Below are positions 1 to 64,000 of a DNA stretch of 64,000 bases, piece by piece. The DNA comes from Rhizophagus irregularis. Its lineage: Eukaryota > Glomeromycota > Glomeromycetes > Glomerales > Glomeraceae. Position 1 is the stretch's first letter; each line of letters begins with the position of its first letter. A program made the position numbers and the translations under genes. Where the stretch lies: assembly GCF_026210795.1 (NCBI RefSeq), contig NC_089434.1:2666001-2730000 (forward strand), written 5' to 3'. Under the pieces are notes generated by a model that was not told the origin of the DNA, did no database searches, and saw only the letters and a program-made list of their open reading frames with translations.

Positions 1-222
1 ATAAAATCATTTGTCTTTATAGGCTTATCAATCTCATCAACTCTTGTATTTATTGGCAAATTGTTCAAAAGAATTGGTGTTACAAATAAAGTTGACGAAA
101 TATGATATTCGGCTGTTTTACTGCCAATTATCGATGAGAAATATAATAAGGAAACTCATGGACTTATGATTCCATTTGGCGTAAATACTGAACGTATTTT
201 GTATCACAATAATAACAAATAA
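1..222 (+). pseudogene. Decayed coding fragment cut by the window edge
   Basis: Frame 1 from the first base reads as plausible protein for about 73 codons, broken by one in-frame TGA near 112 and ended by TAA at 220-222. A hydrophobic run (IGLSISSTLVFIGKLF) is followed by a soluble part ending HGLMIPFGVNTERI. Scattered protein-like stretches without a continuous frame follow to about 600. I do not recognise the family. It could be the end of a broken gene that begins outside the window, or chance in AT-rich DNA. Confidence 0.3.
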
Positions 223-1580
223 ATAATAGATAAAATAAGTAAATGAAAGAATTATCAAATTCTGAACGTGGAGGAAAACAGTTGACAAGGAGTACCTTAA
301 ATTTTTGAAATTTTGGATTTAACAAACAAGTGATTTTAGCCATTGCTTCACAAACGAACACAAAGAACCATAATTGGTAAAACCACATTGTTATGAAAGA
401 AAATATATTTATATACTTCGAAAAATGAAAATGCAAGAAATGAATAGCCTTATTTTTTTTATGAAATATTTAATAGTTATGTTTCCATTTGGCTAATTTG
501 GAAGCGTTCTGATGCTTCTGGGGGTTAATATGCGGTTGCAGAAGTATCTACTGAACCAATCGGTGTTAAGCGAATTTACGATTGGAATTGAGTTTGAAAA
601 CAAAGTTTGGTTACACAATTTTATATATTAATCCTTACACAATCTAACTAAAATTCTTTATTATTTTATGTGATGTCGGCCAGTAGGTAATAAAATATTA
701 GAGTAGTAGGTCTAAATTCTAAAAGAGCCGAACTCTAACCCAGTTCCTTCGTTTGATTATCCGAGCATTTATTTTATTTAGGTTAGTTATCCCTTTTTAA
801 ATCATTAATTCCATGAATCGTAGAAGTGAATTAGTATTGCGTACGCTATCATGAATAATTAGGTCCAACTATTCTATGCAGAGAAAATATTTCTATTAGC
901 CAGAATTATTTTATTTTTCCATTTCTAATCATCATATCTGCAAAAATCTTATGAAAAATATAGTTGTTATTAACATAAAATAATATTACTAACTAGGAAA
1001 CGGAACCCGTTGTAAGCAGTGTTGGAAATCAGATTATTTTTATACGCGCAGAACGTACATTATTCATATAAAATAAATAATATTATTTCAAGGAGTCACT
1101 GATTTTCACGGCTGCGTCGTGAAAGTCATTGATATCCACAGTTCCCCGTGAAATAACTTACGTATAAAGCGCCATTATGAAAAAATATCGCGTACAATCA
1201 TGTACGCTGCATCCATCACTGATCGAGATAAACTAGATTTACGATTTTATTGGCTGATGATCATGTGAATGGATAAAATAAACACCCGTGACCGTAGATT
1301 TTTCATATCGAAGGTTCATCATAATACAGTAAAATTTCAAAAAAGGTAAAATTAGTAAAAATAGAAATTTTATCTTTGATTGGTTCATCAGTATAATGCA
1401 CAAATAAATAAATGTCAATAATTAGCAGGAAAAAAAAACTATTTTTACCTTATAAATATTTAAATTTCAGAACCAATTTTTTTTTATAGCTATTACGCCT
1501 AATAATTTTATCGGTTTTCTTCTACGACACAATAAAATATTGCTCTTTTTGTAATGCCAAATAAGGTCTTATTAAAAAAA
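223..1580. other. Non-coding stretch, no intact gene
   Basis: No intact gene was found. It holds a short imperfect hairpin at 1096-1132 and a motif (TTTTTATACGCGCAGA, about 1034-1049; GTACGCTGC, 1201-1209) that recurs in the same orientation beyond the far end of the gene cluster, at about 9187-9327. Confidence 0.5.
1096..1132. repeat. Short stem-loop
   Basis: Two 15-nt arms (TCACTGATTTTCACG at 1096-1110 and CGTGAAAGTCATTGA at 1118-1132) pair with two mismatches around a 7-nt loop. No product or element boundary was identified. Confidence 0.5.
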
Positions 1581-1618
1581 TTTGTTCTACCTGAATCCTC
1601 ACGTAATATTTATCAAAA

Positions 1619-2177
1619 ATGGGTATAATTTTCTTGACACTTTTAGGTATGTTAAACACATTGCCTTATCTGATCATTTTTTTTTTTTTTTGTAGAGTAC
1701 AAAATTGAGAATGTAAATAACCTAAAAAAAAGATGTGAAAAAGCCATGAAGATTGTTCCAAATTATGGCGAATTCACAAAAAATTATTTTTCTATTAAAA
1801 AAGAAAAGCTAAGTGATATCATTACACAATGGCAAAACAATTATCCAGATTTGTATTACGAATTAGAGCAATGGAAGGAAGGAACCGGATTTACACATGA
1901 AACGATAGCCTTACTTCGCAAAACCAAAAGCAAAAAAGTAGTAGAATGCGTATTTCTAAAGATTTACGAATCGGAAGGGACTGATATCCTAAACTGTGTT
2001 AATATTTATAGAAATTATCCAAAGCCAAGCAAAATTTTGAAAGCACGAAATATAATATTTAAACACAAGAGTGAAAAACTTTTCAATCAACTAATAAAAT
2101 CGCACTCTAAAATCATGGCAGCTCTTATTTTATCCGGAAATAACGGAAATGATGGATTAAAAATATTATGGAACTAA
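1619..2177 (+). CDS. Paralogue A of an unrecognised small protein family
   Basis: Predicted 161-aa protein from two exons. The first is only ATGG (1619-1622), with a GTATAA donor. The second is 1696-2177 after a long T-tract and GTAG acceptor, giving the start MEYKIENVNN. The model rests on paralogues E and C, whose leader and ATGG exon align. An ATG at 1746 could start a shorter protein but would cut off the conserved KKRCEKAMK segment. Family features seen are the CEKAM segment near the start, NYGEF, an aromatic/Trp-rich middle (ITQWQNNYPDLYYELEQW), a CVFLKIYE strand, and a C-terminal AALILSG...LKILW motif. There is no signal peptide or membrane segment. It is closest to paralogue E, its mirror partner in the inverted duplication. 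Function unknown. Confidence 0.7.
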
Positions 2178-2830
2178 CGGCATGTTTACAACATATAACC
2201 ATAAAAATATTAGGTTAAATAACGCCAATCAATTCATAAAAAGAATTAACTTGTGGGAATTACTACAACTCGCATTTTCATTTGTATCTAATGACCAAAA
2301 ATCAAACATCACCAACCGACAACTTGCATTTCATTTGTACTTTTTTAAAAATATTTGACGTCATCAACACAATTTTTAATTACAATCATTCATTTTTTTT
2401 CAGGGTTTATAAAAATTCATAGTTTTCTATTTTATATTATGCAGCCAATTCGGGTTTTCCTTTTTTTTTAATTGCACAATCATTATTTTTTTCACAAGCG
2501 ATCATTTAGTTACACATGCTTCATTTAAAAGTATTTATAAGTTTTCAAAGAAATAAAATTTACTTTTTAAATATACTAAATTCATCTTGGTTCACATGTT
2601 TATAAACAATATAAATAATACAAATAATATTTAGCCGTCTAAAAAAAAAGTTTTAAGGTAAAGAAATATTACATTATTAAAAACTCGGAATTTTGCAACA
2701 GTTGTGAAATAAATTTTTAAGTTACAACATATAGGTAATTAAATTATTTTTAATAATAATTATTATAAATTCAAAAAAAAAAAAATGACTTATTTAACTG
2801 TCTTATATGCAATTACTCCAAAAGATTAAT

Positions 2831-3364
2831 ATGGCTCTGCAGAGAACCGAAGAATACCAAAGAGCCGAAGAATACGAATATAGAATTAAAGATGAAAATA
2901 ACCGGAAAAATATATGTGAACAAGCTTTAAATAATATATCATATAATGGGGAGTTTAACCAAAATTTATTCTCTATCAAGAAAGATAAACTGAATGATAT
3001 TATCAACATGTGGAAAGAGAAATTCCAAGAATTGAGTGATGAATTAGAACTTTGGAAGTTTAGCGAAGGAGATAAATATACAAAAAAGGAAATATTACGT
3101 CCCCTTCACGGGGGCAAAGAATTAAAGTGCGTTTTTCTAAAAGTTTTTGATAAAGGTGAGGAAGAGAATACCTTGTTGAGATGTGTTAGTATCTCTGGAG
3201 ATATTTCAATTAAAGTAAAAGTTAATAGATTTTTCAAATTGATGAGATGGGTTAGTGAGGACGAAAAAAAATATATCAAACTAATAAAGTCATATCCAGA
3301 AGTTATTGCCGCACTTATCATGTCTAGAAGAGTTGGATTAAAATTAATATGGGAGAATGAGTAA
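2831..3364 (+). CDS. Paralogue B of the same family (B/D subtype)
   Basis: Single-exon 177-aa protein in the same family as A, C, D and E. I chose the ATG at 2831 because MALQRTEE aligns with the MTLCKSED start of paralogue D; an in-frame ATG at 2807 would add eight residues. Conserved features are EYEYRIKDENNRK, CEQAL, NGEFNQNLFSIKK, an LxxWK region, CVFLKVFD, a basic/aromatic stretch replacing the HKS segment of the A type, and C-terminal AALIMSRRVGLKLIW. It follows A in the same direction and mirrors the order E-D on the other arm. No recognisable domain, signal or membrane segment. Function unknown. Confidence 0.72.
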   Translation: MALQRTEEYQRAEEYEYRIKDENNRKNICEQALNNISYNGEFNQNLFSIKKDKLNDIINMWKEKFQELSDELELWKFSEGDKYTKKEILRPLHGGKELKCVFLKVFDKGEEENTLLRCVSISGDISIKVKVNRFFKLMRWVSEDEKKYIKLIKSYPEVIAALIMSRRVGLKLIWENE

Positions 3365-4465
3365 TGTCCATCGTCTCACACTACCCTTGCGGGTTTCAAA
3401 AAAAACAAACAAACATACACACATAGTTTTCTTTTACACAATGAATATCAAAAGTAACCGTTAAAAAATTTTTAGTCTACTTTTACTTTAGTGAATAGAA
3501 TTTAAAGGCTTCATAAAGCAGTTTATACAGATTCATAAATTTATTATATTTTATTTCTACGATCACAATTTGATCTGTAACTAAGTAATAATAAGTGTAA
3601 AATATCGTTTATGTTATAACATTTATTTTTATGATGATTAAGAATCTCTGGATATATATAATGTATTTTAAGACAATTATTTCTTATATAAACTTTTATA
3701 TTCGATAAAAATTCGTGCTCACGTGATCAAATCTCTATTGGTTAAATATTATGTGTATTGTAGACAAAGAATACGCGATAGAACCGACGCAAACGCAAAA
3801 CTTTATTTGATAATTTTATTTTCATCTAAAAAAAGGCTTAAATTTGATTGTTCGATTAACTGATAGGGTTCACCCATATGGGATGGCGGGATGTCCATGG
3901 AATTATGGAGTAACCCATTAAAGTAGTGATACCATCTATCCGATAGATAAATCATAAATTTGCGGAAGGCTTATGCGAAGGGTTTGTCCATCATCTGCTA
4001 GAATGCGCAATATAAAAGGGCATGACACAACTTCTATTAGCGCATTCTGATATGATTGTGCAGCACAATGATAAAGTTCTCAAAAGGATTGGCGCATTTT
4101 ATACCAATTCGGACAATATCCACATTACACAATTTTTTCGTTAAAAAAAAAATAGTAGTACAACAATTTAACGAATAATATTGATTCTAGATCATGTGCT
4201 ATAATATCATGTGATATCTTCTTTTTTTTTTAAAAAAAAAAAGATGAATTTTTTTTTTAATCTAAGTTATAGAAATTGTTCATACAAGGGCTTTTGTATA
4301 AAATCTAAATTTTAATTTTATATTGTTAATTTCGGCAAATTTGTTCTTAAAATAGATATTTTTTTTTTTAATATTTAAGTTGAAGAAGGTAAGCAAGTTA
4401 GCAAGTTAGCTAAGATATTGTCAATTTCTTATTCAATTGCATTGTTTCTTTAAGCAATAAGGGTT
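3365..4465. other. Intergenic stretch inside the inverted duplication
   Basis: The first 150 bases belong to the left duplication arm. The rest is AT-rich, with poly-T and poly-A runs around 4140-4260, and I see no gene or structured element in it. Confidence 0.5.
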
Positions 4466-5400
4466 TTAATATTTCTTTTTTTTGTTTGTTGTAACTATTC
4501 TTTTACCTTTAGGAGCAGGATTAGCAGGATTTTTATCATTTAATTGTTGAGAATTTCCATTGATTAGTATTGAACGGGACGTGCTTTCATTATTTCTTAA
4601 GGTATCTTCCTTTTTTTGTAAAGATACTATTGACTTATTTATCGATCTTATATCTATCTTATTATTTCTAAATGGCGTCTTCCTTTGTATTTATTCGTTC
4701 AGTTTAATAATTCTTTGACAATAAAATTCCTTTATTCTTTTTAGTCCTAATAGAACCACAATATTGGCTAAATTAGGATAATTCTTAAAGAATTGATAAA
4801 AAATGAGCCACATATTTCCATTTCTTAATCGCTTTATAGGGTCAATATTTGCATTCTAGTATTTCCAACCAACGCTCATGACGATTTGTATGTCCAATGA
4901 CAACATTTTGTTAATAATGCATGAAGAGAAGAAATCGATTTTGGTCTCCTACATAAGGATGACAATACAACAGGAAGCCAAAGATCAAAATAAGGATATA
5001 ATTTTATTGATTTCTTGAGGACTTGATTGTTTTAAAGGGTTGTTTTGTGATTTATTTTTCGAATTATTTTTTTTTGATTCTAACTGTAAAAAACATTTTT
5101 TTTAGAAACTCTTTAGAAATTTAGGAAATATATCGATAATACTAGTGGGGTTGGAGGTAGGTTTGTCTTCGGAAACGGATTTACAGATTGGTGCAAGGCA
5201 CGGTATTAAAAATCCTTAAACTCACTATCAGACCCAAAATTTTCATCGTATATCTCATCAATTCAAAGGTTCTTAGTTTAGTAAAGTAGGTTCATCAGTA
5301 CTCTATTCATTAATATTAAAACCAATTTTCAGTCAATATTTGCATTTCTGAAGTATTTGTATTTACTTCTGTAGTATTATTTAATATTGTTTTAAGTGAT
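4466..5400 (-). pseudogene. Decayed protein gene between the duplication arms
   Basis: The minus strand reads as protein in pieces: from 4466 (TAA) upstream there is a clean tail with NPANPAPKGKRIV, preceded by IDPIKRLRNGNMWLIFYQFF and, further up, by PCLAPICKSVSEDKPTSNPT near 5150-5220. In-frame stops and frame changes separate the pieces, so no continuous frame survives. Composition and the spaced fragments suggest one former gene, perhaps of transposon origin, but I do not recognise the family. Confidence 0.45.
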
Positions 5401-5723
5401 TATAGTAGGTAATTACTAAATGGTTCGCCAACTTACCCGAACGGAAAAAAAATTTTTTTAACACCCTAAAAAAACGATCGAAATAAGATAATTTGTCTAA
5501 TTTCGACAGTTTTGTTTCACAAAAATTGATTATACTCATTTTTTAATAGTAAATTCATAGTAAATTTTATTAATACATTATTAATACACGATATTAAAAA
5601 AAATTTTAATTTACATGAAATTGGTAATTGAAAAAGTATATGTACAGTAAATCGAAATTATATTTGTTTGTGTTGATTTTAAGATAAGTGTCGAAATATT
5701 TTAACGAATAAAACGTACGAAGT

Positions 5724-5945
5724 TACGATATTTGTGTTTGTATGTTTGTCGATTAATTCAATACGAAATATTTACGGTACTTGCGTAAAAAAGACGGTTA
5801 TGTTTTTGCCAAAACGATATTTTAAATCTGTTATCCCCAGATAATACGATATTTGCGTTTGTATGTCCGACGATTAGTACGATACGAGATATTTTGTGTT
5901 GAAAACTAGTACTTGCACAGAAGATATGTTTTGTACTTTTGCAAT
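5724..5945. repeat. Diverged direct repeat, period about 121 bp
   Basis: Two copies begin TACGATATTTGYGTTTGTATG at 5724 and 5845. Both continue through a CGATTARTNCRATACGARATATTT block and a GTACTTGC block. They lie just beyond the 3' end of paralogue C. Confidence 0.65.
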
Positions 5946-5948
5946 GTA

Positions 5949-6520
5949 TTATTTCCAAATAACTTTCAATCCATCATCTTTGGATAAAATAAGTGCGGCT
6001 ATGGTGTCAGGTTGCGATTTTGCCAGTTGTTTGAAAATTCTTTGACTCTTATGTTTGAATACTTTGTTTAGTAATTTCGACATTATGCCAGGCTTTGCAT
6101 AAGTCCTAGTAATGCTAACACAATTTAGAAGACCAGGTTCTCCTGAATCATAAATTCTTAGAAAAACGCATTCAACTTTTTTCTTCTTGCAAAGAAGAGC
6201 TACAGTTTCATATGAAGGTTTAGATTCTCGCTTCCAGTCTTCTAATTCTTTTTGCAATTCTTGATAGCTATTTTGCCATTTTGTAATGATTGCGTTCAAC
6301 TCTTCTTTTTTAATTGAAAAACCATTAATTGTGAAATCTCCATAATTTGAAATAACTTTCAAGGCTTTTTCACATTTTTTTCTTAGGTCATTTACGTTCT
6401 CAATTTCGTACTTAAAGTCCTTAATTGTGTGCTCTAATAAAAAAAAAACAAAAAATTATTAACCAGATTTATTATCAAAATAATGTTCATATGGTATTAA
6501 TAAAATAAAGACTTGCCCAT
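5949..6520 (-). CDS. Paralogue C of the small protein family, GC-AG intron predicted
   Basis: Predicted 162-aa protein. Exon 1 is ATGG (6517-6520). The intron would start GCAAGT (GC donor) and end ATTAG, and exon 2 is 6433-5949. Joined, it starts MEHTIKDFKYEIENVND, and no other in-frame ATG precedes the conserved segment. Shared motifs are KKCEKAL, NYGDF, FSIKKEEL, WQNSYQELQKELEDW, CVFLRIYD, KVFKHKSQRIFKQL and AALILSKDDGLKVIW. It groups with A and E but is the most distant of the three, and has no mirror partner in the inverted duplication. A GC donor is rare but permitted; the alternative is a start in an unseen upstream exon. Function unknown. Confidence 0.65.
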
Positions 6521-7190
6521 GGTTATTATGACTAAAAAAGTGAATGAAAATTCTTAAAAAGATATGGATGTATACACGAAATATTTCTCGTTTGTTAGTA
6601 TTAATGATACTGAATCAAAGTTGACAAAAAATATTTTGGAAAAAGACACGTTTATAAACCAAACATGGTAACACAACACGGCATGATATGTATATGATTA
6701 GTGATAATCAATCAACAAAAATATTTTACTTTAATTGATTAAATAAATAAATTATAGAATAGTTCGGAATGCGTTATCTATCTATTACTTTATTATACTT
6801 CTAAGAGCTGGTTCAGTAAATAATAATAATAAAAAAAAAACTTTATTATTCTAGAGACAAGGATATTGATATTATTCTTTAAAAATTTCTTTATGTATAT
6901 AATAAGATTTTATTTTGAGACAGTAATTTTGTTTTTTAATCAAAAATGGGTTTATTGTTGGTGTATAAAAACAAAGTTTTTAAAAAAAAGTCTTTATCAA
7001 AATAAATAACGAGATTTTAAGCCAATGAAAAATTAGAAGTTACACTATTGTATTAAAAGGGGTCCTTATATGTTAAAGAATAGGGGTACTGTTGTACAAC
7101 TGAGTTTCCCATGATTTACTGATTTTACAGAATCATTTTCTTTATTCTTTATCTATATAAAAATAATCACAAATTGTATGAATTTATTAA
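6521..7190. other. Intergenic stretch, nothing recognised
   Basis: AT-rich spacer between paralogues C and D. I see no gene and no clear repeat; the right duplication arm begins near 7195. Confidence 0.5.
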
Positions 7191-7344
7191 CTTACTTTAT
7201 GAAGCCTTTAAATTCTATTTTTAGTGAAAACTAAATTTTTTTTATTGCTAAAAAAAAACTAGATATGTATGTGGAAAATCTCAATAAAATGGTACGAAGA
7301 AATAAAGGTAGCGTAAGGCATTACTCAGCTTCATTTCGCTCGTT

Positions 7345-7875
7345 TTATTCCCATAATACGTTCAAATTTTTGCCTCGTGACATGATAAGTGCGGCCATAA
7401 TTTCAGGATGTGACTTTATCATTCTGGTATGTTCTTTAATGTTTTCACCAATCCATCTCTTCAATCCGAACATTCTGTCCATAACTTTTACTTTAATTGA
7501 AACTTCTCCAGAGATACTAACACATCTCAAGGTATCCTCGGTATCCTCGGTATCCTCTCCCTCTCCTCTATCATAGATTTTTAGAAAAACGAATTTTATT
7601 TTTTTACCCCTGCGAAGGGGACTTAATATTTCTTTACTCGTAAACTTACTTCCTACATCGCTCTTCCTCCAACCTTTTAATTGTTCACGCAATTCAGGGA
7701 AACTATTTTGCCAACAGTTGATAGTATCTTCCAGCTTACTTCTTCTGATGAAGAAAGAATTTTGTCTAAACTCTCCATTATAGGAGATATTCTCTAAAGC
7801 TTTTTCACACATTTCTTTCCTATTTTCATCATTCTTAATTCTATATTCGTAGTCTTCGGACTTACACAGAGTCAT
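7345..7875 (-). CDS. Paralogue D of the small protein family (B/D subtype)
   Basis: Single-exon 176-aa protein starting MTLCKSEDYEYRIK with a true ATG at 7875. It is most like paralogue B: shared NISYNGEF, a basic KEILSPLRRGKK segment, FVFLKIYD, CVSISGEVSIKVKV, and C-terminal AALIMSRGKNLNVLW. A 9-bp unit repeated three times inserts EDTEDTEDT near the middle, the main length difference from B. No signal peptide, membrane segment or known domain seen. It lies in the same orientation as C and E. Function unknown. Confidence 0.72.
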   Translation of the reverse strand: MTLCKSEDYEYRIKNDENRKEMCEKALENISYNGEFRQNSFFIRRSKLEDTINCWQNSFPELREQLKGWRKSDVGSKFTSKEILSPLRRGKKIKFVFLKIYDRGEGEDTEDTEDTLRCVSISGEVSIKVKVMDRMFGLKRWIGENIKEHTRMIKSHPEIMAALIMSRGKNLNVLWE

Positions 7876-8430
7876 AAATTAACCTTTGCATATCAGATAA
7901 ATAAATATGTTATATATGTTTCTGAAATGTATAGTATAAAAGATAATTAATTACCTATATAATTGTACCCTTTAAAATTTATTTATAACTTGTTACAATT
8001 CCGTGTTTTTAGAGTTTTTAACAATGTAATTTACTTTACAAATATTTAGACGATTAAATATCATTTTCCCTTTGTTTCACTGCATATGAACATCGTCATT
8101 TTCATGTGTTCAATAAGATGAATTTTTAGTAATTGATTTATTTTTTTGAAAAAATTATAAATACATTTTGTTGATAAAGGAAATTGTTTGTGAATGTGTA
8201 ACAGATCGTTTGTGAAAAAAATTATAAACTAAACAGAAACCACGTTCATTATGCAATGATTATTATGTATACAAAAAAAAAAATTATGCTGTAAATGTAA
8301 AGGAAATAGCCAAGGGTAATTTAACTGAAAAAGGAAATTATAGTGACGTAGTGTATTGAAGGAAGAAAAAATTGCAAATTGCATGGGTCACCACAAGATT
8401 CGCTAAACCCAAGATGATGCAAATATACTA

Positions 8431-8983
8431 TTAATTCCATGATATTTTTAATCCATTTCCATCATTTCCGGATAAAATAAGAGCTGCCACAGTTTTAGAG
8501 TGCGATTTCATTAATTGATTGAAAATTTTTTCACTCTTGTGTTTAAATATTATGTTTCGTACTTTCAAAATTTTGCTTGGCTTTGGATAATTTCTATAAA
8601 TATCAACACAATTCAAGATATCAGTCCCTTCTGATTCGTAAATTTTTAGAAATACGCACTCTACTTTTTTACTTTTAGTTTTGCGAATTATGGTTAACGT
8701 TTCGTGTGTAAATCCAGATTCTTCCTTCCATTTTTCCAATTCATAATACAAATCTGGATAACTGTTTTGCCATTGTGTAATAGTATCGCTAAACTTTTCC
8801 TTTTCGATAGAAAAATAATTTTTTGTGAAATCTCCATAATTTGGAATAATTTTCATGGCTTCTTCACATCTTTTTTTTAAGTTATCTTTATTTTCAATTT
8901 CGTATTCTACAAATAAAATAAATAACTGATCAGATAAAGTAGTATGATTAATATCCATAAAGTGTTGAGTTACGCATACCCAT
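8431..8983 (-). CDS. Paralogue E of the small protein family
   Basis: Predicted 159-aa protein. Exon 1 is ATGG (8980-8983), followed by a GTATGC donor; the acceptor TTTGTAG precedes exon 2 (8906-8431), giving MEYEIENKDNLKKRC. An ATG at 8958 would read through the intron to give a longer open frame, but the ATGG model aligns with paralogue A in leader, intron position and protein start. It is the closest relative of A, sharing NYGDFTKNYFSI, YPDLYYELEKW, CVFLKIYESEGTDILNCV, NIIFKHKSEK and AALILSG. The near-identity of A and E supports a duplication that kept the reading frame. Function unknown. Confidence 0.7.
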
Positions 8984-9010
8984 TTTTGATAGACTAAAAA
9001 ATTATTAAGT

Positions 9011-11640
9011 GAGGGTTTAAGATAGAAAAATTTTGAGTTAGACGATATTTAAAGTAAATTAATTTTCTCCTCTATATATACTTGGAAGAAACCGGATTTA
9101 TTATCAAATAAGGAAGTGAATAATTTATGGATGCGAGTAATGTGATACTGCGAACACTACATGTGAAAGCGAGAGATGGCCGGTTTTTTATACGCGCAGA
9201 GCATATAAAAATTTTGTGCGCAAACCTATGAAGTTCTTATATATATATAAAATTGTAGTGAGCGCATATCTACCTTAACAATAGTAAACGCCACAATCAC
9301 AATCACATGCTCGGGAATGTACGCTGCGCCGACTGCGCGAATACATATAAGCAACGCGCATCACCTGAGGTGGTGTTAGTAAGATTTTACCGCAAAAGAA
9401 TCGGAACCTTCACTTGACCTGATCAAAAAGTTAAATATGGACAAAGTATAATGATGATGGAACTGTTAATGCACCTTTTTTTGGTCTGGTTGCGGAATGG
9501 TATATTTCTAAATATCTTTTATTTAAAAAAAATATCAGATTAAAATAGGAAGAAAACTTCAGATTTAATTAAAGAAATGTTAGTCACGTTAAGGGAGATT
9601 ATATTGAATGTAAAACTATTAATTAAAGTTTACTAATAGAATTGAATAGTTGCAAAGAAAATTGTACAGGTCATAATAATATTAAAACTTACTAAGTTAT
9701 AAATGAAAATGTTTATTATAAGCCCACACGTTTTACCACCAAATGTATTAAATTCTCATTTCTAAGTGTTTTTACAAATAAATTTATAATTATTGGGAAA
9801 TTTTCACGTCCTTTGTTTCAAACTATTGATGATTATTCATTATAATACAGATTCGAATTAAAAATAACGTATTTATCGAAAATCAAAATTTTTTGGTCAT
9901 CTTGTAAATTCAATTCGTTATTATTATTAATTTGTGTAGAATAAATATAATAAATATGAATAAAACAATTAAATCAAGTTCTCCCTTTGAATCAAAAGCA
10001 ACTGCGATGACCAATAAGAATTAATGCTACTATCACTGATTTCAATATCATCGATTATTAAAATCTCGACTGAACAATAATAACTCTATATAAAGCATGA
10101 TCTGCATTAACCGTACGATAATACAGTTTGTACATTAGACTAAGGTACGAAATATTATTATTGCATAAATTTCTATTTAGTAACTCATTGAGTTTATTTA
10201 TATGAACTATGAAGTATGATCTTTGAACGTCTGCATAATAACACAATTATTGAAGCAAATGTATCGCTCTTGACCTGTGGCTTGATCCAACATGATATAT
10301 TTTACAATAAGGGTCAAGGTGTTATTATGCAGACGTCCAAGATCATGTTCCATATAAAAAAATAAATAAATAAACTATATAAGCTTATTTAAAGATTAAT
10401 ATATGTGATATTGACGTAATGTGCCAAAAATATCAAGATATTTATGCAATCTAAAAATATCAGTATGTTAAAAACGACATGATCCTATTTTGTTGCATAA
10501 ATAATAACATATATATTAAGTAAAATAGAAAGATATACTTCCATTGGATAATGAATAATTAAAATGATTATCATGCTACATTTTATAGAAACTAGTATGG
10601 GTTACAAATAACTATTCTACTGAAAACACCTTGACTAATAATAAATAACACTGTTGATTATTTACATTGTTCTACATTTATTTCAGTTTCCTTATTAAAT
10701 GAATTTTTTGTGTTTAAGTACGTTTCAACTATTACAGTACTATACAAAAAGAAAGATTTCTTTGTATATTTAAATAATCTTTATTACATTCTCAATAAAC
10801 CATTGGAAATATTGATTGTTTATTAAATAAAATCTTTGTAATAGTTTTTATTGTAAAAGTGCCTTATTATTTTGTAATAAAGGAATTGATGAGACCGTTC
10901 ATGGAATTCAACAATAAATCCATATATTATCTATTAGAACTTAACTAGTACTTCATTGGCTGGTAAATTTTCCTGTCGGCGAACAATACTATATCACATG
11001 CATAATATATATTATTGAGAAATTTTCCTCAATTTTGTATTTTAACATCCTAATCAAGTCATAAAAATGGAATTAAATATTTTTTAAAGAAACTATTTAT
11101 TTTCAAATAAAGCGAAATTGTATCAACATTAAGCTTAATTATCACATAAAATTTTTCGGCTGGCTTGCGCGTGCTGCTCGAAGATCTGCTTGTTAAAACA
11201 TGATATATAAAAAGTAAAGAAACTTAGGCCACATAAATTAGTTTTTTGGTTCACGTCAAATTTCAATTTATATATAAAAAAAAAATTTATCACGTGACTA
11301 CTTAATGTAATTTTATTGGCGAATTAAATTATTATTCGCGTGTCTAAATAAAAAAATAAATAAAAGTACTTTGCTATAACCAATTAGTTTTGACATTTTT
11401 GTTTACTTTGTTTTACAAATTTCTTTTCTTCTCTTTTTACTTTCATCTAGCATATCAAATGATGCATTGTGCTCACCGACTAATGTTTTTGGTGGCCTTC
11501 AAAATCTGCTTCCCACCAATCAGAGGATAAATATAAATATAAAATTGATATATTTTCACTCACAAGAGTCTTGTTTTTTTTCAACAAGTAAACCTTCCCA
11601 ATCTTTCGATTTTTGACTTTCTTATTGGTTTTCAACAAGG
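9011..11640. other. Long intergenic stretch with one hairpin MITE
   Basis: No gene was recognised. It contains the shared flank motif (about 9187-9327) and the hairpin element at 10198-10358. Short open frames here overlap that element or AT-rich sequence and are not convincing. Confidence 0.5.
10198..10358. mobile_element. Hairpin MITE-like element
   Basis: Two arms form a long inverted repeat: the core GAACGTCTGCATAATAACAC (ending 10244) faces GTGTTATTATGCAGACGTCC (starting at about 10320). Pairing extends outward through ATGATCTT to TTTATATG, with one 7-nt indel. The loop is about 75 nt. There is no coding content. No target duplication could be fixed because the flanks are AT-rich. Transcribed, it would fold into a long hairpin. 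Confidence 0.7.
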
Positions 11641-12230
11641 TATCTTCCGATTTCTATAATATCTTCATAAGAGGATGCGAACATTTGTGGACCACCTCTC
11701 CTCTCGTTATTGTTCCACTGGTTGCGTGTAAAATTTGTATTATAAAAAATACTTTCAAACCCCTAAGATTTCCACAGATTGCGGACCCATCCAATTAGCC
11801 AATATTTTAAAGTTTATTGAGTCCAAATTGTACCATTGTGTACGTATCACGAAGGTTTTTTGCGGATTCCTCCATAAGACCCATCTCATAAGCAATTCCT
11901 TATCTTTACCCGACTCCTTCACCTCCTTCAATGCCAATATAGATGATTCGAGAAAGTCAAACATAATTTCCTTGTTGATCTTGAATCTAATGAGTAATGA
12001 GACTTGATTAGAAGTCACGTTCAACGAAATAGGTGGTGATACTCAGTAAGAAGAGAATCAATAGTGTTACTTGTTGATTTGTTTGTTGATTCATCAGGTA
12101 ATGTAATTTTGAAATAGTTGAAGTAGTTTAGAAGACATACATTTTCAGTCTGAAAATTCAATGATAAACTATGCGTGATTGCGTGAATTATTATACTTAG
12201 TGCAAATGAAAATTTTAAATTCATGAGGAC
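11640..12230 (-). pseudogene. Pseudogene copy 1 of a dispersed family
   Basis: On the minus strand an upstream open piece (12224-12021; contains KITLPDESTNKST) ends in a stop exactly where a second piece in another frame begins (12024-11755; contains ESSILALKEVKE and KELLMRWVLWRNPQKTF). The frame change and the related broken copies at 18840-19430 and 20920-21080 mark it as a decayed gene. The Trp-rich wording is protein-like, but I cannot name the family. Confidence 0.55.
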
Positions 12231-13000
12231 GCTTAGTATTATATTAGTATTTCAAAAGGAAAATTTGTAATTGCTAATCTTATCAGTTATTATCTTTAAA
12301 ATCATTACGTATATGATATTAATAAATAAATGAGGATCTTGTAAGCAAATGCGTTTTTCATTGGACGACAATTTGTTTCGATTATTTATATTATATATAT
12401 TATATCTACCGTCATTACTACAATATTTACATTATATTAGTAATAATTTTCTTTTCAGTATTAATAAAGTAATTAACAAAATTTTATGAATTGGATAACT
12501 ACGCCACATGTAATAATTAGAATCACGTCATCTTTGAACTTTTTGTTAGAACTTTATTATTTTATTAAATAAATTTAATTTTGGAAAAATATGATTGTAA
12601 ATTGTCACACAAATTTGCATTATCTGATAGACCGAAATTCTATACTATTCTCTTTTTGCTGTTCATAAAACTCTATCAGAATCTGCATCATACCCAAAGC
12701 TTCAAGAATAAATACTAACCTTGATTTAATTTTCACAAATGTTCAACAATAACATGAATACATCCTTCTTTTGGACGCTCAATATTATTTTAATTCATTA
12801 GTATCACAGAATTTATCTGTAAGATGAATCGATACCAAAATTTAAAAAATGAACACAACAATTTTATTGGTAGTCAATCATGTGTTCGTTGGCACGTGCG
12901 AAATTTGGCGCAGTATTAGAAAATCACATTTTTTATCGAATCTTCTTTTCAATCCTTTTATTCTTTTTTTTTTAAATTATATTTAAAAATGATTATAAAT
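12231..13000. other. Intergenic stretch, nothing recognised
   Basis: AT-rich DNA between a pseudogene and the MITE at 13002. No gene or repeat was seen. Confidence 0.45.
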
Positions 13001-13001
13001 A

Positions 13002-13135
13002 CCGTATTTTGCGGTATATAAGCACCTTTTTTTGCACTTGATGCCGGCCAAGATCCTCATAATTTTGGCCAAAATCGCCATAATTCTGGCCAGGGGTGCT
13101 TACTTTCAGGGGTGCTTACTTACCGCAAAATACGG
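13002..13135. mobile_element. 134-bp MITE with perfect 16-bp inverted ends and TA duplication
   Basis: ACCGTATTTTGCGGTA at 13001-13016 is matched perfectly in reverse complement at 13121-13136. The inner TAAGCACC blocks pair as well. TA lies directly outside both ends (13000-13001 and 13136-13137), as expected for Tc1/mariner or pogo-type insertion. The interior repeats ATAATTYTGGCC and is non-coding. A degraded relative may lie near 28996-29045. Confidence 0.75.
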
Positions 13136-13355
13136 TAAATTTGAATAATTCTATTTAAAATTACTTGCGAAAAATATTTAGACAAAAAAAATGAGTTATA
13201 TATAAAATGCAAAATTTATAAGTAAAATAACAAATTATTATAAATGATTACAAAAGTTACACTCTTTAATTCTAAAAGTCATTTAATTATAAAAAAAGAT
13301 AAAAAATGATTTCTTTAGAGATCTAATATAACCAAGCAAAAAAAAAATGAATTAT

Positions 13356-16300
13356 CTATGCATCTCTTCTAATAATTTCTGAATTAACAGGGTTATATTG
13401 AATATTGAGTTTATCTAATAAGTCTTTTTTCAATTCCGGAAAATCATTGATATTCCATTCACCTTTACTAATCATTTCTTTAACTTTTTCTCGAGCCTTA
13501 ACAACATCAGCGTAATAATGTCTTAAAGTTAAAATTATATATTAGTAAAAAAAAAAATTGTCAAATAAAGAGATAAATAAAATAAATAAATGACATACAT
13601 TACTTCAGGAAACCATGCTTCCCAACGTCTCTGATGTGGAAGTAAGTAAAATAATTCAATTTCGACTAGAATCTACAAGAAGAAAAAATTGAGTACTTCT
13701 TACAAAAAAAATATAATTTTATTAAAAATGAAATTATTATACCTCTGCCTTTTGCATTAAATATGAGATTCTATTATTATCTTTTTCAATTGCTTTATTG
13801 AGCAAACCAATAAACAAATTCATAAGATATACAACAATCATAAAAGAAAATAAGACAATTAATATGATAAGAGCAGGATGTTCTTTATACGCCCATTTAT
13901 TTGATAAAGCACTTGGATCACCTATTAATAATAGTAAATGATTTAGATTGAACAAGACTTAAAAAAGAAAATAAAAGAATTAAAAGATGTGAATTATACC
14001 TGTAAGAAATAAATATATTGCAAAAAGTGCGGTTCCATAATCTGTAAACATGTTGGTATTCTCATCAGGTGCTTGAATAAATGATGCGTTCTGCGCAGTT
14101 GTTCCATTTATTTGATTATAATACGTTGTATTCAAATTCCAAGGATTATTAGGATCATTATTAATTGTAGGTTGATCCAAGACATAGGCAAGTTTTGGTT
14201 TTAAAAGGACAAAAAAAGCATGAGCAAAACTAATAATTATAATAAATAAAATGACCAAAAAGGAAATCAATTGTTTCGCAACACCAACAATTATTGCGAA
14301 ATAGATACCAAATGATTCAAATGCTCTAAAAAACAATAGAAATTTTATGTCTAATAAAAGACATGAAAATGAGAGCAAAGAAGTGTTTTCATTATTTGAA
14401 TGTAACCAATAAATGGAAGTGGCAGTTGGAATTAAATATGCACCCAAATCTATATGAATGTAATAAATTTAATAATATCATAACAAAGTCATGTATTGTA
14501 TACTAATTTAATTCTTACCAAAAAAATTCCAATAATTGAGAAACCATTTTTTAGGATTATAGATAAATTGACGAATTTCTTGAATAAGATGAAAAGATCC
14601 AAGAGTAATTGAGGTCTTTAAAACGTTCCTCTTTAAATTTTCATTAAGGTAATCTTGAGGAATTGTTGCGACAGCAGTAAAACACAAAAATAAAGCCATA
14701 AATAAATTACAAATTATAAAATAATAATACTTTCCGTAGGCGTTCCACTTAAAATTAATTAATGCTTCCCCATTCCATGTTTTGTAGATATCTCTATTTA
14801 TTATATTAACAAATGGACTAGGTTTAGGCCAAAATAAATCAAAAATGTAATTATAATCTCGTGGATAATTAACAAACTTAATATATGAAATCATAAAAGT
14901 AATTGTTGGTATTGAAGGTCTTGAATGTATTAAGTAAATTTTATAAATAAAATAAATTAATATAATTGTGGAAATTGAAAAAATAATGGAAAAAATTTGA
15001 GCATGATTAGAAATAAAAAGAGCTAAGAAAAGTATTGAAATCACAACTAGCGCATAAGTTACATAATAAAGAACTATTAATGGAATCGGTGGTAACATAG
15101 AAATAAATCGGTCTATATATATTGTATATATTGCACATAAAATAGGCGGATGAATCAAATTAACTTTTGGAGGATGTTTGAAAAAAGAATAAAGATGTAA
15201 ATTGATATTTCGATGTTTTAAACTATAAATAGGAGAATCTATAATCATGGCTGTTTCTAATGAATATCTTAAGATATATTCAGGAAAATGTTCATTCAAC
15301 AATGGCATTGTAGAAGTAATAATACTTAAAAACTTGCTATTGTTTCTTAAATCTTGTCTAAAATAAATTATACATTTTTTATAAATATCTTCTATCAATT
15401 CAAATTTATGTTCTTTAATTGAGAATGATAATAATTCAACACCATATTTCAAAAGACTTGACTTATTATCTATCAAATATGAAGTCCATTCATCATTCAA
15501 TTTAAAACTCTCATAATTAAGTAAAGGTAAAGTGGGAGTTGAAAATTTTAATTTTTTATAATAATAATAATAATAATGATAGTAATAGTAACGTTTTAAT
15601 TTTAATCCTAACAACCCAGGAATAAAATTCATATACTCCATATATTTTAAATATTTTAAATACATATGATAATAATAGTTTAAGGAAATAGATTTGTTAT
15701 CTTCATTAAAATGATAAATAAAAAGACCAATTGTTGTTAATATAAGGATATCACCGTTATCAAATAATGAGCTACTAATTAAATACTTTTCAAAGTTTGA
15801 ATAATCGCTATCAAATTTCGTGGAAGTTCGATACCACTTATCCTTGAGAACTCGCAATTCAATTTCTTCATCATCAATTTTTATTTTCCACTGGTTAAAT
15901 TCAAGTTCACGTTTTTGTACATAGTAATTTGATGAAGCAACAACAAATAATTTACGTATAGCATTCATATAAGGACTGAATAAATGGGCATTTAAGAGTT
16001 TGAAATCTTCCTTGATCCTAAAATGACTATAATAATTATTGGAATAATCATACCAGTTATCAATAATTTCGTCAGAAATTTGAAGTGGAAAATTAATCTT
16101 TGATATCACATTTTCAACTTTAATCTTCTGAACATTTCCATCTAGAATTCCAAACCCATAGTTATTTGTAGTTAGAATGTTATTTGGTAATGGATTTTCT
16201 ATATTTAAACGATCTAAACTTTTTTTCCAACAATAATCCATGATAGATTTCCAAATTCCTTTATTCGGTATACGATCAAATAATTGAAGTAATACAAGAC

Positions 16301-17293
16301 ATGATCCGGTATGTTTCATAAAATTATATAGTTGAATATCTAAATAAAGATTAATTTAGTATAAATGATAAGATTAATGTTTTAATTTTTTAAAAAAATC
16401 AATACCATTGTTTATATCCAAAGTAGCGATAGGAATTCTTAATTCAATTGAATAAATAATAATTTCATCCTCGATTCTTAGACAAATAAATATACCATTA
16501 CTGGAAATTCTCACGTCCTTTGCGTCCTTTGTTTTCATCCAAAACATTCTTATGAAATTTCCAGTAATACTATTCCACTCATAGGCATAATCATTCGAAA
16601 ATAAATAAAGTTTGTCATATCTTGTAATTAATTCAGTTAATTCAAAATCTTCGGGCAACTCGTAAATTCTTTTGCACTTCAAATCGTTATTGTTACTTTG
16701 TGTAGAATAAATATAAATATAAAGATGGCTTTCTCGATATAAAACAAATAAAATAAATTCTCCTTTTGAATTAAAGGTGCAATAATATGGTTTAAAATAT
16801 TTTCTTATGTCGATGAAGTATTCTATAAAAGATTTTAAACGATAATAATTTCTCATATCGATTTTTATTTGATTATTATTTCTTATGTCGATTATATCTA
16901 ATATATAATTAATTATAAAGATTAATGTTTAATATCGATTTTCTTCAGGTAATATTTTTAAGTTAATATTTATAGAAACTACTTACTTAAAAGCGTCCTG
17001 TCATTATTAATATATGCAAGTTTCTTATCATCAGAAACACATATTTGGTTTATTTCATAATTTATTTTGACACTATCGTTTGATTTAAGTTGTCCTTCAT
17101 CTACATCTTCGATATTCCAACCGACAACTGAATGATCTTCTTGACTATAAGTAACAAGATACCTTCCACCTGGTGATATTTCTATCTTAGTAATAGGTTT
17201 ATTATTATGCGGTTTGTCAGTAATACTATTTCTATTGGATTCGATTATGTTATTAGTATTCATGGGGACAATATACGAAGAAGCGTCATTCAT
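13356..17293 (-). CDS. Polycystin/TRP-like ion transport protein with propeller-like N-terminus
   Basis: Seven exons by my splicing (17293-16987, 16897-16406, 16339-14519, 14449-14000, 13921-13743, 13672-13599, 13521-13356) give an in-frame 1162-aa protein. Exon 2-3 uses a GTATTG donor. The N-terminal part has beta-propeller-like strands (KIEISPGGRYLVTYSQ; CTFNSKGEFILFVL). The C-terminal third carries about seven hydrophobic segments, including SFLVILFIIIISFAHAFF, a short pore-like YGTALFAIYLFLTGD, and the last helix IVVYLMNLFIGLLNKAIE, typical of the ion transport (PF00520) fold. Expected location is a cell membrane, probably as a cation channel; the ion is not readable. Similar genes form a large family in Rhizophagus from my knowledge. 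The gene looks intact. Confidence 0.85.
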
Positions 17294-18840
17294 TTTTATA
17301 ACTAGGAAACTATTTGTATAAATACAAATAATTTTTTTTTTAAAAAAAAATAAAAAAAAAGAACGATTCTACCGAAACCACTTTATATAAATTTGACGAA
17401 CACTAATAATTATTTTACATTGTTCCAGTTTCTTGATTAGGATATTATTACGCATTGAAATGACATAAATTCTTCTGGAAAATTATAAAAAGAAAAGGAA
17501 ACTGCGGAAAATGCGTAGGTACTGTACTACGTTCCTTATTATGGAGGATTCGTAGGCGGATTTTGAAATCCGTCTCGTGAAATCTTTTTGGAAAATTCCT
17601 GTTAGATAACTTGTATGCTTTATAACCAGTGAAAATTTATTATCGATAGAATTTTTGTATTTCCGCTGACTAATGATTCAATTTGATGTCAAACACATTA
17701 TTTTTTTTTTATTAATTGATTTGTAGTAAACGTATTTTTTTTTCATTCAAATTCTTATATATAGTAATAAATTTTAACATACAATACAAAAAAACGATCT
17801 TTTTTAACTAAAATTTGTAAAAACTTTTGGTTATCAGATAGTTTTTATTAGCTTTATTATCTATTACCAATAAAAAATAAAAGTAAAATTAAAGCTTTAA
17901 TTAGGGTGATTTTTTACCAATATTAATTAGCCATAATTGATATTAAAATTTCGTTACATTAAAAATTCTTTAAAAAAAAACTTAAGACTATCTCCTCATT
18001 TTTTGAAAATATTTGTTTAGCAAAGTGGCTGAAGAAAAATCAAGTTTTTACCGGAATACTTTCATAAGAATTAAAGTTATCTGAATATAAAAGCCGACTC
18101 TTGCGACGATCATAATCTTTCAATAGTAAAATTCATATGGAACTGCATGACGATATTTAATTTTCTTCTGAAAAAAAACGGAGTTTTAGATTTTGTGTTA
18201 GTCTGAGCAAAAAAATTTTTGCGCACATTTTATATACTGCAGTAAAATCTATTTTTAATGATTATGACACCTTTTGAACCTAATAGGAAGTTTAAATGAT
18301 ATAAGCGATTTTTTATTAAAAACAAGATTTTTTTTTTTTGGAATTTCGTGTGACATTTAATCTTGTATAATTTCGCATCATTATTTTTTTGCCACTTAAT
18401 ATAAACCTTTATTAATAGGGCGTTATGTAGTATTTAAAAATAGATACAGTTGGTTTTGAGCTGAGAAAATAGCACTCGAGTTACCGGAAAAGATGGTGAA
18501 ACTGAAAAAGCAAGCTTTTAATTATTTAATTGTCCGGAACGAAGCGAAGGTATCGATACTAAAAAGAATTTCGCGAAAAAAAATTTTGAAAATTTTGAAA
18601 AATAGAACAGATTTCAAATACTGTACAATTAATTTCACTCCGCAGTTTCCGTTTCTAATATTATGTACTCTACACGTAAATAAATTTAAATGGTTCCTAT
18701 TGACTATTGATTTTCTAACGGGAGTGAAATCTTAAATATTATGTCATTTTATAAAACACATTCTTGATATTATTCCATGAACTTGAGGTTTGAACAATAT
18801 CATAGTAACGTTTAAGTTAACACGCACGATAATATAATAA
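17294..18840. other. Intergenic stretch upstream of the channel gene
   Basis: Presumed promoter side of the channel gene followed by AT-rich spacer. An 80-codon open frame at 18493-18735 contains a motif (TTGTCCGGAACGAAGCGAAGG) also found at about 22551 and looks like repeat-derived sequence, not a gene. Confidence 0.45.
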
Positions 18841-19430
18841 CATTCATGATATGTGATTCTCGATTTCTGAAAGTCTTTCTGAATGGTTTGTTTATAATAT
18901 CCATAATAGTGAAACATTCGTGGTCCGCATTTTATTTCATAACCGTTCCATTGGTTTTTATATGTGGAAAATTTGTCAATGTAGAAAATATTTCAAACCC
19001 AAACGGTGTCATTGTATTCGCTATTACGGAGGTTTTTTGCAGATTCCTCTGTAAGACCCCATCTCTTAAGCAATTCCTTATCTTCACACCCTCAATTCCT
19101 ACAATGCCAATACAGATGATCGGATTCAGTTGCTCGCGTTCTTCAAGAATTCAATACGAAACCTTTCAATTACGATTTACGAGACTTGATTGAAGTTTAA
19201 GATGGTGAATTGGATCAAATCAACTGGCCTTTTGAATGTGATTTCGCCATAATTCTCCAAGGCAGTGAGAATGCTGTCCACACCCCACCACAATCTTTCA
19301 TTTGGAACTAAATCTTGGTATGTCATACTTTCATTCGTCCATATCATCCAATATACGACAATTGCATTAAATGCCACATGATCCCTAATGAAATCAATTG
19401 TGATTTCAAACGATCACCCAAAGTCGAGGT
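18840..19430 (-). pseudogene. Pseudogene copy 2 of the dispersed family
   Basis: Minus-strand homologue of 11640-12230. It keeps an open upstream piece (AFNAIVVYWMIWTNESMTYQ, LVPNERLWWGVDSILTALE) ending at 19177, then continues with stops through pieces matching copy 1 (KELLKRWGL; a block with GTTTTTTGCRGATTCCTC in the DNA). It is thus more complete upstream but broken downstream. Protein family not recognised. A hAT-like MITE sits directly beside it. Confidence 0.55.
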
Positions 19431-19436
19431 TAGGGC

Positions 19437-19660
19437 TAGTGCTTCGATCCGGATGAAAACTTTGAATATTTTCATGTGACGATTATGGCTGAGAAAGATT
19501 ATGAATTTCAGATTTAAACAGACTATAATTTAAACCAACATTAAAGTATTATTATCCCAAAAATTTATACTAATTCTGGCCAAACTCATAGTGCCAGCGA
19601 AATTTAATGAAATTCAATCCGGATGAAAATCCGGATAAAACCGCTAGGATCGAAGTACTA
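19437..19660. mobile_element. 224-bp hAT-like MITE
   Basis: Inverted ends TAGTGCTTCGATCC (19437-19450) and GGATCGAAGTACTA (19647-19660) pair with one mismatch. The 8-bp direct repeat GTTAGGGC flanks both sides (19429-19436 and 19661-19668). An 8-bp target duplication with a TAGTG end fits the hAT superfamily. The interior is non-coding and includes an ATCCGGATGAAAA block seen twice. Confidence 0.8.
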
Positions 19661-19669
19661 GTTAGGGCT

Positions 19670-20919
19670 GCCTAGGTGGATATTAATTCCGTTTTTACTT
19701 ATATTGGGCGCTTTGGTAGTTTGTTGCGTGAAAAAAATTTTATATTACCCTGTATTTTACAATTTTAAAGTGAAAAGAAAAAAAGGATAGAAATTAGGAA
19801 ATTCACTCTGTCGCACAGACCCGAGTACCTATCGTATTTTCTTTTTATATCAAAGTAATAGTGAGTGAGATGTTGGGCAGGTATGGAACGAGATTAAGAA
19901 ATGTAGAAAAATCATTTTTTTTTCTTGTAGAACAAGTATATGAGAGAGTTTTTGAGGGTGTCATAATTATTAAATAAAAGATTTTTCAATCGATATTGAA
20001 TTAAGAAATAAATAATTGTTAATAATCAACAAATATTATTAAAATATTACTTTAACGATATAATACTGTATTAGTTTTTTCATAATAAAATTATCTTTTT
20101 CAATTATTGTTACTCCGTGCTGCACAACAATTAAATGTTTGTTCAGAAAACATAAAAAATGACTATTTGCAACCGAAATTATATAATTTCTACGTTGATA
20201 AGAATTAAATATGATATAAATTCCGGTAAATTTCTGTCTCTCACGTGACGTCATCCGATATTTAATAATGTACAGTACAGTACATAGTTATAAAAAATAA
20301 ATAAGTTATAATGCGAAGATTAATATAATGTCATCATTCTAATACTACTATTTAACTAGTTAAACATTATAATTCCAATTTCAAAGACATTATCTTTATA
20401 TGGATTTGTAGTTAATGTTATTATAATAATTACATTAAATATGAAATTTATCTGAATTATTATATTGAAGCTTAATCAAATCTATAATTCCTTGAGGTTG
20501 ATTTTGATTGAATCGATTCTAAATGATTCGTATTTGTTTGTTCGTGTTGTTTTATCTCAGAAATAGCGCGATATTTTTCTATTTGTAATTCATTTCTGTG
20601 ATCATTAAAAGATTATATAAACTTCATTTTTTTTTTGTTAGCGTTAGACGTAAGTTATCTTTATTTTACAGTTCTTTCAATATGTAAACAGATATTCAAT
20701 TAATAAAATGATAAAAAATTATAGTGATACATTTCAGATTTCCTATGATAAAAGTCTTTGCATTTTTTTGATTCCTTTTTGATTAACCAAATATCTTTTT
20801 TTTTTGGTTGACTTACTAAACTTTTTTCTTTTTATACGATGTTCTTCATAATTACGTCGTTCCCGATGACTAATTGAACTTAGATTGCAAAATTTTATTA
20901 TCTAATAACCTTGTTTGTC
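19670..20919. other. Intergenic stretch, nothing recognised
   Basis: AT-rich sequence with no intact gene or clear element. Confidence 0.45.
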
Positions 20920-21080
20920 ATGAATTCAAGACGAGACTACCTCTTCAGAACGGAGCTAATGTGGAAAATTAAATAGGCGGTGATCTTACCATCTTAGTAA
21001 GAAGAGGATCTCTTGTTTCGTCAGGTAATGTAGTTTTGGAAGTGGCTGATGCAATTAATTGTGGAAAAGAAACCATATCA
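20920..21080 (-). pseudogene. Pseudogene fragment 3 of the dispersed family
   Basis: A short minus-strand piece containing TLPDETRDPLLTKM aligns with the TLPDESTNK...IDSLLTEY part of copy 1 at about 12030-12100. The DNA blocks GGTGRT and TCAGGTAATGTARTTTTG are shared. Only this segment remains. Confidence 0.45.
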
Positions 21081-22400
21081 TTTAAAGTCATTCGATTAAT
21101 ATAACGTTATATGAAGGCTTGGAAGTGTTTTATTAAAAAAAAATGCACTTACTCGGTCCATTTCGAGTATGAGATTTCATCAGTTATCAGTTGTTTGTAT
21201 TGTGCGTGCTTGAAATATAAAAAAAATTGTAAATATCAAACCCAATAACATAACAGCAGCAAAATAACTGTTCATACTTTGTCAATTGTGAAAATGAACT
21301 TCTAAAAGGAATAATAGCATCTATTTTCAAGGGGCAAAACTGCGCGTCCACCCAGTACGGAAACTTTAACAATCACAACTTTATATCTCACTGCAGTCTT
21401 CTTCTTAATAATTCCAAGCTTGAAAACCTTTTATAAATAATTATTGACTTGTCAACAACATGTTATAAGTTCTTGGAAAAAGATGTTAATAACAATATTG
21501 ATCGAGAGAAAGTCGAATTCACAGACTTTTACTTAATTCAGCCACATTTATATTCAAAATAGTAAGCTTTTTCTTAAAAATTAATTTAATCCTGATATTT
21601 CCTTCGATTTTCAAATGATTTTAAATGATTAAACTCTTCGTGAATGTAAGTCAACAAGTGTGACAAATAAAATGAGATTATATGACGTCGCTGTAGTTTA
21701 CCTTACTGAAGACATTTATTGAAGAGTATAAAAACAAAAGATCGGGCTGATTACTACAATAAAGAAAATGATTATTTGAAAAACTACCGTCATGTCTAAT
21801 CAAATGTACACGTAAAATTACTTTGGCTGGCAAAAAGTAAATGTGTATTATATACCATATTTATAAATAAGGCCGTGAATCAAAATTTTAACTATAAAAG
21901 ACCTAATATTAATAAAATTTTATCTTCTCCACCCTGTCCAAAACTCACCTATGAAGATAATACTAAATATACTATCCTCCAAAAAATGGTTACGGAAATA
22001 ATTGGCAACTTAGCTTTATTCATTTATCGATTTTTGATATGTATTGGCGCAGTATTTTTGTTATAAATAACAACAATGCTGCGCCGATTTATGCGAATAT
22101 ACCCATTAACCATTTATAATTGTGAAATTTTATTGATCTTTTTAAGTTGGTATGACTTGGTTGGTTACGGAGAACAGCGAATAAATATTGTAAATACTGC
22201 ATGCAGTACGTTAATCTATCTATAACAGATAATGACAATCATTTTTCATTTTTTTTAAAATACACGCGTGAGATAATGTCGAAATTATATTGTTAATAAA
22301 TTGAGTACAACTGTTATTGGTGATGTTTTGCGTCGTCCTTCCTTACGTAATGTTGATTTACTACATAGGCGTAAAATTAATATTTGGTACAAAATTATTA
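21081..22400. other. Intergenic stretch with a possible decayed ORF
   Basis: A 63-codon frame at 21875-22066 starting with GTG (VNQNFNYKRPNINKILSSPP) reads like protein but lacks an ATG and a context. Nothing else was identified. Confidence 0.35.
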
Positions 22401-22551
22401 AGTGATGAAACATTCGATCTTTTTACGGAAAATAATTTCGATCTATCGAATATATAGGAATTGTTCTGCTCATTCTTTTATAATACTATTCATAAAAATA
22501 CTTAATAATCAAACTCAGACATTAGATATTCTTTATGAATATAGAAATTAT

Positions 22552-22763
22552 TGTCCGGAGCGAAGCGAAGGACTATATATGTCTACGCACTATGATGATC
22601 TATGGAAATAACGTGTAAATTTTCAATCACATGAGTTTCTCTGTCCAGGAATTCCAAGACGTTATGCTGCTAATCAGCAGAAAATTACCGGAATTCCAAG
22701 GCGTTATGCTGCTAATTAGTAGAATATCGCTACATCTTTATTTATTATACTTCGCTCCGGACT
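22552..22763. repeat. Short element bounded by inverted GTCCGGAGCGAAG
   Basis: GTCCGGAGCGAAG at 22553-22565 is repeated in reverse complement at 22750-22762 (CTTCGCTCCGGAC). A related GTCCGGAACGAAG occurs at 18533. No target duplication was identified, so transposition is not shown. Confidence 0.45.
22648..22731. repeat. Two-copy 42-bp tandem repeat
   Basis: GGAATTCCAAGRCGTTATGC starts at 22648 and again at 22690. Each unit contains the palindromic CTGCTAATCAGCAG or its derivative. It lies inside a weak open frame (22631-22936) that I do not accept as a gene. Confidence 0.65.
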
Positions 22764-23170
22764 TACAACGGTTCCCGTTTCCTAGTATTTTAGAACAAAT
22801 AATGAATCAAATTGGGGATAAGGAGGACGCTCGGAGAAAGAAAAGAAATTCCGCGTTGTATATATATATAATATTGAAAAATCATGATATAACAGTCGTA
22901 GAAGGAAAAATATTAAATTTCTATAATGATATATAAAGTAGATGTAGCGAGATATGCACATGATTTCGTTGTCTTGCTAAATAAGGTTTATCAATTCTAA
23001 TTTGTTTATAATATTTTTCATGTATGAATTGTATGAATTTCTGAATTACAAATCTTTTAAGGTTGATCTCTCAAATGTTACACATTGTACCTAATATTGT
23101 TACAGTATGTGAGTTCCTTTTGTCGGTTCCTAATGAGATGAATTCGCGGCTATAAAAACTACAGATACTG

Positions 23171-23184
23171 TATAAAAGGGGCTT
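23171..23184 (+). promoter_or_regulatory. TATA-box-like sequence before the N-rich ORF
   Basis: TATAAAAGGGG lies about 170 nt upstream of the first in-frame ATG of the N-rich ORF and would fit a core promoter. Function inferred from the motif alone. Confidence 0.3.
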
Positions 23185-23343
23185 TATTCAACAAAAAAAA
23201 TTGGTTTCTATTCTTTTAAAAATTTTCTTATTTATTATGATGAATCCCCTTTAAATAATAATATCAATAATATCCAAGATAGATTTATTATTGATAATAG
23301 TGGGTTTAATATTTATTCTAGTGATTTACCACAAACAAATGTT

Positions 23344-23808
23344 ATGCAAATAGAACAACATTCATCAAATACTCTTAATAACAACTTAAATATTTCTTAT
23401 GGCATTCCAGTATCTTACGCAACTAATAATTATGAACGACAATCCATGACCCCTTCTATAAATAATGAACGTGTTATTTCAACATCTACTATACAATCTA
23501 ATCCTGCTGCAAACTCATCAAATTCATCCTATACGCCATATAATTCCAATCATAACGTTAATACTCCATCGCTAAATTTTAATAATCCCGGAACATTTAG
23601 ATTTGAGATTCCGGGATTCGTAATTGTCGTTATACCTACTACGCCTACCACAAATTCAACTAGTTTAAATACGCAAAATCAATTTCAACAGGAGCATACT
23701 TACTCAAATATCACTAACGATAATTCGCACACTCAATTTCAACAACAACAACAAAATTTTCTTGATGTAAATGGTTCATTTATCAATTTCAATAACTTTC
23801 GTGGGTAA
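23344..23808 (+). CDS. Asn/Gln-rich low-complexity protein, start uncertain
   Basis: A 154-aa open frame rich in Asn, Ser, Thr and Gln from the first in-frame ATG. A less polar island (GTFRFEIPGFVIVVIPTTP) in the middle is followed by Q-runs and ends FNNFRG. The same frame stays open and protein-like upstream to about 23177 (for example DRFIIDNSGFNIYSSDLPQT) without an ATG. The true protein may therefore begin in an unseen exon, or its start was lost by a frameshift near the ATGATG at about 23230. No signal or membrane segment. Composition suggests a disordered regulatory or prion-like protein, but that is speculation. Confidence 0.5.
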   Translation: MQIEQHSSNTLNNNLNISYGIPVSYATNNYERQSMTPSINNERVISTSTIQSNPAANSSNSSYTPYNSNHNVNTPSLNFNNPGTFRFEIPGFVIVVIPTTPTTNSTSLNTQNQFQQEHTYSNITNDNSHTQFQQQQQNFLDVNGSFINFNNFRG

Positions 23809-24113
23809 CACTTTCTGATTTAAGTAATATAACATACAGTATACTATATGCTATTCTACACATCTATTTTTCCTATCATTATACTATATTTTATTTTGAT
23901 ATTTTTATATAAGGAGAATTTTATAGGTTATTTATTAGCAATATTTATTATTAAGGTTAATTTTATGATGTATTATCATGATTAAATAAAATTTATCGTT
24001 AAAATAATTAAAACTACGTGATAACTTTTTTTATGTGAAGTTTAATAGAATGATGACTGACTGATTGGAATCCGGAACGGCACATTATTGATGCGTTAAA
24101 TTAATTTGATTTC
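23809..24113. other. Intergenic stretch, nothing recognised
   Basis: AT-rich 3' flank of the N-rich ORF; nothing seen. Confidence 0.4.
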
Positions 24114-25067
24114 CAAAATTCTTGTAGAGAATCGTAAGCGATTTTTAATAACCTTTCTCAGAGATACTCACCAAACTAAAAGGTTGCTTTATTATCAATT
24201 TTGGCCTCTTTTTTTCTAACATTCACTTTATGTACTTTATCTTTCGAAGAACAATCGCTTTATGATGAATTTTTAAAGCAAACTAATTTATATGGGAATT
24301 ATAAAGCTTTAATTTGGGCCAACATTAACTAACTTTTTGCAGGGATAAACGAGGTAGTACTCCGTGACTTTCTTATTATAATACCTATATAAATTATGCA
24401 AGCTTAATTTTTTTAAAAAAAAGGGATGAGAATTTTTTTTAAAAAAATGCAGGATCGCCTATCAATAATATGGACCAGGGAGAGAAGGAGTTGATACGTT
24501 GAGGCCATACCAATTGGATTTTCTGTTTAACACGAATTTTTATTGAAAAAAGAGGGGGGGTGCCAAAAATAATTTTCAAAATTTTTTAAAACTATTATTA
24601 ACTATCAAATTTTGAAAATATGAGGGAAGAGGAGTAAAAAACAAAAAAAATCAAAGACTTTTTCTTTTTTTGATGTTATATAAACTTGGAATTTTTGAGA
24701 GGGGAGGGGGGATTGTTAAACAAAATTCTTGTAGAGGAGAATCGTTAACTGACGATGATTGTGTGCTTTTTAATAACCCTCAGGAACACTCACTAAACTA
24801 AAAGATTGTTTTTTATCAATTTATCCAACACTTACCTTATGTGATCTCTGAACTTTATCTTTCAAAGAACGGTCGAGAATTTTAAAGCAAACTAATTTAT
24901 GTGAGAATTACAAAGCTTTAATTTGGGCCTACATTAACTCGCTTTTTTAGGGGATATGGTGAACGAGGTAGTACTCCGTTATAATACCTATATAAATTAT
25001 GCGAGCTTAAATTTTTTTAAAAAAAGGGATGAGAATTTTTTTTAAAAAAATGCAGGATCGCCTATCA
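24114..25067. repeat. 350-bp direct duplication with 256-bp spacer
   Basis: Copy 1 (24114-24464) and copy 2 (24721-25067) both start CAAAATTCTTGTAGAG and end AATGCAGGATCGCCTATCA. Shared inner blocks include AAAGCTTTAATTTGGGCC, GAACGAGGTAGTACTCCGT-type sequence and AAGGGATGAGAATTTTTTTT. They differ by many substitutions and small indels. The ends lack TG/CA and no reading frame is conserved, so this looks like a tandem segment duplication or two copies of one non-coding repeat, not an LTR pair. Confidence 0.75.
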
Positions 25068-26260
25068 TTCTTAGAGATCTAACTAATAATCTCAAAATAT
25101 AATGCATTATAAATAATTAGCATATGAAATGTAAGAAAATCTTAGTATACTAATATATTGAAGACCCTGTTAAATGTATATTAAGAAGTAATTGTAGTAC
25201 GATACGCTAGTTAAAAATTATGTACGACGACAGAACATAATATATCTAATACTTCCTCAAAAATAAAGTTTTTGACTTCTGAAGTTCTGAACAAATGAAT
25301 AAAATCATCATAATAATACTTGCACGTAACTTTCAATGCTACTCATTAATTTGCTTCGAACTCGCATAACTGATAATTTTTTTGCCGTTCGTATGATATA
25401 CCTTAATTATGAGTATACAATTTCGATAATTAAAGAAGTGAATTTTTGTTAATAATAAAACAAATTGGATACTATTTATTGTATATTTATTTTTGTGATC
25501 AAAAATATAATAGATTTTCATATTTGTAATATTTGTTTAAGATTTTGAATTTTAACGGAAAATTTATTTCATATTAATATTATCAGTTATGAATAACAAA
25601 GATAAATAGGCTGAATATAACTCGTTTTACAAAACAAAAAGGATTTCAACCAATGTTAATAATATTGATCGACCTTAACATTTGGTACAACGTTATGTGA
25701 TTCAATTTTTCTACTGATTTGTAAACGGACGGTACTTATTAAATTACTTTCCTTATATCGTAGTAGCTAATTAAACCCGTGTAACAATCCATAAGATCAC
25801 ATTTTTACACAACATAAAAAAGATAAGAATTTTCTCCCACCTTTTTATTTTTTTCATAAAAAAGAAATGATTCAAAGTAAGTAATGCATTAAACCTTTTT
25901 AATGTATGATGATGTTTTCTTTGAAAAATATTCTTTCTAAAGAAAAATAATAAATTTAAAAAAAGAAGGTTACATTAAAAAAAAAAGAGGCAATAAAAAA
26001 GGTTACATCAAAATAAAAAAGTAAAATAAATAATCTTTATGTATTGGTTGGGTTTAATTGTTACATTGTTTACGAAAACGTAAATTTTATTTTAATTAAA
26101 AAATTCCTAATGAATAATATTGTATGTGTATTATTGTAAGTATGTATATTATTTCATTAAATCTGTATTCTGTAACTGTCGTACATTTGTATGTCGTATT
26201 TCAAATTCGTTCATGTGCATTTTCGGTTGTTTATTTCATATAAAATGAAAACCGAATTTT
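25068..26260. other. Intergenic stretch, nothing recognised
   Basis: AT-rich with several short A/T runs; no gene found. Confidence 0.45.
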
Positions 26261-26261
26261 T

Positions 26262-26365
26262 TTTTTGGATTTTTTTTTGTGAAATAATTATCTCTCCCAT
26301 TTCCTTATCCCTACCTCTCTTTATTTTTTTTCCTTCCTTCCTTCCTTTCTTTCTATCCTCTATTA
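26262..26365 (+). promoter_or_regulatory. Pyrimidine-rich promoter tract
   Basis: A T/C-rich run (including CCTTCCTTCCTTCC) lies about 130-235 nt upstream of the start codon of the secreted Ala/Pro-rich protein. Such tracts are common near start sites of well-expressed fungal genes; the role here is inferred. Confidence 0.4.
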
Positions 26366-26496
26366 AAAAATTTTTTCTTGATGTTATTCAAGATTAAATT
26401 TCTTAATTAAAATCATCCATTCATTCATTCACTTATTACCGTAATTTTAAAAATAAAAATCCTTTAATAATTACCTTTAAAAAAAAAAATTAAAAT

Positions 26497-27324
26497 ATGG
26501 GAAGAAGAAAATTATTTAATGGACCTCTCTCTTCAATATTAACGTTAATAACGTTATTATTTTTGATATCATTTGTTGTTGGTCAAGCACCTGCACCAGC
26601 TGTTCCTGCTCCCGCTCCCGCTCCCGCAAAAGCCCCTGCTAAGGAAGCAGATGCTAAAAAAACCAAAGAACCCGCAAAAGCCAATACTAAAGCTCCAGCT
26701 AAAGGAAAAGCAAAGGAAGATGATGCAAAGAATGCAAAAGATGCAAAGGGTGCAAAGGGCGCAAAAGATGCAAAGGGTGCAAAGGCAAAGGTTGACCCTA
26801 AAGCTGCTAAAGCTCCAGCTCCCCCAGCTGCCGCAGCTCCACCACCTCCACCAGCTCCACCAGTTCCAGCTCCAGCTCCAGCTCCAGCTCCAGTTCCAGC
26901 TCCAGACCAAAATTTAGCAAAACAATGTAATGATTGTTGGACTAATAAGAGATCAGAATTACCAGCTTGTAAGGGAATATCGAAGGATGAATTTACGGCA
27001 TTTAATAAATCACCTAATTCACCAAAAGTTGCCAGTTGTTTATGTTTATTTGCCAATAGTATGGCATCAGTTTTTGATAATGAATGTAGCGCTGTTTGCG
27101 TTGATCAAAAACTTATTACTGACCTCAATAATCAAGCATCTCAATATAAAACTGCTTATAAATGTGATGATAAAGGTAATTCTATATTGGGCTCTAGTAG
27201 TAATCTTGTTGGAGGATCTGGAAATCAAACAGCCTCTGCCATTTCAAATAATATTAATGAAAATAATATGGTCCTCGGATTATCTTTCATGATTGGAATG
27301 GTTTTATTCTTAATCTTTAATTAA
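26497..27324 (+). CDS. Secreted, probably GPI-anchored Ala/Pro/Lys-rich protein with 8-Cys domain
   Basis: Single-exon 275-aa protein. An N-terminal signal peptide is visible (ILTLITLLFLISFVVG, cleavage likely before QAPAP). Residues about 30-140 are low-complexity: Pro-Ala runs flank a Lys/Ala block with repeated KDAKGAK-type units. Residues about 145-225 form a compact domain with eight Cys (QCNDCW, PAC, SCLC, ECSAVC, YKC), spaced unlike the CFEM pattern I know. The tail is a hydrophobic segment (MVLGLSFMIGMVLFLIFN) ending at the C-terminus, as in GPI-anchored proteins. Expected at the cell wall or outer plasma membrane. The P/A/K region keeps several antisense and off-frame ORFs open; these are shadows. 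Confidence 0.8.
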   Translation: MGRRKLFNGPLSSILTLITLLFLISFVVGQAPAPAVPAPAPAPAKAPAKEADAKKTKEPAKANTKAPAKGKAKEDDAKNAKDAKGAKGAKDAKGAKAKVDPKAAKAPAPPAAAAPPPPPAPPVPAPAPAPAPVPAPDQNLAKQCNDCWTNKRSELPACKGISKDEFTAFNKSPNSPKVASCLCLFANSMASVFDNECSAVCVDQKLITDLNNQASQYKTAYKCDDKGNSILGSSSNLVGGSGNQTASAISNNINENNMVLGLSFMIGMVLFLIFN

Positions 27325-29182
27325 AAAAAATAATTTATTATAAAAATAATTATATATATATATATAGTGATTGCACCTGGGGTGTTTATTATTTCATTTG
27401 TATCTATTATTGTATCTCTTTGATTTTGTAGAATACATTTTTATAGAATATTTGGGTTTTTTTTTTTAGCTAATTATAATAATTTTTAATTACGGTAATT
27501 TATTAAACAACTCTTTACTTTCTATAAAAGAAACGTAAATTTTATTAAATTTGTTAAAAATTTTTTTTTCAATTGTTTTAATTGTTCCATGTTTGATTTG
27601 AGTGTAATCATGCTTTATTTACTCTATCATGCTTCTACGCACATTAATCCATTCGTTAAAGACAATTTAACGTGTAATATTTTGTAACACAATGTGTTTA
27701 TATGCAAAATGCAAAGACAAAGAGGATTAAGTTTTGTATTAGGTCAAGAAAAACAATGTTATCTTTGTCTGCTCTCATCTGTGATTCCAGAAATCGAGGA
27801 TTCAGAGTATTCAGCGATCCTATTATTGGTATACAACCATCTTGATAATCGAATTTATGGGTAATAAATTTAATTATTAGGTAACATATCAGATAACATG
27901 TAAACGAATAAACAATTTTTTTTTTGAATGATCTATCTTGATAATAGCATCTAACTAAAAGAATATAAGCTTGACCTTTATCTGTTTGCGGTTAATATAT
28001 GAAAAAATCATATAATTGGTTTAATGTGCGTACAAAAGTGTAAATGTGTAATGATGTAATTTCAGAATGGATTATGTATTACAAGGTCTTCTTGTGATTT
28101 TACAAAGAAAAATCGAAAAAGAATATTAGTTTGCATGATCGAACGAAACATTATTAATTCTATTACAAATGTAACCAAAGTTTATATTTTTTGCGTTCTA
28201 GTTCATGTTACTTTTTAATTATTCACAAGCTAACTATTGAAAATGAAATTAATTGATATCGATTCACAAATTTTGAATGTTTATATTGAATCGGTCATAT
28301 TTCGATTCTAGAATACATACCGTACCGCACTGCATAAGTTAATTAAGTTATCCCCCCCCCCTTAAGAATATCTCAATCTATAATACGTACAGTAGCAGTT
28401 GATTTATGCCGTATAATAAAGGTAGTGACAATAGTTAATAGATATTAAGTAATATTTTAGGGGAGGGTTAATACAAAAGCATTTTTATTGGTCAAAAATC
28501 AATATATTATGTAATTGAATATTATTGGTTTACTCAAAGGAAAAGCTTCTTATGAAAATGATATTTCATATATATTAGTTTTAAGTATTATCAGGATGGA
28601 AGTTGTAACCGAGGTACAGTATATACAATTTCTAAACCAGTTACTGTATTTCGAGATATGTTGTGCAGTGTGATTCGGCCCTTTTATTGTATAGTGGTGA
28701 ATGGCGATTCTTGGTAATTTATTGATTCCATCAAGTATATATACACAGTATTAAATAACTATTTTCTACGGACGTTCAACAGTAAATCATTTGGAAATAC
28801 AGAATCTTGATTCTCCAATTCATCAATATCCTCGATACTACTGTATATAAAAATCGGTTATCGGAATGATTTAATTCGATAGTGGATAAATTTTATCCCA
28901 TTATCTGTTGTTGTATTGTACAATATTTAAATTTTTATTTATTTATATTATTCACATATGGTAGTTATGAGTACCCCGATCTCTATAAGAGTATACACTA
29001 TAATAATTTTGGCCAAATATCAAATTTTGGCAAAACTTAGCACCAGGCGTAACGCCGATCGGTTGATGAATTGAATACACATGATAATTGATAATCAGCA
29101 ACTTTGTGCTACGTCGATTAAATATAAAAATGATATACTAAAAAAAACGATCAACTTTTTTTTTTCTCTCTTTCCATTTAAA
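27325..29182. other. Intergenic stretch
   Basis: No gene seen. A C9 run lies at about 28352-28360. TTTTGGCCAAA/TTTTGGCAAAA and AGCACC near 28996-29045 resemble the interior of the MITE at 13002. Confidence 0.45.
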
Positions 29183-31222
29183 ATGAAAGTTATTATAACG
29201 GGAGCTTCTGGTTTATTAGGACGTGCTGTTTACAAAACTTTTAAGGAAACAAATTCAAATTATGAAGGTATTTTTTATCAAAGATTATAAGATTATAACT
29301 TATATTATAAAGTTTTTTAAATTTTTGATTTTCCAATTTTTTTTTTTTTCAAATTTCATTCATTCATTTCAATTATTTTAAATGATTTCTGTAATAATCA
29401 TAATTTATTTTTATTTAAAAAATCTTATATAGTTATTGGACTTGCAAAAACCAGAGTAAAAAATGATTTAAAACAGGTTATTCTTATCATGATCAATTAT
29501 GATCAATTTTCAAATTTTCTTCAAATTTCTTCAAATTTCTTAAAAAATTATCTTATATTTTTAACTGATTGTAAATTTTTTATCTTCTTTTAATAAAGTT
29601 GGATTTAACTGATAAAGCAGCTGTTGAATCATTCATTGAAGAAATTAAACCTGATGGTAAATCTCCTTTTTATAAAGTAACTGAATAAATAAATAAAATC
29701 TTTTTGGTTAAAATAAAAAATTCAATTTATTTTTTTTTTTTAAAAAAAAAAGTAATTATTCATAGTGCTGCCGAAAGAAAACCTGATGTAGTAGAAAAAA
29801 ATCAAGAATTAGCTTATGAGGTAAGTTATAATCTTTTGGGACAATAGTTATATGAATGCTAAATGCATTTACAAAGGATATCTTAATATTTTACATTATT
29901 TTCATTATTTTACATTAATAATAAATTTGATTGATAGTTAAACGTAAATACAACGGAACACCTTGCTAAATTATCATTAAAATACAAATTTTCATTAACT
30001 TATATTTCAACGGATTATGTATTCGATGGAAAAAATCCTCCTTATGAAGTTGATGATACACCTAATCCAATAAATCTATATGGTAAATGTATTTACCAAA
30101 CTGATGGGATGGATAGATATAAAGAGTATTTCGAATTTTTGGTTGACTTTAATTTATTGTTAATTTAGGAAATACAAAATATCAAGGAGAATTAGCCATA
30201 CAAAAAATTAATCCCGATAGTATAATCTTAAGAATACCTCTATTGTAAGTATTTTAACCAATTTTTTGAAAATGAGAAATTTTTAATCTGAATCGTATAC
30301 TTAGATACGGTGAAGCCGAATCTCCCGCTGAATCAGCTGCGAATATATTGATTGATTCTGTAAAGGTAATGTTGATATTAATTGGATTTGTGCGTGAAAA
30401 GATTTTGTAATGGTCGGCTACGATTTTTGAAGCACCAGAATCTATAAAAATCAGATGAATCGCATTATTTGCTTCAATTAAATATTTATTAATATTGGAT
30501 TTTTATTTTAGGATTCATCAAAGAAGACTGAAATAAATAATATTTCCAAAAGATATCCTACAAATGGTAAATATACCTGCCTTTTATAATAATAATATTT
30601 CTTTTTTTTATATATAATGAATTTTTGAATTCAAAATCTTGAACTTAAATTAATTTAGTCGAAGATGTCGCTAGAGTAATTAAAGATCTTACAGGTATTT
30701 AATTAAATCGATCCTTTTTATTCTCTCTAAAATTTACTTTTAGTAAAAATAATAATTTATTTTATTATAGTGAAAAGTGTTGAACAAAATGTTCCAATAA
30801 AAGGAATATTTCATTTTACCGCAAATGAAATGTTTACAAAATATGAAATATGTAGTAAGTCCTTAAATATATATATATATATGAATTAGTATTATTATAA
30901 AATCTTTTTTTTTTACTTATTCATTCCTTTAATATTTTTTTTTATTTTTTTTTAGAAACTTTTGCTAAAATATTGAATTGTTCAAGTGACCATTTAATTC
31001 CGCTTGATTCACAACCGCCTTCAGCTGCAGGTAAGTTATCGATAATTTATTATTTGTCTAAATAATATAATTATTAATACTATATTGTTATTATACTATT
31101 TTTTTTTTATAGCGAAACAACCTTTTGATAGTCATTTATCAACCAAGAGACTTGAAGAATTGGGTATTGATACAAAATGTGTCGGGTTTGAAGAATGGTG
31201 GACTAAATATCTTGGAGTATGA
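29183..31222 (+). CDS. RmlD/MAT2B-like NAD(P)-dependent reductase
   Basis: Twelve short exons (first 29183-29267, last 31113-31222) join without a frame break into a 298-aa protein starting MKVIITGASGLLGRAVY. The Rossmann nucleotide motif GASGLLG is at residues 7-13. HSAAERKPDVVE, the STDYVFDG signature and the catalytic Tyr-x3-Lys pair (YGNTKYQGE) follow in the order seen in dTDP-4-dehydrorhamnose reductases and the methionine adenosyltransferase 2 regulatory beta subunit. In fungi without rhamnose the MAT2B-like role in S-adenosylmethionine synthesis is the usual annotation; which applies here is inferred. Cytosolic, no signal peptide. Length is a little below human MAT2B. The next gene is convergent. 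Confidence 0.9.
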
Positions 31223-32471
31223 TTATTAGAATATAATTATTTGAATATAATTAGTAATTTGATTGAAAATTTTTTTTTTTTGTCAAAACATTTGTGTAAC
31301 TTTTTAAATTATTGTTAGAATGTTGGATTATAAGGTTCGATCGATATTATTCTGCATCGATCGATATTATAATCAAAAAGATTCTCTCCCAATTGATCAA
31401 AATCATTTTATTTTATTGGATAAACCTATTTATAACGGTCTTTGACTTTTATAGTTAATCCCTTTACCCAAATAAATACTTTTTTTCATTTTGTATTTCC
31501 TAAAAAAGTTTAAAAAAGTTTTACAAATTAAACGAAAAAGTAAGTAAAAGAAATAAATAACATACGTATATCACGATCATGATGATATTATTCATGTGAA
31601 AATTCTAATTGTTTGAAAAAAAAAAATAATAATAAAAAAATTGTTTATGGCTTTTTTTTTGTTTTGATTAAACAAATAAGGAGAAAAAAATCGTGCTGTT
31701 TTTAAGTTTATACATAATCTTTTTAAGATAAGCTAATTATAAATTTTTTTTTTATTATCCCCCCCAAAAAAAAATCTTTTTTTTTAATCGTAAGTTTTTT
31801 TTTTTTCGAAATTTTTGACGGTTAAACGTTTTGCACGTTCATTCGTCCGGGTAATCGCCCAATCATCCTTAAAATTGACAATAATAATCAATAACAATAC
31901 AATAAAATAAACACAGTAAATAAATGCGCACTTAAATGAAATACAATAATAAATCAAATAGATAGATGATTGAAAACAAATTTTTGATTGATAAAATTAA
32001 TGTTTGAATACGTTAAATAGTAAATACGTTTTGAAAATATATAAATTCTATTTTTTTTTTATCAGCATATATATACATTGGTCATTGAAGGAAACAATAT
32101 TTAAATGCACCTACAAATTTTTTATGATTTTTATTTTCACTGTGAATGAAAAAGAATATCTTTGTATGAAAAATATATTGGAATGAGAAGAATATCTTTG
32201 TATGAAAAATCTTTTGTGTGAAAAAAAATATGTATATATCTTGATATAAAAAGTATCAAAATCATTTAGAATGTATCTTTATTAAATTCTACAGTTGTAA
32301 AAAAAAAAATAATTGAAAAAAAAATACACAATGAAAGAAAATATTTATATATAAAGTTTTTTTTTTTTGGATGATGAAAGTCGAGATTATCATTTACAAC
32401 CTTCAATATGTTATAATTAAATGTTATAAATATATAATAATATGAGAGAGGATATACATATATATATAAAT
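31223..32471. other. Intergenic stretch between convergent genes
   Basis: Contains 3' flanks of both neighbours, a doubled TCGATCGATATTAT (31336 and 31360 area) and a doubled AGAATATCTTTGTATGAAAA (about 32151 and 32189). No gene seen. Confidence 0.45.
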
Positions 32472-33242
32472 TTATTTTCTTCCAGTATCACCTCCAGCTG
32501 TTGCAGTTGGTGGTTGACCACGAAAAGATTCTTGAAATTTGCTGGTTACATCTTGACCTGCAATAACAGTCATAAAATCTAATAATGCTCCTTTAAGCCA
32601 ATCTAAATCTTTTGGAATACCATTATTAAATGGAGTTTGTCTTTTAGAATTTGAATCATTTGCTGATGATGAATTGTTATTATTACCAAGATGAACGTTA
32701 CGATTAACATCAACGCCATCCCATGATTGATCAAAATATTTTTGTAAGAAATCCTCCCAATCATCCCCCATCATAGCTATTCTCTCTCTAACTCCACTTC
32801 TCAATTGTGCCCATACACGTGAAGTACGGAATAATCTTCGGGCATCATCGTAGAACGTTAAAAGGTATGAAACAAAAAATATAAAACATACACTTGTTAT
32901 ACAAAATGAATATAATATCATTAAAGAAACACCTTTTACTACTGAAGATGAAAGAACTTTTCTTGGTATATTAAGAGGACGAAGAAGAAGAGCTTTAAAT
33001 AATCCATTCTCATCATTATTAGAACTATTACGAGTTGAAGGTGTTTCTGTAATATCATTTCTAAGTACATTTGTTCCATTAGGTGTTATATTATTTTGTT
33101 GTTGTGATGGATAAAAATTTGCTTGACTGATATTATTGAAGTAAGGATTTTGATGTCCTGAAGGTCCTGCAGGATAATCAAAGTCATTGATATCGTCGTA
33201 CGGACCAAATGGTGGTGTGGGGGAGTTCGTACGAGGAGACAT
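32472..33242 (-). CDS. Unknown single-pass membrane protein
   Basis: Intact single-exon frame of 256 aa with a true ATG at 33242. The first 80 residues are Pro/Asn/Gly-rich and probably disordered. After a basic stretch (LLLRPLNIPRKVL) comes one long hydrophobic segment (ILYSFCITSVCFIFFVSYLL, residues about 110-130), followed by a charged, likely helical region (RLFRTSRVWAQLRSGVRERI, then DWEDFLQKYFDQSW) and an Asn/Ser-rich spacer before a short C-terminal block (DLDWLKGALLDFMTVIAGQD). The absence of a signal peptide suggests an internal membrane anchor. I do not recognise the family. Confidence 0.75.
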   Translation of the reverse strand: MSPRTNSPTPPFGPYDDINDFDYPAGPSGHQNPYFNNISQANFYPSQQQNNITPNGTNVLRNDITETPSTRNSSNNDENGLFKALLLRPLNIPRKVLSSSVVKGVSLMILYSFCITSVCFIFFVSYLLTFYDDARRLFRTSRVWAQLRSGVRERIAMMGDDWEDFLQKYFDQSWDGVDVNRNVHLGNNNNSSSANDSNSKRQTPFNNGIPKDLDWLKGALLDFMTVIAGQDVTSKFQESFRGQPPTATAGGDTGRK

Positions 33243-34800
33243 TTGTAATTATTTTAAATTCTTCAAATAATTATTTAAGTTACACTAATAATACTTTTGT
33301 TTTGTTAAAAAAAAGTTTTTTATTGTCTTGAATCTATAAAAAAACTAAGAAAGTTCCAAATTTTTGAAGAAAAAAAAAATTTTTTTTTTGCTGCAAGAAA
33401 AAAAAATTCCCCAGTCCTATTTATTTATACTGAAAGAGAATATTGAACCCAAAAAAAGAAGGGAGAAACTTTATTAGTAAAAAAAAGGTTTTTTTTTTTA
33501 TCGGGTTGAAAAAAGAGGGCACTATCCGAATAAAGGTTTACTTCACTAAAAATGATTTATTATAATAAACAAAGAAAAAAACAAACAATTTTAGATAAGA
33601 TAACAAATTTTTTCATATACTTACAGGTTCACTGGAAAGAAAATTTACGGTTAAAAAAAAATTTTTTTTTTTTTTTTGAAAAGAACACTTTTAGAAAAAA
33701 AAGAATTGTAATAAAAACTTATTTATATAAGAATGATAACTGATGTGATAATTATTATATATATTGTACAATTACACGGGCCCAAAAAAATATATTATAA
33801 CTTTTCTTGTTTTTGTTTCAGGCGTTTGTACTTCAAAGAATTACCATATATTATTAAAATCACAAGGATTCGGAATCCCTTTTATGATGACATCTTTTTT
33901 TTTCTAATAAGGCAATGATGATTATTATAATTAAAGTGGCTTGGGACACTCATGAAAATCCGTTTTTTAATGAGCTTCCATCTATTAAAACTTGATTTGT
34001 TGGTTGTGCAAGTCTTTTTTTCCTCCTTGAAAAAACAGCCTAATATATATTATAGAACTTTTTTTTTTTTTTGAATACACGATCAATTGGAACACATAAG
34101 GAAATCATTCTTTTATATTCACGCCTTTCGCATGGTGCTTTTTTGCTTACCATGTAAAGGAATTGTTGCCAATCTTTTAAACTTTACATAACGTATGCAC
34201 GTAAACATCCTTGATTATTGAAAGTTATCATATGTACAACTATTTATCTATTTGTCACTAATTGTTAATTTCATGCAATGTTTTGTTTTATTAAAAAAAA
34301 ATAATAATAATAAGACTGGTAACAGCATACTGGCCGTTTTTTATATTATTACAAGTCAAAAACTTTAACTATTGTCACGTGATCTGAACGTGAGATTTTC
34401 AAGTGATATTCGAGCAAAAAAATTATTGATATAACGTAATCTTATCTTTATGACGAACATTTAATCAAACACCAAACCGTTTTTGGGAACATTTTAATCT
34501 TTGTAAACTTTTAAATCAAGGAGATTTAAATTATGAGAGACATTTTTATACATTTTATTTAAGGATTACTTTTTTTTAATAAAACTATATTTCTTTTCTT
34601 TCGTATTATTAGTATTTAATTGCATATATTTCTAGATTGCTTTAATGTTTTTGTCAAGTATCTCTTATACAAATTACATAATTATACTAACAGATGATAT
34701 ACTACAATAATACACTAGAATATAATATAAAATTTTCTATTAATTAATTCTTAAATAATCTTATTTTTAGAAAAAAATATCAAATAATCTATAATCTTAA
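33243..34800. other. Upstream flank and AT-rich spacer
   Basis: Poly-A/T tracts near 33370-33410, 33480-33500 and 33650-33680 lie upstream of the membrane-protein gene. Short open frames here are poly-Lys/Phe low complexity. No other feature seen. Confidence 0.45.
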
Positions 34801-37080
34801 ATTTCAGTTCTACTTTTTTCAATTTTTTCAATTAAGAAATTTAATTTATTAATTAATAATAAAATATTTAAACTTTTAATATATCTTGTTTCAAATTATT
34901 CAATTCTAATACAAAAATAATGGTATATATTTCTATTAATATATATATTATAATTTTATTTATAATTTTTTAAACTAATATTTTACATTTAATATTCAAA
35001 TGCTTAAGTGCAGTGTTTTGTGATAATTACATTTCTTTGTGAATTTTTTGTTTTATCTTAATTTAAAAATACTTATTTCAGTTATTTTATTAAATGTTAT
35101 TCTTCCTAAAGAATTAGCTATTCTTTTAATAAATAATAATTTAAATAATATATATTTTATTTTTAAATAATTTAATTATAAGTTGCCTTTATTTGTAATT
35201 TGACCTACTGGCAATTTTAATAAATAATACCTGCTTCCTTTAAAAATAATTTTTAAAAATAATAATAGTTTTATATTAAAATTATTTTCATTTAAAATAT
35301 ATAAATATTAATTATAATAAAACCATATTTTAATATAATTTATTAATTTCAATACAAATTTTTTTTTCTGATATCCAATCTTTTATTTTTAAATAATATT
35401 TTTTTATATAATTAAAATTCATTTAATATATATATTGTATTATTAAAAATATATTAAACTATTCTGTTTCTTTTTTTTATAAGTTTTTTTTTTACTGTTG
35501 ATGTCTACTATTTCTTGATTTACTTGTAGAAATTTTTGAAGCATTACTGCATTAGTATTAATTATCATATCTTTCTTTAAGTATAATTGAAATTAGTTAC
35601 AAATTAAAAAGAAATTACAAAAAAAACTTAGTTATTAATTCTTTTTAATAACCTTTGATATCATATTTATCAAATTCTTCAATATTTGTTAAATCAATTA
35701 TTTTGAAATCAAATATTTTAAAGTTTAAATATTTATTAGTATTTTTAAAATAATTTTTTTATTTTATTTTTATTTTTAATTAATATTATATTAAATTCCA
35801 TTTTTTGCAAATTTTTTGCAATTAATTTTTAAATTACAAATTAATTTAATATTTTATATTTAATGATTTTAATATAATAATTTATATTTAATATTTAAAT
35901 ATTTTTAAATTTATAAATTTAATACGATTAACATTTCTTATCTATTAATAAAGTTTTAAATATGTTGCAACTAAAAAAAAAATTTAAATTTATTAAAATA
36001 AATTTTATTTTAGAAAAATTTCTATACAATAATTTCCTATTAAATGAAATTTAAAATTAAAATTTTAAAATTATTATATAAATATAAATTTTAATTATTA
36101 ATTTTTTTGGAAGTTTTTAAGGACTGTTATATTTAAAATGATTTATTTTACATATAATTTACTTGCATAGGAAAATAACTAATTAATAGTATATATATAG
36201 AATTTATTTATTAAATAATGAATGGTATATAAGTTAATTATATTAACGTAGTTTTAGTTTCTTCATATACTTTATATTTGAATTTTATTTCTTTATTAAT
36301 AAGTTTATAAATATATATATTGTAATTAAAAAAAATTGTTAATTTTTTAAAAAATCAAATAAATTAAAAAAAAAATATAGAATAGTAATAATATTTTAAA
36401 ATAGTATTAATATGCTTCTTCAAATTTAATTACATTACAAACTTTATAGCCAAGATAATATATTACTAGTTCTATATTAAAGATAACTTTAGTAAGGCTT
36501 TTTTTGTAGTTTAAAAAAAATTTCATACATTTTGTCAGCTGGTAAGAAAGTTTATGATCTTTAATCTTATATTAAAAATTTTAAAGTTTTTCAAAAAAAA
36601 TTTAACAGTTCGATCAAAACTTTTTAAAAAAAATTAAAAGAAATAATTAAAAAAAGTTTTAATTTGAAAAACAAAAAAAATTTAAAAAAAAGTTAAGAAG
36701 ATAAAAAATAATATAAAAAGAATATACATAAAAAGAAGAGAACTAATAGCTTATTTTTAAATTATTTAGCTAATATTAATAATGATTTGCAAATTGCAAT
36801 TTAATAAATAAGCTTTTTTAAGTTTAATATTTTTCATTAGCTTTCTTTTTCCTTTTATAATTTCCTTTTTTTCATTTTCTTTCTTCCACTTTTTTCCGTT
36901 CATTTTTCCCTTTTCTTTTTATTCTTTTTTTTCTTTTGTTTTTCTTATTCTTTTTCTTGTTTTTTTTTCCTATTTTTTTTCTTTTACTTTTTTTTAGTGA
37001 CTGCTTTGAATCTTTTTAAACACGTTATTTCTTTTAATGAAGTTTATTAATGCTCATTTTTTTCTTTTTTTTAAGTATTT
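34801..37080. other. Extremely AT-rich block with a long pyrimidine tract
   Basis: Almost pure A/T with no open frame of note. Between about 36830 and 37000 it turns into a nearly pure T/C tract. This may be repeat or centromere-like filler; nothing decides. Confidence 0.4.
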
Positions 37081-37084
37081 TTTA

Positions 37085-37560
37085 AATGTTTAGATGCATA
37101 AAAAATTTGGTAAGTAGATCATTTTTTAGCAGTTTTTTATGTTAATTAAAAAAAAACTATTTACTTTTTAAAAAAACAATTAAAGTTTCTTTTTTTTCTT
37201 TTTGTAGATGAAATACAATATTTAGACATATGGAAAATTTAATAGGTAAAGTTTTTTTTTACTATTTATTATTTCTTTTGACAAAACATTCACTAACATT
37301 TCATTTATTTATTTTTATAGTTTTCAAATATTTGGATATATGGAAATTTGGCAGGAAAGTGATTTTTTAATTATTCTTTAATGGAATGTTTACTAATGTT
37401 TCAATTTTTTAAACAGTTACTTTAGGTTTTTGGATGTACAGATTATGGTATTTTTTTTTTCACATTCTTAAACTTTATTTTAACAAAACATTAACCTAAC
37501 AATTTTGTTTTTCATTATTTTAGATAGGTTTCCAACTCTTAGATTCATGAATGGTGCTCT
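37085..37560 (+). repeat. About 105-bp repeats resembling micro-exons and introns
   Basis: Five units at about 37085, 37208, 37321, 37417 and 37525 share a TTTRGAT(A/G)YATNGAAAATTT-like core. In the inner units the core is preceded by a T-rich stretch ending TAG or CAG and followed by GTAAG/GTAAAG-like sequence, the look of roughly 35-nt exons split by 65-85-nt introns. I see no continuing reading frame, so this may be a decayed gene or a non-coding tandem repeat. Confidence 0.4.
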
Positions 37561-38109
37561 CTTTTTTTAAAATATATAATTAATTAATAAATTTTTTTTA
37601 TAATATTATAAATAAAAAAAGTATAATTTAAAAAAAACTTATTTATTATTTATATAATAAAGATTCTATATTAATCTAATAATTTATTAAATTAAATATA
37701 TTTTTATTAAATTCATTTTTTGAATATATAATCAGTTTTATTATTTTATAATTATTAAAAAATATTTTATAGTAATAAGTGATCCCATTCATGATTCTTG
37801 TCCAAATGGCATAATTCTAATAATTATACAATATTAAAAAATTATTTATTATTTTTATATTTTATTTTTATATATTTAAATCATTATCTATTTTTTTAAT
37901 ATGGGTGCTAATTTATAATTTATATTAGATTGAATATTAATATTATTATTAAAATAAAAAATTTAATACTATATTTTAAAAAAACTATCATATATAATTT
38001 TTGTAAATTATTTTAATAAAATTATAAATTGCATTTGTTAAATTAATTAATAATACAATTATTTAATAATAATGAATTAAAATATTAAGATTGTATAGAT
38101 TGCAATAAC
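37561..38109. repeat. AT-rich dispersed repeat, copy 1
   Basis: About 540 bp closely matching 42691-43223 in the same orientation, with landmarks TTGTCCAAATGGCATAATTC, TTTTGAATATATAATCAGTT and, at the end, TTGTATAGATTGCAATAA. There is no coding frame. It lies downstream of the MRP51 gene. Confidence 0.8.
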
Positions 38110-38200
38110 CTAATTCTATAAACACGTGAAAGATAATTCTATAAACGCGTTAAGAAAGATCAAAATAACCTAATTCTATAAACGCCAGAACAAACAACTT
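38110..38200. repeat. Short tandem TAATTCTATAAACRCG units
   Basis: Three imperfect units of TAATTCTATAAACRCG/GCC lie at about 38111, 38135 and 38170, in the 3' flank of MRP51. Confidence 0.5.
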
Positions 38201-38346
38201 CTCCTTCTCTCTTTAAATACCTTTCAAGACATTCATCAACCCTACAATAAAAAAAATGGAACGTTAGTTCTTTGTTCCTGATGAAATAGAATATAAGCTA
38301 AATAACTTATAGTTACCTTATATTCCTATTTCCTAATCCCTAATCT

Positions 38347-39522
38347 CTAATCAGAATTTTTATCGCCTGTTAGATCTTTTGTAACTTGATTCTTTTCATT
38401 AAATTCCATGTTTTTTGTTGACTCTTTATTTTCACTCAAAACCTCAAAAAGATTCTTGCCATTTTTTTCACCTCCTTCTACTTTAATAGAATTGTTTTTT
38501 GTTGACTCTTTATTTTCACTCAAAATCTCCAATAGATTCTTGTTATTTTTTTCACCACCTTCTTCTTTAGTATTAGAAGAAAACATTTCTTCATAAACAA
38601 GTTGAAAACTAGGTTTTGAAGAAGGTTCAACATCACTAGAAGTTGTAGAATCACCACTAGTTTTTAATAAAGAACGAAGTCTAGTAAGAATTTCTTCTTG
38701 AGTCTTTTCATTATCTTTAACACGATTTGTAGCAGAATCAAAGAATAAAGAATTTTTTCCAGGATAATTATCAAGTAAATTAAAATCATTTTGATAAGTA
38801 AGAATAGGAGAATGAGAAACTCTAATATTTGGACGACCTTGATCATCAAAATCCACTTTTTCAAGATAAAAATTATCCAATTTTTTACGATTAACTTGAA
38901 CCAATCTTCTTTGAGCTTTACCGTAATGTAAACTACCAACCAAACCACTTATACCAATAGCAAAAATTCCATTAGAATCTTTATTAAGTACACGACCTTG
39001 TACTTCAAAATTAATACCAGGATTATTATGAGAATAAGTTAAACCTTTAATAATTGAATTAGAAGATTTTGTAGTAAAAGTTAAACCTAAAAATTCCAAC
39101 CAATTATTTGAATCATAAGTAGAATTTATTAAAAGTTGATTCCAATCATATTTTCTTTTTTCAATTTTTTTTAATAATTTTTTAAAATCTTTTAATGATA
39201 ATTTTGAAATATTAATAAAATTTCTTTGATAAATGTCATTTGATTTTAAAGGTTCAGCAGTTTTTGAAATTAAAAAATTTTCTTTCCATTTTCTTTTAAA
39301 TCTAATTAAAGTTTCAGCACTATTATAAGGAGTTTGATGTTCAATAGTATCTATTTCATTTATTGTTACAACATTTGTACGTAAATAATTTGGTAAATTA
39401 CGTTTTACGCCATAATCACCAAGTTTTTGATATTCCCCATAAGTTTTATAAACTTGTGATAATTTAGGATCAAACTTTGATAATCTTGAATTTCTTAAAA
39501 GTTGTGAAAATGATGATGACAT
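38347..39522 (-). CDS. MRP51: Mitochondrial small-subunit ribosomal protein Mrp51 (bS1m)
   Basis: Single exon, 391 aa from the ATG at 39522; the upstream in-frame ATG at 39543 would add only MFQFFFI. The N-terminus matches the fungal Mrp51/bS1m family: SQLLRNSRLSKFDPKLSQVY, then GDYGVKRNLP and a SAETLIRFKRKW segment. The protein is part of the mitochondrial ribosome small subunit and is needed for translation of mitochondrial mRNAs in yeast. A middle region (FTTKSSNSIIKGLTYSHNNP; GRVLNK) also fits the family. The tail carries two 28-residue repeats beginning EGGEKN and containing LSENKESTKN, which looks like a recent duplication in a disordered acidic/basic tail. Confidence 0.9.
   Translation of the reverse strand: MSSSFSQLLRNSRLSKFDPKLSQVYKTYGEYQKLGDYGVKRNLPNYLRTNVVTINEIDTIEHQTPYNSAETLIRFKRKWKENFLISKTAEPLKSNDIYQRNFINISKLSLKDFKKLLKKIEKRKYDWNQLLINSTYDSNNWLEFLGLTFTTKSSNSIIKGLTYSHNNPGINFEVQGRVLNKDSNGIFAIGISGLVGSLHYGKAQRRLVQVNRKKLDNFYLEKVDFDDQGRPNIRVSHSPILTYQNDFNLLDNYPGKNSLFFDSATNRVKDNEKTQEEILTRLRSLLKTSGDSTTSSDVEPSSKPSFQLVYEEMFSSNTKEEGGEKNNKNLLEILSENKESTKNNSIKVEGGEKNGKNLFEVLSENKESTKNMEFNEKNQVTKDLTGDKNSD
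38411..38578 (-). repeat. 84-bp in-frame tandem duplication in MRP51 tail
   Basis: The block with TTGACTCTTTATTTTCACTC occurs twice, 84 bp apart (28 codons), giving the two EGGEKN...STKN repeats. The copies differ at a few positions. Confidence 0.75.
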
Positions 39523-39704
39523 GATAAAAAAAAACTGAAACATGAAAAAAAAAATATATTAATATAAAAGAATAATAATAAGTAAAAAAAAAAGATAAAA
39601 AAATTAAATTTCTTTGGAAAAAAAAAATCGATCGATCATGATTCTAAATATAGTGTAACACTGGTGACACACGGCAGTAATGTACACGTGATTATGCGAA
39701 AAAT

Positions 39705-40870
39705 CAAACGTACACTGAATAAACATCCTGGTTTGATTTTGCATTAATTAAAGTTGTATAAGCGATTAAATCCGGTTCATATTTTTTTATATCCTCAAAT
39801 ATTTAATCAAAATCATTATTTTTATAGGATTTTTAAGTCGAGTCCAAGCGCACATTAAAGTTGTTAAAATTACACCATTAGGTCTAATATTTGCAGTATA
39901 AACCATTTCCTTATATAAATCGATTGCAATTTTCGGGACTTATTTATCGATCATACGATCAAAATAATGAAAACATTTCCAATATCATTATTTTTTGCAT
40001 AATATAAGTTTACTCCTTGATAACCTCTTTCATCAGGTTCAATTCCATTTTCAATTATATCTCCAAATACTGCTTCAGTTTGAGCTTTTAATTTACCAAA
40101 TAAATTTAATAAAATATGTTTTTTTATTTGGTCTAACCCTATAAAAAATTTTATCCGTTATTTCTGTAAAAACTCCGTAAAAATGAGCCTTCACGGATCT
40201 ATTCACGGAAAATGTAAATAAATCGATAAATTCCGTTACTAATTCCGGAAATATGAGCCTTTTACGGAAAAAAAATGGAATATAAAAGACAGATCGACTT
40301 TTTTTACGGGGTAACTCCATTTCTTTGCATCATTTCTAATATATAATGATTTTTCCAATTTATTTTCTTTAACACATTTAATATATCCATCCATCATACT
40401 ATTATATATCTCAACATCATAATATTCTTTTCCCAATTTTCCAAATAATTCTTCAGCCGTGATAATCTCTTTCTTCTTAATTAAAGATTTCATTAAATCG
40501 ACGATCGTAGGAATTGGTAAATTTCCTTTTGTATTTAAAAAATTAAAATTTTTAATTATCTCTTCTATATTTAATTTAACTATATATTCTAATATCATTA
40601 AATTATTATTAAACCATTTGATTCATCGATCTTATGGTACTATATTCATAAAATTCTTCTTTATCGAAACCATTGCTCGTGTCTTTTATTTGTCACTACT
40701 AACTTTTTATTTCATCTCTATTAAATTTTCATAAATAACACCATTATTGTATGTTCTTTTACCAACTATAATTTCATTTCTATATGGTGAATCACATATT
40801 ATTAATGAACGTCTAAGAATTTTCCAACATTTTTCATTACAGATTGAAACAACACTTTGGTAGAAATCGT
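39705..40870 (-). pseudogene. Pentatricopeptide-repeat (PPR) pseudogene interrupted by a MITE
   Basis: The minus strand carries PPR-like repeats in several frames: EIYNSMMDGYIKCVKENKLE and TAEELFGKL upstream of the MITE, then GIEPDERGYQGVNLYYAKNN, AIDLYKEMVYTANIRPNGV and YEPDLIAYTTLI below it. The MITE at 40137-40311 splits the frame, and further frameshifts and stops occur near 39950, 39850 and 40690. An upstream piece (CDSPYRNEIIVGKRTYNNGV) is also out of frame with the next. PPR proteins usually act in organelle RNA processing; this copy cannot encode a full protein. Confidence 0.75.
40137..40311. mobile_element. 175-bp MITE, copy 1 (in PPR pseudogene)
   Basis: Starts CCCTATAAAAAATTTT and ends TTTTTTTACGGGG (consensus ACAGGG), giving CCCTRTAAAAAA inverted ends. 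TAA flanks both sides (40134-40136 and 40312-40314), a 3-bp target duplication. The interior has ACGGAAAA/TTTTTACGG and TCCGTAAAAATGAGCC motifs shared with 55923-56091 and 58538-58715. Confidence 0.8.
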
Positions 40871-42690
40871 TAAGGACGGACTTGAACTTAAACTTGGACT
40901 TCGGAACGACTTGGACAGCTTGGATTTCGAGCTTTTATTGGTCCATAAAACATATTTTTTTTAATTTTGTAGATAAATTTGATAATCGAAAAATCAAAAA
41001 AAAAAAATTTTCTTAAATCTGATTATGCTTACTCCAGTAACTTGTCTTACCAATATGCAAATACAATATGAATCACTGTCCAATACGTGCACGTGCAAAT
41101 TTTACATATTTGAATTTATCCCTCAGTTTTGAATTTTGATTGGAACATTTTCAATTTTATAAAATAGGCAAATTTATAAATTCATAAAAAAAGATTAATT
41201 CGAATTTTAACAAATAACCTATACCATTTTTTATTAATTTTAATTATATAAATATTTAATAAACCAATAAAACATCATATTATTAGGAAAAATTTTATTA
41301 TAAGTTAATTTTTATTAGCTTCTGGATATATATACTATATTTATTATATATTTGTGAATACCTTTGATTTTTGTGCTGTTAGAAATCCATTTCTGGTGGT
41401 GGGAATTTTTTTTTTATTATTTAATAATATTTTTTTTTTTAAATATTAATAAAAAAGTTTACATTTTTTATTACAATACTTTTTCATGTTTAATATAAAT
41501 TTATTTAAATAATAATATTTGATATAGTTTTTTGAAATCCAGTTTGATGATTTCTTCTCTAATTAAATAGTTTGTGACAGTAACCATTCAATAGGCATTA
41601 TGATTGATAAATAAATTTTTAATTAAAAATAAATTGTTTTTTAAAAAAAAGTTTTAAATTAAGAATAATTTTTTTTAAAAAAAATTAAAAAAAATTATAT
41701 AAGTAATTTATAACTAATTATTATTCAATTATTTAATTTATTTGATTATAAATATATTAAAATTAAAAAAAAAATATTTTTTGCAAAATAGCCTGTAATA
41801 TTTTTTTCAATCTTGCAACCACCTGTTCACCTTTTATACTGGTATTCATTTCTCCATTCACAGAAATCCTTAATACTATTAATTTTTTTTTATTTTTTTT
41901 TATAGTTTTATTATGTTTTATTATTATTTTACTATTAAAATTTCTAATTAAGTTTTGCCACTTTTTTTCAACTTGTTATATCTTTCATTTAATATTATTT
42001 ATTATAATTTATGAAATTTTCATATTTTTTACTTATTATTAATTATAATTAAAATAGTAGTAATATTAATTATATATATTAAAAATTTTTTAATTATATT
42101 ATATAATGTTAAAATTTAATAAAATATTATATTTTTATTATAATTATAAAATAATTTTTGTTTAATATAAAATCAGATAAAAATATTGCAAATTTCAAAA
42201 TTTTATTATTATTTTTATTATAATATATATTATTTATATAATTTATAAGATTTTTTTAAAAAAATTCAATGAATAAAAAATATAATAAAAATATTTAATT
42301 GTATTAAAATAAATTGTTACCAATTACTATATTATATTATTAAAATTAAATACTATTTTTTTTTTATAATATTTATTAATTAAAATTTTATGATTTTAAC
42401 TAATTATATAATTATGTAAGACTTTTTGTGTTTTATTGTTTTATAAAATATTATTATGATTATTTTGTTTTTATTACTTTCATATACAAGAAAGTATTTA
42501 TATATATTAATTACATATATTTTCCCGTATATTAATATGCGAAATAATAAAATAAATAATGTTTATCAGTATTATTTTTTTTAATTTGCTAAAAAATATA
42601 AAATAAAAAATATATATTTTTTAATAATAATTTTTTTAGTTTTAAAATAAATTATTTAAAATTGATTTTTTTTAATTTTAATTATAATTT
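40871..42690. other. AT-rich stretch, nothing recognised
   Basis: Very AT-rich, with few G or C beyond short islands. No gene or defined element apart from sequence similar in style to 34801-37080. Confidence 0.4.
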
Positions 42691-43223
42691 CTTTTTTTTA
42701 AAAATATATAATTAATTAATAAATTTTTTTTAATTTAAAAAAACTTATTTATTATTTATATAATATGATCGATATTAATTTAATAGTTTATTAAATTAAA
42801 TATATTTTTATCAAATTTGTTTTTTGAATATATAATCAGTTTTATTTACTATATAATTATTAAAAAATATTTTATAGTAATAAGTAATTCCATTCACAAT
42901 TCTTGTCCAAATGGCATAATTCTAATAATTATACAATATTAAAAAATTATTTATTATTTTTATATTTTATTTTTATTATCTCTTTTTAATATGGAGCTAT
43001 TTTATAATTTATATTAGATTAAATATTAGATAATATTATTATTAAAATAAAAAATTTTAATACTATATTTTGAAAAACTATCTTATATAATTTTTGTAAA
43101 TTTGTTTTAATAAAACTATAAATTGCATTTGTTAGATTAATTAATAATACAATTATTTTAATAATAATGAATTAAAATATTGTTTATTCTTTTTTAGCTT
43201 ATATATTGTATAGATTGCAATAA
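42691..43223. repeat. AT-rich dispersed repeat, copy 2
   Basis: Closely matches 37561-38109 in the same orientation. It has a short insertion before the closing TTGTATAGATTGCAATAA and small indels throughout. Confidence 0.8.
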
Positions 43224-44057
43224 ATCTCAAGTTTTTTATAATAATTTAAAATATCAAAACAATGAGTAAAATGAGTGTATTATTAAGAAGAAATAATAAA
43301 TTTAAATTATAAATTATTAAAATAATTATAAATCATCCAGTTAGAAATTCTTTTATTTTCAATTTACTTTTTATAGAAAATAGTGAAAAATTGTTAATAA
43401 GAATAATTTTATATTAAAATTATGTTTAAAAATATTATTTTACTATTAATAAATGATTTAAAAAAATTAAAATTAATTGTTAATATTTTAAATAAATAAA
43501 TTTTTATTTAGATTATTTAATTGTATAAGAAAATAAAAAAAAGTATACATTTTAGCAATTTTTCAATTGTGAAAAAGAACTTCTTTTATACATGTTTGAG
43601 TTATAAAAATCATATTTTACTTTCCATATTTAAATTATAAAATAGTAATCTTTTATTGTATTATTTAAGTAAATTCTATACATATAATATAATATATGTA
43701 AATTTATAGCTTATTATGTTACTGAACAAAATATTACCTTTTTAGTAAATGAATTTTTTATTCTATTTATATACTATTTTTATGAATTTGACTACTAAAA
43801 AGGGTAGTATAAATTTTACTCTAATTATAGTTTATTTATTAATTTATTACCTACAACTGTAAGTTAAGCGAGAGAATCATCGATTATGATTTATATAAGT
43901 AAAACAATAATCCCGAGCCAACTCTCTGCTAAAAAAAAAAAGAAACGGCCGACAGTTGTTAAACAATTTTGTAAAATTTAATAATTTTAAGCTATATTTG
44001 TTATTTGAAATGCATTTTTTAAAAAAAGAAGAAAATAAAATAAAATAAAATCTATTA
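43224..44057. other. AT-rich stretch, nothing recognised
   Basis: No gene seen; probable 3' flank of the secreted-protein gene at its right end. Confidence 0.4.
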
Positions 44058-44653
44058 TTAAAAAGCAGTAGAAGTATCTTCAGTAATTTTTATAGGAGGA
44101 ATAAAAAGATGATTATTATCACCACTTCCACCGCTAGCATCGGAACTAGTTTCACCATTATCATCACCATTATAATCTAGATTTTCAATATTATTATCAT
44201 AATAAACATTATCATAATTATAATTATCATAATCATAAAAACGTGATTGAGGGTAAATATAATTATCAGATTGCCAATATTTTGCTTGTTCTTGCTGTAT
44301 TTCAACCAATCTTTCCATATATTTTACGTAAAGGTTATCGATCATTTCTTGATAAACTTTACGGCGTTTCTGCCAAAAGGTTAAAGGTTTTTCTTCCTTT
44401 TCTTCTTGAATAGAAATTTTATTTGAATCAGGACTCTTTAAGAAGGTAGCTAAGTTTGATACATCACAGCCGAATCCTATTGTCAATTGTGCGGTTTGTA
44501 CTATACCAATAATTACTAATAATGAATTCCATACGAAAAACCTAATGATATAAAAAAGTTTTAATATAAACCATAATTTACTTATTGAAATATTTAAATA
44601 TAAATAAATTATATTCTTACATCATTATTAGGTGTGTTAAAAACACTATCCAT
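44058..44653 (-). CDS. Probable secreted acidic Tyr/Asn-rich protein, gene model unresolved
   Basis: The main exon (44541-44058) encodes a hydrophobic leader (FVWNSLLVIIGIVQTAQL) that looks like a signal peptide, a basic amphipathic middle (FWQKRRKVYQEMIDNLYVKY) and an acidic Tyr/Asn/Asp-rich tail ending PPIKITEDTSTAF. No in-frame ATG precedes the leader in this exon. A candidate first exon (44653-44621, MDSVFNTPNND) with a good GTAAGA donor leaves the frame off by one when joined to the acceptor at 44542. Either another upstream exon exists, or the sequence carries a one-base error or frameshift. Family not recognised. Confidence 0.55.
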
Positions 44654-46078
44654 CGATTTATAGTAATAATGAAATGGATAAAAATATTATATGATAATTT
44701 AAATAATTTTACTATTGTATCAATAATCCACATTTTTTATTAATTTTTAAATTTTTTTTGTTTATTAAAAGAAATCTTATATATAAATATATATATATAT
44801 TTTTTTTTAAAAAAAAGAGAAATCTTTTTTAAAAAAAAAAAATTTTTTTTTGATAGTTAAACCCGTTTATATTTAAATGATTTTTTTTTTAATTTGTATA
44901 TTTTTATTTCATAAGAATGACGCGACAAATAAAATTGACATATGTGAATAACGTATGACTTTCAGAAGGTAATTTAAGGAGTTACAGAGTGAAATAATTT
45001 TCATATTATCTTTATTCTTTGTCTAACCATTACATGTGATAATTACTTTATCAGTCTTACAATATAAAAAATTTACATTATTTATTGTTTAAAAAAAAAA
45101 TAATTCGGAATTTGAAAGTACATTTTTATTGTTTTGTTTATTTAATTTTGTTTAAGCTCAAAATCATATAAGTTTTAATTTGATCCGTAAAAACTCCATT
45201 CAGAAAAATTTCTTATTAAGTATTTTAGTGAATGAAAATGATAAGCCCTTACCAATAAAAATTTGCATAGGTTGCATTTTTCTTTTTTGATTTCTTTTAT
45301 TGCAAATCTTGTGCAACTTTCCTCTTAAAAGCAAGTATACTGCAAACCTGCAAAGCTTTAGATATAGATCATGTGAAACGTTTAACATTTGAACGTATGC
45401 AAAAATCAACATCTTTTTATCTCTTTTTCTTTCCTTTTCTTCCTTTCTTTGAAGAAAAAAAATATGTTAGAAAATGTTTCGATCTGTAGTTGTTACTTTC
45501 ATATTGTAGTATTTGTAGCCAATGTAACCTTTATTGAAATCATTATTGCATCATATATATATGTACTTTATTCATGTCAATTTCAGTAAGATTAACCTTA
45601 TCTTTTGGTTAAAGAAATACTGTGATTCTTTTAATTCAACAAAGAAATTTTGATGTACAGTAAAATTCGTTACAACCATGAATTTCCTTATTGAATTTAT
45701 TGGAACATAAGATGTTTCATTAATGGGATATGTTTTTTTTTATTGATAAGTTTCCCATTATTTGCATTAATGATACAAATTAGTCATGGGGAAAAAATGG
45801 GTAAAAGATTAAAAATCCTATTGGTCGGATATAAAATCTATAATAAATCACGAGAGAAAATTTAATCATAGATAACCATAATTAAAAATAGTTTTAACAT
45901 TAAAAGCATAATACTAACTTTTTGTGCTTGGGAAAATTTTATCATAAAAATTTTAAAGTAATGTGACTTTTAACCAATTATATTGAACAAAACAAACATA
46001 ATTATCCTTTTTTTTAACGGCGAAACTTTTTCTCCACACAACTCTTTTTTTCTTCTCTAATTTTAACAATAATTAGTC
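44654..46078. other. Intergenic stretch between divergent genes
   Basis: Contains poly-T/A runs near 44800-44850 and a pyrimidine tract at about 45418-45450. Short open frames at 45200-45589 are on opposing strands and low complexity. No gene accepted. Confidence 0.45.
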
Positions 46079-46686
46079 ATGGCTACCGCTTTCTTTAGAA
46101 CAAACCCAGCTGTAAGTATTATTATAAATTATTTGTATATCTTTTAATTTCTTTTGATTTATTTAAATTCTTTATTTTCTTTTATTTATTTTATAATTAT
46201 TATTTATAATTATTATTCATTTTTTTTTTAAGCTTCTTCCTCTTTTTGTTGCTGCCGGCGCTGGTATTTTCGGTGGTGTTGGGTAAAGATTAGTGATTAA
46301 TTTATCGTGTAATTGATTTTATCGTTTGGTTGTAAGATATTTTAGTTTAACCTTTTATTTTTTTCTTTATTAGATATGCTGGATACACTTTAGCTAAAAG
46401 TCCTGAAGTTGTAGTTAATAGAATTTCTCCACAACAACCTTGGAATAAGATTAAACAACATGAAAATCCAAAGGTAATTTAATTTATTATTTTGGTATTT
46501 TAAAAAATTATTTACTTTAAATTAATCTAAATTCTTTTTATTATAAACGCGAAATTTTTTTCATTAATCGAAATAAATGAAATAATTGATCGAAATTTTT
46601 AGTTGATCACTATTAACAAAGAATTCTTTGAAAGTCGTAAAGGAGTGAAAACTGCTAATTACAATTCATCAACAAACGATTCATGA
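46079..46686 (+). CDS. NDUFA4/B12D-like (MLRQ subunit) mitochondrial protein
   Basis: Four exons (46079-46111, 46233-46282, 46374-46473, 46603-46686) give an 88-aa protein starting MATAFFRTNPALLPLFVAAG. The NPALLPLFVAAGAG start, one membrane helix (FVAAGAGIFGGVGYAGYTLA) and a following SPEV/WN segment are the hallmarks of the B12D/NDUFA4 (MLRQ) family of small inner-membrane proteins associated with respiratory complexes I or IV. The Lys-rich tail after WNKIKQHENPK is family-typical. All splice sites are GT-AG. The neighbouring transporter gene is convergent, 376 bp away. Confidence 0.85.
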
Positions 46687-47062
46687 GATAATTTACCATG
46701 ATGAAATGATGTTGTAGATTTAGTAAATATTTTATTTTTTTTTTGTTATTATGATCTGTAGTTGTAATTTGTTATTATGTAGTAGTTGCTAAAAGTCTTA
46801 AGTGTTAAGTGTTAGTTATAAGTGTTAATTTTTCTAAGTTTTTGTAGTTTATTGTAAATATTATGATTAGTCTACTTAAATAAATGAATTCAAGATCATA
46901 ATTATTATAATATTACATGTAATTAAATTATTGATAATATATTTATAATACTGTATATATTATATAACCCTCCCATTATATTTTTATTTATTTTGCCTTA
47001 CTCACAGAATTTACTATATATAACCCTCCCTCTATACGTATATATATATTTTTTTATTTTAT
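46687..47062. other. Shared 3' flank of convergent genes
   Basis: AT-rich, with a TAACCCTCCC block seen twice (about 46966 and 47021). Nothing else seen. Confidence 0.4.
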
Positions 47063-48675
47063 TTATTTTGATTCTCTTGCCTTACTCACAGAAAAAATTG
47101 TAACAAATCCAACCACTATAAATGCACTCCACCCTTTCCAAATATTTAAACATTGTCCATGGTCAATTTTACAAAACATCATATGACTTAACCCAAATAC
47201 AATTATGGCTCTCAATGCATTTAATATGCTCGTAGAAACATTACCAATTTCTTTCATTAACCAATAATATGCAAAATTATGAATAAATGATGAAAAAGAT
47301 AATAAAAAATACATTAAAATTATCACAAAATTACTTGAATGTGGTATTTTTTTTACCATCTCTTGTGTTATTAATATATTCCAATTTGGAATAGTATAAA
47401 ATATTATATATATAAATGATATTAAACTACCATATGTTCCTACTAAAAAACATACTTTTTTTGGTGATGGTGGTAGTGTATTTGGTGCTCGTGCTGTTAA
47501 AATTTGATCTGATACAACATAAACACATGCGTATCCAAATGTTGCGAATGATGTTAAAAGCATTCCAAACATAGTGTTAGACATGTGATATGAATGTGGC
47601 ATCGTCGTTCCCGTTGAACTTGATGGTGGTGGTGGCGTAGTCAATTCCTTATTTTGATTTATTCCTAATGCGCTAAGTGCAAGTCCAACTGATACACCAA
47701 TAATAGAAATCGATTGTACGAAGGAAATTTTTCGTCCAAGAAAAAAGAATGAAAGAATAGCACACCAAATAACAACCGAACTATATATTACTTGGTACAT
47801 CTATTTTATGAAATATAATAATTAATTTTCGATGATCTGATAAAATCATAATAAAAATAAAAGAAAAATTTTTTTTTCCTTCTTACCCCACTTCCAACAT
47901 AAAAGAATCCAATTGTTAAAGCGAAATTGGCAATAACATCTAAACAAGCAGCAGCGAAAATGATTTTATGATCTACAACCTCTTTTGGTTGGTTCGTATT
48001 AATAATATTTTGAGCATCTATTGAAGTTTCTTCTTCAGTTCCTGGTAATAATTGATAATCTTTTGTCATCGATGCCTAAATTTCAAATAATAATAAGGAA
48101 TTTGAATAGTAGATCATAAATCTATTCGTCACATTTCTTTTATCCCCGAAAAAAAAAGAAAAGAAAAAAAAGAAAGAAAAATAGGTTTATAAAAAAGAAA
48201 ATCACTTAAAAAATTATATTTATGATATTGATATTATAAGGATCACTAAAATTTCTGACATCTACCATATTAATATCATCATTATTTTTACGAGATCCAT
48301 ACCATCCAGGCAAAAGTAAAAACCCAACAGCTGCCATACCCAAATAAGTTGCCGTATTGGTAAGTAGACTAAAAAAAATCAAATAAATCTAAGGAAAAAA
48401 ATTCTTTTGTTTTTCTAAAAATCTAAAAAGAAATTCACAAAAAAAAATTCTCAAACCTCAAACCAGCTAATAATTAAAAAAAAAAAAATTTTTTACTTTT
48501 AGTATATTGAATTATTTTAATCGAACTAAATAAAATCAATTTATTTTTTTTACTTACTTGCAGCACCTTGATAATATAAAAATTGTTGTCCAAGAGTTGA
48601 AAAAAAACCGGAAATTAAAAATAAAGCTTCATATAAAATAATAGAAATTAGGGTTGGTTTCACTTGTTTCGTCAT
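47063..48675 (-). CDS. SLC35F-type drug/metabolite-superfamily transporter
   Basis: Four exons (48675-48554, 48368-48266, 48075-47887, 47800-47063) join in frame to 383 aa starting MTKQVKPTLISIILYEALFL. Exon 1 has two overlapping donors four bases apart; only the second (GTAAAA) keeps the frame into NLLTNTATYLGM. About nine to ten hydrophobic segments are visible. The stretch FYVGSGMYQVIYSSVVIW followed by FLGRKISFVQSISIIGVSVG matches the SLC35F/EamA fold, with duplicated 4-5 helix halves. Such proteins sit in lysosomal/vacuolar or Golgi membranes; the substrate is unknown. A soluble acidic loop (LLPGTEEETSIDAQN) separates helices 2 and 3. It is divergent from Snf7, 603 bp between start codons. 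Confidence 0.85.
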
Positions 48676-49278
48676 TATGTATTCTTATATTTTTTTTAAA
48701 AAAAATAAACAAAATATTTATTCTTCTTAAAAATAAAGAAAATTCTAGATAGAAAAGAAAAGAAAGTTTGATCGTTCAACGAAGTATGTATAGATACTGT
48801 TTATATTAATATATATATTTATATGTATAAGGTATAAAAGATTGAAAGAAAAAAAAATTTATATTAATTTATAAATTAAAAAGTATTCTATCACGTGAGC
48901 ATTACAATTCGTCATGTATATCATGTATTCATGCATAAAAATTAAATATGTTAAGTTCCTGCGGATTTGGCTCATTTTGAAACAATAACATCCTATAAGT
49001 AGATCAGAAATTACGTGAATGACTTATACAAAACTAGGTATTCCTAGGATTTTTCAGTCTTTACTTTATTGTTCCAATTGGTAGGAGATTCAACGACGAA
49101 AAAGTCATGTACGTATCGTAATTTTAAAATTGAAAAGTTTTATTTTACAGTTCTTTTAGTTCTTTTATATCTTTTGATATTTAATCCCATTTTATTTACG
49201 TTGTTTTCTTTTTTTTTTGTAGTTTCTTGTCCGTTATATAACTATTATTTATATTTCATTTATTTAAAAAAAAGAAAG
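48676..49278. promoter_or_regulatory. Bidirectional intergenic region
   Basis: This 603-bp stretch separates the divergent start codons of the transporter and Snf7 and so should hold both promoters. T-rich tracts (for example 49205-49225) precede the Snf7 start. No specific site was recognised. Confidence 0.4.
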
Positions 49279-50455
49279 ATGCAATTATTCTTTCCTCGTC
49301 AGAAACCAAAAGCTAACGCTAAAGATGCTATCGTTCGTCTCAGAGATACTTTGCAAATGTTAGAAAAGCGTGAAAGTCATTTGCAAACTAAGATTGATAC
49401 TGAGCTAAAAAATGCTAGGTCGAATGCGGCTACTAATAAAAGAGGTATGTTAATGTTTAACCAAAAAAAAACCAAATAGTAACTTCTTATATGGAATTCT
49501 CACGTAATACGTGAAACCCGTCGCGTTATTTAGATTAATTCTTTTTTTTTTATCTATAAAAAAAAATTTTCTTTTTCGTTTGTTTTTTTTTTCTTCTTGT
49601 ATTTAAACATTTTAGATTTCTTAGATGTTATAATAATGTAAATGTTTTGTTTCTCCTTTTTTGTATCATAAACATTAACTAAAAAAAGGTAATTTTTTAT
49701 TTATTACTTTCTAGCTGCTTTGATGGCGCTTAAACGAAAGAAGCAATATGAAAATCAGATCGAAAAGATATCCGGTGCACGTATTACAATCGAAGCGCAG
49801 GTGATGGCGATTGAAAATGCGAATGTTAATCTGGAAACTCTTAAAGCTATGGAAAAAGGTGCTGAAGCTATGAAAGCAATACACGGATCTATGTATGTTA
49901 TTACATTTCCTTGAACAAATATATCATATATAAATTATTTATTTAAAAAATAACCTATTTTTTTTTTTATATTTAGGGATATAAATAAAGTGGATGATAC
50001 AATGGATAATATACGCGAACAAATTGATATGGCTGATGAAATTTCAAATGCAATTTCTGCACCAATGATTGGTTTCGATATAGACGATGTATATTTCATT
50101 TTATTATAATTGCTATTTATCACTGTTATCAAATCAAAAAATTATTATTTACTAATATAAAAACAATTTTTTTTTATTTTATTTAGGATGAATTGAACGC
50201 AGAATTAGAAGAATTAGAGCAAGAAGTTCTTGATAGTCAATTGCTCGGAGCAGATGCACCTCCAGTTACTGCTCCTAACGTACCAACAAGCGAACCTGGT
50301 ATGAAATTTGATGAATATTTTTTTTTTCTCGTTACTGGTTTAGCATTAACAAATTATTTTTAAACTTTATAATAGCGTACAAAAAGAGAGTTACTGTTAC
50401 TGAACAGGATGAAGATGATGAACTAGCGGAACTACGTGCGACCATGGCCTTGTAA
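49279..50455 (+). CDS. SNF7: ESCRT-III subunit Snf7/Vps32 (CHMP4)
   Basis: Five exons (49279-49444, 49715-49892, 49977-50088, 50187-50298, 50376-50455) join in frame to 215 aa. The order fits Snf7: basic first helix with DAIVRLRDTLQMLEKRESHL, AALMALKRKKQYENQIEKI, the LETLKAMEKGAEAMKAIH segment, VDDTMDNIREQIDMADEIS, acidic ELNAELEELEQEVLD, and a C-terminal ELAELRATMAL helix of the kind that binds MIT domains or Vps4. Snf7 is the main polymer of ESCRT-III on endosomal membranes and acts in multivesicular-body sorting. Slightly shorter than yeast Snf7 (about 240 aa). The next gene is convergent, 462 bp on. Confidence 0.95.
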
Positions 50456-50917
50456 TTTTAGCATCCTTCTTTTTTTTTATTAGTAGTAAATAAGAACTTT
50501 GTTATGAACTGAATGTTATATAGATATTATTTCCGTTTAAAAGGATATTTTATAATATAAAAAAAAATTTATTCTGAAAAAACGGATAAACGGATGGGAC
50601 TTATTATTTACAATTTTAAATTATTCTTCAATTTGTTATTATTTTTATCTCATTTTAAAGAATTTTTTTTTTAAAAAAAAAACAAGCATAAATTTTTTGA
50701 AAAATGATTTTAATTAACCTTATTTTTTCTTTGTATTATTTTTTTTATATTGCAATGATTGTTTGTTCACTATATTTAGAAGGATCGCAAAAGCAATGTT
50801 TCATCATTTGAAACAATTGAAACTGTTTAGATACAATTTTAGATCAGATTATCCAGAATTCTTTAAATTACAATACTCTTTGTTTTTTTTTTATTAATAT
50901 TATTATTATTGTATAAA
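50456..50917. other. Shared 3' flank of Snf7 and Utp21
   Basis: AT-rich spacer between two convergent genes with several T-runs; nothing else seen. Confidence 0.4.
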
Positions 50918-53900
50918 TTATTTTCTAAAAAATCCTAATACACAGAGATTATAATGTAATAATTCTTCTATCCTTTTCCATTCTTTTTTATGTTCATTTA
51001 ATATAGAAGTTAAATGATTATAAAGTTGTTGATCATCATTATTTGATAAAATAATATCCCCGTAAATTTTTAAAAAATGATTTAAATAAGCTTGTACTAA
51101 TTCAAAATCTTTTTTTGTTTTTAATTTAAATTCAATCGCATTTAAAAAATATTTTAAATCTAAAAAATTATTTTCTAGACTTAATGATCTTAATTCAAAA
51201 TCAATTGCTGAAGGATTTAAAGTCTTCGTGAATTCAAAAAATTCTGTATCTATATATGATGGGAAAATTATATGATGGGAAATGATAATAATAATAATAA
51301 TAATATTTTTTTAAATAAATTATTAATTAAATTATTTTATTAAAAAATGTTTAAAAAAAAAGATTAACTTACAATCTCCTTCTTCTTGATTCTTTTTTAA
51401 TATTCTCGCGAATTCTGTTTCTACTTTAATATCAGACATTTTTATATTCTTGGATTTTTCCTTGTCTTTAGAATCATTTGAATTATTTACTGGTATAAAT
51501 TTAGGATCAACTCCAGGCAACGTAGGTAAGAAAAATGGTGCTTTATCATCTACTTTTGGAGGTTCTTTGGGTTTATTTCTTTTCTATTATTGATATGGGG
51601 TATTATTGAGAGTGTTATTGACAGAGTGTTATTGACATGAAGTGTTATTGATATAGGGTATTATTGACATAGGGCGTTAAAAATCAAATAATTACTAACA
51701 ACTAATTAATAATTAAATCATATTCACAAATACCTTAATAGTCTCCAAGTTTAACAAATTTTGCCATTTGGATTTTGGCATTGATGATAATGTTATCATT
51801 TGTTCTGAGAGTTGTTCTGCAGTTTCAAATGATTTTTCATCTTCCTTATCATTAACTACTTCATCAGATTCATCTAAAATAAAATAATTCGTGTTATCAT
51901 TTGAATAGATTCATTAGAATTATGGTTATATTATTTATACCTTCATTATCACTTTCCAATCCAGTTGTAGTCGGAAGCGCTACTGTATATATTATTTCAT
52001 CGTCACTTATGTTTCGTAAGGATACATTATGAAATTGTGCACGGTTCGCCCTAACATAGATCAAAAAAAAAAACTTTCTATTATCTTTGCGTGTTAAAAA
52101 AAACGGATTAATGGTTTTTTTTCCGATTAGTTACCACAAAAATATTCCAACATTGTTAACATGTGAAGTGGCCAAAAAATCACCAGTTGGAGAAAATGTA
52201 ACACTCGTGGGTATGTCTTCCACCCGAAAGATATCAACTAAATGACCCGTAGGTAAATCCCAAGTACGAATTGTAGTATCAAGAGATGTGGAAACAATCC
52301 ATCTTCCATCAGGACTAAATGTCTGTAATATGTTAAATAATATTATAATCTTGTAATATACTATTTTTTTTAAATTAATCATGGAAAACCTACCAAATCT
52401 GAGATCCTATTCCGATGACCCCAAAATTCTCTTACAACTTTGCGAGTTTCTATATCAATTACACGTATACATAAATCATCACTAGTAATCGCTAATAAAT
52501 CATTGTTGCAATGAAATAACATGGTGGAAATAGGTGACATGATCTTAATAGTATGTAGCACTTTCGCTGTATGGAAATCCCATATCTAAAGCATTATAAA
52601 AGTTTTGACGATGTTAATAAACGCAAGCCAAAAGTCAAGACATTGATAATCAATTACCTTAACAGTACCATCAAGAGAACTACTAATTAATATTCTATTA
52701 ACTGGATCACTTGCTAAACCAGATATTGATTTGACATGTCCTACATCACCAATTAGACTATTTAATAACCAATGATTTGCAGATGAAGTTAACAAGAAAA
52801 TTTATATGTACCATCATTTCCAGCAAAAGTTCTTCTATGTAATCCAGATTGCATATTAAACATTTCGATTCCACCAGATGATGTTCCAATAAATCCAAAA
52901 TTTCCACATGCACTTATATTTGATGCCTAAATTAATAAATTAATTTTAAGATTTTTTTTAAAAAAAGAAAATTCTTTATTGCACGCACCTTAATCGATGT
53001 TCCATCAAGAGTTTTAAAAATATGTTCTCCTAGAGCTTTTCTCTGAAATGACCATGTTCGAGCTCTTGAATCATTAATATGACATGTAAGGATATTATCC
53101 CATTCTTTTTGTTTAGATTCGGCTAAAAAAAAAAGTAATTATTGTTTAAAAAAAAGGTACGATAGATATTATAATCACTAAAGTAATATCTTACATGATG
53201 AAAAATCCGTAATCTGGGGAAATTTAAGTTCATCAACATGCTTTTTTGAACGCTTGGATTGTTTAATAATGGATCCTAAAAATTATTAAATTTATTAATA
53301 TAATGATTTAATTGTAATTACTGAAAAAAAATTATTTTGAATTGATACAGTAAAGTAAGAGATTTATAACCTTGCGATAATTCTACACTCTGAGAATCGC
53401 GAATTACAGAAAATACTCTAAGTGACCTGTCTCCTGCTGCACTAAGAATGAAATGTCCAGAAGACCCATAATATTTGATCTTTGTTGGAGGTGAATGATG
53501 GCCACTACGCGACTTAAGAACACGATGTTCAAATCCATCTCGCCCTTCAAAAATCCATTCCTAAGAATAAATGTAAAATAAATCTTAACCTTTAGAATTA
53601 ATATTATAATGATATTAAAAATATATTTATACCTTAATCGAATTATCAGCGCCAGATGTTATTAATATTGGTTGTCCAATAAGGAATTGCATTGAAGGAA
53701 TTAATCCATCATGGGCACCTTTAATCACATTATATAATTTCTGCTTATCAAGATCCCACATAGATATATCTCCATGCATATTAGCAGAAGCCATGACATG
53801 CCTATCGTCTATAAAACACGTTTAGTTAGAGAGGTTGACTAACATTATAACAATATTGATGATACATATGATGATAATTTTTTCAAAAATACCAGTTCTG

Positions 53901-55028
53901 AACGAAATTGAAGTAACGCATCCCTCTTGCTTTAATGACATTATACTCTCATCCAATTTAATATTATGCAAAATTATTGTTCCATTAAGTAAACCAATAG
54001 CGATAACATCCACAACAGGAGACTGTGTAAGGAAAGTAATTGGAGATTCAAATGAAGGAAATGAATATATCATTTTCCTATCACATAAAAGTAAAAAAAA
54101 AGGAAAATAGAAAATATAAATAAAAAATAAAATTAACAAAATTATTTAAAATGATATAAATACTTTGTGCGAACATTCCAAATTTGCATTTTTCCTTGTC
54201 TACTACCAATCAATATTTTGTTTAGATAAGTGCTTGGATGGATGACCGTTGATAAAGTAAAATCCTCATCAAATTTAATTTCATCATAAAATTCTATTCA
54301 AATGTAATTTTTTTAAAGTTAAATTCCATCAAGATATTTTTTCTAAAAAAAAAACTAACAAATTTCATACCTCCAGAAGTATGGTCCCATAAAGTAAGTA
54401 CATTATCATCGTTTAAAGCAATAATATAATTACTAAAAATTATAAGCGAAAATATATTTCCCTTGATATTTCCAGTATATCTAGTAACCTAAAAAACTCG
54501 TCTAAATTACTAAAATTTTTGAAATTAAAATGGAATAGTAAAAGTTGAAAAATCACCTCTTTACCACGATGATAAACGATGATTTCTTTTCCACATGCAG
54601 CAAAAGTATCTTCATTTAATGATGCAATAGCCGTAATAGGTTGATTTGTTTGAGGACCTTATCGATAAATAAACGTTAATAAATAAATGGTATTGAATAA
54701 TTCTAACACGAATGGAACATACCTATAGTTATCAAATTTAGTTTCCCGCACTTGAAATATGCAAATATAATAACAAATTATTATTACTTTTATTAAAGTA
54801 TTGATATAATTTGTAAGAAAAATAATAAACCTGTTTTTAACATACTTCATATACATGAAAACTATTACCAACACAAGTTGTGAGGTAATATACGTCTCCT
54901 CTTTTCTGAATATCAAAAGGTATATCATTTGCAAAATATCCTATTGCGCGAAAAGGTTGAAAAATTTTAGTGTGATTACTTGGTGTTTGAATTTTATCAT
55001 TTTTTTCTAATCTGATTTTCTTGAACAT
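50918..55028 (-). CDS. UTP21: U3 snoRNP-associated WD-repeat protein Utp21 (WDR36)
   Basis: About 18 exons from the ATG at 55028 to TAA at 50918-50920. The protein begins MFKKIRLEKNDKIQTPS and contains two tandem WD40 propellers, with repeats such as ALNDDNVLTLWDHTSG, LIGSRQGKMQIWNVRT, MASANMHGDISMWDLDKQK, ITSGADNSIKEWIFEGRDG, ISSSLDGTVK and FSPDGRWIVSTSLDTTIRTW. After an acidic linker (DESDEVVNDKEDE) comes the Utp21-specific C-terminal helical domain (PFFLPTLPGVDPKFIPV; TLNPSAIDFELRSLSL). Utp21 is part of the UTP-B complex in the small-subunit processome and is needed for 18S rRNA maturation in the nucleolus. One join needs care: a GTACAT donor near 52809 to an acceptor before GHVKSISGLASD keeps the frame; a nearer AG would give a stop. 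Confidence 0.95.
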
Positions 55029-55414
55029 TTCGAATCAAAAAGAAAAAAAATTTTGAATTGATAATCGGGGGTTCAAAATCGGAAATCTGTGACAGGTACC
55101 CTAGGTTGGAGATAAATTGATATCACGTGCAATTTGCCGATCAAAATGTACTATGAGAGATAATTGTGTAAAAAATTTTAATATGTACTTGTAAAGCAAT
55201 GAATGAATTGGAATAATGAAAAAAAAAATAACAAAGACAAAAATTTTTCGGTAAAAAACGAGAGTGAGAATGTACAAAAAAGCAATAAAGCATAAAGCAA
55301 TAAAGCATAATAAAACATGATTGGTAAATTATTTTAAACCACCAAATATTTTTTTTTTGATTTTTTATTTTTTTTTATTTTTTGAATTTTTTTTCATTTT
55401 TTATTTTTTATTTA

Positions 55415-55445
<31 letters not shown>

Positions 55446-55617
55446 TTTTTTTAATTAAAACCTCGCATTCTCGCATTCTTTTGACCAAATAAAGATAACT
55501 AAGAAACCAATTTATATTTTTTGATTGGATGTTAAAGACGAAAATTTAAAATGATCATGTTAAAATATTATTGCATACACGAAAATTAGAAAGAAGCCAT
55601 CGATTGAATTACTTTTT
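55029..55617. promoter_or_regulatory. Upstream region of Utp21 with T/A-rich microsatellite
   Basis: Presumed promoter side of Utp21. A TTTTTA-type microsatellite runs at about 55350-55455. A doubled AAAGCATAAAGCAATAAAGCA-like block is at 55280-55310. No gene. Confidence 0.45.
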
Positions 55618-55785
55618 AGATGAGTTAGTAAGAAGGTTAGAATCTGCGCAATTTGATAATCCAACTTAAAGTCCAAGCCCACACAATTGTTCGCGACCTG
55701 TCAATAGATTTACTGAATCTGCGAAGTTTAATAAAGAAAATTCTTCATATCTTCTCTTTTCTCCCGAACTTGTGAAGTAACTCCA
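55618..55785 (+). pseudogene. Short decayed coding fragment
   Basis: Reads DELVRRLESAQFDNPT, a stop, then NRFTESAKFNKENSSYLLF and SPELVK. The two ESA(Q/K)F phrases resemble repeats. It looks like the remains of an exon; family not recognised. Confidence 0.3.
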
Positions 55786-55922
55786 GCATTAGCATTTCCA
55801 TGTGACAATATATATCGAATTCACGACATAGTAACACGATAATTAAATAACTCCTGGATCGATTAGTTGTCATGTTCGATTTATTACTCTGCAAGTCTAC
55901 AACGTAAACGCTCAGATTATCT

Positions 55923-56091
55923 CCCTATAAAAAATTTTATCCGTTTTTTTCTATAAAAACTCCGTAAAAATGAGCCTTTCACGGATCCATTCACGGAAAA
56001 TGTAAATAATTCGATAAATTCCGCGATATAAGGTTATTAATTCACGGAAAAAAAATGGAATATAAAAAACGGATTGACTTTTTTTACAGGG
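55923..56091. mobile_element. 169-bp MITE, copy 2
   Basis: Same family as 40137-40311, with CCCTATAAAAAATTTTATCC start and TTTTTTTACAGGG end. TCT flanks both sides (55920-55922 and 56092-56094), supporting a 3-bp target duplication. Confidence 0.8.
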
Positions 56092-56671
56092 TCTGATCAG
56101 TTTGGTCTGTAGTATTTTAATTAATATAAAGAATATGTATCGTGGACTGTATTCGCGTGCTACTACTATTAAGCAAAGCGATATTCTTTCGGAACTAAAG
56201 TACGCCAGTTGGATACAAAAATACGAACATTTTAGACACTGTTTTCACTGGTTACGCTCCAATTCCATTATGAAGATATTTAATTTTATAAAAAATTTTC
56301 AGATCTCCGCCGTATATTCCTATATATACTGTAATACGTTCAAATTTCTTTATGGGTAGGTATCCATTATATTCTTTTTAGGATGAAAGAAGTAGTTTCT
56401 CAACACTTTCTTAAGATTGGCTCCCAATATAATTTATGCTTCCAGTTGTTTTATTGCAAGTTGAAACAGAAGTATTTGATATAACTTTCGTCAAACGACA
56501 AGTCTTCTTTATTTGTAATAATTTCGATATGTCTCTTGACTTATCTTCTCTACAAAGATTGTGGGAGTTCTCAGTAATTGTAACTATTGTGAACGCCACA
56601 TATAGTTAGTCTTTTGTTCCGGTCTCTTATCAGATAGGCTACTCCTAATATAAAATGTCAAAAAGCAAATA
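56092..56671. other. Spacer between two transposable elements
   Basis: An open frame from about 56129 to 56359 (MYRGLYSRATTIKQSDILSE, then FRHCFHWLRSNSIMKI) reads a little like protein but has no support. Otherwise empty. Confidence 0.35.
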
Positions 56672-57580
56672 CAGAGGGTGATCAAAATTATCCGGCCAGT
56701 TTATTTTGCTAAAATTTTGTTGATCATGATGTGTTAATGTAATATAAATAAGATATAATTTTGTATTTATAATCACAATAAACAAATTCCAATGCTTCAT
56801 ATTTTTCGAAAATATGAAGTCACCCTATTGTATGAATTTTATAAATTTTACAATTTTGTGTAAACAAACTTAAAAATATTAAAAATATCATAATTTCGCC
56901 AATATCGATCTGATCGACCTGTGCTTACCGCCATTCGAATCGTCTCAATGAGACGGATCAAAAGAGCTATAAATCGTAAAATTTTAACCACAGGATCAGA
57001 AAATATCGCAGATGACATTTAGGCTTTTAGAGCGTAATCATGTGATGAATATCGATCCTACAAACATTAAATTATTACCATTCAAATCCTCTCAATGAGA
57101 CGAATCTGATGAACCAAAAATTTCAAAATTTCAATCACTAGATCTCAAAATAACCTTAACATACAATTTTAAATTTTAAAATTCGCGAATTTCGCAAACT
57201 TGAAAAATTTATAATTTACATAGTATTACATTTGCATAATACCTGTAATTAATATGTAATATAATGGCATAATACTTTTTCAACATTATGCTTGCATACC
57301 TTATTAAATTTTCTGATAAAACTACTTGAAACGTACTATGTTAAAGTTGCATTGAAAGGTATTCCTCCAGAATATTATAAAAAATCTATCAATAGCATAT
57401 TTCTGTGAATTGGGGAGTTATTTTTGCAAATGGAGATAGAATTTATTATTAAAATTTTATCTGAATTAGTAAACAAAGACATAATGAATTTGTTTAACTT
57501 AAATTTTTATTATTGCTATATTATATATATATAAATTTTTTCAACTTGAAAAGTGGCCGGATAATTCTGATCGCCCTCTG
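56672..57580. mobile_element. 909-bp non-autonomous Tc1/mariner-like element
   Basis: Terminal inverted repeats of about 30 bp start CAGAGGGTGATCAAAATTAT at 56672 and end ATAATTCTGATCGCCCTCTG at 57580, with few mismatches. TA lies outside both ends (56670-56671, 57581-57582), the target duplication of Tc1/mariner elements. There is no transposase frame. Inside, two diverged copies of a block with CATTCRAATCSTCTCAATGA (56931 and 57079 regions) each contain a GTCTCAATGAGAC palindrome or its derivative. Confidence 0.85.
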
Positions 57581-57582
57581 TA

Positions 57583-58537
57583 TTTATGCTTTATCTTGAA
57601 TTATACAAAACCTACCTCTATGGAAAAGGAAATCGTTGGATAGTTGTCCAACATTTTTTTTTAAATTTAAATTTTAAAGGTACTATATATTATTATTTTT
57701 GGAATCATATCAATTTATTTTCTCAAGACAATAACAGTACAATGTAAATTTTATGAACTAAGGAAACGCGAGGACATACTATAATAATAGATTTGCTAAA
57801 GAATATGAGTGGATAATGGAATGAATAATTCTCCATTTACACCAAGTTTGGAATAAAAAAGTGGACAGGCTATTCCGGCACATGATTCAATTCAACTTGG
57901 TTTTTTTTTTTGAGTAAAAACATGCGATATACGGCAAATTTGCCTAAATCTAACTAATAAAAAAATAACGATGGTCTATTAATTTCAAATGTTCTTCTTT
58001 TTCAACTTAATAAAAATCATAGTTAAAGAAGTGTTTTGAATATGACAATTTTCTCAGACTCCATTGTTTAAAGAAGACTTCCATACGTCACGCGTTCTTT
58101 CTCTTTATAACTTGGTAGTAAGTAGATGCATAAATCAAACGCACAATTTTGCATATCACGGATTTTTGAGAATTATATTTTATAATAAATTTTCTTAAAA
58201 AACTGAGAATTGAGACTATATTAAGAATTCGAAATAAAAATGATTTTGAGTGAAAAAGAATTTTTCTGTGTATATTAATTTAGTTACCTGATATAAACGC
58301 GTGAGCTCGTTAGTTAGTCCACCGTTGCATTTCTGTAATAATATTATTTCGTTAAATAGCAATAATTTGTCAAGTAGTAAGATAGAATAAAGATTTTTAC
58401 TTATTATGATCCCTTTTGTACGAGAATGACGTACGGATAAATATGATCCAAAGACATACCTCATTATATAAAATATAGTAGATGATATAAAACCTAGACA
58501 TCGTCAAGGAAGTTAATTATAAAATTATTTATTTATG
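57583..58537. other. Intergenic stretch, nothing recognised
   Basis: No gene found. The open frame at 58216-58464 on the minus strand has no coding-like features. Confidence 0.4.
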
Positions 58538-58715
58538 CCCTATAAAAAATTTTCTCCGTTATTTCTGTAAAAACTCCGTAAAAATGAGCCTTTCACGGAT
58601 CCATTCACGGAAAATGTAAATAATTCGATAAATTCCGTGATATAAAGTTATTAATTCCGGAAATATGAGCTTTTTACGGAAAAAAGATGGAATAAAAAAG
58701 ACTTTTTTTACAGGG
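58538..58715. mobile_element. 178-bp MITE, copy 3
   Basis: Third copy, CCCTATAAAAAATTTTCTCC start and ACTTTTTTTACAGGG end, very close to copy 2 in the interior. The flanks (ATG left, CAT right) show no clear duplication. Confidence 0.75.
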
Positions 58716-60728
58716 CATTATTAATAGTTAATAAAAATAGTAATATATTAGAGAGCTGAGAAATCGATACTTCCACGTTTACTACATCATAAAATACTGG
58801 TCAAACGCCGCGCAATACATTAATTATATATAATGATAATGCCAAAGATCCATTCTCCTTTCTTATGATTTCAAGTTTTTCAACCATGACCTATTGAAGG
58901 TATTTACATTTTCCTAGAATATTTTATATAGCGATATAATATTAAATGACTGTAGCTCAAACGCGATTATGTATCATGGTCAGATTTGACCATGCGCCAA
59001 ATGTGTGTGATAATTAGAATTAATCTTTGTTGAATGTGGAACATCAAATATTCCTGTTCCATGATAATTTGGGATATGACCGGTAACCATGCTCCAAAGG
59101 TATCGACCACAACGGAGTATAATACGATAGGTCATAGGTGTAATATCGGTATTCCAAATGAATTAATCTCATTAAATTCAGATAGATAAAATGCGATCAT
59201 GTGATAAATCAGAAGCGTATGATATTACGCTTATTCTGATACAAATTAGGTCGTGAGAAACATAATAAGTTGTACAATTTTCCATCATCTAAAATTCCAA
59301 ATGACCCCTGCATTATGATGGCAAAACTTTATCTGTTATAATTCTAAATGAACAATAAATTATATGAACAATGATGAGTCACTTATAACTGTAAACTGTA
59401 ACAACTTTAATGACTTTGAAGCAGATAGGTAAATAAGAACAAAAGCGGAATAATTGATGATTACAGTAGTACTATACTACAGTTAAATATTCGATTTGTC
59501 GTAATAAAGAACTTATGTACTAAACATCTGTTTATTTGTGGCAATATTGTTGATATTTATGCAAAGATATCTAAATAGTACGCACATATATATATATAAA
59601 CAACAAATACTTAATTAGGTGGTTCCGAAACAATACGTAACCGTATATAACGTTGTACAGTAGTTCATTGAGATGATGTTTAATATATGCGCGGTTTTCT
59701 TAAGGTTTCCATATTTTTTTTTGCTGCAGTAATTTGCGAAGATTAGTTCATTAACTGTTGACAATTAATAATTAATCCGGTGTAGATCATTTACTTATGA
59801 TTACTAACAGATATTTTTATTTATTAAATACTTGTTTATATAATGTGTACATGCATATCTGCTGTATTAAAAAACAAATTATTATCAGAATGTGGTGGTG
59901 ATAACATGCTCTGCACTAATTTGATATTTTTAATAAAAAAAAATACGATTTATCGTTGTACCAAAAAAAAATAAAATAAAATAAAACCTGAAACAAAAAA
60001 AAAAATATTCACACGGAATAAAAAATATATACAACATATGATTATTGTTCAATGGTTATTACTAGTACATAAAAATAATCGGTTGGCACACTTCACGAGG
60101 CAATTTTATTATGCATTATGTCATTTTGGTAGAGATGATAAATTAACGTATTTTTTTAAATTTTTTACTTTTAAGTGCGTAAGGTAATGAATTAATTCTT
60201 TAATTCAATGATTATTTGTCAAAAAATTTAAGTGATGAATCACCAATTATGCTAAAATATAAGGTGCATCATGCATGGAAATATTTTATATAGCATTAAA
60301 AAAAAATACAAAAAAAAAAATTTTTTACGAATTCCTTAGTTGTGAAAATCTTGCGAAAATTTTTTAATTATTATTACGTAAAACGATGAATTTACAATTA
60401 AATTAATACAAATAATGAGAATTATAAATTCTAACCTTAATTTTATTTGTTTTACTTATGTGTTGGTGTTCTGATAAACATAATAAACATTTTATGCAGC
60501 TATCAGTTTATCTGCCAAAAATATCTCGAATATCTGTTGCGCCACACTCTACAATTCAAGAATATTATTACGAAACAGATATTTTAACTGTTAAAGACAA
60601 TTTACAAATTAGTAAATATTAAGGAGAACCCAACACACCGAACTTATTTAAAGGACTCCTGTTTGATTGTTGAATCGAAATTTTTAAATTCTTATTCTTC
60701 ATCATCAAACATTAAAATCGTATTAAAA
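58716..60728. other. Intergenic stretch upstream of the minisatellite gene
   Basis: AT-rich with poly-A runs (59935-59980, 59995-60010, 60298-60322). The frame of the next gene stays open upstream to about 60663 without ATG. No other gene seen. Confidence 0.4.
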
Positions 60729-61649
60729 ATGACTCAAAACAATGTTACACAACTGGATTGTCCCGAATTCGGACAGAATCAAATACAACAAATGCTTATA
60801 TATAATTTGTCTAATGCTTACGGATCGTATTCAGCTTCAAATTCACCAATTTCTCAGATTTCACCCATGGCACTTCGCAATAACCGACGTATATTTGCGC
60901 CAATTCTAGCCCAATCACCATATAGATTATGTGAAGCTAATGCATATCAATTACAAAGTAGTTTAGGTGAACAAACTTTAGCTGCATATCAAAATTATCC
61001 ACAACACGTACATCAATTACGAAATAGTTTAAGCGAACAAACTTTTGCTGCATATCAAAGTTATCCACAACACGTACATCAATTACGAAATAGTTTAAGC
61101 GAACAAACTTTTGCTGCATATCAAAATTATTTACAACACGTACATCAATTGCAAAATAGTTTAAGCGAACAAACTTTTGCTGCATATCAAAGTTATCATC
61201 CACAACACGTACATCAATTACGAAATAGTTTAAGCGAACAAACTTTAGCTGCATATCAAAATTATTTACAACACGTACATCAATTACGAAATAGTTTAAG
61301 TGAACAAACTTATCAAAGTTATCCACAACAGTCACAACAATCTCCGCTTATATATCACAGTTATCCACAACAATTACAAACATCAACATCAGGCACGTAT
61401 AGCATAGATCAAAATGGAGAACCTGAAGTATTGCTATTATCACCTCAATCGAATCATACAGCAATGCCAGTAGAGAATTTAATAAATTCCCAAAAACTTC
61501 AAAAAAATTGTAAAATTAAGAATATTCAATTCACGACGAAAATTGCATCCAATAAAAAAAGAGATCCTAACACTTTTGAATTAATTCTTAAAGATAAGAA
61601 ATCTATCATACCAAGAACGTACGAATATATTTATTATATTCAAGATTAA
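60729..61649 (+). CDS. Gln-rich protein with 22-aa tandem repeats
   Basis: 306 aa from the first ATG (60729; MTQNNVTQLDCPEFGQ). A polar N-terminal 75 residues precede five full repeats of about 22 aa (consensus QLRNSLSEQTFAAYQSYPQH plus VH) and a sixth truncated one that runs into a Gln/Ser/Tyr-rich linker (PQQSQQSPLIYHSYPQQ). The C-terminal 60 residues are basic and non-repetitive (KIKNIQFTTKIASNKKRDPN, then FELILKDKKSIIPRTYEYIY) and may be the conserved core. No signal peptide or membrane segment. The 66-bp unit suggests copy-number variation between strains. Family not recognised; the low-complexity part may be disordered. The next gene starts only 85 bp downstream. Confidence 0.7.
   Translation: MTQNNVTQLDCPEFGQNQIQQMLIYNLSNAYGSYSASNSPISQISPMALRNNRRIFAPILAQSPYRLCEANAYQLQSSLGEQTLAAYQNYPQHVHQLRNSLSEQTFAAYQSYPQHVHQLRNSLSEQTFAAYQNYLQHVHQLQNSLSEQTFAAYQSYHPQHVHQLRNSLSEQTLAAYQNYLQHVHQLRNSLSEQTYQSYPQQSQQSPLIYHSYPQQLQTSTSGTYSIDQNGEPEVLLLSPQSNHTAMPVENLINSQKLQKNCKIKNIQFTTKIASNKKRDPNTFELILKDKKSIIPRTYEYIYYIQD
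60942..61320. repeat. 66-bp minisatellite inside the Gln-rich gene
   Basis: Six tandem units (the fourth has a 3-bp insertion, the last is truncated) share GTTTAAGYGAACAAACTTT and CAACACGTACATCAATTR. The unit length is a multiple of three, so the antisense strand also stays open (61335-60937); I treat that antisense frame as a shadow. Confidence 0.85.
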
Positions 61650-61734
61650 TCTTTTTCTTAATTAAATTACTAATAATTAAATTACTAATTAATTACTACT
61701 TTTGTTTAAATATAAAAATGTTAGGAAGAAAATA

Positions 61735-62064
61735 ATGAAATTTGTTCATTTCAACGATTATTCGGCTATTGGAATCAGACGATCAGTTGAAGATGTATAT
61801 CCAGAACTAAAAATTGAAGATTGGGATTTTTTTAAATGCGAATCCGTTAAACGTAAATCGGCCGATGCACGCGGATCACATAAACTTGTGGCTGCCAACG
61901 ATCCACAAAATGTAGATGAGATCAAGAGGTAATTATTAAAAAAGAATTGTCATTTTCATCATTGTTATTTGTTGTAAAATTTTAAATTTAAAACTTATGA
62001 TTGAATCAATCTTTTTAGCATTGCTGGTTTCAGAAATCGAATTTACGTAGGAGTTAAAAAATGA
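61735..62064 (+). CDS. Small two-exon protein, unrecognised
   Basis: Exon 1 (61735-61928) and exon 2 (62019-62064) join at GTAATT...TTTTTAG to give an 80-aa protein starting MKFVHFNDYSAIGIRRSVED and ending FRNRIYVGVKK. I chose the ATG at 61735; a MLGRK mini-frame just upstream (61718) ends at a TAA that overlaps this start. It contains acidic/aromatic (PELKIEDWDFFKCE) and basic (SVKRKSADARGSHKLV) segments, no signal or membrane helix. It lies 85 bp behind the Gln-rich gene on the same strand and could also be a distal exon of a longer transcript. Function unknown. Confidence 0.5.
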
Positions 62065-64000
62065 GTGAAAACGATTTTACGTTTCATAAATATTCGTGTC
62101 AATTATAACACCGGATATTTGTTCACTGACCAGTTCGTAATCATTTGCTGACACAACAGTATATGCTGTTGAGATTACTTAAAAATGTTGTAACTACTAG
62201 TTAGCATATGAAAAAAAAAGAGATTAAATTATGAAAATAATTATAATTTATTATTCATTTGTATTACCATTCATTTGTATTATATTCATTTGTATTTATA
62301 AGGATGTCAAGTTTTATTTTCCTTTTTGTTTCCTACTCGAGCTTCCTTCTCTTCGATGGTTTATTATTATTTTTTTTTCTTTTTTTTTCTTATCATTAAT
62401 TAATTGGTTTAGTATATTTCTTTTAAATTTTGGTTTTTTTTTTTTGTGAATTTAAATTGAAGTTGAATTTTGTCTCAGTTTACAATAAATAATAAAATAA
62501 CAAAGTTATTATTTGCGATACAAAATTGTTCATTATGATGATTTTTAAGTAACATACATATTATTTTTGGATTTTATTACAATAACTGTGCAGTAAATAA
62601 ACTTAATATTGTTTACTATTTTTGATACGCAAAGGAGGTTATCAAAATTTTTTTTAGTACTCCGTTTTTTGTGATTGATATAATCTCATAATTTGATCCA
62701 TAATAGCTCGTTTCATCCGTTTCAATTGTTATTGCTATATCTCTTACTACCGCCACACTTGTTCAGTACTATATAAAATAGTTTTTGATTGCTTCAAGAT
62801 AAATGATACAGAATTATTAGTACAAGTATGTATGTGGGATCATTCCAATACCAAAAAATTCCAATGATAATCTACGGAGCCGGCCGATGGTTTCTGAGAA
62901 CAATATTTGTGAATACGCCCAATTAATTACAGATAATATTAACAGATATTATAAATAATTTTAAATTAGTTAAAATTATTGTTACATATTATTAAAGTTC
63001 AGGAAGATTTATTTCGTGAGAGGTGTGATAATAGCTTGCAAATGAGCATAATGAGCATTAATTTGTATAATTATCCTAAAATATACCAAATATGGTAATT
63101 TAAAACCTGATTTTTTTGCATGCAAATATTTTATTGTAGTACAAGCCCTTCTTGCAAAATTCCTTATTTGGAATAGCGAAAAATAGCTATAAATAATATT
63201 TATTAATTTGATTTGTTGATAGTGAAAGATTTACAAAAAATTTATCTTAAAAGGTATGAAACACAATTTTTATTTTAACGAAGATGTGTAATTCGATTAA
63301 TTTGTATTGCTGCTAATGGTTTTATCTTTAGTATAAATTATCTGTATAGTTTTCATGGCTAAATATCGCGTGACGTGATACAAAAGGAAATTTTAATATA
63401 GTCTTTTTTTTAAAAAATATTTGTATTTACAACTTGAGGGATGAATTCATAATTCGTTTAGATTGGATTGAGTCGATGCTTCACGTTTGAGGACTCAATT
63501 GGATTGGATTTTATTATAAAAATTTCCAATCTAGCGTAATACCCCACGATTGACAATACATTTATTATAAGAAACAATTTAAGTTAATACGTTAAATCTT
63601 TAATAAATTATTATTGGTCAGCCTATTAGTATTATATTTGCGCATGGCGTCTCGTGTTTAGTCATGTATATTATAAATGAACAAGTACAATTTTCTTTAC
63701 GTGACGTTAATAATGATACGTATTAAAACATCAATTAATGATACAACTTGGATAAATAAATTATGATTTAACAAAATATTTCTGTATTAGGTAATATTTA
63801 GTTAAAGAGAGGTGACAAATTGTGAAGTTATCTATAGATCATACCAACCACAATATACCAACCCACAAACCCACTAATTAATCACCACACCAATCACTCC
63901 AACTCACATCACCTCTCATTTTACCCATATAATCATATAATTTTGAACTATGGGACTAAGGACCAAGGATTAAACACAGGTTTCTCTACTAAACTTCAAA
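62065..64000. other. Intergenic stretch to the window end
   Basis: A hydrophobic open frame at 62231-62449 is poly-Phe/Ile low complexity from T-rich DNA and is not accepted. A G-poor, CA-rich stretch is at about 63840-63920. Otherwise nothing recognised. Confidence 0.45.

What the first reader, a model, noticed from the sequence alone, without database searches (positions are those of the whole stretch)
1580..9010. Five-gene family arranged as a mirror-image inverted duplication
Genes A(+) B(+) C(-) D(-) E(-) all belong to one unrecognised family, sharing a CE(K/Q)AL/M segment, an NGEF/YGDF motif, a CVFLK(I/V)(Y/F) strand and a C-terminal AALI(L/M)S...LxxxW. A pairs with E and B with D, and their spacers and flanks match in reverse complement, so one two-gene block was duplicated in inverted orientation around C. 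All five frames stayed open although the spacers diverged, which suggests selection on the proteins. Inverted gene pairs can maintain copies by gene conversion or make double-stranded RNA. Function is unknown.
Basis: partly seen in the sequence, partly recalled or inferred. Interest (0 to 1): 0.8.

Follow-up and report, generated by a model that had tools for sequence, protein, structure and literature searches.

The report
Inverted gene-pair duplication in a fungus
A short stretch of fungal DNA carrying two related genes was copied once in mirror orientation, and one gene of the pair has since been kept nearly unchanged while the other has changed fast; this is ordinary gene-family growth with an interesting imbalance in selection.

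Summary
Five related genes with open frames lie at 1.6-9.05 kb; a block of about 2 kb with one type-1 and one type-2 gene (1559-3552) recurs in reverse complement at 7160-9050. C is not the axis: it is an older type-1 copy on the right, and a decayed transposon-like remnant lies across the axis. Whole-genome searches found seven members: five here, one about 0.86 Mb away, one on another contig. Both pairs have the same synonymous divergence (0.41, 0.39), consistent with one event, but their proteins evolved differently: A/E dN/dS about 0.2, B/D about 0.9 and not distinguishable from 1; difference p 2.5e-4. B/D are probably living genes, but no site class above 1 was shown. No sign of gene conversion. 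Double-stranded RNA is untested and would need read-through across the centre. No known family matched with confidence; structure prediction was off; other fungi could not be searched. Best reading: birth-and-death growth of a small family of probably soluble proteins in what is probably Rhizophagus irregularis, with type 2 evolving fast.

The parts
1559..3552 (+). left arm of the inverted duplication (genes A and B with flanks)
7160..9050 (-). right arm (genes D and E with flanks), reverse complement of the left arm
1696..2177 (+). gene A, type 1, main exon with stop; a 4-base first exon ATGG at 1619-1622 is inferred from alignment with E and C, not from transcripts (a second possible donor follows it)
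   Evidence: ORF 1746-2177; sequence; 5' alignment
2831..3364 (+). gene B, type 2 (start chosen at the ATG shared with D; the listed ORF opens at 2807)
5949..6433 (-). gene C, type 1, main exon with stop; a possible ATGG first exon at 6520-6517 would need a GC donor (uncertain)
7345..7875 (-). gene D, type 2, partner of B
8431..8906 (-). gene E, type 1, partner of A, main exon with stop; inferred ATGG first exon 8983-8980, or an unspliced start at 8958
4235..5623 (.). decayed, internally deleted copy of a dispersed transposon-like element lying across the axis; three main pieces about 4235-4748, 4814-5138, 5206-5623
   Evidence: 23 rows besides self elsewhere in the genome; long open frames in the C22 and C25 relatives

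Best explanation
This is a local cluster of a small family of probably soluble, intracellular proteins. An ancestral gene split into type 1 (A, C, E) and type 2 (B, D); type 1 duplicated again (C); then one segmental duplication copied a type-1 + type-2 pair of about 2 kb in inverted orientation. Both copies of both genes were kept. Type-1 copies stay under purifying selection; type-2 copies changed about four times more in protein at the same synonymous age while their frames stayed open. Shown: the duplication and its extent, equal synonymous age of both pairs, the difference in selection, open frames. Inferred: that the proteins act inside the cell, that type 1 does a conserved job while type 2 follows a changing partner, and that both pairs were kept for dosage or diversification.
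For: Collinear inverted arms with ends; a DNA search of the genome with the left arm gave 5 matches, itself included, all in this cluster (the tool warns that a missing match does not show absence). dS equal: A/E 0.41, B/D 0.39. Codon ML on a fixed five-gene tree: wAE 0.205, wBD 0.92; they differ, p 2.5e-4; wAE differs from 1, p 3e-7. Other estimators, A/E then B/D: NG86 w 0.17, 0.75; YN00 dN/dS 0.067/0.337, 0.326/0.264; Biopython ML 0.079/0.324, 0.304/0.361. At gap costs 12 and 16 coding indels are triplets in 2 of 2 (A/E), 5 of 5 (B/D) and 3 of 3 (A/C), against 7 of 25 and 4 of 20 in the alignable noncoding parts. Random substitution left both frames open in 1 of 4000 (from B) and 4 of 4000 (from D) simulations. 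In B/D, columns conserved in the other five members change more slowly (w 0.49 against 0.93, p 0.028, uncorrected). Highest 19-residue hydropathy 1.17 among the 7 stretches used.
Against: No transcript, small-RNA or protein data could be seen. dN/dS near 1 in B/D is also what relaxed constraint gives: wBD does not differ from 1 (p 0.77), and even the variable columns of B/D give 0.93, not above 1 (p 0.81), so positive selection is not shown. With looser gap costs coding gaps are not all triplets (B/D 6 of 10 at cost 8, 7 of 17 at cost 6, 6 of 22 at cost 5; A/C 3 of 5, 3 of 10, 3 of 19; A/E 1 of 3 at cost 5). The seven-protein tree does not recover B and D as a group (open fork); their pairing rests on collinearity and identity, and the codon model assumed it. 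First exons are inferred, and the hydropathy check leaves them out. How old the family is outside this genome is unknown.
Confidence: 0.72

Rival explanations
1. B and D are drifting after duplication (relaxed constraint or early decay) and only A and E (and C) matter.
For: wBD not different from 1 (p 0.77); NG86 bootstrap 0.47-1.26; variable columns 0.93, not above 1; non-triplet gaps with loose gap costs.
Against: Both frames open after 127 counted substitutions (1 and 4 of 4000 simulations); coding indels all triplets with stiff gap costs (5 of 5); conserved columns slower (p 0.028 uncorrected); most family motifs kept.
Confidence: 0.17
2. The inverted arms act as a source of hairpin or antisense RNA that silences the family or the nearby element.
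For: The geometry permits a hairpin if transcription reads through from B to E; regions with young genes in R. irregularis produce abundant small RNAs (PMC10234402, passages seen).
Against: Mature mRNAs of a pair are same-sense; the coding parts of the arms are 76-86% identical by BLASTN with a longest identical run of 42; selection acts on amino acids of A/E. [quoted passage not shown] No reads were available here.
Confidence: 0.06
3. Gene conversion between the arms keeps the copies alike.
For: Inverted arrangement can allow it (recalled); one 42-base identical run in A/E.
Against: Runs are not longer than in 2000 permutations (p 0.24 for A/E, 0.20 for B/D, 0.12 for the whole arm); dS about 0.4 in both pairs.
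Confidence: 0.04
4. Assembly artefact (duplicated haplotypes).
For: None seen.
Against: Coding parts of the arms differ by 14-24% with many indels between, C is a third, different copy, and the sequence outside the arms is unrelated.
Confidence: 0.01

Closest known systems
Inverted segmental duplication in a birth-and-death gene cluster (general kind; recalled)
   Same: local paralogs of several ages, both orientations, one event copying two genes
   Different: nothing mechanistic; the two genes of one block differ about fourfold in dN at equal dS
Pfam PF07842 (GCFC), best repeated weak match
   Same: 3 of 7 members match at E up to 5, best E 0.019
   Different: 15 bits against a cut-off of 28.1, a short stretch of the profile; twelve other families appear for single members, the best at E 0.016, so I take this as background
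Paired conserved and fast-evolving paralogs such as poison-antidote or recognition pairs (recalled)
   Same: two related genes side by side, duplicated together, one slow and one fast
   Different: no activity, expression or drive tested; no family match

Membership tests
Inverted duplication of a gene pair | collinear reverse-complement similarity including noncoding flanks, with ends | tested here: met
   about half of spacer and 3' flank alignable
Inverted duplication of a gene pair | both gene pairs of equal age | tested here: met
   dS 0.41 and 0.39; branch sums A+E 1.11 and B+D 1.14 in the three-class model
Inverted duplication of a gene pair | partners group together in a tree of all members | tested here: inconclusive
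   A/E 84/90 within A/E/C 100/100; B/D not recovered, with two long rows present
GCFC (PF07842) | score above the gathering cut-off | tested here: not met
   best 15 bits against 28.1
Any family with a solved structure | significant sequence match in the PDB | tested here: not met
   profile: one match with E up to 5, at 0.38; protein B alone: best E 0.2
Any known fold | structure similarity | not testable with these tools
   structure prediction switched off
Secreted effector | signal peptide | tested here: inconclusive
   no 19-residue stretch above 1.17 in the 7 stretches used; first exons not certain and left out for A, C, E; no signal-peptide program run
Small-RNA-producing inverted repeat | small RNAs from both arms | not testable with these tools
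   no reads available

The most novel reading that the evidence does not exclude
The type-1/type-2 pair is a two-component module (for example a recognition or poison-antidote pair, or two subunits) in which the conserved protein binds or controls a fast-diversifying paralog; the inverted duplication gave a second, differently tuned module, so the two arms now specify two alternative recognition specificities.
Probability: 0.08. Interest if true: 0.65.

Novelty: new member of a known kind. Interest (0 to 1): 0.33.

Why it matters
Two genes copied in one event give an internal clock: at equal synonymous age one protein hardly changed and its neighbour changed at nearly the neutral rate without losing its frame. 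That is a clean case for asking what young genes of a probably plant-symbiotic fungus do, and whether fast evolution means diversification or loss of constraint. The genome event itself is ordinary.

Tried and rejected
Known families: Pfam, NCBIfam and PHROGs on the 7 members gave, besides GCFC in 3 of 7 (best E 0.019), only single-member matches, the best at E 0.012; rejected as background. PADLOC was not scanned. PDB by sequence: nothing significant. Bacterial/archaeal and viral relatives: with the five-member alignment and two peptide patterns per scan, 66 and 122 stretches matched a pattern and none was confirmed; such scans can miss distant relatives. A left-hand counterpart of C: TBLASTN of the 7 proteins against the window gave nothing outside the five genes better than E 0.26, and that one overlaps gene A on the other strand. 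Common neighbours of the two outside members: none recognised among frames of 70 aa or more in 9.8 kb around each; only two of those frames from L028 and one from L027 were scanned against Pfam. Papers: the listings (25 of 334 shown; 0 found; 10 of 24; 1; 7) showed no title on this cluster; only passages of PMC10234402 and PMC10640383 were seen, so I make no claim that the family is absent from print. The protein tree leaves B, D and the two outside members unresolved.

Full report
What is there. The window has 25.4% G+C and lies in contig 6 of a genome of 146,748,485 bases in 32 contigs. A table passage in a paper on Rhizophagus irregularis DAOM197198 lists 146,773,001 bases, which I take to be that paper's assembly (PMC10234402), and one of its figure legends speaks of chromosomes 9-32. 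Five assemblies of the species, with 33 scaffolds each, are listed at 146.8-161.9 Mb in another paper (PMC10640383). I infer R. irregularis; neither species nor strain is proved.

The inverted duplication. BLASTN shows four collinear reverse-complement matches between 1611-3552 and 7160-8991. A local alignment of the two arms scores 1782.5, against at most 391 for 30 shuffles and at most 497 for 17 pieces from elsewhere in the window. Region by region (300 resampled controls each): the 5' flank with the intron aligns end to end (133 positions, 78%); in the spacer 2482-2812 aligns (288 positions, 87%, 28 gaps) while 2175-2481 does not; in the 3' flank 3462-3552 aligns (82 positions, 88%). These noncoding identities come from local alignments with gaps and are optimistic. 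Just outside the arms nothing exceeds the controls; the looser alignment ran about 100-220 bases further at the two ends of the left arm. I set the arms at about 1559-3552 and 7160-9050. A whole-genome DNA search with the left arm gives 5 matches, itself included, all on C6 at 2.667-2.676 Mb; the tool warns that missing matches do not prove absence.

C is not the axis. The midpoint between the arms is near 5356. Gene C lies at about 5949-6520, on the right, and no counterpart was found on the left. Across the axis, 4235-5623 holds three main pieces of an element with relatives on C22, C25, C7, C19, C16, C1, C32 and elsewhere on C6, plus short matches on C9 and C23, at 66-89% identity (23 rows besides self). 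The C22 and C25 relatives carry open frames of up to 588 and 643 aa. Two C22 frames were scanned against Pfam: one gave nothing, the other DUF6589 at E 0.0094, below its cut-off; the C25 frames were not scanned. I read this as a decayed, internally deleted transposon-like remnant; that is an inference.

The family. Searches of the whole genome with B, E and the two outside members give the same seven places: five in the window, C6:3529950-3530534 (+), about 0.86 Mb away, and C29:2657599-2658195 (-). One further match at E 0.63 I set aside as chance. Two rows were flagged with a stop inside: D, at its own stop codon, and A, where the match runs back into the inferred intron (sequence). The seven align with 13 invariant columns. 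In the protein tree A, E and C group firmly (100/100) and A with E at 84/90; B, D and the two long outside rows are unresolved, so the pairing of B with D rests on collinearity and on 57% identity against 29-43% of B to the other five. In the type-1 genes the alignment suggests a tiny first exon ATGG followed by an intron; for C the donor would be GC, and A has a second possible donor, so these starts are inferences.

Age and selection. Nei-Gojobori dS is 0.41 for A/E and 0.39 for B/D; dN is 0.07 and 0.29. A/C and C/E have dS 0.58 and 0.67, so C is somewhat older. A codon model that I wrote (five genes, fixed tree with B and D as sisters) gives w 0.205 for A/E, 0.92 for B/D and 0.37 elsewhere. 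A/E differs from B/D (2dlnL 13.42, p 2.5e-4), A/E differs from 1 (p 3e-7), B/D does not (p 0.77), and B and D do not differ from each other (p 0.39). Pairwise fits give 0.24 and 0.81; NG86, YN00 and Biopython's ML agree in direction.

Are B and D still genes? In simulation, 127 random substitutions spread over two lineages left both frames open in 1 of 4000 runs (from B) and 4 of 4000 (from D); for A and E with 54 substitutions the fractions are 0.035 and 0.026. With gap opening costs of 12 or 16 the coding indels are triplets, A/E 2 of 2, B/D 5 of 5, A/C 3 of 3, against 7 of 25 and 4 of 20 in the alignable noncoding parts. With looser costs this fades: B/D 6 of 10 at cost 8, 7 of 17 at 6, 6 of 22 at 5; A/C 3 of 5, 3 of 10, 3 of 19; A/E 1 of 3 at 5; B/D 6 of 15 and noncoding 20 of 69 under one search's scoring. 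In B/D, columns conserved among the other five members change more slowly (w 0.49 against 0.93, p 0.028, uncorrected); the variable columns are not above 1 (p 0.81), and A/E show no such difference (p 0.62). So B/D look like living proteins whose average rate is near neutral. That can mean a mix of constraint and diversification, or relaxation; positive selection is not shown.

Gene conversion and double-stranded RNA. The longest identical runs (42 in A/E, 27 in B/D) are not unusual (p 0.24, 0.20; whole arm 0.12; 2000 permutations). Since A and E, and B and D, are each read as homologous sense strands, their mRNAs cannot pair with each other; only a transcript crossing the centre could fold back. 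No reads were available to test this.

What the proteins are. The stretches used are 158-199 residues, six of seven basic (pI 8.3-9.5; the C29 member 5.6), with no strongly hydrophobic stretch (inferred first exons of A, C and E left out). Scans of bacterial/archaeal and viral collections confirmed no relative. Fungal collections other than this genome were not searchable, so how widespread the family is remains open.

Verdict. A real and well-delimited inverted duplication of a gene pair in a small family that matched nothing known here; the genome event is ordinary, the unequal selection on two genes of one age is the interesting part.

Noticed in passing
window 7531-7557: Gene D contains a perfect in-frame 9-base tandem repeat, 3 copies; B lacks five codons there.
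   Followed up: partly
window 1012-1071 and about 1073-1167: Short dispersed elements left of the left arm: 43 rows besides self match this neighbourhood across the genome, most of them these two stretches; 40 of 72 candidates were scored.
   Followed up: partly
window 13980-17368: Four consecutive minus-strand frames, probably one gene; 13983-14447 has an ion transport domain (PF00520, E 1e-8), 14511-16355 no Pfam match at E 0.01.
   Followed up: no
window 10159-10410 and 12927-13209: Stretches that match their own reverse complement (63% and 62%), like miniature inverted-repeat elements.
   Followed up: no
window 11793-11947 and 18970-19120: A repeated stretch of about 150 bases, 76% identical.
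   Followed up: no
window 60588-61649: Open frame with repeats of about 20 residues (HQLRNSLSEQTFAAYQ-like).
   Followed up: no
window 42001-44000: Very AT-rich stretch, 11.6% G+C.
   Followed up: no
L026 2539-2901 (-): Part of a Mis12 kinetochore protein gene about 6.6 kb left of the window (PF05859, E 1.5e-12).
   Followed up: no
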